IMG/VR virus record: IMGVR_UViG_3300020195_000072
Span: 1-40,064 of that record
Source: a virus
Length of the DNA stretch: 40,064 nucleotides
Strand: one strand, 5' to 3'
Part shown: positions 1-40,064 of the stretch, piece by piece
How the letters are laid out: every line of letters starts with the position of its first letter
Position numbering within the stretch: position 1 is the first letter of the stretch
Position numbers and translations under genes: made by a program
Notes under the pieces: generated by a model
Seen by the model: only the letters and a program-made list of their open reading frames with translations
Told to the model about the DNA's origin: nothing
The model's database searches: none

Positions 1-66
1 CCCGTACCCGCTCCCGTTCCCGCTCCCGTTCCCGTACGCGTTCCCGTACCCGTTCCCGCTCCCCTC
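1..66. repeat. Hexanucleotide array (CCCGTN/CCCGCN units)
   Basis: Imperfect tandem hexamers of the form CCCGTT, CCCGCT and CCCGTA, with one CGCGTT variant. Read on the minus strand they are GGGAAC, GGGAGC and GGGTAC, encoding NG, SG and YG dipeptides. Variation is concentrated in the middle of the second codon, so the Gly codons are kept. The array runs off the window edge. Confidence 0.85.
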
Positions 67-90
67 CCCGCTATTTTTCAAGTTCTCCAT
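1..90 (-). CDS. Glycine-repeat small protein, partial (cut by window edge)
   Basis: An ATG inside the 3' end of the DUF6948-like gene opens a frame that stays open to the window edge (30 codons seen). After about seven ordinary residues it becomes strict X-Gly dipeptides (SG, NG, YG), because the DNA is a GGG-N-N-C hexanucleotide array. GAGG lies about 10 nt before the ATG. Small Gly-rich XG-repeat proteins occur in many phages, with no function known to me. The 3' end is missing. Confidence 0.5.
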   Translation of the reverse strand, partial: MENLKNSGEGSGNGYGNAYGNGSGNGSGYG

Positions 91-368
91 TCCAGCACCG
101 CCTCAATCGATTTTTTAGCAGCCTCTGTTACGTCGAGAATTTCTATCGCCTGCAAAAGCTCAACACGATCTACGGCCACCGGGAATTTGCATTGTGTCGG
201 TTTCGAAGTGCCTTCCTGCGCGAGCTGAGAAAGCGAAGCCGCGCCCGCCCAATACCACAACCGCCGTGCGTTTCTCATCACGACCTCTTGTCCTGTCCGC
301 GTTTCCAGTTCTCCGGCGAAAACTCCTGCCGAGTAAGTTCGTACGATGACGTACTTTATTTTTTTCAT
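78..368 (-). CDS. Small phage protein, DUF6948-like
   Basis: A 96-residue cytoplasmic protein with the conserved core I recognise from a widespread phage family usually listed as DUF6948: YVIVRTYSAGVFAGEL, then ARRLWYWAGAASLSQLA, then CKFP. Function is unknown. I place the start at the internal ATG (MKKIKYV) because GGAGGAG lies just before it. A longer frame with an upstream ATG at 398 lacks that site. Its 3' end overlaps the start of the glycine-repeat gene by 13 nt. Confidence 0.8.
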   Translation of the reverse strand: MKKIKYVIVRTYSAGVFAGELETRTGQEVVMRNARRLWYWAGAASLSQLAQEGTSKPTQCKFPVAVDRVELLQAIEILDVTEAAKKSIEAVLEWRT

Positions 369-406
369 TACTCCTCCGTTGGTTTTATTTTCCGACAACT
401 TCCAAA

Positions 407-470
407 TTGTGGGCGGCGGCTGGATTGGTTACCATTCATCCATTCGCTAGGCGAAAGCGCCGCCCGTGTT
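407..470. other. GC-rich inverted repeat between small genes
   Basis: GGGCGGC (412-418) and GCCGCCC (460-466) are inverted, enclosing a small inner stem (GGCG with CGCC). It lies between the 27-residue membrane ORF and the DUF6948-like gene. No T tract follows on either strand, so a simple terminator is unlikely. It could be an mRNA-stabilising or processing structure. Confidence 0.3.
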
Positions 471-475
471 CTGTT

Positions 476-559
476 TTATTTATTCGTTTCGTGCAATTGA
501 CGCATTGCCATTGCCACCACCATTTCCATCAGCGCGAGAGCGATAATAAAATATCTCAT
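476..559 (-). CDS. 27-residue membrane peptide
   Basis: A short frame encoding a hydrophobic N-terminal segment (RYFIIALALMEMVVAMAM) and a polar tail (RQLHETNK), that is, one membrane helix. Its ATG overlaps the stop of the 18-residue ORF before it (ATGA), so translation is probably coupled. A start-region sequence identical to the one above it suggests a duplicated boundary. Too short for a family call. Confidence 0.4.
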   Translation of the reverse strand: MRYFIIALALMEMVVAMAMRQLHETNK

Positions 560-612
560 TGGTTATCCGTTCCTGCAAAGCGTTGGCCGCTTAAGTCTTC
601 TCGGATTTTCAT
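556..612 (-). CDS. 18-residue coupled micro-ORF ending GTDNQ
   Basis: The ATG overlaps the stop codon of the lipoprotein-like gene, and its own stop overlaps the next ATG. Its last residues (AGTDNQ) are the same as those of the upstream protein, because a 20-bp boundary was duplicated. It may be only a by-product of that duplication rather than a functional peptide. Confidence 0.3.
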   Translation of the reverse strand: MKIREDLSGQRFAGTDNQ

Positions 613-629
613 TGGTTATCCGTTCCTGC
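557..629. repeat. 20-bp direct repeat at two gene boundaries (557-576, 610-629)
   Basis: Exactly the same 20 bases (CATTGGTTATCCGTTCCTGC) occur at 557-576 and 610-629, 53 bp apart. Each copy holds the end of one frame (GTDNQ-stop) and the overlapping ATG of the next. This looks like a small tandem duplication or slippage event. Confidence 0.9.
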
Positions 630-1769
630 GAGTGCCTGCAATTTGTTCCAAGGAAAATTTAAAAGCTGGCCTCCGTTGCCATAGCTGTGATCGTCACTAA
701 AGCAATCATCCGTACTCACTCCCGTTGGGCAATTTAAAATACCACCAATTTTTGTATATGGGCTGCCTCCTGGATATTGGTTCGCCGGATTTTCCGCGCG
801 GAAATTCACCGCTCCCGATTTGTCCCAAACTACCATCCCGTACTTTTGTATTGCCCTGGCAATCATCAGCCCATACGGTTTCATTCCAAACGTGGACAAA
901 TCTAAATCGTAGGGGAACCGAAACGTTGTGCCTTCTCGAATAGCATTAGGATGTAAAAAAGTTCCGTCGGATCGGTTCGCTGGAAATCTCCACCCAGTAG
1001 ATATGTAAACCTCTGGCAGAGAAACTCCTATCGCGTGGTTGATCACTCCACTCTGTTGCTCCTCGATGGTGAGGATCCCTGCGAGAAACGCGAGACTCGT
1101 TGCGGTCGTACCAAACTTTGTCCCGGAAGACGTAAACCAATCGCCGCCATTTTCGGTCTGAAAATAGCCAGGGTTCCGCGCGATGTCATCCATCCGGCCA
1201 CCCCATCGTGCGCCCCACTCCTTGACCACGCCGCCAGTCGAGCTTACGACAGTCGCGGTCGTATTTTGTAAGAGCCAAAATTCCCACATTTTCCCCGTGG
1301 ATGGTTGATAGATCACGGCTTCCTGATCCGTTCCGCTCGCCGCTACAAAATTATCAGGGATTGGAACCGAATTCCATTTAGCCTGAGCGAGCGGATAGAG
1401 CGTCCCATTATTGCGGTCCCACGCCCTCACCACGCAGGTCGATTGATCCGGCGGCACAATAAATATCGCCGGAGTGTACTGGGAAATGTTAACCGTCGCC
1501 ACGCCAGTATAAGCGGCTCGTTGCGCGACGATGGAACTAACATAGATCGCCGATTTAGCGTCGAGCGGAGCATCGTCGGCTAGCTGCTGATGCACATAAC
1601 TCGTCGCGGCGAAATGCAGACCAGGTCTAATCGTGAGCGACAAATAATCCTCCGCCAGATTAGATGACGCTCTAGTTTTTCCGGTAATCTGCACATTGTT
1701 AAACCGCATTGCGGAATAACATGATCCTAGACAAAAGACAAACACTCCCACGTAAATAATTCTTTTCAA
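609..1769 (-). CDS. Secreted/lipoprotein-like protein, late part of the early operon
   Basis: A 386-residue protein. I start it at TTG (1769) because GGGGAGG precedes it by five bases. The frame is open further upstream to 1877, but that stretch is occupied by another small gene. The N-terminus (KRIIYVGVFVFCLGSC) is a signal peptide ending in a lipobox-like LGS-C, so a lipid-anchored envelope protein is likely. The body has conserved-looking blocks (GKMWEFWL, ARWGGRM, GTTATSL, INHAIGV, QKYGMVV) that I associate with a secreted bacterial family of unknown function. It sits after DnaB in an early-type operon, not with the fibres, so a surface role in the infected cell such as superinfection exclusion is possible but inferred. 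Confidence 0.7.
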   Translation of the reverse strand: MKRIIYVGVFVFCLGSCYSAMRFNNVQITGKTRASSNLAEDYLSLTIRPGLHFAATSYVHQQLADDAPLDAKSAIYVSSIVAQRAAYTGVATVNISQYTPAIFIVPPDQSTCVVRAWDRNNGTLYPLAQAKWNSVPIPDNFVAASGTDQEAVIYQPSTGKMWEFWLLQNTTATVVSSTGGVVKEWGARWGGRMDDIARNPGYFQTENGGDWFTSSGTKFGTTATSLAFLAGILTIEEQQSGVINHAIGVSLPEVYISTGWRFPANRSDGTFLHPNAIREGTTFRFPYDLDLSTFGMKPYGLMIARAIQKYGMVVWDKSGAVNFRAENPANQYPGGSPYTKIGGILNCPTGVSTDDCFSDDHSYGNGGQLLNFPWNKLQALAGTDNQ

Positions 1770-1782
1770 ACTATTCCTCCCC

Positions 1783-1908
1783 TCACTTCGATTTCCATCG
1801 CTTCGGGTCGGACATCGTGCATATATTCCATGCCATCTCGCTGACCTGATCCTCGTGGGGATCGTCAATATTTTCAATTAAATTACTCTCGCGTATCCAG
1901 TTCGGCAT
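1783..1908 (-). CDS. 41-residue small protein
   Basis: Begins MPNWIRESNLIENIDDP. The start overlaps the stop of the upstream zinc-type gene (TAATG) and an AGGGG lies a few bases before it. It ends 13 nt before the TTG start of the lipoprotein-like gene. The WIRESNxIE string recalls the N-terminal helix of Fic-type proteins, but the protein is far too short to carry that fold, so I do not assign it. It is acidic then basic, with no membrane segment. Confidence 0.6.
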   Translation of the reverse strand: MPNWIRESNLIENIDDPHEDQVSEMAWNICTMSDPKRWKSK

Positions 1909-2099
1909 TACTCATCCCCTTTAAATTTCTTACAGTCGCATTCCAGCACCGAACACGCATAATATTCCTCCCCTAGCCGCCAATGGTAATATTTGTCATG
2001 TTCACATTGTTTACATTCACGCGCTTTAAGCCACGCCTTCACATGGCCTTCATTCGATCGGATTAGGGGTTTATTTGATGGATTAGGCTTCTTTCGCAT
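1908..2099 (-). CDS. Small Cys/His zinc-type protein
   Basis: 63 residues with the pattern C-x2-C-x-H-x4-H, then C-x4-C-x-C-KKF, typical of a small metal-binding knuckle. GGAGG lies 8 nt before the ATG. The same kind of pattern (CxCGHD...H...CxC) recurs in the 37859-38317 protein near the terminase. No enzymatic domain is present. It may bind nucleic acid or a partner protein, but that is inference. Confidence 0.75.
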   Translation of the reverse strand: MRKKPNPSNKPLIRSNEGHVKAWLKARECKQCEHDKYYHWRLGEEYYACSVLECDCKKFKGDE

Positions 2100-2162
2100 C
2101 TATATGGCCTCCACAATCGGCAACACGCATACCAGGTCTTCGGGTTTGGCTTCGATGGTCAT
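2100..2162 (-). CDS. 20-residue micro-ORF after the helicase
   Basis: The ATG overlaps the helicase stop (ATGA), and its TAG is immediately followed by the ATG of the zinc-type gene. The peptide is MTIEAKPEDLVCVLPIVEAI. The seamless junctions on both sides suggest it is translated, perhaps only to pass ribosomes on, since the SD of the next gene lies inside it. Confidence 0.4.
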   Translation of the reverse strand: MTIEAKPEDLVCVLPIVEAI

Positions 2163-3604
2163 TGACCCGCCGCTTTGAGTTTAAAGTCTTGATCTTGTTC
2201 TTCGAGCCATATCTTTTGTGGCTGAGAATCCATCGGCGTTTCTTCAAACTTCGTCTGCTTCCCGTCAAAGACCATATCGACAATCACCTGCTGGACTCCG
2301 TTCCTCTGTTTCTCGATAATGAATTCTGTTTTCGCCCGTTCCTCGCTGTCTCGCTTTATGCTTTCAGGCCCGGTCTTGTCGATCTTCTTGTACATTCCGG
2401 GACGATGGAGAAACCAAACCATGTCCGCGTCCTGTTCCAAACTACCAGAATCTCTTAAGTCCGTCAACTGTGGGCGAGGATCCGAAACTGTCGAACTTGT
2501 AGATTTACGGTTGAGTTGTGAAAGCGCGAGTATCGGCACTTTCATTTCTAAGGCCATCTGCTTTAAGTTGCGCGTGATATCCGAGACTTCGAGGTTTCTG
2601 TTTTCAAATTTCTTTGACGGCGAAAGAAGCTGAATATAATCAATGACGATCAAACAGTTCTTATGCCCCTGCGCTCTAAACTTCGACACCCACCGTCGCG
2701 CACTCGCCTTGATCCCGAGGATGGTTAAACCCTTACACCCGTCATCTAAGACTATATTCGCCGACGCTATCTCTTCCAGTTTTTCAATCACTGTCGTTTG
2801 CATATAAGGCGAGACTCTCCGTTGTCGGAGCGCGTAAAGACTGATCCCCGTCCGGCTACTTAACAGGCGCAAGCAAAGCTGAAGCGGGGTCATTTCGAGA
2901 GAGTAGAAGATGATCGGCACTTTATTATCTATCGCTAAATGCTCGATGATGTTCATGGCGCACGAGGTTTTCCCAACGCCCGGCCGCGCACCCAAAATAA
3001 TCAAATCCCCCGGATTCATTCCGCTTGTTAGAGCGTCAACCATTAAGAAACCCGTTGAAAGGCCGGATGCTTCAACGCTCGTATCTTTCAAATACTCCGT
3101 CACCTGATTTGTGAAAGATCCAATCAAGCCCATGTCTTGAGTGAAGTTATTCTGTGACGTGTTGAAGATGATATTTTCAACCGAATCTAAAATGTCTTTG
3201 CCGTCTTGTTCGCCGGAATAACATTGAGCGATTGAGGACATACAGGCCGAAATCACGGAGCGAAGCAAAGACATTTCTTTCACGGTTTCAACGTAGTCTC
3301 CAATATGATCGACCGTAACAACGATTTCCATACACTCCATGAGATATTCAATGCCACCAATCAAATCGAGCTTGTCCAACATCCTCAACTTTTCTGAGAA
3401 AGTAGCCAAATCCACGGCCTTTTTTTCGTTCCACATTTGAACCATCGTTTCGAAAACGTCCTGATGCCTCCGGTCATAAAAATCCGAGGCCTTAATCTTC
3501 TCAATCGCATGGCTCAGACAATCTACCGAGATTAGGCAACACCCAATCACAGCCTGTTCCGAAACCGCCGAATGCGGCGGGATCCGCAAAACTTCCGCGT
3601 TCAT
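2159..3604 (-). CDS. dnaB: Replicative DNA helicase, DnaB family
   Basis: A 481-residue hexameric 5'-3' helicase that unwinds the phage replication fork. An N-terminal DnaB domain (about residues 10-115) begins SAVSEQAVIGCCL. The RecA-like core has Walker A GARPGVGKT (205-213), the catalytic-Glu strand IIFYSLEM, Walker B LIVIDYIQLL (318-327), sensor ALSQLNRK, and the arginine-finger region DLRDSGSLEQDAD. Length is normal for the family. The ATG overlaps the stop of the DUF1376 gene by 4 nt, so initiator-like protein and helicase are coupled. No helicase loader (DnaC) is evident nearby; the DUF1376 protein may help with loading (inference). Confidence 0.95.
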   Translation of the reverse strand: MNAEVLRIPPHSAVSEQAVIGCCLISVDCLSHAIEKIKASDFYDRRHQDVFETMVQMWNEKKAVDLATFSEKLRMLDKLDLIGGIEYLMECMEIVVTVDHIGDYVETVKEMSLLRSVISACMSSIAQCYSGEQDGKDILDSVENIIFNTSQNNFTQDMGLIGSFTNQVTEYLKDTSVEASGLSTGFLMVDALTSGMNPGDLIILGARPGVGKTSCAMNIIEHLAIDNKVPIIFYSLEMTPLQLCLRLLSSRTGISLYALRQRRVSPYMQTTVIEKLEEIASANIVLDDGCKGLTILGIKASARRWVSKFRAQGHKNCLIVIDYIQLLSPSKKFENRNLEVSDITRNLKQMALEMKVPILALSQLNRKSTSSTVSDPRPQLTDLRDSGSLEQDADMVWFLHRPGMYKKIDKTGPESIKRDSEERAKTEFIIEKQRNGVQQVIVDMVFDGKQTKFEETPMDSQPQKIWLEEQDQDFKLKAAGQ

Positions 3605-4233
3605 AGCTTCATCTTCGCGCCGGGGTGGAAGGGGCCGCGCAACATAAATTCAGGACCACGGAAGAGGCCTCTAGGGCTACATTTCTCTACGACCTCTTCA
3701 AGCGTTCGCGGTCGGTCCGTTTCCCCCGCCGTTTTTTCAACTTTTTGAAATGCTGTTTCTTTATTAATAGAAGATGAAGATGAAGAAGAAGATAGAAGAG
3801 CAGTGGTTTGGCTGCTTTTTGGCTGAGGCTTGGCTGCTTTTGGCTGAGGCTTGGCTTGATTTACCGACGAGGAGCCATGTGTAGAATGGTGCGCTTTTTT
3901 GGCGTTCAAACTCTGCTTTTTCCGGAAGTCACTCTGCTTCAGCTTTTCAAGTTCAAGTCGGTTATTTGTCAGTCGATCAGTTTTCCACCTGTTTTTGACA
4001 CTAAATTTGACCGATATTTGGGGCCACATTTGGTCAAAATCAGCCTGTTCTTCTTGAACCAGTTTAGCCAGCTTTTTGGGGTCATTTGGGATCGAACCTT
4101 CTACCCAATTTAGGCCCAAAAGTTTTACATAAATACCAAATTCCCTATTGTTCATTAGCCTAACAGCTTCGTCGTTTTGGGCATCGTTTGGATACCATTG
4201 AAACGCTGGGGACTTGCCTGCTTTACGCGCCAT
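3601..4233 (-). CDS. DUF1376 phage replication protein
   Basis: A 210-residue protein whose first about 80 residues (SPAFQWYPNDAQNDEAVRLM, then FGIYVKLLGLNWVEGSIP) match the DUF1376 domain of phage replication proteins usually encoded just before a DnaB/DnaC-type helicase. The middle has a duplicated AKPQPK motif from a 17-bp DNA repeat and an eight-serine run, likely a flexible linker. I start it at MARKAGK because the preceding gene stops one base earlier. A frame opening at 4278 would overlap that gene. It couples to DnaB by ATGA. Confidence 0.8.
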   Translation of the reverse strand: MARKAGKSPAFQWYPNDAQNDEAVRLMNNREFGIYVKLLGLNWVEGSIPNDPKKLAKLVQEEQADFDQMWPQISVKFSVKNRWKTDRLTNNRLELEKLKQSDFRKKQSLNAKKAHHSTHGSSSVNQAKPQPKAAKPQPKSSQTTALLSSSSSSSSINKETAFQKVEKTAGETDRPRTLEEVVEKCSPRGLFRGPEFMLRGPFHPGAKMKL

Positions 4234-4234
4234 A

Positions 4235-4405
4235 TTAGGCCGCCACTCGGCCCGTTTCCAGGCAAAATGAACCATCATTTCTGGGGATTAGGTGAAGCCC
4301 TAAACATGCATCGCATATCCAAAAAAGGCCTGTTCCGTTCGTGACATTTCCTCCTTCAACCTCGGTCAACTTCTGGCACTGTTTCCTGCATTCTTCACAC
4401 TTCAT
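4235..4405 (-). CDS. Small double-CxxC zinc-ribbon protein
   Basis: 56 residues with CEEC plus C at the N-terminus and ICDAC in the middle, the spacing of a zinc ribbon. GGAGGG precedes the ATG (4405) by 8 nt. It stops one base before the DUF1376 start. The role is unknown; such ribbons often accompany phage replication and recombination genes. Confidence 0.7.
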   Translation of the reverse strand: MKCEECRKQCQKLTEVEGGNVTNGTGLFWICDACLGLHLIPRNDGSFCLETGRVAA

Positions 4406-4436
4406 TTTTGAGTCCCTCCTGCTTGTCAGATAGGTC

Positions 4437-5045
4437 TTACTTAAAATCAAATACTTCTTGCTGTAACCGTTTAACTGCGATCTCGCAATACTTTTCAGAA
4501 ATCTCAATTCCAATAGCTTTCCGGCCAAGATCTTTGGCGGCTACTAAACTTGAACCGCTTCCCATAAAAGGATCAAGCATGGTGTCGTTTATGTCGGTAA
4601 ATCTATTAACAACACATCGCATATATTCAATTGGTTTTGGAGAGGGGTGATCTTTTAGCGTTAAATCTTTGATGGAAAACTGACAAAAGTTTTGCCCCAA
4701 TTTTACTTTTCCAGCCACTACGGCAACTATTACATTCATAAATCCAATAGAACTTCTTGTCATTCCATTTCTATTCCAACCGTAGAAAAAATCCTTATAA
4801 TCTCCCCCAAATGCATTAATAGCAATGCAAATTGATTTCGTTCCGGTATTTGCAACAACACCTTTTATCGATTTTTGCACAGCGATTTGTTCCCATCCAG
4901 TAAAATATGCCCCATCCCAATCAGCTTTTCCGACCCCATAGGGGGGGTCTGCGTAAATGAAATCCACAGGCGCAAGGTTCGGCAATATCTCTCGACAATC
5001 ACCCAGGTAAATCGTGCAAGACTTATCTTGATAGTATGGCTTCAC
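4437..5045 (-). CDS. Site-specific DNA methyltransferase (beta-type N6-A/N4-C)
   Basis: A 202-residue amino-methyltransferase of phage DNA. Catalytic motif IV DPPY is at residues 33-36, followed by HPSPKP (133-138), then the SAM-binding motif DPFMGSG (158-164). Catalytic before SAM motif is the beta-class order. It starts at GTG with a GGGGAG site upstream. It is short but has all the core motifs. The central target-recognition part is small, so the recognition site cannot be inferred. No restriction endonuclease is adjacent, so it is an orphan, plausibly protecting phage DNA. Confidence 0.9.
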   Translation of the reverse strand: MKPYYQDKSCTIYLGDCREILPNLAPVDFIYADPPYGVGKADWDGAYFTGWEQIAVQKSIKGVVANTGTKSICIAINAFGGDYKDFFYGWNRNGMTRSSIGFMNVIVAVVAGKVKLGQNFCQFSIKDLTLKDHPSPKPIEYMRCVVNRFTDINDTMLDPFMGSGSSLVAAKDLGRKAIGIEISEKYCEIAVKRLQQEVFDFK

Positions 5046-5089
5046 AATATTTCTCCCCTGCCTTTATCGGCTCGGTTCCTTCAAATCCA

Positions 5090-5129
5090 GCGATAGCGCG
5101 ACCTGTGTTGAGCGGGAATGCGCTATCGC
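5090..5129. repeat. Perfect 10-bp inverted repeat, intergenic
   Basis: GCGATAGCGC (5090-5099) and GCGCTATCGC (5120-5129) with a 20-nt loop lie between the RusA-like gene and the methyltransferase start. No T run follows, so this is not an ordinary intrinsic terminator. It may be an operator, or an RNA hairpin controlling methyltransferase translation. Confidence 0.7.
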
Positions 5130-5130
5130 G

Positions 5131-5496
5131 TTAAATCCTTATCTCCAAATCCACTCTAGGATTCTGCCGATCAAGTGGCATGGTCTTAAAATTCACCTCG
5201 CCAAATAGCACATCATCCGCGACAATATTGGATCGCTCGAAACAATGAAATAGCGCGTCTTGGATTCCTGGCGCATCGCGTCGTCTAAGATCGCCGGGAA
5301 AGTAATTGATTCCGATAAAGCACGGTTCTATGATCTGCTCGGCCATCCATTGCGCTTTCATTTGTCGGATAATATCGTCACGCCAAATCGCGAACCTTTT
5401 GGGTGGGTAACGGTGTCCTGTGCGGGTGATAAGGACGCGGTTCTTACCTGATTGCATTTGTCCTAGCAGGGTGAGGTGGTAGCTGGTAGAGGTCAT
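5131..5496 (-). CDS. rusA: RusA-like Holliday-junction resolvase
   Basis: A 121-residue endodeoxyribonuclease candidate that would cut four-way junctions during phage replication and recombination. The C-terminal half has the RusA-type core RRRDAPGIQDALFHCFERSNIVADD, with acidic residues spaced for metal binding, followed by a strand (FGEVNFKTMP) and a C-terminal strand VDLEIRI. Length matches the family (about 120). The ATG overlaps the stop of the zinc-type gene before it. The family call is by motif and length only. Confidence 0.75.
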   Translation of the reverse strand: MTSTSYHLTLLGQMQSGKNRVLITRTGHRYPPKRFAIWRDDIIRQMKAQWMAEQIIEPCFIGINYFPGDLRRRDAPGIQDALFHCFERSNIVADDVLFGEVNFKTMPLDRQNPRVDLEIRI

Positions 5497-5741
5497 TGTG
5501 TGGTTATTTCTGTTATTTCTTTAATCGTTTCGATAAATTTATTCATATGATCAAAGAGGCATTTAGTAGAACAAAATCTTCCTGCCTTTAAATTAAAAAT
5601 ACGATGTCCATATGGGGGAAAACTTATACTTAATGCTTCACCATTACCATCGCGACTCTTGCTGATCGTAATATCAATCTCAGTCTCATTAATTGTTTGC
5701 TTATTGCACGTATCACAAAACCACATAGTAAATGTTCCCAT
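5493..5741 (-). CDS. Small zinc-binding protein (CxxC...CxxxC)
   Basis: 82 residues with CDTC near the N-terminus and FCSTKCLFDHM later, a treble-clef-like metal site, and a helical tail. AAGGAGG lies 12 nt before the ATG. It couples to the RusA-like gene (ATGA). Its DNA is visibly AT-richer than the replication genes to the left, like the neighbouring island. Confidence 0.65.
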   Translation of the reverse strand: MGTFTMWFCDTCNKQTINETEIDITISKSRDGNGEALSISFPPYGHRIFNLKAGRFCSTKCLFDHMNKFIETIKEITEITTQ

Positions 5742-6028
5742 CTTTTTGTCACGCCTCCTTCATAATTTTTAAATAAATCCTCAACAATTTTAAGACCTAA
5801 AAAAATTCCCTCACACCCTCCCAGCCCCGAGTTATTTTTCACATCCATCATCGGGAACTGGGATAAAATTCCGGGCTTTCCCGTTATTCCTTTGGGAGTT
5901 TGTTTAGAGGAAATGGGCACCTTAGCACTTGTAGAATTCGAATATAAATTGGTTAATGAAAAGGTTGTATCAATAGTTCCAAAACGATTCAAACGCTATC
6001 GCCTAAAACCAAAACTTCCTCTTTGGCC
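5742..6028. other. Intergenic stretch with ambiguous short frames
   Basis: AT-rich. On the minus strand a TTG-started frame (from 5992) reads about 80 plausible residues but runs 110 nt into the zinc-type gene. On the plus strand a 39-codon frame (ATG at about 5913, AGAGGA before it) starts MGTLALVEFEYKLV. They oppose each other and neither can be preferred. No tRNA or clear hairpin is seen. It marks one edge of the AT-rich island. Confidence 0.4.
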
Positions 6029-7372
6029 TTAGCCAGGCCATTTCAAAACCACTATTTCTTCTCGCAATTGTTCTTTGGTTGCAGTTGCTAATCGAGTTCG
6101 AAAAAGATCAATGGCAACTAATTCATAACCTAACGAAGTAGCTATTTCTGAAAGTATCTGGCCAGTTCGAATCATAACTCTTAAATATGAGGCTTGATCC
6201 CCAACGACGTAAGCTAGACGTGCCCCAGGTTTAAGAATCGTGCGCATATCTGACAAATGTCGTGCCATTCCCCCAAAATATAACTTCGTTAGCCTTGGAT
6301 ATAAACGTTCAAACCCTGATGTTTTCCCCAATTCAATCCTGCGGGCCTCAATTGTTTCCGCAATCTTTTGAATTTTAGGAAATTTAGATATCCACTTATC
6401 ATCGTCATCTGTTTTATAAACACTCCTCGTATTGGAACGGACTAGTGTGCGCTTTATGGCACGCAACTCTTCTTTATTTTTTAAGAACCCCAGGATGACT
6501 GATTCTAATCGAGTTGTTCTAGTGTAATCTTTCTCATTTGGATATGGTGGCGATGTAATAATTGCATCGATAGATCGAGGAGGTAGTATATCACCTATTT
6601 GTCTAGCATCAGCTTTATGAACCTTACTAGAGACATTCCTTAGTTTATGAAGCTGTTGTAAATCCGCGCATATAGACTTAACTTCAGTTAGCCATAGTGA
6701 TACAACAGGCGCATCGTTCCTTATCTTACCGATACCAACCTCAGGCCCAAAATGCAAATTACTGATAGAATAAACCAAAGCTTTGGCGAGCGCCAAAAGT
6801 TCATATCGTTCGAATTGTTTATTTCCATTATTATTGCGAATGTGATCAAGTATGATTAGGGTTTTGTGCAATGGTACCGGACTAATAGAATTTGCCAAAA
6901 GAATTTTCATTTGATCTTCATCAATTGTTCTCAGAATAGATAGCTTATAATCATTCATCTTTTGCGAAATAGAAAAAAGTTGTAGGGGTTCGTGATCTGG
7001 AATGCCCTGAGCATTGAGTTCACTATGAGCAGCTCGGGCAATTCTTTCAGCATGACTTAGAAGTTCCTCTGATTCAGCACCCCATTCAGTTTTTACCGAT
7101 GAAGCAAAATGTGCTATTGGGTTTGCTTCGATCCCGATGCTTTTGATGCCAAGCTTCTTGCATTCGACTATAGTGGTACCAGTACCACAGAATGGGTCTA
7201 AGACTGTTTGCTTGGAATTAATTTCCCATTTTGCAAGATAATTACGCACTAAGTGGGGTGGAAAAGAAAGAACAAAACGGTACCAATCATGAGCTGCTCG
7301 ATCTACAAAGGCAAGTTTGTTGGACTCGCCATTTTTTGTTGGACTTGGTCTTGATAATTGTTCAAGTTTCAT
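6029..7372 (-). CDS. DNA methyltransferase, N4-cytosine type
   Basis: A 447-residue SAM-dependent DNA methyltransferase. SAM motif I LDPFCGTGTT lies at residues 58-67, and catalytic motif TSPPYPNE at 273-280. SPPY rather than DPPY is typical of N4-cytosine enzymes of restriction-modification systems. The 200 residues between the motifs probably hold target recognition. GGAGGG precedes the ATG by 8 nt. It stands alone, with a transposase upstream and no endonuclease or Vsr gene nearby. It sits in AT-rich DNA that interrupts the recombination module, so it looks acquired. Confidence 0.9.
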   Translation of the reverse strand: MKLEQLSRPSPTKNGESNKLAFVDRAAHDWYRFVLSFPPHLVRNYLAKWEINSKQTVLDPFCGTGTTIVECKKLGIKSIGIEANPIAHFASSVKTEWGAESEELLSHAERIARAAHSELNAQGIPDHEPLQLFSISQKMNDYKLSILRTIDEDQMKILLANSISPVPLHKTLIILDHIRNNNGNKQFERYELLALAKALVYSISNLHFGPEVGIGKIRNDAPVVSLWLTEVKSICADLQQLHKLRNVSSKVHKADARQIGDILPPRSIDAIITSPPYPNEKDYTRTTRLESVILGFLKNKEELRAIKRTLVRSNTRSVYKTDDDDKWISKFPKIQKIAETIEARRIELGKTSGFERLYPRLTKLYFGGMARHLSDMRTILKPGARLAYVVGDQASYLRVMIRTGQILSEIATSLGYELVAIDLFRTRLATATKEQLREEIVVLKWPG

Positions 7373-7442
7373 TAAATATTCCCTCCAAGCATGGTCAATA
7401 TCGATACTGTCTGCTTATTCCGGATACATTTATTCTAGGCGC

Positions 7443-8366
7443 TTATGCCTTTGACAAAGCAAGCGCATTGACTGGAACTTTGTACATCAATCGTTTTCCT
7501 TCTGCACCACGAATTGCCATCATCATTCGCGCATCATCTTCCAAGTCCTTGAAATTCCACCTGAAAGAAAATTCGTCGCAATAGCGTTGAAGGTGCTTTT
7601 TGCTGACATGGTGAAACTGGCCCATAATTCCACGCTTTAACAAAGAGAAAAAACACTCCGCTGTATTTGTATAAGCGTCGCCATTCACATATTGACCGCT
7701 TCCATGATTTACGGTTTTATGGCCGCCGATAAATTCTTTCCCTATTCCTTTATAAGACTTCCACTCATCCGTGTAGATCGTAGAATCCTTATGGACGTTA
7801 TCGCGGATAACCTGCTTTAAAGTTTTCGCATTCACTCGCTCGACGACCCGAGTCCGAACCTTTCCATTCCGTTCAACCAAAGCCACCACGGGAACCTTAT
7901 GTTCACCACCGCGCCCACGCTTGCTTCCGCGCTTGCGCCTTGCACCAACGTAGGTTTCATCCACTTCAACGGGGCCATTTAGCAAGGAACGCATTGGCTC
8001 CATCTTCATTGCGTAGCGTATACGGTGCGCCATATGAAAAGCCGACTTGTAGGATTTAAGGCCTAAGTTACGTTGTAACTGTAAAGCGGAAAAACCCTTC
8101 TTCGAGGAGCAAAGAAGGTGAAAGCCCATGAGCCACTTTGAAAGAGGAATGTGGGAATCTTCAAAAATTGTTCCCACGGTGACGGTAAATTGTTTGCGGC
8201 AAGATTTACAACGGAGGAGGCCGGGGCGCGCGGATTTGCCATCAATGCGAACGACGTTTTCCGTATCCCCGCAATGGATACAGACAGGGCCATTCGGCCA
8301 ACGAATTTTTTCAATATGTTTCCTAGCCTGTTCTTCACTTAATTGCCCAATTTCAATTATATCCAT
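7443..8366 (-). CDS. IS1595-family (ISXO2-like) transposase
   Basis: A 307-residue DDE-type transposase. An N-terminal zinc ribbon (CIHC at 29-32, CKSC at 53-56) is followed by the ISXO2-like catalytic domain: VDETYVG (Asp136), IYTDEWKSY (Asp200), then YTNTAECFFSLLKRG (about 232-246) and the typical ending HHVSKKHLQRYCDEFSFRWN. It appears full length and intact, with GGAGG five bases before the ATG. I could not find convincing terminal inverted repeats or a target duplication, so element borders are not defined. It lies between the orphan methyltransferase and the tRNA. Confidence 0.93.
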   Translation of the reverse strand: MDIIEIGQLSEEQARKHIEKIRWPNGPVCIHCGDTENVVRIDGKSARPGLLRCKSCRKQFTVTVGTIFEDSHIPLSKWLMGFHLLCSSKKGFSALQLQRNLGLKSYKSAFHMAHRIRYAMKMEPMRSLLNGPVEVDETYVGARRKRGSKRGRGGEHKVPVVALVERNGKVRTRVVERVNAKTLKQVIRDNVHKDSTIYTDEWKSYKGIGKEFIGGHKTVNHGSGQYVNGDAYTNTAECFFSLLKRGIMGQFHHVSKKHLQRYCDEFSFRWNFKDLEDDARMMMAIRGAEGKRLMYKVPVNALALSKA

Positions 8367-8508
8367 GAAATCCTCCGAGGATTTACCGTCTCAAACTCAT
8401 GGTTAAATTGTACCATATTAAAAGAATGGATGAGGTAAAAAATAGTGGATAAAAAGGAAGGCCCTACAATGAAGAGAAGACTCGAAAGCTTTATACGGGA
8501 CTGAAATA

Positions 8509-8603
8509 AGCCGTCGCCGGATAAAGCGCGTTAAGACTGAAAAGTGCAGCCTCAAGTGTTTTCGTTCTTCGCGGGGCGAAAAAACACTTGAGGCGAGACG
8601 GCT
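8509..8603. repeat. Large nested inverted repeat 5' of the tRNA
   Basis: An outer pair AGCCGTC (8509-8515) and GACGGCT (8597-8603) encloses a perfect 14-bp stem, GCCTCAAGTGTTTT (8549-8562) with AAAACACTTGAGGC (8581-8594). It ends four bases before the tRNA. It could be a cruciform recombination site, the end of a mobile element, or a folded RNA. The short run of A's and T's inside the stem is not placed like an intrinsic terminator. Confidence 0.75.
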
Positions 8604-8607
8604 TCTA

Positions 8608-8707
8608 GCCGGGTTGGTGGAACAGGCATACACAGCAAGCTTGGAACTTGCCGCTTCTAGTCCTTGTGACAAAAGGTAGCATACGGGTTCGAATCCCGTA
8701 CCCGGCA
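8608..8707 (+). tRNA. Class II (long-variable-arm) tRNA, Leu-like body, apparent UGG anticodon
   Basis: The acceptor stem GCCGGGT/ACCCGGC pairs fully, with A73 as discriminator and no encoded CCA. The T arm is ACGGG-TTCGAAT-CCCGT. The D arm GTG...CAC carries GG in its loop. The anticodon stem GCAAG/CTTGC has loop CTTGGAA, which puts TGG at 34-36. The variable region is about 30 nt and can fold internally (CCTT/AAGG within GCT/AGC). A73, D arm and long variable arm are leucine- or serine-like, whereas UGG would read the proline codon CCA, and G37, usual in tRNA-Pro, is A. It may be a chimeric, decoy or decaying tRNA. Confidence 0.6.
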
Positions 8708-8762
8708 CAAATTTGTTAGTATTATAGTTGAAAAATAAGCCTAAATCAAGAGGGAGCGTTAT

Positions 8763-9311
8763 ATGAAAAAGGAAAATGGCAGCGGACAAGATTCTAAAAC
8801 CCCTGGAAAGAAAAGGATACGAAGCCCCAACTATCCCGCTATTGACCTGATGGAGGCTGTAGCTAAAATTGAGGCAATCTATGCCAATGATAAACGGCAA
8901 GCTTCCCATGTTGACGCTATTGCAGATCATTGGGGATATAAACGTGGTAGTAGCAGGGTTTTTCTCCACTTGGCTGCATTAAAAAGCTTTGGCCTGATGG
9001 AAAAAGCTGGTGAAGATGGTAGGCATTTAAAATTAACCAGTCTTGGCGTAGATATTGCCTTGGAGGATAAGGATACAATTTCATATAAGGAACTCTTAAA
9101 AAAGGCCGCATTAACTCCTCAAATTCATTCTACTACAAAAGGAGGAATTTCTAATATGAATCCAACAAGTTTTTTTACTCAATCATTACCCCTATCAACT
9201 GGAACAGCCGCCTTCCTTATTCCCATTAATATGGATGAGCAAGACAAGAAGAAGCTATTGAGCGTGTTAGAATTTATCAAAAATATTTACTTATCTGATG
9301 AAGAGAAATAA
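8763..9311 (+). CDS. Winged-helix-type regulator-like protein, host-like
   Basis: 182 residues on the opposite strand from the phage genes, with GAGGGAG upstream. A basic N-terminus (KKRIRSPNYPAIDL) leads to a helical domain with a winged-helix character (HVDAIADHWGYKRGSSRVFLHLAALKSFGLMEKAG, then a strand LKLTSLG), about residues 20-100. The tail ends with a separate short helical segment (MDEQDKKKLLSVLEFI). I recognise this arrangement from unnamed bacterial and archaeal proteins and know no function. AT-rich base use, strand and the tRNA neighbour suggest DNA brought into the phage. Confidence 0.7.
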   Translation: MKKENGSGQDSKTPGKKRIRSPNYPAIDLMEAVAKIEAIYANDKRQASHVDAIADHWGYKRGSSRVFLHLAALKSFGLMEKAGEDGRHLKLTSLGVDIALEDKDTISYKELLKKAALTPQIHSTTKGGISNMNPTSFFTQSLPLSTGTAAFLIPINMDEQDKKKLLSVLEFIKNIYLSDEEK

Positions 9312-9426
9312 GAAAGAGAAAAATATTTCTTTATCGCCACTCTCCCCTGATGAGGCCTTAAAAGCCGCCCTATTAGTCCCATTCACTCCTCCCAAAAAGT
9401 CTAAATCCAAAAAGAAGAAAAAATAA
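9298..9426 (+). CDS. 42-residue Lys-rich small protein
   Basis: Overlaps the end of the winged-helix-type gene by 14 nt, in another frame. The middle (LSPLSPDEALKAALLVPFTPP) looks like the short SPEEAL-type motif seen in many tiny bacterial proteins. It ends with a run of lysines that could contact nucleic acid. It is probably translated together with the upstream gene. Confidence 0.5.
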   Translation: MKRNKKEKNISLSPLSPDEALKAALLVPFTPPKKSKSKKKKK

Positions 9427-9472
9427 ACTTCATGCCGTTAAACCCGCTTCTCGTCGGAGTGGTTTGTGAAGT
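9427..9472. terminator. Candidate hairpin between convergent genes
   Basis: ACTTCA (9427-9432) pairs with TGAAGT (9467-9472), and AAACC (9440-9444) with GGTTT (9461-9465). It lies exactly between the 3' ends of the rightward island genes and the leftward nuclease gene, as expected for a shared terminator. There is no strong T run, so termination is uncertain. Confidence 0.4.
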
Positions 9473-9487
9473 ACATAAGCGCCATTG

Positions 9488-10243
9488 TTATTTACAAGTG
9501 TCTTTAAGCCGTTTCGTGCAACGGTAGAACTGCAAGGCGCATAGGAATAGCTCTTTGTCATGTGCTATCGGCGTCGGAACTACCCGCGCTTCAAAGTCGT
9601 TCCCGGTCTTTGGGATATGGAGGATCAGGCGTTGTTCAATTGGTGGACATTCCATTTCCTCTAAAGCAATTTGAAGGCCAGCGGTTTGGACGTAGTATTC
9701 GGGATGAATCCCGCTAGAAGTCTTGAAATCTCCGAGGGTAAACTTACCGTCAACTATGGCTAGAAAGTCCAAAATGCCCGCGAATTTGTGCGTTTCCGAG
9801 CCTACTTGAAGCTCCGAAGCGATCCATTCAACCTTGTGCTTTTCCAGCCAACCAAAGAACAGTTTGACCGCGTTTTGAACCTCTGGAACTTCAAGTTCAA
9901 GTAAAGGTTCCTGACTTTCCTTGATATAGGTTTCGATCAGTTCATGGGCGCGGGTTCCGTTATCCGCGGCTTTGTCCCGCTTCATGCGCCAGGCATTCTT
10001 TCCCGCCATAACCACGGATTTTATTTCACTGGTTAATTGATTTGTCAGGATCTTCGCCTTAAACTTCTCATCCAAATTCTTGAGAATGTATTCAACCGTC
10101 TCCTTTGCCGCCCAAGGCGCAAGCCATTCTTTCGGCATCATGCCCGACACCGTAGTGCAGCCTGGAACCATCTCGCCTTTGAGGATATGGACATGTTCCT
10201 CGGCTTCAAACCGAAGGTCTATTTTTTTGAGTTCAAGTTTCAT
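9488..10243 (-). CDS. PD-(D/E)XK nuclease, RecB/Cas4-like phage exonuclease
   Basis: A 251-residue nuclease expected to resect DNA ends for phage recombination. Motifs are GTRAHELIE (96-104, with His100), Glu144 in ASELQV, GILDF (Asp159), and GDFKTSS (Asp172, Lys174), followed by the QTAGLQIAL helix (186-194). This is the RecB-type PD-(D/E)XK signature. The gene starts at TGATG on the stop of the SSB-like gene, so the two are coupled, matching exonuclease-plus-annealing/SSB pairs in phages. Confidence 0.85.
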   Translation of the reverse strand: MKLELKKIDLRFEAEEHVHILKGEMVPGCTTVSGMMPKEWLAPWAAKETVEYILKNLDEKFKAKILTNQLTSEIKSVVMAGKNAWRMKRDKAADNGTRAHELIETYIKESQEPLLELEVPEVQNAVKLFFGWLEKHKVEWIASELQVGSETHKFAGILDFLAIVDGKFTLGDFKTSSGIHPEYYVQTAGLQIALEEMECPPIEQRLILHIPKTGNDFEARVVPTPIAHDKELFLCALQFYRCTKRLKDTCK

Positions 10244-10803
10244 CAGAACGCGAGCGGCTCTTCATCGGGAGATATAGCATCTCCTAAAGTCTCGGTATTC
10301 GACGGATCATCTACCGACTTAAATTGAAACTCCTTCACCCAATCGGGAAAACTCCGTTTGTTTTCAGGAACCATCGGCTGCGCGTTCTTAATCAGTTTGG
10401 AAATGCTTGAGATACGAACTTTGGCCGCGTCTCCTTCACCCTTATGGATGATTCCCAACATGGCGTTTACTCCGATCAACTTTTCTAGGTCAAAGCCCTT
10501 CAACTCTTCTTCCGTGAACGGACGGCCTCTCCAGCTTTCAAGGACAGCCCGGAGCGTCGATTTCTTATGAAGCGAGAGCGTATACCAGGCGTTGATAGTC
10601 ATGCGCTTCCCCGCATACTCACCGGACGGAATTGCTTCATCAATTTCGAAGGCTATGACGATTTTATGCTGCACCTTTTCTTCGCCTTGATAGACAGACC
10701 TTTGCCAACCTAAATCCCAGACGTCATAACAGGCTCCCTGTGACGTACCCGCTGGAACCTTGAAATACTCTTTTTGGCTTCCCTCTTTTGCAAGTATTGG
10801 CAT
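10243..10803 (-). CDS. Phage SSB-like/recombination accessory protein
   Basis: 186 residues, mostly beta, with the pattern I associate with phage single-strand-binding-type proteins encoded beside RecB-like nucleases: VPAGTSQGACYDVWDLG, a strand KIVIAFEID, then YTLSLHKKSTLRAVLESWRGRPF and IGVNAMLGIIHK. The C-terminal tail is acidic (SPDEEPLAF) and ends in Phe, as in SSB proteins. ATG directly follows the previous stop. The functional call rests on pattern and context, not on a catalytic motif. Confidence 0.65.
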   Translation of the reverse strand: MPILAKEGSQKEYFKVPAGTSQGACYDVWDLGWQRSVYQGEEKVQHKIVIAFEIDEAIPSGEYAGKRMTINAWYTLSLHKKSTLRAVLESWRGRPFTEEELKGFDLEKLIGVNAMLGIIHKGEGDAAKVRISSISKLIKNAQPMVPENKRSFPDWVKEFQFKSVDDPSNTETLGDAISPDEEPLAF

Positions 10804-11031
10804 TTAAGCTACCCCCTCTTGGATTCTGTTGTATTGAGCGTCCACCATAGCGTCTTGCTCTTGCTTGATGAATTTCTCTTGCTTCCAGCACTCCGTTTCT
10901 AAGTCGCAAAGCTTGGAAATGATTCTTGCTTTGCTTGGGCCATCTGGCATAAACTCCTCAACTTCTGTCCTGATTCTCCAAACCCTGTTTTCCAGGTCTT
11001 CCACGAACTTAATTTGATCCTGTTCATTCAT
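10804..11031 (-). CDS. 75-residue helical protein
   Basis: A charged, coiled-coil-like protein (IKFVEDLENRVWRIRTEVEEFM...LCDLETECWKQEKFIKQEQDAM) preceded by GGGAGGGG seven bases before the ATG. It abuts the SSB-like gene with no spacing. The length and composition resemble small phage proteins that pair with tail or recombination factors, but no family is recognised. Confidence 0.7.
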   Translation of the reverse strand: MNEQDQIKFVEDLENRVWRIRTEVEEFMPDGPSKARIISKLCDLETECWKQEKFIKQEQDAMVDAQYNRIQEGVA

Positions 11032-11049
11032 TTTTGTTCCCCTCCCTCT

Positions 11050-11259
11050 CTAACAATGTTCTCGGTAAAACGCATCAGCCTTTTCATCTTCTGTATACGG
11101 CCCCCTCTGTTTCACATACGCGCTCATACCTCGTTTAGCGGCTTCATCCTCCAAGGCATTCTTAAGATCAGCCCGAAAGGTTTTGAAGTTAAACTCGTTA
11201 TCGACGAACTTGTTTTGCAGCAACCATTCGCGGTAACTCAAGTCGAGAATTGAAATCAT
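11050..11259 (-). CDS. 69-residue small protein, last of the overlap chain
   Basis: I start it at MISILDLSYREWLLQNKF because that ATG overlaps the previous stop (ATGA); the frame is open further upstream. It is charged and helical, with AAKRGMSAYVKQRGPYTEDEKADAFYREHC at the end (split here by a Gly-Pro turn). It lies in the early gene chain. No function is recognised. Confidence 0.65.
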   Translation of the reverse strand: MISILDLSYREWLLQNKFVDNEFNFKTFRADLKNALEDEAAKRGMSAYVKQRGPYTEDEKADAFYREHC

Positions 11260-11399
11260 AAATGTTTGCCCCTTTTCCAGATTTGAGCCCAACCGGAAAA
11301 TCTGGGCCATTCCCAGCGATTCCGGCACTTCCACGCTTTCTGCAAGAAAAGTCCAACTCCGAAACCCAGGATGCAGAGACCGATTTTCAGGATCATCAT
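11256..11399 (-). CDS. 47-residue single-pass membrane protein
   Basis: An N-terminal hydrophobic helix (ILKIGLCILGFGVGLFL) is followed by a basic, Trp-rich tail (KAWKCRNRWEWPRF). It is joined by 4-nt overlaps to the genes before and after it. Probably an inner-membrane micro-protein with its tail in the cytoplasm. Confidence 0.6.
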   Translation of the reverse strand: MMILKIGLCILGFGVGLFLQKAWKCRNRWEWPRFSGWAQIWKRGKHL

Positions 11400-11548
11400 T
11401 TACCTCGGACGAGACGGATGGCTGCTAAAGTTAGATCTAGAGCATTCATTCCATCACCAGAATAATTTGATTTGGAATATTTAACCCACTCATTTAGAGC
11501 TTCCAACATTTTAGAGGTACCGTCATCGGATATGGTTTTATTAATCAT
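11396..11548 (-). CDS. 50-residue small protein
   Basis: MINKTISDDGTSKMLEALNE... reads as a soluble helical protein with a basic end (AIRLVRGK). ATGA overlaps occur at both ends. Unknown family; the coupling supports real translation. Confidence 0.6.
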   Translation of the reverse strand: MINKTISDDGTSKMLEALNEWVKYSKSNYSGDGMNALDLTLAAIRLVRGK

Positions 11549-11700
11549 TTCTGAAATATCGCAGTCATAATACTTGGCCTAGATTTCTTGGTTCTTTGCT
11601 CAATATGAACCACGCCAGCGGGTAAATCCTTGATGATATGTAGAGCCATCACTAAAAGGACTGTCCCGACTCCCCAGGTTTTGATCTGCCCCGTCTTCAT
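11545..11700 (-). CDS. 51-residue membrane protein
   Basis: A hydrophobic stretch (VGTVLLVMALHII) near the N-terminus is followed by a charged tail (IEQRTKKSRPS). ATGA overlaps occur at both ends. A membrane micro-protein of the early operon, function unknown. Confidence 0.55.
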   Translation of the reverse strand: MKTGQIKTWGVGTVLLVMALHIIKDLPAGVVHIEQRTKKSRPSIMTAIFQK

Positions 11701-11858
11701 TTTTGGCCTCCCCAGTACTCTTTGCGCTTGTTCTTACATTCGCCATTATGTCCGAATCTCTTGTAGCAACGGAACTGCGTCTTCCCTAAGAAATACGGCT
11801 GAAACTTGTTTCTTGACTCTCTCGTAAAGTACCCCGGCGGGTATTGAAGACAGGTCAC
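11697..11858 (-). CDS. 53-residue Cys/aromatic-rich protein
   Basis: Starts at GTG overlapping the previous stop (GTGA). Rich in Tyr, Phe and Lys, with RCYKRFGHNGECKNKRK, which could hold a small metal or nucleic-acid-binding knuckle. A longer start at 11879 exists but would overlap the previous gene more. Confidence 0.5.
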   Translation of the reverse strand: MTCLQYPPGYFTRESRNKFQPYFLGKTQFRCYKRFGHNGECKNKRKEYWGGQK

Positions 11859-11995
11859 TGCAGGACCGCCACAGCCCAATCGCCCCGCGTGATGAACGGT
11901 TCAAGCTTCGGATCAAGGTAAAAATCATCCAATCTCACCACGATAGCGGGAGCAAAGAAGGGGTAAGATTTTAGTTTACGGGTGATGCAGGTCAC
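11855..11995 (-). CDS. 46-residue small protein
   Basis: GTG start overlapping the HTH gene stop (GTGA), reading MTCITRKLKSYPFFAPAI..., with an acidic middle (RLDDFYLDPKLEPF). It is the first of the micro-ORFs after the HTH protein. No family recognised. Confidence 0.5.
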   Translation of the reverse strand: MTCITRKLKSYPFFAPAIVVRLDDFYLDPKLEPFITRGDWAVAVLQ

Positions 11996-12198
11996 GATCT
12001 CGCTCCGTCCTTTCTCATACGATTATCCAAACTACTCTTAACAAACCGCCAATGATTCCCCACTTTACCTGCGGTCGGGAGCTCGCCCTTATTCGCCTTA
12101 TCCCTGACCCTGCCGGGGCTCATGCTAAGGTAAACGGCCACCTGTGCCGATGTCATGCGCGGTTCGTAGGGGATTTGGACTTCTTTGCGTTGGCTCAT
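11992..12198 (-). CDS. Excisionase-like helix-turn-helix protein
   Basis: 68 residues: MTSAQVAVYLSMSPGRVRD is the helix-turn-helix, then a wing (ANKGELPTAGKVGNHWRF). This is the MerR/excisionase-type (HTH_17) layout that binds DNA near attachment sites or early promoters. GGAG lies 8 nt before the chosen ATG; another ATG 15 nt upstream has no site. It is the first clear gene downstream of the leftward early promoter and next to an integrase remnant, so a former excisionase/regulator role is plausible. Confidence 0.75.
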   Translation of the reverse strand: MSQRKEVQIPYEPRMTSAQVAVYLSMSPGRVRDKANKGELPTAGKVGNHWRFVKSSLDNRMRKDGARS

Positions 12199-12589
12199 TT
12201 CGATATCTCCCATTTCGTTACAAGGAATTTACAATTCGTTCAAGTTTCAGTTTTACGCTTGTGCTACAGTGAAGACCTTCACTTCGGGCCATCTTTGACG
12301 CTTTCCTGCGAAAAGAAATCAGATTAAAAGGATTGATATTGAAAGAAGGGGATAGTAAAATCAAAGCCGGAATAGGAATTCCCACCTTGAGAGCGGTATT
12401 TCCATGTCCCGGCTTTTTAGATTTGAGTGCAGCCCCAATTCCACTTGAGCAAACTGCACCCATTTCGATTAAATCTGATTTGGGCGTAAAAAAAAGCTCT
12501 CTTGCGGTGGAATTGGTTGTGCTCACGTTTCAAGAACCTCGGTACTTCGTTTTAGGATTCCCGCGCTCGTTGCGCTGGGTTACTAATCT
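12199..12589. other. Control-region stretch without a confident gene
   Basis: Frames of about 100 codons exist on both strands (12218-12526 leftward from GTG; 12333-12614 rightward from TTG), overlapping and with unusual composition, so neither is called. AAATCAGATT (about 12322) recurs inverted at about 12473. This is probably the leader of the leftward early transcript, possibly with regulatory structure. Confidence 0.4.
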
Positions 12590-12784
12590 ATGGCTAAAAA
12601 AATTGGTTTCTTAACTTCTGACGAGCTTGAGCAATTTACGGCTTCGGAGCGTCGCGTTCTTAAGAAATGTCTCTCGATTATTTTTCAAGAAGATCGCTCC
12701 AAGCTGAAATCAATGAACTTAAGAAACGCTAGAACGATCCAACAAGGAAAGTATAGTAATACTTTGACTTCATGTCAATACTAA
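12590..12784 (+). CDS. 64-residue helical protein, tentative
   Basis: MAKKIGFLTSDELEQF... reads as a plausible charged helical protein. It has no Shine-Dalgarno sequence, and its last 35 bases contain the leftward early promoter, which would be an unusual overlap. It could be a small rightward regulator co-transcribed with the RHH gene, or a chance frame. Confidence 0.35.
   Translation: MAKKIGFLTSDELEQFTASERRVLKKCLSIIFQEDRSKLKSMNLRNARTIQQGKYSNTLTSCQY
12750..12778 (-). promoter_or_regulatory. Strong leftward sigma-70-type early promoter with dyad
   Basis: Read on the minus strand: TTGACA (12778-12773), a 17-nt spacer, TATACT (12755-12750). The spacer and -35 contain TTGAC-n5-GTCAA and AGTAATACT dyads, good candidates for an operator. 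The promoter lies 20 bp from the divergent RHH gene. It points at the HTH gene and the early chain. This suggests RHH repression of early transcription, as in a simple lysogeny switch (inference). Confidence 0.65.
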
Positions 12785-12797
12785 AATAGAACTATTT

Positions 12798-13346
12798 ATG
12801 GCTAAACAAACTAAGCGGGAATCTCTCGATTTCTCGACGGTAATCAGATTGCCCGATGAACTTGCAAATAAATTGAAGGCTTTAGCTGTTAAAAATAATC
12901 GTTCATTAAATTCAGAATTTATCGAAATATTTAAGGCCACCTTACACCACGGCAAGGACATCGGCGGGATTCAACCGGCAGGGGGGACTGACGCAATGCT
13001 AGAAACGGCGCAAACCTACCGCAAGGACGTTTTCACCATCGGCATCATCGACCGCCTGATTCAACCCAACACCCTCATGGACATCAACCCCGACTCTCTC
13101 GAACGCTATAAGGCGCTCAGAAAGGATCAGGGGAAGAAAGAAGCCACGATCAACCGGGATCTGGGGCTCTTTAAGGCTATGATGAACCGGGCCGTGGAGT
13201 GGGGCTATTTTGTGCGCAGTCCGGTCAAGTCCGTGAAGAAGTTGCGCGAGCCCAGGAACCGCCCCCAATGCTTCACGCTTCCCCAAATAAAAACCCCCGG
13301 CCCAGGGGAGCCGAGGCTCTCAAGAATTATAGTAGTTTTAGGCTGA
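12798..13346 (+). pseudogene. RHH DNA-binding domain fused to truncated tyrosine integrase
   Basis: 182 codons. Residues 1-50 (FSTVIRLPDELANKLKALA, NRSLNSEFIEIF) form an Arc/MetJ-type ribbon-helix-helix. From about residue 70 it becomes the core-binding (SAM-like) domain of a phage integrase: DINPDSLERYKALRKDQGKK, ATINRDLGLFKAMMNRAVEWG, then SPVKSVKKLREPRNRPQCFTL. It ends where the catalytic domain should begin, reading on into the neighbouring terminator. The RHH part is AT-rich and the integrase part GC-rich, so a deletion joined two genes near 12955. The RHH part may still act as a repressor; recombinase activity is not possible. Confidence 0.75.
13285..13316 (-). terminator. Intrinsic terminator closing the late operon
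   Basis: On the minus strand CCTCGGC (13316-13310) pairs with GCCGGGG (13301-13295), a 7-bp stem with one G-U pair and an 8-nt loop, followed directly by GTTTTTATTT. It lies 11 nt after the last lysis-module gene and inside the end of the integrase remnant. Confidence 0.85.
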
Positions 13347-13509
13347 AGCTGTTCCCAGAAAACCCTTGAATCAGCCAGAGGACGATAGCCACAACTGCCA
13401 CCACTAGAATCACATTTTTAATCGGTGTTGGCATTGGGATATAGGTTAAGATTAGCCAAAGTAGAAACCCGATCAGAGCAATTCCTAGAATAAGTTGGAC
13501 GAGTGCCAT
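13327..13509 (-). CDS. 60-residue two-helix membrane protein (Thivi_2564-like)
   Basis: MALVQLILGIALIGFLLW is the first helix, TYIPMP a short turn, and NVILVVAVVAIVLWLI the second. This is the compact architecture of a small membrane protein found in many bacteria and phages (the Thivi_2564-like type, as I recall). AAGGAG precedes the ATG. As last gene of the lysis module it could be a holin or antiholin, but that is not shown. Confidence 0.75.
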   Translation of the reverse strand: MALVQLILGIALIGFLLWLILTYIPMPTPIKNVILVVAVVAIVLWLIQGFSGNSFSLKLL

Positions 13510-13519
13510 TTGATTCTCC

Positions 13520-13972
13520 TTAAGAAGGTAGCTTTTTAGTATCTTTCGGCGGCGCCTGAACTCCCAGGTTTTGAGAGGCGGCCATAGCGGCCGCAATTGC
13601 GCTTTGAGCCGTCACCATCCACGCTGGGTTAATCCCACCATCATGCAAGGACGTAAGCGAAGTTGAAACGATCCCCAACACTCCAACCCAAAACTCAGTT
13701 GATTTCAATGTCGGCCTAATCGCGTTCTGATCTAGTTTCGCCATCCCACGGGTGATGTTGTACAAGCCCGTCAGGATGACCGTAATTAAAAGGCTCACCT
13801 GTTCAGGGATGATTCCACTAAATGCGGCCACCATAGATAGGAGCGATCCTATCACCGTCACCCAAAAGCTCGGCGTTCGGTAGCCAGCCTTGAAGCCTTT
13901 GATCCCGCTGATCAATTCCGTCGCTGGTTCCCTCACCTTAAACAACAATTTAATCTTTTCCAAAATGCTCAT
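13520..13972 (-). CDS. Holin-like four-helix membrane protein
   Basis: 150 residues with a basic N-terminus and four hydrophobic segments in two similar halves: PSFWVTVIGSLLSMVAAF...ISLLITVILTG-type, then TEFWVGVLGIVSTSL...SAIAAAMAAS. The repeated FWV-x-V-x-G start suggests an internal duplication. AAGGAGG precedes the ATG by 7 nt. Position beside the NlpC/P60 enzyme and size suggest the holin that lets the lysin reach the wall. Confidence 0.65.
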   Translation of the reverse strand: MSILEKIKLLFKVREPATELISGIKGFKAGYRTPSFWVTVIGSLLSMVAAFSGIIPEQVSLLITVILTGLYNITRGMAKLDQNAIRPTLKSTEFWVGVLGIVSTSLTSLHDGGINPAWMVTAQSAIAAAMAASQNLGVQAPPKDTKKLPS

Positions 13973-14025
13973 TGTCTCGCCTCCTTTTACGTCGTATCCT
14001 GTGTAAGTGAAGCGACCGCTCCACC

Positions 14026-14244
14026 CTATGAAGATTTTCGGGATTTTAATTTTAGTTGACCTCGCAATTTCAGAACTTCCAGCGTCAATTCGTGTATCAG
14101 CGCAATAATCGGGTTATACTTCGTTGAATCTTTTACGGCTTGGGAGCGTTTCGTGCCGAGAATAAACTCAATTTGAGCGGTAACATAGTTGTTCATCAGC
14201 ACCCATTCGTGAATATCCCAATGGTCTTTTTTATGGCAGCTCAT
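14026..14244 (-). CDS. 72-residue cytoplasmic protein of the lysis module
   Basis: A helical, charged protein (VTAQIEFILGTKRSQAVKD; HELTLEVLKLRGQLKL) with a Cys/His-rich start (MSCHKKDHWDIHEW). Its ATG overlaps the stop of the small membrane gene (TAATG). Unknown family; it may act with the membrane protein encoded before it. Confidence 0.65.
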   Translation of the reverse strand: MSCHKKDHWDIHEWVLMNNYVTAQIEFILGTKRSQAVKDSTKYNPIIALIHELTLEVLKLRGQLKLKSRKSS

Positions 14245-14354
14245 TATTTATCCCACTTATCGTGGTTATTATTGATCCACCAAATAGCCATAAAGAGTAG
14301 AAACGTTAAAGCGATCAACACAAACCGCCAAAACACTACAGGATCACTCATCAT
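14244..14354 (-). CDS. 36-residue single-helix membrane protein
   Basis: One hydrophobic helix (FWRFVLIALTFLLFMAIWW) followed by a polar tail (INNNHDKWDK). It overlaps both neighbours by a few bases. In the lysis module this is a good candidate for a small holin, antiholin or spanin component. Confidence 0.65.
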   Translation of the reverse strand: MMSDPVVFWRFVLIALTFLLFMAIWWINNNHDKWDK

Positions 14355-14515
14355 TGGTCTTTCAACGCCTCGCTGACTTGCCAGCGCAGGATTTCCACAT
14401 TATTGTGATCGTAGGCGTTGCGCATCTGATTTTTAAAGTCTCGTAAGTGTCGATCCACAATTAGAGCATCCTTCTCAATCTGCTTACGCTGAATGCTCGC
14501 GCAACCGTCGAGCAT
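14351..14515 (-). CDS. 54-residue coiled-coil protein, spanin-like position
   Basis: MLDGCASIQRKQIEKDALIVDRHLRDF... is a charged helical protein. The frame is open upstream with a TTG, which would give a short hydrophobic lead (FLIMLDGC) resembling a degenerate lipobox. If that start is used it could be a small outer-membrane spanin; otherwise it is a soluble coiled coil. Its stop overlaps the ATG of the membrane gene. Confidence 0.5.
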   Translation of the reverse strand: MLDGCASIQRKQIEKDALIVDRHLRDFKNQMRNAYDHNNVEILRWQVSEALKDQ

Positions 14516-14528
14516 TATCAAAAAGACC

Positions 14529-14990
14529 TCATAATAGCTTTGGATGGCGTGAAAAACTTACAAAATTCCGATACTGCGTCCATGCCAATATTGAACGGAG
14601 AATGACTTTCCCTGTTTCGAATCCTCGGGTGATTGATGTCTGGTCAAAGGCGCGCGCTTCTATAATTTGGGAATCATTAAAAACCATGCCGACATGGTAT
14701 ATTTGGCCAGGACGTCCACCGCGACCGAAAAAAGCCAAATCACCAGGCAGTGGCGATGGAGTGGTAATGGTGAAATCAAACTGCATCTGTGATCCATCTG
14801 GCATTTTCAGCTTTTGAATGGTATAAATGCCTTCGACGAGTTCACTACAATCAATTGACTTTGGAGGAACGGCGTAATTCGTCCATTCCGCACCAAATTC
14901 GTAAGGGGTATTTAGGAGTTTCCGCGCTGATTCAACAAGACCACTTCTGATCGCTTCCTTTTGATCCGTCGTCAGTAGTTCGTGTTGCAT
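14529..14990 (-). CDS. NlpC/P60 peptidoglycan endopeptidase (endolysin)
   Basis: A 153-residue cysteine peptidase expected to cut peptide cross-links of the host wall at lysis. The core has SIDCSELVEGIY (catalytic Cys48), the PGDLAFF motif (82-88), and IYHVGMVF (His99), followed by EARAFD. No signal peptide, so export needs a holin. I start at MQHELL because GGAGG lies five bases before it. The helix before the core is short, so this is a minimal catalytic domain without a wall-binding module. Confidence 0.85.
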   Translation of the reverse strand: MQHELLTTDQKEAIRSGLVESARKLLNTPYEFGAEWTNYAVPPKSIDCSELVEGIYTIQKLKMPDGSQMQFDFTITTPSPLPGDLAFFGRGGRPGQIYHVGMVFNDSQIIEARAFDQTSITRGFETGKVILRSILAWTQYRNFVSFSRHPKLL

Positions 14991-15102
14991 TTGGTCCTCC
15001 AAAATATTCATCCCACCAACATTTATCGAAGCGGTTCACCCACATCTTCCCCATGACTTCATCCAGTACCACGAACATTTCATGTCCATGCTTGCATTTC
15101 AT
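14932..15102 (-). CDS. 56-residue Cys/His/Trp-rich protein
   Basis: MKCKHGHEMFVVLDEVMGKMW... carries a CKHGH motif and several Trp residues. AAGGA lies about 7 nt before the ATG. It overlaps the start of the NlpC gene by 59 nt in another frame, more than usual here, so it is either a nested lysis regulator or only partly real. Confidence 0.45.
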   Translation of the reverse strand: MKCKHGHEMFVVLDEVMGKMWVNRFDKCWWDEYFGGPNATRTTDDGSKGSDQKWSC

Positions 15103-15126
15103 TCATTGATCCTTCTGGTCCAAAGC

Positions 15127-15363
15127 CTAGTCGTCATCCACTGGCCGCTTCTTCGATGATTGTCTACGTATCAAGGACAACATATCCTGTTGAGTAGACA
15201 TGATCGCCCGAAACTGTTCTTCTAACCTAATCACACGCTCCGTATTAATTTTTACAGTTGTGCTGATGTTCCAGCACCAGCCTAAAATGATGGTCTGCAA
15301 AAGGGCAAGTAGAGCCCATAGCAGTCTTTTTAGTTCTCCACTACTCCGGCGATCTTCGACCAC
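15127..15363 (-). CDS. Single-helix membrane protein with coiled coil
   Basis: 78 residues: basic start, one membrane helix (LLWALLALLQTIILGWCW), then a coiled-coil-like segment (VIRLEEQFRAIMSTQQDMLSLI) and a basic end. It starts at GTG just after the fibre stop. This is the form of an inner-membrane spanin or phage holin accessory, in the right place, but no family is certain. Confidence 0.65.
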   Translation of the reverse strand: MVEDRRSSGELKRLLWALLALLQTIILGWCWNISTTVKINTERVIRLEEQFRAIMSTQQDMLSLIRRQSSKKRPVDDD

Positions 15364-17073
15364 TTATTGCCCCACTTTAATATTTTTAAAAATGATCGGA
15401 CCGCTAAATCGTGGACTACCATACAACACCGCTGCCGCAATACACGCGCTGGTCGTTCCCGAATAAATATTACCACCGTAAGAGGTTTCGGACGAAACTT
15501 TCACTCCGAAATAGTACGCCGTGTTACATGTGAGACTTCCCTGCGTATCGGGCGAAGTCGCTGTTCCCGTGGAAATGTTACTCGAAAGGTCCACGTTTTG
15601 GCTCCATGTCCTGGTGATCGTAAACGCTGGACCCCAGGTTGCAACCAGGCTCGTTTGCGTGGGACTTCCAACTGTTGTAGGGATGACCGTGTTGACGGTG
15701 AACGTAGTAATGCTCGAAGTGTACGAACCCTCAGTTGAAATTCCGACTTTGAAATAATAAGTTGTGTGCTGTGCCAAGTTCGCGTAACTCGATGTCACAG
15801 TAAGCATGGTTCCACTGGCGATGGTCGGAATGAAATTGCTCGAAGTGGAAAAGGCGGTCATGTAGGTGTTGGCCGAAACGCTCGACCACGTGATCGAGAA
15901 CGAACTGACTCCCACCTGGGTTACGAATTTTGCATTAAGGTTGGTCTGTCCGGCTGCTACCTGCTCACCGACAAAAAACTGTTTTCCAGAGGAGCAATCC
16001 GTAAGATCAAGAGTAGTCCCGTCGCACACGAAAACCCAATTGGTTGTCCCGTTAACAAGCCGACCTTGATGAAAATAAAAATCAATCAACGTATCTCCCC
16101 AGGTTTTAGGAATACCCATCTCCGTCACGGAGGCCGTCGAAATATTCGACGAGTTGGCTATATAAACGCGCTTCCACGAAACGTCGATATAAATATCGTC
16201 CATTGAGACGGTGCCAGTCGATGGAGGAAGGGGGGTGTTCGACGGGTCTTGTTGAATAAAAAACTCTCCGTTGGAGTAATTCCCTGATGCGCCGGTTGCG
16301 TCCGTCTTTTTATTTGTGACCGTCGCCGTGGTTGAGTCGTACCAAACGGCAAATTTGCCATCGGCAGTGTTGTGCGCGCTGTTAATTTGGAATAGCCACT
16401 GATCGACGTGCCAGTTCGTGTCCTGGGCGGGCGGGAACGGTCCGTAGTGTTTTGAGTTTAAACAAAAACTTCGGTCCCCGTCCGCGTATCCGTCGGTGCA
16501 TCCGCCAGGGTAGCTCGTAAACGTGGCCGCACTCTGCTCTACCGTCACCGTCAAGTCCCGAGCTGTCGATTCGTTGCTCCAGATTATGTCCGGCTGCGCC
16601 CCTGCTGCTCCCGACCACCACCGTAAAAATTTATCGTTGGAAACGTCCGTGATGAAACTGGTTTGCCTGCCAGTTCGTGCATAAACTTTTGCCCCGTACC
16701 CACTCGTTGGCAACTTTATCGCAATATTAAAAGTGGTTGTGTTCCAGCCCGAAGATGATAGGAGTTTCCCCGATCCACTTAATGGAGAAACGGAGCTCGT
16801 CTCCCCATTCTGTGATTCTACGTTCCATCCTCCGGCCAGGGTTCCTAAGGTCGTGGGAACAGTTGAGCCGTTGAAAGAGGCCCACACGTGCGGCTTTGCG
16901 GGACTTTTGGTTCCGTACCCCGTACCACTCACAGTAATCACGTTAGCCGAGGCATCATCCGCGTTCCCGGAAAATGTTCCGGAGAGAGTGCTAATGGTCG
17001 GCGCACTCCACGCTTTACTACACGTTAGGCCAGCAAGCAGAAATAAGACGAACCTTATTTTTGACTGCATCAT
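15364..17073 (-). CDS. Secreted-type fibre/adhesin with signal peptide and Fn3-like repeats
   Basis: 569 residues. A signal peptide (IRFVLFLLAGLTCSKAWSA) is followed by an IPT/TIG-like start (ISTLSGTFSG...VITVSGTGYG), then a lectin- or lyase-like beta domain (about 150-310) with WHVDQWLFQINS, GKFAVWYDS and MDDIYIDVSWKRVYI, and two or three Fn3-like modules with SITWSSVSANTY and TYYFKVGISTEGSY. It reads like a surface polysaccharide-binding protein. It lies in the fibre block and overlaps its neighbour (ATGA). Phage fibres normally have no signal peptide. Confidence 0.7.
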   Translation of the reverse strand: MMQSKIRFVLFLLAGLTCSKAWSAPTISTLSGTFSGNADDASANVITVSGTGYGTKSPAKPHVWASFNGSTVPTTLGTLAGGWNVESQNGETSSVSPLSGSGKLLSSSGWNTTTFNIAIKLPTSGYGAKVYARTGRQTSFITDVSNDKFLRWWSGAAGAQPDIIWSNESTARDLTVTVEQSAATFTSYPGGCTDGYADGDRSFCLNSKHYGPFPPAQDTNWHVDQWLFQINSAHNTADGKFAVWYDSTTATVTNKKTDATGASGNYSNGEFFIQQDPSNTPLPPSTGTVSMDDIYIDVSWKRVYIANSSNISTASVTEMGIPKTWGDTLIDFYFHQGRLVNGTTNWVFVCDGTTLDLTDCSSGKQFFVGEQVAAGQTNLNAKFVTQVGVSSFSITWSSVSANTYMTAFSTSSNFIPTIASGTMLTVTSSYANLAQHTTYYFKVGISTEGSYTSSITTFTVNTVIPTTVGSPTQTSLVATWGPAFTITRTWSQNVDLSSNISTGTATSPDTQGSLTCNTAYYFGVKVSSETSYGGNIYSGTTSACIAAAVLYGSPRFSGPIIFKNIKVGQ

Positions 17074-17717
17074 GGAAGCGACCAGGCTTGCAACATCGTG
17101 ATCCGTGCGCTCGTGCCTTCCATTGCGAATCCAACGTTACCGTTTCCAGTTACAGAATTACCGTCGGTGAGCGTGGTTTTAACCACTCCATCAATCGAGC
17201 AGGAAACATTCGCGCCGTCGGCTGTAAATCTAACGGTGTAGTAAGTAGCTGCGGCAAATCCAGATAGAGTTCCACTAGAAGTTGTCGTTTGAACTCCTGC
17301 TATTTTTTTAAATGTGACATATTTGCCAGTACCGTCGAGATAGAAAGCATAGAGATCATCAGTTCCATCATTGGTCCACCTGGTGTAAGCGCCAAACCCG
17401 TCCGTAGCGGCTGTCCCGCCAGTTTTCCCGACAACCTCGTTAAAGTATCGACCCGTCGTGGGGTTATCATTTGCAATCATCTCTCTGAATCCCGCTGACC
17501 CATTAATAATTTCATCCGCTGCTGCGTTTACGGTTAGGTCGGCAGAGCCAGAACCAGCCCACGTTCCGCCCGTGTCGGGAGTATGTGAGGCAATGTTGGT
17601 GTCAGTTCCTTCAGTGAACGAATCAATGCGGATGGCGTAGGATTGCGAGAGAATCAACGGATACTCGAAATCGTCACCCGTCGTAAATGCAAAGGCAAGC
17701 GCGATTAAACGATTCAT
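17070..17717 (-). CDS. LamG/concanavalin-like beta-sandwich protein
   Basis: 215 residues that read as one jelly-roll: TYYTVRFTADGANVSCSIDG, VGFAMEGTSARITMLQAW, with TGRYFNEVVG before. This fold binds carbohydrate or packs against fibres. The N-terminus (MNRLIALAFAFTTG) is a short, weak signal-like segment. It is coupled to both neighbouring fibre genes by ATGA overlaps. Confidence 0.7.
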   Translation of the reverse strand: MNRLIALAFAFTTGDDFEYPLILSQSYAIRIDSFTEGTDTNIASHTPDTGGTWAGSGSADLTVNAAADEIINGSAGFREMIANDNPTTGRYFNEVVGKTGGTAATDGFGAYTRWTNDGTDDLYAFYLDGTGKYVTFKKIAGVQTTTSSGTLSGFAAATYYTVRFTADGANVSCSIDGVVKTTLTDGNSVTGNGNVGFAMEGTSARITMLQAWSLP

Positions 17718-19306
17718 TGTTGAACCTTAATCTCTAACCCAACACTAACAGGAGCAGAATTGCTGTTTGCCGTGTCGGTTTGTGTATTTCCAGCACGCCC
17801 AATTCTAATCCACAAAACACATTCACCCAAACCCAGCAAATTCGTAACACCAGGCAATGGTAACCTAGTCTTAGTTGTCACGGCTCCACCATGTACACCC
17901 ACGTTCCCGCTTACAACATAAACCACGGTACTGGTATAAACAAGGTCTTTAGCGGTAGTAGCGTCCGACGCCGTGGCAAAGGAAACTAAATAAACCCGGC
18001 TTCCCGTAACGGTTCCAGACGAATAATCCGTAAAGTTTGAAATGGTGGGCGTACTTCCAGAAAAATAATTGCGCTCTATTTTTTTTATGTAAAATGCCGC
18101 GCTAAATGGAGCAGATCCGGTAGCTACCCCGTCCATCCAGGCCAAACCATTGGTTGGAGTGGAAGTATTAACGACTGTCATCGTGGAAGTTCCACAAAAA
18201 GTTGGTAACGATACGCTCGTGTACCAGGTCGTAGCAAACGCCATATCTCCGAGGATGTTTAAAGGGCCGCCAACGCCCTGTAGGAAACTAGATCCCGCGC
18301 CATCGCCCACTGTGATCGCGGTAAATGTCGAGCCGCCGCCGACGAATCCAGCGGTGGAGGTGATTGTGCCGACCGAGGTCATGCTCCCCACGCGAACCGC
18401 GTTAGTGGGGAGAGTGGCGATGAACAGGTCGAATCCATTGTTGCCGCCGCCGCCTCCACCACTACCACCCACGGTAGAGGTTGGATAAGCCACGCCAGCC
18501 ATGGAGATCAAAGGCACGTTAACGACCACGGAATCGCCGCGAACGGTGAAAATATCGAAAGTCCCAGTTGAGACTTTAAATAACGCCGTTGCGCCCGGAG
18601 TCGTTCCTGGTCCCGAAGAAACATGAAGAACTGCTTTCGGGGAAATATTATTAATACCAACACCGCCGCTTGCGGTTGCGACATAGGTCAACCAATCGGT
18701 AGGCTTCCCGGCGTTACCTTTTACACTAAAAAACATAGTTTCTGTATTCCCGCTATATCCAATATACGCATTCGTGCTGATTGATCCATTTTGAAATCCG
18801 ATGCCTGTTAAAGTGCCAGCGACACTGTTTCCAATAAGCAAAGGTATCGGATACGCATTTGCGGATAATATTCTAAGGCTCGGCGATTGAAGACTTGTTT
18901 GTATGGTCGTGGGGTTGGTGAGAGTGAGGCCGCCGCTAAAGGTCTGCGTTGCGAGGGTCATTGCGACAGAGGAGAGATCGACGGTCGCGGAACTTGCCCC
19001 GATGTTAACCAGTGGTCCATTGATAGGCGAAACAATCGTCATCGACGATATCGTGGTGTAGGGAGAGCCAGTCCCGGCCGAGAATTTAAGTAAAGCCGTA
19101 GCCGACCCTCCACCGCTACCTGTCGCTTTTGTGGTCTGGGTCGTGCCATCTACAAACGCAATGGCGGTAAAAACAGGCGTAGATTGTGAAATAACCTGAT
19201 CCACTCCATCCGCACAACCGCCACCATTGATACACACCTGATCCACCGAGTACGCATTCACCGCCACACCTAAGAATAATGACAGGACTGCTAGAACTTT
19301 CTTCAC
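17714..19306 (-). CDS. Tail fibre-like protein with signal peptide
   Basis: About 530 residues. The GTG at 19306 is preceded by GAGGTGAT at good spacing, and an ATG at 19330 in frame is the alternative. VKKVLAVLSLFLGVAVNAYS is a clean signal peptide. The body is Ser/Thr/Gly-rich repetitive beta sequence (TQTFSGGLTLTN, SISTNAYIGYS, KAVLHVSSGPG), a GGSGGGGGG hinge near the middle, then a distal part with FSAAFYIKKIERNYF. This is fibre-type sequence. Confidence 0.75.
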   Translation of the reverse strand: MKKVLAVLSLFLGVAVNAYSVDQVCINGGGCADGVDQVISQSTPVFTAIAFVDGTTQTTKATGSGGGSATALLKFSAGTGSPYTTISSMTIVSPINGPLVNIGASSATVDLSSVAMTLATQTFSGGLTLTNPTTIQTSLQSPSLRILSANAYPIPLLIGNSVAGTLTGIGFQNGSISTNAYIGYSGNTETMFFSVKGNAGKPTDWLTYVATASGGVGINNISPKAVLHVSSGPGTTPGATALFKVSTGTFDIFTVRGDSVVVNVPLISMAGVAYPTSTVGGSGGGGGGNNGFDLFIATLPTNAVRVGSMTSVGTITSTAGFVGGGSTFTAITVGDGAGSSFLQGVGGPLNILGDMAFATTWYTSVSLPTFCGTSTMTVVNTSTPTNGLAWMDGVATGSAPFSAAFYIKKIERNYFSGSTPTISNFTDYSSGTVTGSRVYLVSFATASDATTAKDLVYTSTVVYVVSGNVGVHGGAVTTKTRLPLPGVTNLLGLGECVLWIRIGRAGNTQTDTANSNSAPVSVGLEIKVQQ

Positions 19307-19333
19307 CTTTATCACCTCGCTTTTTTTCATAGA

Positions 19334-20722
19334 TTAACCGCCGTGGTACGTCACCGCAATCTTCCTAAAAGTTTCTCCTGGATTCCAGATAATGGCTACC
19401 CTTGCTTTGGCTACTGAATAATTGTGCTGTAAATCGTCGTCCTGCTTTTCAACGTGACCCGCAACGTCAGAGGACATGAGATAATCGCCAATGGCGATAT
19501 TTGCGCCCTTGTTAGCGACAAAAGCGAACCCTGTACCAATCGAAGCGATCATATCTCTGGATTCAGAATCTGTTCCAAGCCAAAAACCCCAGGCTGCAGG
19601 AGATTTCCGCGTTGTGCAAAGTCGAGATTTTGTCAGTTGAGGTTTAGGGGAAGCTTCGGATTTCATCATTTCAACTATATTTTCACCCTGCTTCGTTCCC
19701 TTACCTTTATATCCATTCTTTTTTTCTTCATCTGTCACTTCCCTCTGGACGCTCTTATCAGAGAATGGCGTTAACTTTTCGCCAGTTCCTTCCACGAGGT
19801 ATAGGATATTCATCTGCGATTTATCATCAATCTGAGTGAAGTGCGATCCCGTGAACGTGTTGTAAGCAATCACGCCAGCCGCCCCGGTCCCTGCAATCGA
19901 GCCTTCCGACCCTGTTTGAGAACGGAAATCAATGAACGTATGAGTGGAGACTAAAAACGCTTGCGCCACGTCAATATCGAGCCGGAGGACCGGTAGAGTA
20001 TCGTTCCCTTTTTTAACGTGGACACCCGCCGCCGGGACCACGGTTTTATCAAACAGTCCAACTCCCATATATCGGCTGACATTGCGGTTAGAAAACGTAA
20101 CGATAGGGCCGGAAGAAATGCCAGCCTGTACTCCGTCGATGTACATATCTCCATTCGTATCTGAAATCCCGAAATCAAAACCAAACCCAAAAAATCCAGC
20201 GTTAAACTGTCGAATAGCCAGGGCTGTTTCTGTGGCGAGCGAATCCCTAGCGACAATCTTAAGCTTTACGGATTTTCCTCCTTCGGCTCCCAGGGACGCG
20301 GTTTCTTGAAAAACCATAGAGCTAGAAATATAGATTTGTGCCGTGACTGAGCTTTGACCTATGATTGTGTTTTTCCCGCTAAAAGTCTGAGTCGTGTTTA
20401 ATATGGCGGCAGGAGAAGATGGCGTGCCGATAATGGTTGCCGTGACGCTGGATTGAGTGATACGCACTAAGTCTCCCGCAACCAATATGCTGGAACTGAA
20501 AGTCACCAGTCGGCTAAACGTGTTTAAACCGCTGAATGTCTGAGTCGAGGTTATGGCAGAAACATTGGGTCCCACGAGCGTCACGCTTGAAGGATCAAGC
20601 CTCTCATTAGGAAGCGTCCCACGGTTCAGCGTACTTGCGTCACGCAAAAGAGTGTAAGCACCAGACCAGGAGAAGGAAGGCAAAGCTAAAATTAGGATGA
20701 GTCCGGCAAGATATTTTTTCAT
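19334..20722 (-). CDS. Tail fibre-like protein with signal peptide and G2-peptidase-like C-terminus
   Basis: 462 residues. I start at MKKYLAGL because GGAG lies 8 nt before that ATG. The signal peptide is KYLAGLILILALPSFSWSGA. The shaft has repeated STQTFSG/NTF units; the end (IASIGTGFAFVANKGANIAIGDYLMSS, then VAKARVAI) resembles the self-cleaving peptidase G2 domain that ends many fibres (GD-x-L-x-S motif). Such domains cut off a chaperone after trimerisation, but cleavage here is inferred. The basic Lys/Glu segment before it may be a linker. Confidence 0.7.
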   Translation of the reverse strand: MKKYLAGLILILALPSFSWSGAYTLLRDASTLNRGTLPNERLDPSSVTLVGPNVSAITSTQTFSGLNTFSRLVTFSSSILVAGDLVRITQSSVTATIIGTPSSPAAILNTTQTFSGKNTIIGQSSVTAQIYISSSMVFQETASLGAEGGKSVKLKIVARDSLATETALAIRQFNAGFFGFGFDFGISDTNGDMYIDGVQAGISSGPIVTFSNRNVSRYMGVGLFDKTVVPAAGVHVKKGNDTLPVLRLDIDVAQAFLVSTHTFIDFRSQTGSEGSIAGTGAAGVIAYNTFTGSHFTQIDDKSQMNILYLVEGTGEKLTPFSDKSVQREVTDEEKKNGYKGKGTKQGENIVEMMKSEASPKPQLTKSRLCTTRKSPAAWGFWLGTDSESRDMIASIGTGFAFVANKGANIAIGDYLMSSDVAGHVEKQDDDLQHNYSVAKARVAIIWNPGETFRKIAVTYHGG

Positions 20723-20727
20723 GTCAT

Positions 20728-23700
20728 TCACTCCTCGTAGGGTTTAACGTCTAAGGCAAAAGCGTAGTTGAACAGCTTAAAAGTGTTGGCTCTGGTGTAG
20801 TCGTAATATTTGAGTTGTAAGTACGTTCCATCCCTCGAATTGAGGTTGATCTTTTCCTGTTCGATGGAGGGGAGGTAGGCTTCCCCATCCCCCACCACGC
20901 TAAACTGGGTTCCAGTAGTCGTATATTCGTCGATGATATCGAAGTTGGATTTGAGGAGCTTTTGGACATAGTAGGTTCCCGTTGTGGCAACGTCTTTCGT
21001 GAAACCGATGAAAATATAAGGCCCGAGCAACGCGAAATCTCCGCTTAAGGTGTATGTGCTTTTAGTCAAGACATTGCGGGGGCGTAAGATTTTACGCTGA
21101 ATCAAAGACATATCCCCTTTATTCCGCTTCTCTAAAATCACATCTTGAAAGAGGGGGTTATCTGTCACCTTGTTATAGGCCGCATAGAGATAACGCGCAT
21201 CGTTCCTTAAAACCATGTCTGAAAAAGTGTTAGAGTCGATATCTTTTTCCGAGACAAAACCGTATGTAGAGATATTGAGTTTCACGATCCTAAATCCGTC
21301 GTCGTCCGCGATCCAGATATTGGTGAGGTCGGCGGTAATGCCGCAAGGGGTAATCAGGTTCGTTGTGCCATTACCCAATTCACCGTAAGAGTTGACGTAT
21401 TTGAGGCCGTCGCGTTTAAGCTGAACAATCCGATGATTAAACGGGTCTGTAATAAAAATGGAGTTAAGAGGCGTTCCTACAAGCGTCATTTCACTTGCCG
21501 TTTCAAAGTTGGTCGTACCCGTTCCCAAGCTTCCGAAACTTGAAACAATAACGCTCATGCTGGAACGGTCGAGCTTGTTGAGTGAGTATCGCACCTTGTC
21601 GAAAGCGTAGATATATTTCGCGTCTGCCTCTGCCGTCATGTAATCCCTGATATTGCCTGTCGGATAGCGGGTCGAATTGATAACGGAGAAATCGAAGCTG
21701 TTCAGGCGCGTGATTCCGTTCGTCCCTTTGTACCCCAGAACAAAGATTTCTTTCGGTATCTTCGCGTTCACGTTCAGCTTATTTGCGAAATCTCCGAAAT
21801 TGGTAAACACATCAATGGAAAATGAGGAGTCTGCCGTCTTATCTCTAGTCAAAATTACTTGCCTGTAATCCTTGTTATTCACCTGTCCCAAATTGAACTG
21901 TTTCGTTAAAAAGTAAGATTCAATGGGGTTTTCCGCACTTTGAACAAGTCTTACATCGTCAATATTGATCTCGGTCGTGTTGGTTGCAGAGGAAACAAAA
22001 CGCAGGCCGTAATAGGTAATATTGGCCGCAAAAGGGGATTCTTGAAGCGTCGCGTCGGTCCAGCTTGAAGGGATCGGGAAAGAGGAGATGGGAACCTCCA
22101 CAAAAGCCCAAGATCCACTTGAAGCCACGAAATCAGCGGAACTGATGGTGACGCTCGTGGTGAACTGGTCAAAGGCTTGCACCGTTACGCCTACTTGAAG
22201 GTCGATCCGCAAATATTTGACGTTTGCATGGCTAGAAATGTGCATTTTGAAGGCTATTTTGTCGTCTGTTGAGGATTTAGACTTATCAGCCCATTCTCCA
22301 AGCGAGATCATCCCTTGTCTCGTGGTAGAAGTTGAGAAGTTGTTAAGTGCGCTCATGGTGAGTTTGATTGAAGCTGTTCCCTCCACCACGCGAGAGTTAT
22401 CAATCGTCCCTCCGGTCCAGTTCGCCATACTTTCCATGTTGTCGATAACCAACTCTTTCCTTGCATCGTCTATGCGGGTTTCGAGGTCGGCCTGATAGAC
22501 GTAGCCGTCAATCGAATCTCCGTAAAGCAGTACCCCATCATCCCCTTTCGCGTCACGCGCCACAAAGGATTCAGCCAGCCAGCCGCTAAAAGGCCACCAT
22601 TGGCCTGTTCTAATGTCGTAAACCGAAACCGAGTTAGAACGTCCTTGCGGGAACTTGAAAGGGTCTTCATAGCCAAAGACAAGCCACTGCTTTTTCGGGT
22701 AATAGGTCAAATGGGCGTTCTGGTAGGTGTTATTCTTCACGATACTCTCAATCACGGTTCGGATATTGGTTGAGAAGGGTTTCAAGGTTTCAACGAGGTC
22801 CAGGCTGTTCCTTTGGTTCCGATCCCAGAAGATCAACCCCCCCTTACTAAGGAAGGCGTCGTATTGACCGATATTTTGAAGGCTCCGAGGCGCGATACAT
22901 CCGAAACCGTTAACAATGGTCTGAACCGCGATATTCCCGCCCTCAAACGTAGCCTGCAAAGCGTTTGAATAGGAAATCTCCGAAACGCCTGAATCCTTGT
23001 AAGCGTAAATCTTGCCGTTGGAGTAGGTCATTCCGGTCAATGATTCCCCATCTTCGCTTCGGATATTGATCTGATGGTTCAGCGTGTAAGAAGAAATTTG
23101 GTTAAGAAAGGAGTAGAAAATCCGGCTGCCGTAGTAGGTCGTGTTTCCATTTAAATCGCTTACATCTAAGACGTTGCCAAAAATCACCTGGTTGTTAGCC
23201 GCAATGACATACTTTGCGCGTAGCCTGAAAGAGTCTGAACCCGCGTAAACCGTCACCAGTTCCGTGAATGAATCTCTGACGATATCGTAAGAATAGGGCG
23301 GGTCTGTCAGTTGATCGCCCGTCATAATGAGCTTTCCACGCGCCACCGCAAAGCTGAAATGCTGGTCCCATCCCACCAGGTTCTTCTTAAGGAGCGTCCA
23401 TTGAGGCAATACACCGCCCGTACTTTTATAAATGCGGTCCCAGGTGGTCGCAATGAGTGCTTTATAAGCTACCGTGCCCTGGTCGATGGATAGCCAAAAT
23501 TGGGAATTGATCGGATGAGACGAGATCGCTTGAGCGATAAACCGTTCGCCTCCATACCGCTTAGAAGCCGCTCCTTGTAAGTCTCCGATCATGTTTTGAG
23601 CGTCACAGGCCGCGTTGTCGGCAATATCGGTACAGGGTTTCGAGTAATCTACCCCACCGCCGAAATTGATGGGGGTTGTAACGTCACCTGCGGCGAAGGC

Positions 23701-23784
23701 CCAATTAGACCCCCCCAGGACAAGGGCAAAAAGGTATAATTTAAGGATGCTTTTCGCCTTCGTAAAGTTAGCCGCCCTAACCAT
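20728..23784 (-). CDS. Tail nozzle/stabilisation propeller protein with signal peptide
   Basis: 1018 residues, start at MVRAANFTK (AAGGA 7 nt before); the frame is open to a GTG at 23880. A signal peptide (SILKLYLFALVLGGSNWAFAA) is followed by the opening typical of P22 gp10-like nozzle propellers (INFGGGVDYSKPCTDIADNAACDAQNM). Propeller repeats run to about residue 440; a carbohydrate-binding-like beta-sandwich at about 450-615 ends with NIDDVRLV; NHL-like propeller repeats follow to the end (NSIFITDPFNHRIVQL; TNIWIADDDGFRIVKL). It would close the tail tube and bind the surface. The signal peptide is very unusual for this class. Confidence 0.75.
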   Translation of the reverse strand: MVRAANFTKAKSILKLYLFALVLGGSNWAFAAGDVTTPINFGGGVDYSKPCTDIADNAACDAQNMIGDLQGAASKRYGGERFIAQAISSHPINSQFWLSIDQGTVAYKALIATTWDRIYKSTGGVLPQWTLLKKNLVGWDQHFSFAVARGKLIMTGDQLTDPPYSYDIVRDSFTELVTVYAGSDSFRLRAKYVIAANNQVIFGNVLDVSDLNGNTTYYGSRIFYSFLNQISSYTLNHQINIRSEDGESLTGMTYSNGKIYAYKDSGVSEISYSNALQATFEGGNIAVQTIVNGFGCIAPRSLQNIGQYDAFLSKGGLIFWDRNQRNSLDLVETLKPFSTNIRTVIESIVKNNTYQNAHLTYYPKKQWLVFGYEDPFKFPQGRSNSVSVYDIRTGQWWPFSGWLAESFVARDAKGDDGVLLYGDSIDGYVYQADLETRIDDARKELVIDNMESMANWTGGTIDNSRVVEGTASIKLTMSALNNFSTSTTRQGMISLGEWADKSKSSTDDKIAFKMHISSHANVKYLRIDLQVGVTVQAFDQFTTSVTISSADFVASSGSWAFVEVPISSFPIPSSWTDATLQESPFAANITYYGLRFVSSATNTTEINIDDVRLVQSAENPIESYFLTKQFNLGQVNNKDYRQVILTRDKTADSSFSIDVFTNFGDFANKLNVNAKIPKEIFVLGYKGTNGITRLNSFDFSVINSTRYPTGNIRDYMTAEADAKYIYAFDKVRYSLNKLDRSSMSVIVSSFGSLGTGTTNFETASEMTLVGTPLNSIFITDPFNHRIVQLKRDGLKYVNSYGELGNGTTNLITPCGITADLTNIWIADDDGFRIVKLNISTYGFVSEKDIDSNTFSDMVLRNDARYLYAAYNKVTDNPLFQDVILEKRNKGDMSLIQRKILRPRNVLTKSTYTLSGDFALLGPYIFIGFTKDVATTGTYYVQKLLKSNFDIIDEYTTTGTQFSVVGDGEAYLPSIEQEKINLNSRDGTYLQLKYYDYTRANTFKLFNYAFALDVKPYEE

Positions 23785-23900
23785 GGGAGCGTCCTTATTC
23801 CGGGGAAAACAGACTGAAATCCCCTTTTGGCAATTCTTGATCCATTTAACGGTCCACATGGTTGTAGGTTCAGTCCTCACGTTTATTTTTTTACAGTTCT

Positions 23901-25658
23901 TTATTTAGGTATGTAATCGACGGGCGAATTTTTGTCCTTTTGCTTCCGATCCCAATTCCCACCTTCCAACCCATCCACAATCTGCTGATATTCCGGATCG
24001 CTGTCCATCAAAAGCCAATGTTGCAAGGCCACCTGTTGCGCTCCGAGTTTCGCGGCTTGTGCAAGTTGAGGCGCGAACCGTCCTAACGCTTTAGGGTTAA
24101 CTTTTAAGATGGTCGGAATAGCGGTGGCTATTTTGTTGCCAACCGATCCCATGACTTGTTTGCTTCCGATATACTTATCAAGAAGGTCGGCTGCTACTTC
24201 CCCGCCTTTGCGGTCGATGTAGGAACCAGCGGTAGCACCAAGTCCGGCTCCCATCATTGCCCCAGGCACAGGAAAGCCAACCGCCCCACCTAAAGCCCCG
24301 CCGATACCAGTTCCCAAAACCGCGCCCGTGTTCACGTTCCGAGATCCGTTTGTCTTTCCACCCGTAAACTCTTGCGCGTACTTCGCATTTTTAACCTTCG
24401 GGCCGATATCAACGCCTGTAATCTTCTTCACGTTTTCCATCACTCGGTCGGTTTCTAACTTGCCTTCCCTTAAAGCTGTGTTGGTTCTGGAATAAGTCGT
24501 ATCAGTAGGCACATATTCCCCACCCTTGATCCGTTTGATCGAAAACTTGCGGGTAAATTCGTTCCTTGATTCAATCGCTTCCTCAACTGGTTTCATGGCT
24601 TTACCGTAAGCCTTGTTGACCTTCTTTAATGCACCGTCAAAACCTGTGCGAAGGTTTACCAAAGCCTTGTCTGTGGCCGTCATCAATTCGGGCGATTCAA
24701 TCACCTTTTTCCAGTTGATTTCTTCGTCCAAATCGTCAATCAAATCGCTCAATTGCTTTTGGCTGACAGTATTTTTGATCTTCTTTAAGTTCTCGGAAAT
24801 CCGACCAATCGCACCCGCCGCGACTTTGCTTTCGTCCGTGTAAACACCGCCCAGCTTCCGACGGGCACTTTTTACGATGTCGAAAATCTCATCTTTTGTT
24901 AAAGCCCCGCCCTTATCGGTTGGTCCTGCTTTCAAATAACGGGAAGTTGAAAGGAGTTCCTTCGCTTTCGCCGATCCTTTCCCGATAATCTTTTTAAACT
25001 TATTCGCCACTTCCGGCATCTCTTCCGCGAGTCCTTCCATGGAAGCTTTCTTGATTGCCGCAGGATTTTTAAGATAGGCCGTGATCGCTTCTTCCGAAGG
25101 TCCGAGAACGGAACCGAAAACCTTCTTTCCTAAATATTTCGCGCCTTCCACGCCTTTCTTCAAAACAGGAGGGGTTATTTTTCCAAGAATTGATCCTGAT
25201 AACGCGCCAATTCCAGTATTAACCGCCGTGCTCGTAAATTCACCTTTTGTTAAATCTGCTTTAGAGTTCCCCAATCCCTGAATCCCGCCCAATACCGCCA
25301 GTTTCGGCAATGTCACGCCTTGCATACCAGGAGCGAAGGAGGTAGCCATTGCGCCACCAATTTCGCCAGCCATATAACTTTTAGGGTTTGCTTGTTCGGC
25401 CCGATCATATTTCTCTCTAAAAACGTCCCGCGCTCTTGCGTAGCTGTCAACGGTCGGGAGTTTTCCAGCCATCAAGTCCCGACCCGTTCCCGCAATCAGT
25501 CCCGCGCCTTCATCGGCCCACCCCATCAACGCGCCTTGAGTGGCACCAGCTGCCGCAGATTTCACTATCGGATAATTAGGAGCCGAGGCCGGAGATGAGG
25601 CATCCTCGGTTTCAACCATGTAAGAACCTTGATCGGTCGTGACTTTGTACTTTGCCAT
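23901..25658 (-). CDS. Large ejection/internal virion protein
   Basis: 585 residues. The N-terminal third (AAAGATQGALMGWADEGAGLIAG, LPTVDSYARARDVFREKY, NPKSYMAGEIGGAMA) is the Gly/Ala-rich membrane-active start common in podovirus ejection proteins. The middle is helical and Lys-rich, followed by another Gly/Ala hydrophobic hairpin (VLGTGIGGALGGAVGFPVPG). Expected to sit in the capsid and enter the host envelope with the DNA. It couples to the upstream gene by TAATG. Confidence 0.75.
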   Translation of the reverse strand: MAKYKVTTDQGSYMVETEDASSPASAPNYPIVKSAAAGATQGALMGWADEGAGLIAGTGRDLMAGKLPTVDSYARARDVFREKYDRAEQANPKSYMAGEIGGAMATSFAPGMQGVTLPKLAVLGGIQGLGNSKADLTKGEFTSTAVNTGIGALSGSILGKITPPVLKKGVEGAKYLGKKVFGSVLGPSEEAITAYLKNPAAIKKASMEGLAEEMPEVANKFKKIIGKGSAKAKELLSTSRYLKAGPTDKGGALTKDEIFDIVKSARRKLGGVYTDESKVAAGAIGRISENLKKIKNTVSQKQLSDLIDDLDEEINWKKVIESPELMTATDKALVNLRTGFDGALKKVNKAYGKAMKPVEEAIESRNEFTRKFSIKRIKGGEYVPTDTTYSRTNTALREGKLETDRVMENVKKITGVDIGPKVKNAKYAQEFTGGKTNGSRNVNTGAVLGTGIGGALGGAVGFPVPGAMMGAGLGATAGSYIDRKGGEVAADLLDKYIGSKQVMGSVGNKIATAIPTILKVNPKALGRFAPQLAQAAKLGAQQVALQHWLLMDSDPEYQQIVDGLEGGNWDRKQKDKNSPVDYIPK

Positions 25659-26602
25659 TAGTCGATTCTCTCCACCTTCAAAACTTTCTGCCCGTTAAAC
25701 AAACCGCCGACAGCAGGGGCGCTTGCGCCGCCAGTAGTCGGAGTTTTTGAGTAGCCTTTTGAACTCAACTGAGTCGCCACGTTCCGTTTGATCTGTTTTA
25801 AGGTCGTAGAAAGTTCGGACTGTCTAGATTTGTCTCGCGTAAACATGGATTTAAGAGAGCCAGGATCAGCGATCATCTTTTGAATTAGTCCCAGATCGGG
25901 ACCATTCAAAACGCCCAGGTTTTTGAGTTCTTTGGCTTCAAGCTGTAAATCTGTTGCTAAAGAGTTCATTGCAGCCCCACTTTCTCCGAAATATTCAAAG
26001 GAACCATGCTTATCAACTAAAGCTTTCATGTCATTGACGCCTTGTTCAAAGTTGTCCAATCGGCCCATAGCTTCGCGAATCTTATCCGCTTCCCTCGGAA
26101 GTGGCGTAATATCATCGCTCAGATTAAACCCAGGAACTTCGAGCTTTTTCCGTTCTTCCATCTTCTTTTGTTCCGGCGTTTGCTTAATGACGGGAGTTCG
26201 TGAAATTTTACCGTTCACGTTCCCCGTAATTTCTCCGTCCGGACCCATGATGTAGGTCGGGACAACGGGTTTCGCGTTAGCCACGCGAATATCGGAAGCC
26301 TCTTTAAGCGGTAGCATGGTCTGCTCTTTTCTCAAGTCGATATCAGCCTGTCCCTGTCTCGACAATAAATCAGATTGCCTTTGAGCATCCAGCTTTTGCG
26401 GATAGAGAGCCATTTCGTCCATCAAATCCTGTTGCTTCCCCTTCCTCTGAGCATCCAGCTTTTGCAGATAGAGAGCCATTTCGTCCATCAAATCCTGTTG
26501 CTTCCCCTTCCTCTGGTACTGATAATTCATGTACTGGCCTAAGAGATCATTTATCCCTTGCAAGCCCCCAGCTGCCCCAGCTAAAATATTGTCGTTTGCC
26601 AT
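25658..26602 (-). CDS. Coiled-coil ejection-type protein with tandem 22-residue repeat
   Basis: 314 residues. The N-terminal part is Gln/Lys-rich helix containing RKGKQQDLMDEMALYLQKLDAQ repeated once with a Leu-Pro change (about residues 33-76). The rest is helical with a polar end. It lies between other internal virion proteins, so a role in the ejected channel is likely. No enzymatic motif. Confidence 0.65.
   Translation of the reverse strand: MANDNILAGAAGGLQGINDLLGQYMNYQYQRKGKQQDLMDEMALYLQKLDAQRKGKQQDLMDEMALYPQKLDAQRQSDLLSRQGQADIDLRKEQTMLPLKEASDIRVANAKPVVPTYIMGPDGEITGNVNGKISRTPVIKQTPEQKKMEERKKLEVPGFNLSDDITPLPREADKIREAMGRLDNFEQGVNDMKALVDKHGSFEYFGESGAAMNSLATDLQLEAKELKNLGVLNGPDLGLIQKMIADPGSLKSMFTRDKSRQSELSTTLKQIKRNVATQLSSKGYSKTPTTGGASAPAVGGLFNGQKVLKVERID
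26382..26513. repeat. 66-bp direct tandem repeat (two copies)
   Basis: Units 26382-26447 and 26448-26513 differ at one base and encode 22 residues each. The near-identity shows a recent duplication inside the ejection-type gene. Confidence 0.9.
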
Positions 26603-26604
26603 CG

Positions 26605-27318
26605 TTATTCTCCCATCCCTGCAAATTTCGATTTCGGTTTGTAATAAGCATCGTAAACAGATTCCGCGTTCCCGCCTTGACCCGCAACGGGAGCTTGAAC
26701 GGTCACAGGAGCTTTCGGTTGGTTCGATTTATGGAGCCCATACGCCAGCGGAGCCTGAACACCTACCCCGATCAATGACGCAATGACGGCTTGCTCGTAA
26801 GGGTCGGAGGTGTTTTGCGAGAATCTATCCGATTGAGCCGCATACGATCGGCTGATATTGTTTCGGTCAATCAAGTTCATTCGTGCGATATCGTTGGATA
26901 TAGCCTGATGGTCTTGCGATTGCTGATTTAAAGCAATCTGACGGGCGTTGGCACTTGCATTGTTCAGGTCTTGTCCAGAGTTCACGAAACTGTCAAAGAG
27001 GGTGTTGTAGCTTAGATTCTGAATCCTCTGCTTTTGAGCCATACGCGCACGGTCTTGAGCTTCCTGGTTTGTACGATCTACGGCCTTTAACCCTTGGCTT
27101 TGCGCTTGAGTGCCAGCTTGAACGATGGAAGGCGATAGCCCATACTGTGCGCCGATGTTTCCAAGGATATCCTGAGCGCCGGACTGGAAGGCGGGTCGGC
27201 CCATCTGGATCATGTCTTCGGATTTCGCTAGTCCAGGCCCAATGGCTTGACCTTGAACCGCTAGTAAGTCGGTTACTTTCTTTTGGCTTGCTTTTAATGC
27301 GTCTGTGTATTCGCTCAT
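26605..27318 (-). CDS. Helical Ala/Gln-rich ejection-type protein
   Basis: 237 residues, Gln-, Ala- and Ser-rich helices (SASANARQIALNQQ-like; DLLAVQGQAIGPGLAKSED) with one hydrophobic stretch late (AVIASLIGVGVQAPLAYGL). The same composition as the 366-residue neighbour. Probably an internal virion protein of the DNA-ejection complex, by position and composition only. Confidence 0.65.
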   Translation of the reverse strand: MSEYTDALKASQKKVTDLLAVQGQAIGPGLAKSEDMIQMGRPAFQSGAQDILGNIGAQYGLSPSIVQAGTQAQSQGLKAVDRTNQEAQDRARMAQKQRIQNLSYNTLFDSFVNSGQDLNNASANARQIALNQQSQDHQAISNDIARMNLIDRNNISRSYAAQSDRFSQNTSDPYEQAVIASLIGVGVQAPLAYGLHKSNQPKAPVTVQAPVAGQGGNAESVYDAYYKPKSKFAGMGE

Positions 27319-28418
27319 TAGTTGACCTCCGAAGGAATGGCGGAGCTTAATGTTTGGTTAGCGACCGCAGCACCAACAGGCCCACCATAGACCGCACCTA
27401 ACGCTGTCCCTCCGGCGATTACTGTGGTTTTAGCTAGGTTGTAAGCAAACTGGTCTTTTACCGCCTTACTTTTCTGATCTGCTTGATTTTGAGATTGCAA
27501 AACTTTGTTTTGGCCCTGTTGGGCTAAGATGTCGTTATTGAGTCGGTTATCAATATTGTTCTGGCTAGTTTGGAATCTTTGCTGTTGACGTTGACCGATA
27601 GCAGCTTGCTCTCCCGCCAACTGACCACTAATGTCTGCCCCTTGCTGAATCAAGTTCTGGTAGGTGGTCTTGTACGACATATCCGCGAAAAATTGGATAT
27701 CGGCTTGCTGTTGCGCGAGCTTTTCGGCTTCAATTTGTCCTTGAGCCGCCGCATACTGAGATCCGATTAACCAGCCTAGCTCGGATTCGGTATCAAGTAA
27801 ACCGCGACCATTCAACGCCGCCGCCGCTTGGGGCGCATAGACTTGCTGAATATAATCTTGAGCGCGATTTTTTTGGCTTTCAGAAAAACGGTTTCTTTCG
27901 GTTTCCAGAGCTTGAGGCGTATTTCCAAGAAATTCATTAAGCTGCGCCTCCTGTTCCGTCTTAAACAATCTTTGATCGTAGAGGTTTTGGGTCGAGGATA
28001 GGTCTTGCTCATAGTCGGGAAGTTCAGAATTGAACCCGCCACCGCTGATCTTGTCGTTTAATTTTTGAAGGAGAGGGTCTATTAAGCTGTCGGCGCGACG
28101 AATGTCTTTAATGGTCTTCGGAATGTCATCGCCGCCACCATAACCGCCTAAATCCGCCAACCCCGTCTTTAGCGTTCCCGTTTGAGCGTAGAAATTCCCC
28201 ATCTGCGCCGAGTACTGATCCGCAATTTTAGGAGGAATCCCGTTTTTAACCAATATCCCGCTGATTTCGTTCTTGAGAGCTAAGGGATCAAATTGCGCTT
28301 TCTGTTTAGAAAGACCGCCTAATGCGTCAAGTCTGGTCTTTAAATCAGAGTCCGAGAACTTTGAGATATCTTTCCCGCGTTGGGAGTCGATCAGCTTCTT
28401 ATATTCAGCGGTTGTCAT
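27318..28418 (-). CDS. Gln-rich ejection-type protein
   Basis: 366 residues: helical and Gln-rich from about residue 150 (RNRFSESQKNRAQDYIQQVY; QQADIQFFADMSYKTTYQN), with a Gly/Ala hydrophobic end (TTVIAGGTALGAVYGGPVG) that could insert in a membrane. First of four such genes between the adaptor and nozzle genes, where T7/P22-type phages place internal core proteins. Confidence 0.7.
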   Translation of the reverse strand: MTTAEYKKLIDSQRGKDISKFSDSDLKTRLDALGGLSKQKAQFDPLALKNEISGILVKNGIPPKIADQYSAQMGNFYAQTGTLKTGLADLGGYGGGDDIPKTIKDIRRADSLIDPLLQKLNDKISGGGFNSELPDYEQDLSSTQNLYDQRLFKTEQEAQLNEFLGNTPQALETERNRFSESQKNRAQDYIQQVYAPQAAAALNGRGLLDTESELGWLIGSQYAAAQGQIEAEKLAQQQADIQFFADMSYKTTYQNLIQQGADISGQLAGEQAAIGQRQQQRFQTSQNNIDNRLNNDILAQQGQNKVLQSQNQADQKSKAVKDQFAYNLAKTTVIAGGTALGAVYGGPVGAAVANQTLSSAIPSEVN

Positions 28419-29428
28419 TGTCCTCTCCCGTTTCCAGCCAACACCCTAGGCGGGAACGTGCGGTAGGGATACCACACGAGATCCGCGTTCTGCTTCAAAG
28501 TGTTGAGCCTTCCTTGAGCCATTAAAATGTTCGCTTGCCAGCCAGGAGCATTGACGCTTCTTTCAAATTCAGCCTTAGCCCAATCCATGAAGGTACGGTC
28601 AAATTTGTTCGATAACTCGTTAGAATCGTTGTCATGGACCATATCGTAAAGGTGGCGGATATAGAAGAAAGGTTGAACCGCTTTTTGACTGGGAGCCGTG
28701 AAGATTTCAGCTTGAATCGGAGATTCGGACTTAATGAAATAAGCTCCACCAGGGAATGTTTCCATAGCTCGGTTGTTCATGGTGATTTGGGTGTCAGAGT
28801 CCACCGTTCTAACGGTGTATTTGTAAGACTGTAAATTGATGAGATCGCCAGGATGGACGTTATCTAGAAAAGAGGTTCCAACACCCGTTAAAATATTTGA
28901 ATCAGCCGTCACCGAAACTGTTCCAGCCGAATAATCGGTATCGTTTAGGTCGTAGCCTTCAATCGTAAATGGAACTTCCATAGCGTCGGACTTTTCGTCA
29001 GGTAGGACTAGCCGGATATCCGAGTTCACGCGGTAAAACCGTTTACGGATCAGGTAGGTGAGTGCGGAAGCCGTCGCTTCCACAATCGGGCTTTGAAGGA
29101 TCAATTGGGTAGCTGAAACGACGTTGATGATCCGATAGTACGCGCTCGTTTGCGAGTGTTGGAAGAATCGGCCAACCATAGCAGAAGTCCAATCGGTTCC
29201 TGAACCGTTCACCGTCCTAGAATCCAGAGTGATTGAAACGGTTCCGCTCGTATGGTTTGGAATCAAAACCAACTCGCCGTATGATTTCAATTCTTTCCAA
29301 TGGTAGGATTTTGAAACGATGATCTTTGCCGCATTGACGGCAAATTTTAGTTTGCCTTCAACGTCAGTATCATCCCGTTTCTTGTTGACGAGAAACGCCA
29401 GTTCCGATATCGCATTTCCAAAAAGCAT
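28415..29428 (-). CDS. Head-tail adaptor/connector candidate
   Basis: 337 residues. An N-terminal helical part (LKFAVNAAKIIVSKSYHWKEL) and C-terminal helical part (KFDRTFMDWAKAEFERSVN) resemble P22 gp4-type adaptors. Between them are two similar beta modules: GTVSITLDSRTVNGSGTDWTSAM...YRIINV and GTVSVTADSNILTGVGTSF...YTVRTV, a duplicated domain. Location between head genes and ejection genes fits a ring under the portal. Confidence 0.65.
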   Translation of the reverse strand: MLFGNAISELAFLVNKKRDDTDVEGKLKFAVNAAKIIVSKSYHWKELKSYGELVLIPNHTSGTVSITLDSRTVNGSGTDWTSAMVGRFFQHSQTSAYYRIINVVSATQLILQSPIVEATASALTYLIRKRFYRVNSDIRLVLPDEKSDAMEVPFTIEGYDLNDTDYSAGTVSVTADSNILTGVGTSFLDNVHPGDLINLQSYKYTVRTVDSDTQITMNNRAMETFPGGAYFIKSESPIQAEIFTAPSQKAVQPFFYIRHLYDMVHDNDSNELSNKFDRTFMDWAKAEFERSVNAPGWQANILMAQGRLNTLKQNADLVWYPYRTFPPRVLAGNGRGQ

Positions 29429-29432
29429 CGGC

Positions 29433-29810
29433 TTAGTACCGACTTTTTTGCCTGATCTTAAACCTCACAATCGCGGGAGTGGTCCCGAGGTTGGATATAT
29501 ACATTCCGGTCGAAAGGTCGAGACCTACAGGAATAACCCTTGCGCTCGATCCTTGCCAGCCTTCGTATTTCTTGATCCCAGGCGTTAAGGTCGAAAGAGC
29601 CGTATCATAGATAGAAATAACGGAATCCGCTGATCCTGCCGACATCACATCAATCAGGTCCACGCTGATGTTTCCAGTTGTGATCTTTACACCATTTTGA
29701 TAAGTAGCTACAACGGTTGAATAAGAGTTTTCCCAAATATCAGCCGCCCCACGTGAAACAATTCCCATCACCATCAACACCGCAACAAATAACAATTTCC
29801 TCAAGGTCAT
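29433..29810 (-). CDS. Small beta protein with signal peptide (head-tail region)
   Basis: About 125 residues. A signal peptide (LRKLLFVAVLMVMGIVSRGAA) is followed by beta-rich sequence (GNISVDLIDVMSAGSADSVI, TPAIVRFKIR). GGGGAGG sits close to the ATG, and a TTG 8 nt after it is an alternative start. The composition resembles the 30177-30674 protein. In a head operon it may be a decoration or connector component, yet it is tagged for export. Confidence 0.6.
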   Translation of the reverse strand: MTLRKLLFVAVLMVMGIVSRGAADIWENSYSTVVATYQNGVKITTGNISVDLIDVMSAGSADSVISIYDTALSTLTPGIKKYEGWQGSSARVIPVGLDLSTGMYISNLGTTPAIVRFKIRQKSRY

Positions 29811-29818
29811 CACCTCCC

Positions 29819-30115
29819 CTAAATTAGCCGTCTGGTCGTCGTCTTAAATGCGGATCGCTCTTCTAAGAATTTGCGCGTGAGTTTCATGCGTTCTATGGGG
29901 TCAGGATTTCTAAAGATGTGCTTGAAAGCTGGGTTCCAGTAAATTGTCGCCGGAATATCAGCCATTGCACCCACGCCTTTATCTTTCGAGAGAGCCTTGC
30001 CATTTGAAAGGCGTTTATCTTTGCAATCCCTGACCACATCACGCACTTCTTTGGTGTCGCAAATCCGAAGGTAACGGTCATCTACCAAGTCTTTTTTAGC
30101 GATTAGAGTTATCAT
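29819..30115 (-). CDS. 98-residue basic protein of the head operon
   Basis: A compact charged protein (LIAKKDLVDDRYLRICDTKEV; RMKLTRKFLEERSAF) without signal peptide or membrane segment. It lies between two signal-peptide genes in the head operon. No family recognised; possibly a head completion protein. Confidence 0.6.
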   Translation of the reverse strand: MITLIAKKDLVDDRYLRICDTKEVRDVVRDCKDKRLSNGKALSKDKGVGAMADIPATIYWNPAFKHIFRNPDPIERMKLTRKFLEERSAFKTTTRRLI

Positions 30116-30133
30116 GGTTTTTTAGAGGTTCCC

Positions 30134-30162
30134 GGCTGGGAGAGCTATTAACTCCCCCAGCC
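30134..30162. repeat. Hairpin between head genes
   Basis: GGCTGGGAGAG (30134-30144) and CTCCCCCAGCC (30152-30162) pair over 11 positions with one mismatch and a 7-nt loop. It lies between the 165-residue signal-peptide gene and the basic protein gene. No T run follows on the minus strand, so it may set mRNA stability after the capsid cistron rather than stop transcription fully. Confidence 0.6.
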
Positions 30163-30176
30163 CAAGAACAAACTAT

Positions 30177-30674
30177 TTACCGCTTGAAGAAGCCGCCAGA
30201 TTTCTTTTTGTAGCCCACCGTTACCACCACGCCAGGGTTAGAACCGTTCGAGTTGTTGTTCACAATGAACAAGGCTAACCCCTTCTCAACACCGCGACCT
30301 GAACCACTAGCATCAGTGAAGTTCAAGGCCGTCACAGGCATTGAGATTGTGTTGGTAGTGTAAGCGATCAGCGGAGGAATTAAGTATTGGCTTACAGGAA
30401 ACCGAGCCAAACTAAACGTCTCGCCAATCAGCAAGTTACCCGCGCCGCTCGCAATGGACGAGAGCGGAACAGTGTCCACCAACACAGCCCATACCGCGCC
30501 GCCTGCGTTCGCAGAGCCAGACCCAATTTGAATTGATGTAATCTCAATGTTGGTTCCGGTCGTGATAAACACACCCGTGGAAGTCGTGGTGAAATAACCG
30601 TCAGCTTTCACCATTCCAACCAAACCCACCAAGCCCAAGAAGGCCGAAACAACAAGAATTTTCATGGTTTTCAT
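30177..30674 (-). CDS. 165-residue beta protein with signal peptide beside the capsid
   Basis: A signal peptide (MKILVVSAFLGLVGLVGMVKA) is followed by beta-sandwich-like sequence (NIEITSIQIGSGSANAGGAVW; GLALFIVNNNSNGSNPGVVV) and a basic end. AAGGAGG stands 9 nt before the ATG. Immediately downstream of the capsid gene is the usual place of decoration proteins. Export would be at odds with cytoplasmic capsid assembly. Confidence 0.65.
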   Translation of the reverse strand: MKTMKILVVSAFLGLVGLVGMVKADGYFTTTSTGVFITTGTNIEITSIQIGSGSANAGGAVWAVLVDTVPLSSIASGAGNLLIGETFSLARFPVSQYLIPPLIAYTTNTISMPVTALNFTDASGSGRGVEKGLALFIVNNNSNGSNPGVVVTVGYKKKSGGFFKR

Positions 30675-30688
30675 GTTATTTTTCCTCC

Positions 30689-31645
30689 TTACAGGGTGTA
30701 ACCGAGTCCGGTCATCTTGCCGGAAGATTCAGGAGCCATAGCCACCAAAGTCAATTCCGTGGCATAGTACCCGCCAAAGAAATCACCCTGAACGGTTTCA
30801 GGTCCAGAAACCCATTTCCATTTCGGTTCACGCAGCCAAGCGGTTTTAAAACGCCCAGCTTCGATCATCAAAAGGACTGAGTATTTGCCATCGCTATCAA
30901 CGAGGAACCGATCGTAATGGATATCCTGAACACCCACCACGGTCTCATACTGGTTAATGACGTTCGTCAACTTTTTGCCGGAATCGGAGATAGGGCGGTT
31001 CACTTGATCCACCCAACCCGCAACAGCGCGTTTCGCCTGAATACCGCAGAACACGTCCAGAGGATAGCCGCCCTGCTTCAAACACTTAGAAGCCAGGTCG
31101 TCATAATAATCTTGACGCAAGGTCACTTCGGGATATTCGCCGGAACCGCAAGCCACCACGTTTTGAGTGAGGAAGGTTTGTGCGCCAGCCGATTGACCCG
31201 CAGTTCCCGTGTTAGGAAGCGGAGCCACAGCGGCGTTAGAAGAAACAAGCGTTGCTTCGATATCATTGGTGAGTTCGTCGAGCTTGTTCTTTTTCTGATT
31301 TTCCAGTTCGCCCATCAACCCGCGACCAATCCCAACCTTATCCACGGCTTCATGAGACAAGTCAACGGAAACTTGTTTCTTGAGCAGTTGGCATTGGTTA
31401 AAAGCTTGAGTGCGAGCCGTCCAGTCAGCAGCCGCGAAAGTCACGGTAAAACCATGAGCTTCCTTGTTGACCGCAGAGGCCGCCGCTAAAGTATCCTTCG
31501 TCCATTCCACTTTCGTGTTCGTCGCGTCCATTCTGCCAACCGCAGCCAAGAAAGGCCGTTCGGTAGGTGAAATGTTGGTAATGGTGTTAATTACCTGTTC
31601 GCGGATTCTGCCCTGTTGCTCTATATTTACGTGAACGTCAGCCAT
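30689..31645 (-). CDS. Major capsid protein, SU10/DUF5309-like
   Basis: 318 residues. The start GRIREQVINTITNISPTERPF and the block RMDATNTKVEWTKDTLAAASA match the pattern of the SU10-type (DUF5309) major head proteins. Later regions (YDDLASKCLKQGGYPLDVFC; FLVDSDGKYSVLLM) also fit a HK97-fold shell protein. Follows the scaffold gene directly. No signal peptide. Confidence 0.8.
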   Translation of the reverse strand: MADVHVNIEQQGRIREQVINTITNISPTERPFLAAVGRMDATNTKVEWTKDTLAAASAVNKEAHGFTVTFAAADWTARTQAFNQCQLLKKQVSVDLSHEAVDKVGIGRGLMGELENQKKNKLDELTNDIEATLVSSNAAVAPLPNTGTAGQSAGAQTFLTQNVVACGSGEYPEVTLRQDYYDDLASKCLKQGGYPLDVFCGIQAKRAVAGWVDQVNRPISDSGKKLTNVINQYETVVGVQDIHYDRFLVDSDGKYSVLLMIEAGRFKTAWLREPKWKWVSGPETVQGDFFGGYYATELTLVAMAPESSGKMTGLGYTL

Positions 31646-31688
31646 CTAAATTTCCTCCCCATTTAAGGTTTGGAAGTATGAAACCCGT

Positions 31689-32396
31689 TTATCCAATCAA
31701 GTCTCTCAATATGTCCAGACGACCGTCTTTATTAGCGTCTTGAAACGATTGGTTTTTATCTGCTTGCCTCGGATTTCGGCCTCTACCTTCACGGAACGAC
31801 GCATCTTTCGCGTCACGCTCTTTAATCGCGGTTTCTTTCGCTTCGAGTTCTTTCTGTTTAGCTGTTGCGTTCTTCCAATCCCTGAAAGCAAGCTCATTCC
31901 TTCGAGCCGGACGCTTGTCCTGGTACTTGAACGCGTAAACGGCAATCTCTTTAGCCAAATCTTTAGGCTCAATTCCGAGATCCGAGGCTTTGTCCTCGAT
32001 ATACTCGTTGCCTAACTCGATCTGGAACTGAGCTTGAGATACCGTCATTTCTTCTCTCGCAATTTCAATCCAGGGCTGGGTTTCTTTCTGTCCGCGCAAC
32101 TTCTTGGCCGCATCCTTGATTTCGTCTTCAAGATTTTCCATCCGGCCTTCATCGCGTTTAGAAAGTTCTCCGGCTTCCGCTTTTTCTTTCAGTTCAGCTA
32201 ACGTAGACTTCATCTCTTGCATTTCGCTTTTAAGAACCTTATTTTCTTCGGCTTTCCGTTGGTTTTCGGCCTTGTACTCTGACAGTAGTTGCTCGGATGT
32301 TTTTTGCGCGTGATCGCCCCCACGCGAGGGGTTTTCATCCGATTTAATGGCGGGCGATTCCATTTCTTTCGCGCCTGTGACTGTCGTATCTGGCAT
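31689..32396 (-). CDS. Scaffolding protein candidate
   Basis: 235 residues, highly charged with long coiled coils (KAENQRKAEENKVLKSEMQE; KQKELEAKETAIKERDAKD) and a basic end. GGAGG lies about 10 nt before the ATG. The position just before the capsid gene and the composition fit a phage scaffold, which fills the procapsid and is later lost. It follows the triple-hairpin region. Confidence 0.75.
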   Translation of the reverse strand: MPDTTVTGAKEMESPAIKSDENPSRGGDHAQKTSEQLLSEYKAENQRKAEENKVLKSEMQEMKSTLAELKEKAEAGELSKRDEGRMENLEDEIKDAAKKLRGQKETQPWIEIAREEMTVSQAQFQIELGNEYIEDKASDLGIEPKDLAKEIAVYAFKYQDKRPARRNELAFRDWKNATAKQKELEAKETAIKERDAKDASFREGRGRNPRQADKNQSFQDANKDGRLDILRDLIG

Positions 32397-32426
32397 TGGG
32401 TTTCATCCTCCTGGTCCATCTATTTC

Positions 32427-32553
32427 AGAGCTTGAAAGCTCTAAAAATTGGTCGATGGCGGGCAAATCGGGGGATTAAATCCCGCCATCGAATGGAAAAC
32501 CCCGTCAGGAACTCTCCACAAAATTGTTGGAAGAGTTAACTTGCCTGACGGGG
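32427..32553 (-). promoter_or_regulatory. Three tandem hairpins before the scaffold gene (module A)
   Basis: Stems: CCCCGTCAGG/CCTGACGGGG (32500-32509, 32544-32553), TCGATGGCGGG/CCCGCCATCGA (32452-32462, 32481-32491), and AGAGCT/AGCTCT (32427-32432, 32437-32442). T runs follow the first stem on both strands, so it may terminate. Its 5' side on the minus strand, GCCCCGTCAGGCAAGTT, nearly repeats that of module B at 38738. It ends 31 nt before the scaffold ATG. Confidence 0.75.
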
Positions 32554-32588
32554 CTTTTTAGGGGATGAAACTTAAATAGTTATTTCGT

Positions 32589-32927
32589 TTATTTCGTTAC
32601 CTCACTTTTGTTCGCCCACCGTATAAAGTTCCCACACGATCCGCAGATATGGCGGTACATCTTTTGAAACGTATTTTCATGATAGGAAATTACGTCTTGC
32701 GGTCTAGATATCGCTTCCTCAATTCCCATCACGATAAACGATTGTTTCTTCGCGTCTTCAATCTTATTTTGTTGAGTGAAGCTGATCGCTAGATTCTTGT
32801 GAGTTTCAATCTCTGCTTTCATGTCTTTCACAAATTCTTGCCATTCATAGACTTGTAAGAGGTTGCGATACCGCGCGGTTTTGAGTTCGTGCCGTTCTTG
32901 CTCAACATTCCAATTAGTGGGGTTCAT
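32589..32927 (-). CDS. 112-residue helical protein with CxxC
   Basis: Helical and charged (QVYEWQEFVKDMKAEIETHKNL), ending with ICGSCGNFIRW. ATG directly follows the portal stop. A small protein after the portal could be a portal or scaffold cofactor; no family recognised. Confidence 0.7.
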   Translation of the reverse strand: MNPTNWNVEQERHELKTARYRNLLQVYEWQEFVKDMKAEIETHKNLAISFTQQNKIEDAKKQSFIVMGIEEAISRPQDVISYHENTFQKMYRHICGSCGNFIRWANKSEVTK

Positions 32928-34997
32928 TTAAGCCACCGCAGGGGCTTTACCGTTCTGTCCAGATTCAGGAGCCACGACAACGGGTCTAGTCTGCTCGGCA
33001 TAGTTAGCAAACGCAGCTTCTTTACCTTTTCTAACCGCAATAACAAGTAGTAGAAACTTCTCAAATTCCACTTTGATTTCCAGTTCTGACTCTCTAAAGT
33101 TTCCAGTACGCATAAATAAGCGTATACCTGTTTCGTACTCTGCCGGATCAATATAAACGCTCGGCTGAACATCTTTGTCACCGCTCATAATACGGTCGAT
33201 GATTTCTTGAGGAGAAAGGATGTACGCCTCTTTCGGTTTCTTCACGATCTCGCCCAAGTCTCGGATATTTGCAGAGACGGCTTTCATGTCTAAAGCTCGG
33301 TAACGGTTTCCAATATCTTGACCAAAGAGAGGGTCCGCTAAAATCACATCAGCAAATGAGTAACGAGCGTTCTTGTCTTTATCGTCTTCTTCCACGCTCT
33401 TGTTAGCGATAGAGAAATCAAAATTTCCTTGAAGTTTTAGACCTTCGCTCGGTTGGCCTTGCGCCTGTTTCTGATTCTTGAAAAGCTGGTCAATCGAATA
33501 AAATTCTTGCGTTCCGAGAACTTTAACCTTCGTCTCTCTCGGCATATACAAATCGTCGTACTTATAAATCAGGTTCACGGTGTTGTTGTAACTGTAATTC
33601 ATCTCACCAATCACATCGTTATTCCTAACGTTCGTTGCCACGGCTCGCAACTGATCTTGGCCGAGAGTAGGAGTTGAGCCTGTGCTAACCCCTTGCTGTA
33701 AATCTGAGAATCCCGTCACCCTTTCAGCTTGTAGAAAGAGTTCTTTGATCTCGCTCTTACGTTCAAGTAATGGCGCGATATTGATCTGCTCCCAAGTGAT
33801 CGAAGCCGCGTTCTTTGTGGGGTACATTCCTGTAGGAGCCCTCATTGAGAGTTGAGGATCAAACCCGTTTGCGTTATCGTAGAATCCAGCGGGACTCATG
33901 GCCTTATCTCCCGCGTCAGTCACTTGCTTATCAATGTAGTTCGCCTTCTCCTGGATATGCCGGATCTTCTCAGGCAACGATTTACCAAACGCCATGCCAT
34001 CGTTACGATAGAACGAGAGGTCTGAGAATGGACGCAAACCTTCCGTGTTCTTGATCTTCCGGCATATCTTGCCCGTGTTAGGAGCCCACCATACGATTAA
34101 CTCTTGTGGGTCCATGAAGTTCGACATCGGGCCACCAGGACCGCTTGCAGTACGCGGATAGTAGGTCAAATAAGTTTCGTTGATCCACCAATTATCACGG
34201 ATCACTTTAGTGACGATATCTATACCCGTGGATTCTTGACGGATATAAGCCAATCGCTCAGGCGTCACCGCGCCACCCACCCCCCAACCTTTACCGATCT
34301 GGTCCAAGTTCTTGTAAACGCCCCAACCCACGCGCTGAATCAAATCGTTCGCAGATAAAGGGATCGCTTGCGTCACATGGTCGGTATCGTCTTTGTCTGG
34401 ACTCTTAGCGTCTACAGGAAGATAAATTCGTTCAATCGGAATCGTTTCTACCGCAAGCTTGAAACCGTCTTTCACCGTGCGAAAGACTTTGAAATAACTT
34501 GTCCCCATCTTGAGAGCTTGTCTGATATGAGCTTTCCATTCCTGTTTCATCCGCACAATATCGTTGATGATCTGCCATGAGAGAATTGATTCAAGAGACT
34601 TCGCGTTACGGATATCCTCGTCACCAACGCCTGCAACCACGCACGCCCGATTCTTGTCACGCCACATCCGTTCATCTAAAACCGCAACGCCTGTATCTAC
34701 TTGAATCGGAGTAATGGGAACGGGGTAATTGCTCGCGTTGGGCCACGGATACGTTGATAGCCACATATCTTTGATCCCATCGTACGCTTTGATATCGTAT
34801 TCGCGTTTCTCTTGCCAGCCCATCCCCTCTTTGTCAGCGACATCGTTTTTCAATTGAGTAACAAGATATTTCCCTAAATCCTCTTCGTCCACATCGACAT
34901 CGTTGGTATCAGGAGATGGAATAGAATCTTTCGCTCCCTTGTCTTTATTGTCTTCACTCGTCGATTCTAAAAGTAATCTAAGATCGTCTTGTTCCAT
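32928..34997 (-). CDS. Portal protein
   Basis: 689 residues. DMWLSTYPWPNASNYPVPIT, then DTGVAVLDERMW and the wing/stem region up to YIDKQVTDAGDKAMSP match podovirus-type portals. The segment ITWEQINIAPLLERKSEIKE and FSDLQQGVSTG matches the part leading into the barrel. Forms the 12-fold DNA entry ring. It starts at TGATG overlapping the methyltransferase-fold gene. The length is within the range of P22-like portals (about 700). Confidence 0.85.
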   Translation of the reverse strand: MEQDDLRLLLESTSEDNKDKGAKDSIPSPDTNDVDVDEEDLGKYLVTQLKNDVADKEGMGWQEKREYDIKAYDGIKDMWLSTYPWPNASNYPVPITPIQVDTGVAVLDERMWRDKNRACVVAGVGDEDIRNAKSLESILSWQIINDIVRMKQEWKAHIRQALKMGTSYFKVFRTVKDGFKLAVETIPIERIYLPVDAKSPDKDDTDHVTQAIPLSANDLIQRVGWGVYKNLDQIGKGWGVGGAVTPERLAYIRQESTGIDIVTKVIRDNWWINETYLTYYPRTASGPGGPMSNFMDPQELIVWWAPNTGKICRKIKNTEGLRPFSDLSFYRNDGMAFGKSLPEKIRHIQEKANYIDKQVTDAGDKAMSPAGFYDNANGFDPQLSMRAPTGMYPTKNAASITWEQINIAPLLERKSEIKELFLQAERVTGFSDLQQGVSTGSTPTLGQDQLRAVATNVRNNDVIGEMNYSYNNTVNLIYKYDDLYMPRETKVKVLGTQEFYSIDQLFKNQKQAQGQPSEGLKLQGNFDFSIANKSVEEDDKDKNARYSFADVILADPLFGQDIGNRYRALDMKAVSANIRDLGEIVKKPKEAYILSPQEIIDRIMSGDKDVQPSVYIDPAEYETGIRLFMRTGNFRESELEIKVEFEKFLLLVIAVRKGKEAAFANYAEQTRPVVVAPESGQNGKAPAVA

Positions 34998-35518
34998 CAC
35001 ACGCTCGCTCTAAAGAAATAGATATTTTGCACATCGTTCCGTTTGGCTTCGTGGAAATTAAGCTCGCATTGGGAAAGGTTCGGCACGTTCACCACAAGAT
35101 AACCGCCAGGTTTTAAACACCGCTTGCAATCGTTCAGAAATAAGTCGGTAATCACTTTCATGTCGAACTTCATGCCGTCGAAGAGGTCGACGATGATGAG
35201 CGAGAATTGATCCGAACATTCTTCCATGTAATCGAAAGCGTCTCTTTCAAGGGTAAGATTCACGAGAGAGTAGACATTTGAAAGCGAGATCATTTCCTTG
35301 TTGTTATCGACTGCAGTAATATGAATCTCAGGAAACTTCTCTTTTAAGATATTTACAATCGTTCCCGCGCCTAACCCTAAGATCAGCACAGTCTGAGGAA
35401 TGAAATCGTCAGGAATCATCTTCTCCCAATAACCGCCGCTAGGAGAAGGGATCATGCTTTGAGTCAATCCATCCTTGCTGATGAATGTAAAACCTTTATC
35501 CTGGTAGACTTCAATCAT
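34997..35518 (-). CDS. SAM-dependent methyltransferase-fold protein (spermidine-synthase-like)
   Basis: 173 residues with SAM motif VLILGLGAGTIVN (about 43-55), acidic VDNNKEM (about 70-76), then LIIVDLFDG (about 108-116) and LKPGGYLVVNV. This is the Rossmann methyltransferase fold nearest to the spermidine-synthase type. It is inserted in the packaging cluster between large terminase and portal, with ATGA and TGATG coupling at both ends. A substrate cannot be inferred; it could modify DNA, a virion protein or a polyamine. Confidence 0.75.
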   Translation of the reverse strand: MIEVYQDKGFTFISKDGLTQSMIPSPSGGYWEKMIPDDFIPQTVLILGLGAGTIVNILKEKFPEIHITAVDNNKEMISLSNVYSLVNLTLERDAFDYMEECSDQFSLIIVDLFDGMKFDMKVITDLFLNDCKRCLKPGGYLVVNVPNLSQCELNFHEAKRNDVQNIYFFRASV

Positions 35519-35649
35519 TCTTGATATTTCCCTTTAAATTTTTTGCTCGAAGGAATATTAATCATGTCCTCCACTTCGTTCTTCACACGGAAACTAGATT
35601 TCTTTTTCTTCTTGAATTTCAAGGCTTCAAACACCATATCCTTCTTCAT
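35515..35649 (-). CDS. 44-residue basic small protein
   Basis: MKKDMVFEALKFKKKKKSS..., Lys-rich, ending FKGKYQE. The ATG overlaps the previous stop and its stop overlaps the ATG of the methyltransferase-fold gene. Unknown role; it may bind DNA in the packaging cluster. Confidence 0.6.
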   Translation of the reverse strand: MKKDMVFEALKFKKKKKSSFRVKNEVEDMINIPSSKKFKGKYQE

Positions 35650-35921
35650 GATTTTTTAGGACGGCCTGGTTTCTTCTTTTCCTTCTTCGGCTCATCCTCC
35701 TTCTCCGGCTCATTAGAATTAGATTCTGAATCGTTGCTTTCAAGCATCTTCTTCGTGGTGTCATAAGTGTTAACGGCTTCCGCAATCAATGTTCCACGCT
35801 CCTTCATCTCTTCCACCGGAATCGTTAGCCTCGGCCATCCTATCAACGCAATCACTCGGCCTGTTGCGTCGTTGATCGTTAAATTTACGTCGTCGTATCT
35901 GACGGGATATTTGATAATCAT
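35646..35921 (-). CDS. 91-residue protein with acidic-basic tail
   Basis: The first about 50 residues look folded (VNLTINDATGRVIALIGWPRL). The tail switches from Asn/Ser/Glu-rich to Lys-rich and ends PGRPKKS, which resembles an AT-hook. Overlaps at both ends suggest coupled translation. A DNA-binding packaging accessory is possible (inference). Confidence 0.65.
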   Translation of the reverse strand: MIIKYPVRYDDVNLTINDATGRVIALIGWPRLTIPVEEMKERGTLIAEAVNTYDTTKKMLESNDSESNSNEPEKEDEPKKEKKKPGRPKKS

Positions 35922-36085
35922 TTCTTTTTCCCCACAATTAAGATGTCCTCGGACTTGTCGTCCTTGTCATCGAATAGCTGAATCGAAAACTTTTGCTCTA
36001 GCTCATGGATGAGATGAGCGAGAGTTAATTTATCGTTGAAACAGATTTTAAGTTTCGTACTTTCACACTTCACCGTTTGCATCAT
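35918..36085 (-). CDS. 55-residue small protein
   Basis: MMQTVKCESTKLKICFNDKL... with an acidic end (FDDKDDKSED). TAATG overlaps the terminase stop. A second ATG three bases on is better spaced from GGGAGG, so the true start may be 36082. No family recognised. Confidence 0.6.
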   Translation of the reverse strand: MMQTVKCESTKLKICFNDKLTLAHLIHELEQKFSIQLFDDKDDKSEDILIVGKKK

Positions 36086-37530
36086 TACCTCCCTATGGCT
36101 TGTTTAAACCGAGGATGAACGTAGCCCCTCGCGCCTTCATTCTTTAACACAGGCTGCGCAAAACTTAGAGCTAAAGCGTCGGCTCGGTTAGGTGACGCTA
36201 GCCCGCGTTTCTTCATGTCCTCTTTGCTTTCTAAGATGATCTTTGAAGTCCTCAAATCAAAATGGTATTCGGGGCCAATCAAATCAGCAGCTAACACAGG
36301 ATCGTTGGGAATCGCGCCACCGTTAGCCAGCCACTCTTTCATCAATCCCCACATTTCCGCGCGTTTGTTTTTGTAGCCTTCAGTAGTAGACTCGCTTCCG
36401 AACTGAACTAAAATCCAGTTGCGTCCCATCGTCTTACCAGCAGAATATATTCCCGTTCCATATCCATAATCAATGAATACGGCTTCAGCTTTTTCTTTAT
36501 CTTGAAAGTTCGCAACGTATCCCGCCATCACGAAATCGTCATCGTTACGAGGATAGACAGCGAGGATTTTAAACATCAAACCTTGACGCAAACCAATGAC
36601 GGTTTCGTCACCACCCGTCCACGCCGGATCAATGGTAAGAATCTTCGGAGCGAATGAGAATTGAGGAAGCGTCAACTCGCGCACACGCGCTTCGTCCACT
36701 ACGTTGCCAGCAATGAACTGACTGCTTGAAGCGTTCGGAAACTCGCCTTTAACGCGCACCTTCACAAAGTCTGATGCCTCGCCATAATCTTCAACCCATT
36801 TATTTATTTGAGTTTTGTTAGTGATCTTGACCGAGCGGGAATCTATGTGGCGGGTAAACCATCGGTGTCTTAGCTTGTTGAAACAGTCGAAGAATCTGCC
36901 AATGTTTCTCGTCGGGTTTCCAAATACGAACCAAAGTATTTCCGTATCTTCGTCCGTCAATGCACCCTCGGAAACTTCCCATATCTTATCGGGAATAGCT
37001 GAAGCTTCGTCGAAGATTAAGACGATCCTCTTTCCCTTGTTGTGCAATCCGGCGAAACTCTCTGTCTTCTCTTCGCTCCATGGAACCATGTCTGCACGCC
37101 AAGTCTTTTCGTGTTCAGGAGATACGCTATACAAGGCGGTGGCTGTCAGTGTGAACCAATGCTTTGCAATGAATAGGCGATACCACTTTGCTAACTCAGC
37201 CCAAGTCTTTGTTTTCAACTGTGTCTCGGTATTTGCAGTCACCACAACTTTCGTATCTTCAAATGTGCTGAGACTCCATAGAATGATCCATGCAACGATG
37301 CTACTCTTCCCAATACCGTGACCGCTTGAAATAGCTGCTAAAATCGCTTCATTCGCCGTCATCAATCCATCACGAATTTTGCAGAGCAATTCTTTCTGCC
37401 AATCTTCTGGACCAGTATGATCTTCAAGATCACCTGTTCCCCACTCAAACGAAACCATAGCCCACTTATACGGATCGCGAGCTACTTTTCCCATCAATCT
37501 AATCAATTGGTTTTCAGTTTCAGGATTCAC
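36085..37530 (-). CDS. terL: Large terminase subunit (TerL)
   Basis: A 481-residue packaging motor and nuclease. Walker A SSGHGIGKSS (68-77), Walker B IVLIFDEAS (169-177), motif FGNPTRNIGRF (203-213). The nuclease domain has TIDPAWTGGDE (Asp301), VFIDYGYGTG (Asp354) and SPNRADALALS near the end. It starts at GTG immediately after the small terminase stop. Full length, all key residues present. Confidence 0.93.
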   Translation of the reverse strand: MNPETENQLIRLMGKVARDPYKWAMVSFEWGTGDLEDHTGPEDWQKELLCKIRDGLMTANEAILAAISSGHGIGKSSIVAWIILWSLSTFEDTKVVVTANTETQLKTKTWAELAKWYRLFIAKHWFTLTATALYSVSPEHEKTWRADMVPWSEEKTESFAGLHNKGKRIVLIFDEASAIPDKIWEVSEGALTDEDTEILWFVFGNPTRNIGRFFDCFNKLRHRWFTRHIDSRSVKITNKTQINKWVEDYGEASDFVKVRVKGEFPNASSSQFIAGNVVDEARVRELTLPQFSFAPKILTIDPAWTGGDETVIGLRQGLMFKILAVYPRNDDDFVMAGYVANFQDKEKAEAVFIDYGYGTGIYSAGKTMGRNWILVQFGSESTTEGYKNKRAEMWGLMKEWLANGGAIPNDPVLAADLIGPEYHFDLRTSKIILESKEDMKKRGLASPNRADALALSFAQPVLKNEGARGYVHPRFKQAIGR

Positions 37531-37881
37531 TCAAGCCTCTTTGAGCATTTCAATTCTCGCCGCTTTCAATCTATCAGCCAACTTATCGTCAAACCCAACC
37601 TTGATTGTTTCAGCCGCTTTGCCAAACCCACGGTCAAGTAAAAGCTCAACCGCTTTGATTCGATCTTTCACGCTCGCTGGAACTTTCAGACATTCACCGT
37701 TCTGATTGATAACCTGGTCAACATCATCTCCACTCGCAACACGACCTAAAAACTCAACTAACTGTTCACGGTCAACGATGTATTGGCATTTAGACCTGAG
37801 CCATTCAGGAGGACGACCTGTGCCGCCTTTATTACCGAATTTACCACCAGGCGCTAATTTATGACCTAATTGAAATGGCAT
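37531..37881 (-). CDS. terS: Small terminase subunit candidate (TerS)
   Basis: 116 residues. GGKFGNKGGTGRPPEWLRSKC is the basic N-terminal pattern common in terS genes of this type. The middle holds VPASVKDRIKAVELLLDRGFGKA, another typical stretch. It directly precedes TerL without spacing. No clear Shine-Dalgarno before the ATG; the previous gene overlaps by 23 nt. The pac site cannot be located from sequence alone. Confidence 0.75.
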   Translation of the reverse strand: MPFQLGHKLAPGGKFGNKGGTGRPPEWLRSKCQYIVDREQLVEFLGRVASGDDVDQVINQNGECLKVPASVKDRIKAVELLLDRGFGKAAETIKVGFDDKLADRLKAARIEMLKEA

Positions 37882-38317
37882 AATTGTTTTTATATTTGGT
37901 TGGTTCTAAAAATATGCTGCAAAACTCATAATATTCTCGCGATAAATCATCAAGTAAGCTGATTAATCCGCTACATTTGCATCTCACATGACGGGATTCG
38001 GAACCAACGCAATCATCTCCGCAATGGATAATCGCGTCATGTCCACAAACACAAAAGCCGCTAAAAGTGGACTGCTCTTCTTTTCTTTTAGCGCAACTTT
38101 TCTTTTCTTCTTTTAACGGCATAGCTTCTAGGTTCAAGCGTGAACACACCTCTATCCCAACAATTTCAAAGAATCTTACATCGACCCTTTTTCTATCCCT
38201 CTTAAATCGCCTGACAATTTCATGATTAAGAAAGTTGCATTTGGAATTGGAAATCAGATTATAGTCGCCGCTAGGCAAGTATTGCCGAATATAATGTGGT
38301 TCAGTTTTTATCTTCAT
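37859..38317 (-). CDS. Cys/His-rich protein upstream of the terminase
   Basis: 152 residues. The first half is basic (HEIVRRFKRDRKRVDVRFFEI); the second has CVCGHDAIIHCGDDC...RHVRCKCSGL, a metal-binding pattern like that of the 1908-2099 protein. No Shine-Dalgarno is clear, and a start at MPLKEEKKSC (about residue 66) is possible. Probably binds nucleic acid. Confidence 0.55.
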   Translation of the reverse strand: MKIKTEPHYIRQYLPSGDYNLISNSKCNFLNHEIVRRFKRDRKRVDVRFFEIVGIEVCSRLNLEAMPLKEEKKSCAKRKEEQSTFSGFCVCGHDAIIHCGDDCVGSESRHVRCKCSGLISLLDDLSREYYEFCSIFLEPTKYKNNYAISIRS

Positions 38318-38440
38318 TGATGACGATATGTCTTGTAAAACGGTCCCTAGTTTTTATCTTGGGTTTCCCGTCTCTTTAGAGGATGGTATATCAACCAACC
38401 TTGCCCCATGTTGCCAGTAAAGACTGGCCTTGAAATCTGT
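38318..38440. other. Short intergenic stretch with a 20-codon frame
   Basis: Leftward ATG at 38409 reads MGQGWLIYHPLKRRETQDKN and then stops. AAGATAAAAACT occurs twice (end of this frame and just after the ATG of the next gene). CCAGT/ACTGG forms a small hairpin before the ATG. Too little to call a gene. Confidence 0.3.
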
Positions 38441-38614
38441 TTAGTAATCTATCTGCCGAGTCGTAAAGTAACACACGTTCTTAGAGTGTCCCAACAATCT
38501 ATAACCTGTTAGAAGAAGTCTTTGGATATCGCGTTCAAGTTTAGAAGCGCGTTTTCCTTTATCGCTTTTATCCTTCCTACTCTGGTAATTCCATTCGTCT
38601 ACAAGTTTAGGCAT
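38441..38614 (-). CDS. 57-residue basic helical protein, first gene of the late transcript
   Basis: MPKLVDEWNYQSRKDKSDKG..., basic and helical (KRASKLERDIQRLLLTGYRLL), then a beta-like end (KNVCYFTTRQID). It starts 10 nt after the tandem hairpins of module B, with no Shine-Dalgarno; the hairpin may therefore control access. No family recognised. Confidence 0.6.
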   Translation of the reverse strand: MPKLVDEWNYQSRKDKSDKGKRASKLERDIQRLLLTGYRLLGHSKNVCYFTTRQIDY

Positions 38615-38623
38615 CTAAAATTG

Positions 38624-38738
38624 TTTGGCTGGACAAGAATGAATCAAATTAGTGCGCGTATATTCTGCCAGCCAAAAAGGAACGCCCCGTCGAAAGCATC
38701 CCTAAAAATTAATTAGAGAACTTTGCCTTGACGGGGCG
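38624..38738 (-). promoter_or_regulatory. Two tandem hairpins in the late leader (module B)
   Basis: Stems: CGCCCCGTC/GACGGGGCG (38683-38691, 38730-38738) and TTTGGCTGG/CCAGCCAAA (38624-38632, 38668-38676). On the minus strand GCCCCGTCAAGGCAAAGTT opens the first stem, nearly the same as in module A, and both copies have TTTAAGT and CCCC just before. After the first stem comes TTCCTTTTT, a terminator-like tract. Being about 40 nt after the promoter it looks like an attenuator or antitermination site. Confidence 0.75.
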
Positions 38739-38783
38739 ATTTGGTGAGGACTACTGTGTGAGGGGTACTTAAACTGTCAATTG

Positions 38784-38812
38784 ATTATTGCACGGAATAC
38801 ATATTTTGTCAA
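38784..38812 (-). promoter_or_regulatory. Near-consensus leftward late promoter
   Basis: On the minus strand TTGACA (38812-38807), spacer 17 nt, AATAAT (38789-38784). Transcription would start near 38777, run through hairpin module B and enter the packaging genes. A second TTGACA (38780-38775) follows within a TCAATTGA palindrome, a possible operator. It lies just after the alpha-CTD-like gene. Confidence 0.7.
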
Positions 38813-38850
38813 TATAGAAAGAAAGGACATTTGGGACATTTGAATTTATT

Positions 38851-39147
38851 TCAATTCCACGTAGCCAATTTAACACCGAATTTGAAAGTAATTCTCTCGA
38901 TCTCGTAAAGTGCCGACCGTCCGCAATTCCTCCAACATAAGATTTCGCTTCTATCCACTCCTTCGAGTTGAGAGATAGACTTAATCTTTTGGTTCGCTAA
39001 GATATTGTAGACTCGTCTAGAAAATCCAGCCTCCTCAATTGGAACGTCTTTTCTATTGGGAACATTTCCATTTACATAACCACCCATCATCTTCATCAAT
39101 GATTGGTTTTGCTTAAACAATGCGTTAATGATTTTTTCGCTCTTCAT
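38851..39147 (-). CDS. Stand-alone RNA polymerase alpha-CTD-like protein
   Basis: 98 residues. From about residue 36, PIEEAGFSRRVYNILANQKI then KSISQLEGVD, then WRNCGRSALYEIERITFKFGVKL. This follows the helix-hairpin-helix pattern of bacterial alpha subunit C-terminal domains (P-I-E-E-L-x-L-S-x-R...N-x-G-x-K-S-L-x-E-I). It lacks the alpha N-terminal domain, so it cannot join polymerase by alpha dimerisation; residues 1-35 may bind another partner. AGGAG precedes the ATG. It may modify host or phage transcription, or bind UP-type DNA. Confidence 0.75.
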   Translation of the reverse strand: MKSEKIINALFKQNQSLMKMMGGYVNGNVPNRKDVPIEEAGFSRRVYNILANQKIKSISQLEGVDRSEILCWRNCGRSALYEIERITFKFGVKLATWN

Positions 39148-39346
39148 TCATTATTCTCCTCGCGTGTCTCGTTGTGATGCACAACTTTATCCGTCTTAGA
39201 AAATTCCACAGGTACGCATCCTTCCTCTGCTTCCCTCGATAACAATCGTACTTCGGTTTGAATCTAGTCAGCTCAAACTTCTGCTCATGGCTTATTTTGC
39301 AGTTCGTTGTGCTACCCCCACACTTCGGATGCTCCCCCTCTGTTAT
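39125..39346 (-). other. Open frame of 73 codons without a normal start
   Basis: The frame opens after a TAA (39347-39349) and ends at 39125, overlapping the alpha-CTD gene start by 23 nt. It reads CGGSTTNC, HEQKFELTRFKPKYDCYRGK and DAYLWNFLRRIKLC, plausible protein with a possible Cys/His site. No ATG, GTG or TTG is available early; ATA or CTG would be needed. It may be a rare-start gene or a decayed one. Confidence 0.35.
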
Positions 39347-39414
39347 TTAGATGCTGGTCTAACTTTTAATTCTATTAACTTCATAGCATTTGAGATACCA
39401 AATTGGCATATCAC

Positions 39415-39624
39415 TCATCTCCACTCTCCCCACAATATAATCACTGCCACCATAATCCCCATCCAAGGCCCCGCACTCTCCAAGAATTTCCCGACGCTAT
39501 AAATCTGATCCCACGGGATCCTAGCTGTCAATCTCTGATAGACCTCAACTCGATGCGTGTAGAGATGGGGGCCGGAGAGATATATTGCGATGATTAAACC
39601 ACACAGAGCAAAAAATAATTTCAT
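39415..39624 (-). CDS. 69-residue two-helix membrane protein
   Basis: Helices FFALCGLIIAIYLSG and WMGIMVAVIILW, joined by a 30-residue loop (THRVEVYQRLTARIPWDQIY). The size and topology resemble small phage holins or envelope proteins. Only a weak ribosome site (TAAG) precedes the ATG. A 19-codon frame (MSDMPIWYLK...) follows at an ATGA overlap. Confidence 0.5.
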   Translation of the reverse strand: MKLFFALCGLIIAIYLSGPHLYTHRVEVYQRLTARIPWDQIYSVGKFLESAGPWMGIMVAVIILWGEWR

Positions 39625-39665
39625 TTCTTAATTTACCGTCTCAAAAAGATTTATTAGTTTACCTA

Positions 39666-39698
39666 TTGACATGTATGCACGTTATAGGGTACACTATA
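39666..39698 (+). promoter_or_regulatory. Rightward promoter overlapped by an operator-like dyad
   Basis: TTGACA (39666-39671), 18-nt spacer, TACACT (39690-39695). TATAGGGTACACTATA (39683-39698) is a near-perfect 16-bp palindrome covering the -10 element, as expected for a repressor or activator site. It serves the two small rightward genes and separates them from the leftward region. Confidence 0.55.
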
Positions 39699-39740
39699 TC
39701 TAAGCTCATCGGATAGATGGGCGGAACGGAGGATAAAAAA

Positions 39741-39941
39741 ATGATGACCAAAAATGAATTACTCGCCGAGCTGAACAAAAATGATAATGCTAAAAAATTG
39801 GGATTCACGCTTTTAGGTGACGACGGAATAAACCAATATTGGAAACGCGGACAGATTCGCCTCAATCGCAGAGAGGACAGTGATTTTCCTGAGGACAAGT
39901 TTTTATGGAGCGATGATGTTGCTGGCTGGGAAATAAAATAA
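39741..39941 (+). CDS. 66-residue small protein
   Basis: MMTKNELLAELNKNDNAKKLGF... a small mixed alpha/beta protein with an acidic C-terminal part (EDSDFPEDKFLWSDDVAG). GGAGG lies 8 nt before the ATG and the promoter with dyad is upstream. It is rightward, unlike the late genes, so probably early or regulatory. No family recognised. Confidence 0.7.
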   Translation: MMTKNELLAELNKNDNAKKLGFTLLGDDGINQYWKRGQIRLNRREDSDFPEDKFLWSDDVAGWEIK

Positions 39942-39943
39942 TC

Positions 39944-40064
39944 ATGCCAACCATAAAAATCACCGCCTACAAATGCTCCCGCTGCGATCATGTCATGCTC
40001 CGCAAACCTGGCGGAAACCCGCCGCGATGTGGAGGTTGCAAAAGCCCGTATTGGAATAGGCCGC
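39944..40064 (+). CDS. Zinc-ribbon protein, partial (cut by window edge)
   Basis: MPTIKITAYKCSRCDHVMLR then PPRCGGCKSPYWNR: two CxxC pairs 17 residues apart, a rubredoxin-type zinc ribbon. It starts two bases after the stop of the previous gene, so they form an operon. The end lies outside the window. Confidence 0.7.
   Translation, partial: MPTIKITAYKCSRCDHVMLRKPGGNPPRCGGCKSPYWNRP

Follow-up and report, generated by a model that had tools for sequence, protein, structure and literature searches.

The IMG/VR virus record IMGVR_UViG_3300020195_000072 is linear and 40,064 bp long, and the whole of it was analysed here (henceforth, the window). Most genes of the window lie on the minus strand, including all those of the late block and the lysis region described below. 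The late block follows the order terminase, portal, scaffold, capsid, three genes encoding proteins of 165, 98 and 126 aa and a protein at the adaptor position. Past the latter come four ejection-like proteins, then the nozzle, then the fibre-like proteins (465, 538, 215 and 569 aa) and the lysis region. The gene of the terminase large subunit, TerL (36085-37530; phrog_2, E 1e-38), is followed by that of the portal or head-tail connector (32928-35000; phrog_332, E 8e-6), by a scaffold-like gene assigned on the basis of position and composition (31689-32396) and by a major capsid gene of the SU10 type (30689-31645; PF17236, E 9e-45). The 165-aa gene (30177-30674) adjoins the capsid gene on its downstream side and is separated by the 98-aa gene (29819-30115) from the 126-aa gene (29433-29813), in which an ATG one codon further in would give 125 aa. 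The 126-aa and 165-aa proteins share a weak similarity (BLASTP E 4e-4), which is chiefly N-terminal. The adaptor-position gene (28415-29428), whose product has partial matches to tail-protein families, lies between the 126-aa gene and those of four putative ejection or internal virion proteins of 585, 314, 237 and 366 aa (23901-28418).

The remainder of the block comprises the 1018-aa nozzle (20728-23784), which belongs to the P22 gp10-like 'phage stabilization' family, and the fibre region, with a 465-aa protein containing TQTFSG repeats (19334-20731), proteins of 538 aa (17714-19330) and 215 aa (17070-17717), and a 569-aa protein (15364-17073) with closely spaced cysteines at 171/183 and 329/339. 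With regard to lysis, an NlpC/P60 endolysin (14529-15011; PF00877, E 1e-9) and a holin-like membrane protein (13520-13972) were found, the latter with a PF04531 match (E 0.002) under the curated cut-off.

The SU10/P22-type capsid, the homology of the nozzle to gp10-like proteins and the presence of both terminase and portal are features of podophages with a P22-like nozzle, and no tube or sheath genes were identified among the part of the ORFs that was scanned. Podovirus head and tail proteins are made and assembled in the cytoplasm without signal peptides; this usual feature, which is not strictly defining, is not shared by six late proteins of the window, which bear export signals.

A terminase scan returned 335 relatives, of which 80 were kept. 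The window TerL is 49-66% identical to the terminases of these 80 viral contigs, whose structural genes are unrelated to those of the window, and the same range of identity to many epsilon15-like phages and contigs with unrelated structural genes points to strong mosaicism. Other traits of the record were recognised by eye, namely an IS1595/ISXO2-type transposase-like ORF within the phage genome (7443-8366) and, on the opposite strand, an ORF (12798-13346) that stops early and whose N-terminal parts are Arc-like and tyrosine-recombinase-like, a possible integrase remnant. The left end of the record (1-70) consists of CCCGTA/CCCGCT low-complexity repeats.

Export signals in the late block

Candidate leaders were evaluated with a home-made scorer, which combines the n-, h- and c-regions with the residues at -3 and -1 and has its own threshold of 3.6; eight known E. 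coli and M13 signal peptides scored 3.5-5.2 on this scale, and LacY 3.2. Six late proteins, namely the nozzle and those of 165, 126, 465, 538 and 569 aa, reached 3.67-5.04 and present tripartite Sec-type leaders, with the layout of signal peptidase I substrates as judged by this scorer: a positive n-region, an h-region of 7-15 residues and small residues at -3 and -1. The h-regions mostly measure 8-14 residues and are followed by A-x-A-type sites, that of the 165-aa protein being longer, at about 17 residues.

In the 165-aa protein, the gene of which is preceded by the Shine-Dalgarno sequence AAGGAGG, the leader covers approximately residues 1-24 (30603-30674; score 4.62), with predicted cleavage between MKTMKILVVSAFLGLVGLVGMVKA and DGY. 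That of the 126-aa protein also spans approximately residues 1-24 (29742-29813; score 4.43), while the nozzle leader, counted from the ATG at 23784, occupies approximately residues 1-31 (23692-23784; score 4.07) and ends in LKLYLFALVLGGSNWAFA ahead of AGD. For the 465-aa protein (leader 20657-20731; score 4.43) the probable start is the ATG at 20722, with the sequence MKKYLAGLILILALPSFSWS. The leader of the 538-aa protein, approximately residues 1-26 (19253-19330) and ending in KVKKVLAVLSLFLGVAVNA, has the maximum score of the window (5.04), and that of the 569-aa protein, approximately residues 1-21 (17011-17073), the lowest among the six (3.67). A Shine-Dalgarno sequence was found at most starts, being weak or absent at those of the 538- and 569-aa genes. 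Within the fibre block, the 215-aa protein has a marginal leader, MNRLIALAFAFTTG, which scored 3.18 and was left out of the signal peptide count.

A seventh leader, of the lipoprotein type (MKRIIYVGVFVFCLGSC; score 3.95) and with an LGSC lipobox, belongs to a 386-aa protein encoded outside the late block on the minus strand (609-1769), with a TTG start after GGGGAGGA and a visible Shine-Dalgarno sequence. This ORF (609-1877) has no Pfam match and resembles a secreted cellular protein more than a virion part.

The scorer found no parse for the capsid, scaffold, portal, adaptor, TerL, TerS and three of the four ejection proteins, and the remaining ejection protein, that of 585 aa, scored 1.7; the 98-aa protein and the endolysin also lack a signal. 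When the genes of the late block were assigned by hand to outer and inner classes, the difference gave a Fisher p of 6e-4. Furthermore, shuffled N-termini of the six proteins attained the real score in only 0-1% of trials. An earlier note on this DNA had described signal peptides on six late proteins and their lack on the capsid, portal, scaffold, adaptor and ejection proteins, and both descriptions are borne out, with the six genes lying on the minus strand at the coordinates it gave.

As a baseline, 80 capsid-relative viral contigs were scored from every possible start, and none of the 365 ORFs downstream of the capsid gene reached 3.6; since no such ORF scores as high, the leaders of the six window proteins are not put down to chance. 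When all ORFs of these contigs are counted, a single one out of 812 was at or above the threshold. Ten annotated phage records contained 10 such ORFs out of 401, the majority of them genes for membrane or lysis proteins or morons, and the 80 contigs with related terminases contained 31 out of 1057, of which part are spurious ORFs and part point to the third lineage presented below.

Related contigs and the origin of the leaders

Scans of genome collections found no relatives of the window, and single-protein scans with the nozzle, capsid and portal found no close ones. Sequence searches of the PDB likewise found no relative of the nozzle, and the AlphaFold2 models were not used, their mean pLDDT being 42 for the 165-aa protein and 33 for the nozzle. 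The route to relatives was the TQTFSG motif, which is common to the 465- and 538-aa fibres and occurs three times in the window as against 0.12 expected; a scan of viral contigs for this motif led to some that held rows of signal-bearing genes. The clade of contig L291 consists of 11 distinct uncultured contigs obtained from nozzle- and adaptor-based scans, mostly the latter. As the adaptor bait carries no signal, selection bias is limited, yet the adaptor seed rows stem from signal-bearing contigs.

In one contig, L239/L291, the capsid gene is followed by those of two signal-bearing small proteins with a membrane protein between them, then by the adaptor, by a nozzle and a fibre that both bear signals, and by the ejection proteins. 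Across the clade a signal is present in all 33 outer-class genes (first small protein 8/8, second small protein 9/9, nozzle 9/9, fibre 7/7), as opposed to none of the 53 inner-class genes (portal 4, scaffold 6, two head-region genes 7 each, capsid 8, adaptor 11, ejection 10). The nine nozzles include a less certain case, that of L294, where the leader is in frame and the usual start codon is absent before it. Retention of the signal in homologous contigs, which the earlier note had proposed as a check, is thus seen for the same four gene classes in 11 contigs.

The 165- and 126-aa proteins of the window are the positional equivalents of the first and second small proteins of the clade, respectively. 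Profile comparison detected no homology of the window small proteins and the 465-aa fibre to their clade counterparts, and the capsid types differ, being PF17236 in the window and PF10124/PF25209 in the clade. The cleavage sites of the clade have small residues at -3 and -1, and often Q or G at +1. The predicted mature N-termini of clade nozzles and first small proteins mostly begin with Q, in line with the Bacteroidetes Q rule, whereas those of the window do not, which may reflect hosts of different phyla. Between its two small genes the clade carries a polytopic membrane gene of the Wzy_C type (PF04932, O-antigen ligase-like; 6802-8091 in L291, 1543-2856 in L292, with equivalents in L294, L309-L311 and L313-L315), the product of which may alter the surface of the host.

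The window nozzle is homologous to the signal-bearing nozzles of L244, L292 and L294 (tblastn 2e-5; hhalign 4e-5) and to MW202497 (tblastn E 1e-3), and also to the signal-free nozzle of L006. In the aligned nozzles the leader directly precedes the conserved N-terminus, and the signal-bearing nozzle of L292 matches the virion-protein family phrog_3287 from residue 30 on. Leaders diverge faster than the mature part (identity 0.26-0.50 versus 0.62-0.68), with their properties kept. In the signal-free homologues of L003, L006 and L303 the domain simply begins without a leader and, because of this, the nozzle leader is, as judged from the alignments, a lineage-specific module added to a standard virion protein and not a misread N-terminus. 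Homologues without the N-terminal segment, which the earlier note had named as evidence against its reading, do therefore exist, but only outside the signal-bearing lineages, within which the signal is kept. The nozzle tree requires two changes for the signal trait, and a single origin is neither shown nor excluded. The leader-bearing proteins have no conserved internal starts that would give a cytosolic form, and the idea of dual cytosolic and exported forms was rejected for this reason.

Podophages that combine a P22 gp10-like nozzle with an SU10-type capsid are already known, such as the Manatee Spring phages ctxSa4 and ctf1B273 and the record G002/L303. They share with the window homologous capsids and nozzles and the order capsid, small proteins, adaptor, nozzle, fibres and ejection proteins but lack the signal peptides that the window has on its nozzle and fibre proteins. 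L089 (which is G002), the record whose capsid best matches that of the window, is also signal-free in nozzle and fibre.

A third lineage is represented by L088, a terminase relative with signal-bearing genes of 112, 544 and 708 aa between terminase and portal, the 544-aa protein of which has matches to the arabinofuranosidase B catalytic family as well as to a family of virion structural proteins. The family of the 112-aa protein has members with a leader (L088, L072, L070 and L061) and members without one (L060, L067, L068 and phage P8625, where the protein, gp23, bears the annotation of a tail fibre protein). In each of the four leader-bearing forms, two cysteines occupy columns that are empty of cysteine in the leaderless ones; the leaderless forms have in common one cysteine elsewhere, which the leader-bearing forms have lost. 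This shift would be expected of proteins that fold in an oxidising compartment, and suggests that the leader-bearing forms do so. A cysteine pair is also common to the first three second small proteins of the L291 clade that were aligned, and missing in some members found later. Overall, the cysteine content of signal-bearing mature proteins is 0.61% versus 0.23% in the others (p = 5e-4), a comparison that ignores relatedness and is taken as supporting only.

In the myophage-like contigs L213 and L285, signal-bearing proteins at the fibre position adjoin baseplate genes, and the tail block of L250 encodes a signal-bearing 688-aa protein with a K1-lyase C-terminal domain at its end. Signal-bearing tail proteins may thus extend beyond podophages.

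Possible routes of the outer proteins into the virion

Export of the outer proteins is well supported by sequence, and we infer that they are later incorporated into the virion. Virion production therewith appears, somewhat more probably than otherwise, to be split over two compartments in this phage and in several other uncultured lineages, with the outer parts exported and joined at or after the breach of the inner membrane. The small proteins, nozzle and fibres would cross the membrane through SecYEG, lose their leaders to signal peptidase I and fold in the periplasm, partly with disulphides, and packaged heads with the adaptor would form in the cytoplasm. At lysis the holin would open the inner membrane and allow the two pools to meet, unless they meet at the membrane itself, and the nozzle and fibres would dock last, on the adaptor. 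In evolutionary terms, the signal would have been added before ordinary virion protein domains in particular lineages. As the endolysin is signal-free, one may expect a holin step to mix the compartments. The chief difficulty lies in the role of the nozzle in P22, where it helps to keep packaged heads closed; with the nozzle in the periplasm, the adaptor or some other plug would have to retain the DNA until lysis. As counter-evidence, the nozzle homologues of other phages are signal-free, and export is therefore not needed for nozzle function; moreover, it is from position only that the two small proteins are assigned a role in the virion. The export of outer virion parts, one of two options raised in the earlier note, is strengthened by the retention of signals in 11 contigs and by the third lineage with its gained cysteine pair, while the other option, that these proteins coat the infected cell, fits the nozzle poorly.

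The exported products could nonetheless act on the surface of the infected cell, by receptor masking, as a coat or in adhesion, and not in the virion, with the late operon only timing their expression. Phage-coded exported surface proteins do exist, and the Wzy_C gene between both small genes of the clade suggests surface remodelling. The signal-bearing genes of Porphyromonas phages have been interpreted likewise (PMC10367356). This explanation seems unlikely, given that the nozzle is homologous to a regular part of phage tails, with no second, signal-free copy seen in the window or the clade contigs, and that proteins at the fibre position in related cases carry tail modules. We attach a rather low probability to the leaders being uncleaved N-terminal anchors or membrane-targeting segments, by which the outer parts would be held at the inner membrane for heads to dock there. 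Such a tether would solve the problem of how two pools meet, and some h-regions are long, as in the 165-aa protein, but most are short and followed by A-x-A-type sites, and the gain of a cysteine pair is suggestive of an oxidising compartment. The objection that these are ordinary membrane anchors, anticipated in the earlier note, is thereby weakened and not removed.

Cleaved N-terminal propeptides occur on phage structural proteins, and the hydrophobic N-termini might be virion propeptides or segments for assembly or entry, perhaps cut by a phage protease, and not Sec signals. In the Porphyromonas phage paper, signal-like capsid N-termini are accounted for in this manner (PMC10367356). However, the classical charge-hydrophobic-AxA layout on unrelated proteins of unrelated lineages, the small residues at -3 and -1 with frequent Q or G at +1, and the lack of any capsid here with a signal-peptide-like N-terminus make it quite improbable. 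Chance or wrong starts from gene calling, to which the lack of a good Shine-Dalgarno sequence at the 538- and 569-aa genes and of a clear start ahead of the L294 leader would lend themselves, are already disfavoured and hardly credible in view of the baseline (0/365), the shuffles (at most 1%) and the relatives (33/33 versus 0/53).

Phage proteins that use the host export route are known from other systems. Filamentous phages of the M13 type make their coat proteins pVIII and pIII with signal peptides. Their virion proteins pass along the Sec/YidC route of the host before being built into the particle (PMC8310372). The window, by contrast, encodes the terminase, portal, scaffold and endolysin of a tailed dsDNA phage, extrusion machinery was not seen in it, and Sec-dependent assembly of the filamentous type was discarded, the capsid being signal-free and of the PF17236 type. 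SAR endolysins, signal-peptide endolysins and spanins likewise rely on host Sec export, but the exported proteins of the window are at structural positions and its endolysin is signal-free. A reading as exported lysis proteins was also rejected, as the NlpC/P60 lysin is encoded separately and is signal-free, and no lysis domain was found in the signal-bearing late proteins. The Nixviridae prophages of Porphyromonas gingivalis carry several genes with Sec signals, some of which follow the Bacteroidetes Q rule, and Q past the cleavage site is also found in most nozzles and first small proteins of the L291 clade. In the accessible text of that study, however, the signal genes are of unknown function and read as host-modifying, and they show no systematic link to nozzle, fibre or capsid-proximal genes (PMC10367356). 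The open PMC subset, preprints not included, yielded no report of signal peptides on the nozzle, fibres and capsid-adjacent small proteins of a tailed phage as a set.

To our knowledge, tailed-phage assembly is regarded as wholly cytoplasmic. From its sequence, the window may be described as a podophage with an exported outer module, and it would represent a new assembly mode only if split assembly is proved. We tentatively propose, with slightly less than even confidence, such a mode for at least three uncultured lineages, in which heads would be cytoplasmic and outer parts Sec-exported and oxidatively folded, in a manner tuned to the host signal peptidase, and particles would become infectious only once the two compartments come together, at lysis or across the membrane. 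The finding would bear on the expression and annotation of metagenomic tail fibres, the genes of which risk being set aside as secreted proteins of the host. If true, it would mean that a tailed virion can be completed beyond the inner membrane, would account for disulphide-bearing tail proteins and would predict particles that mature only at lysis.
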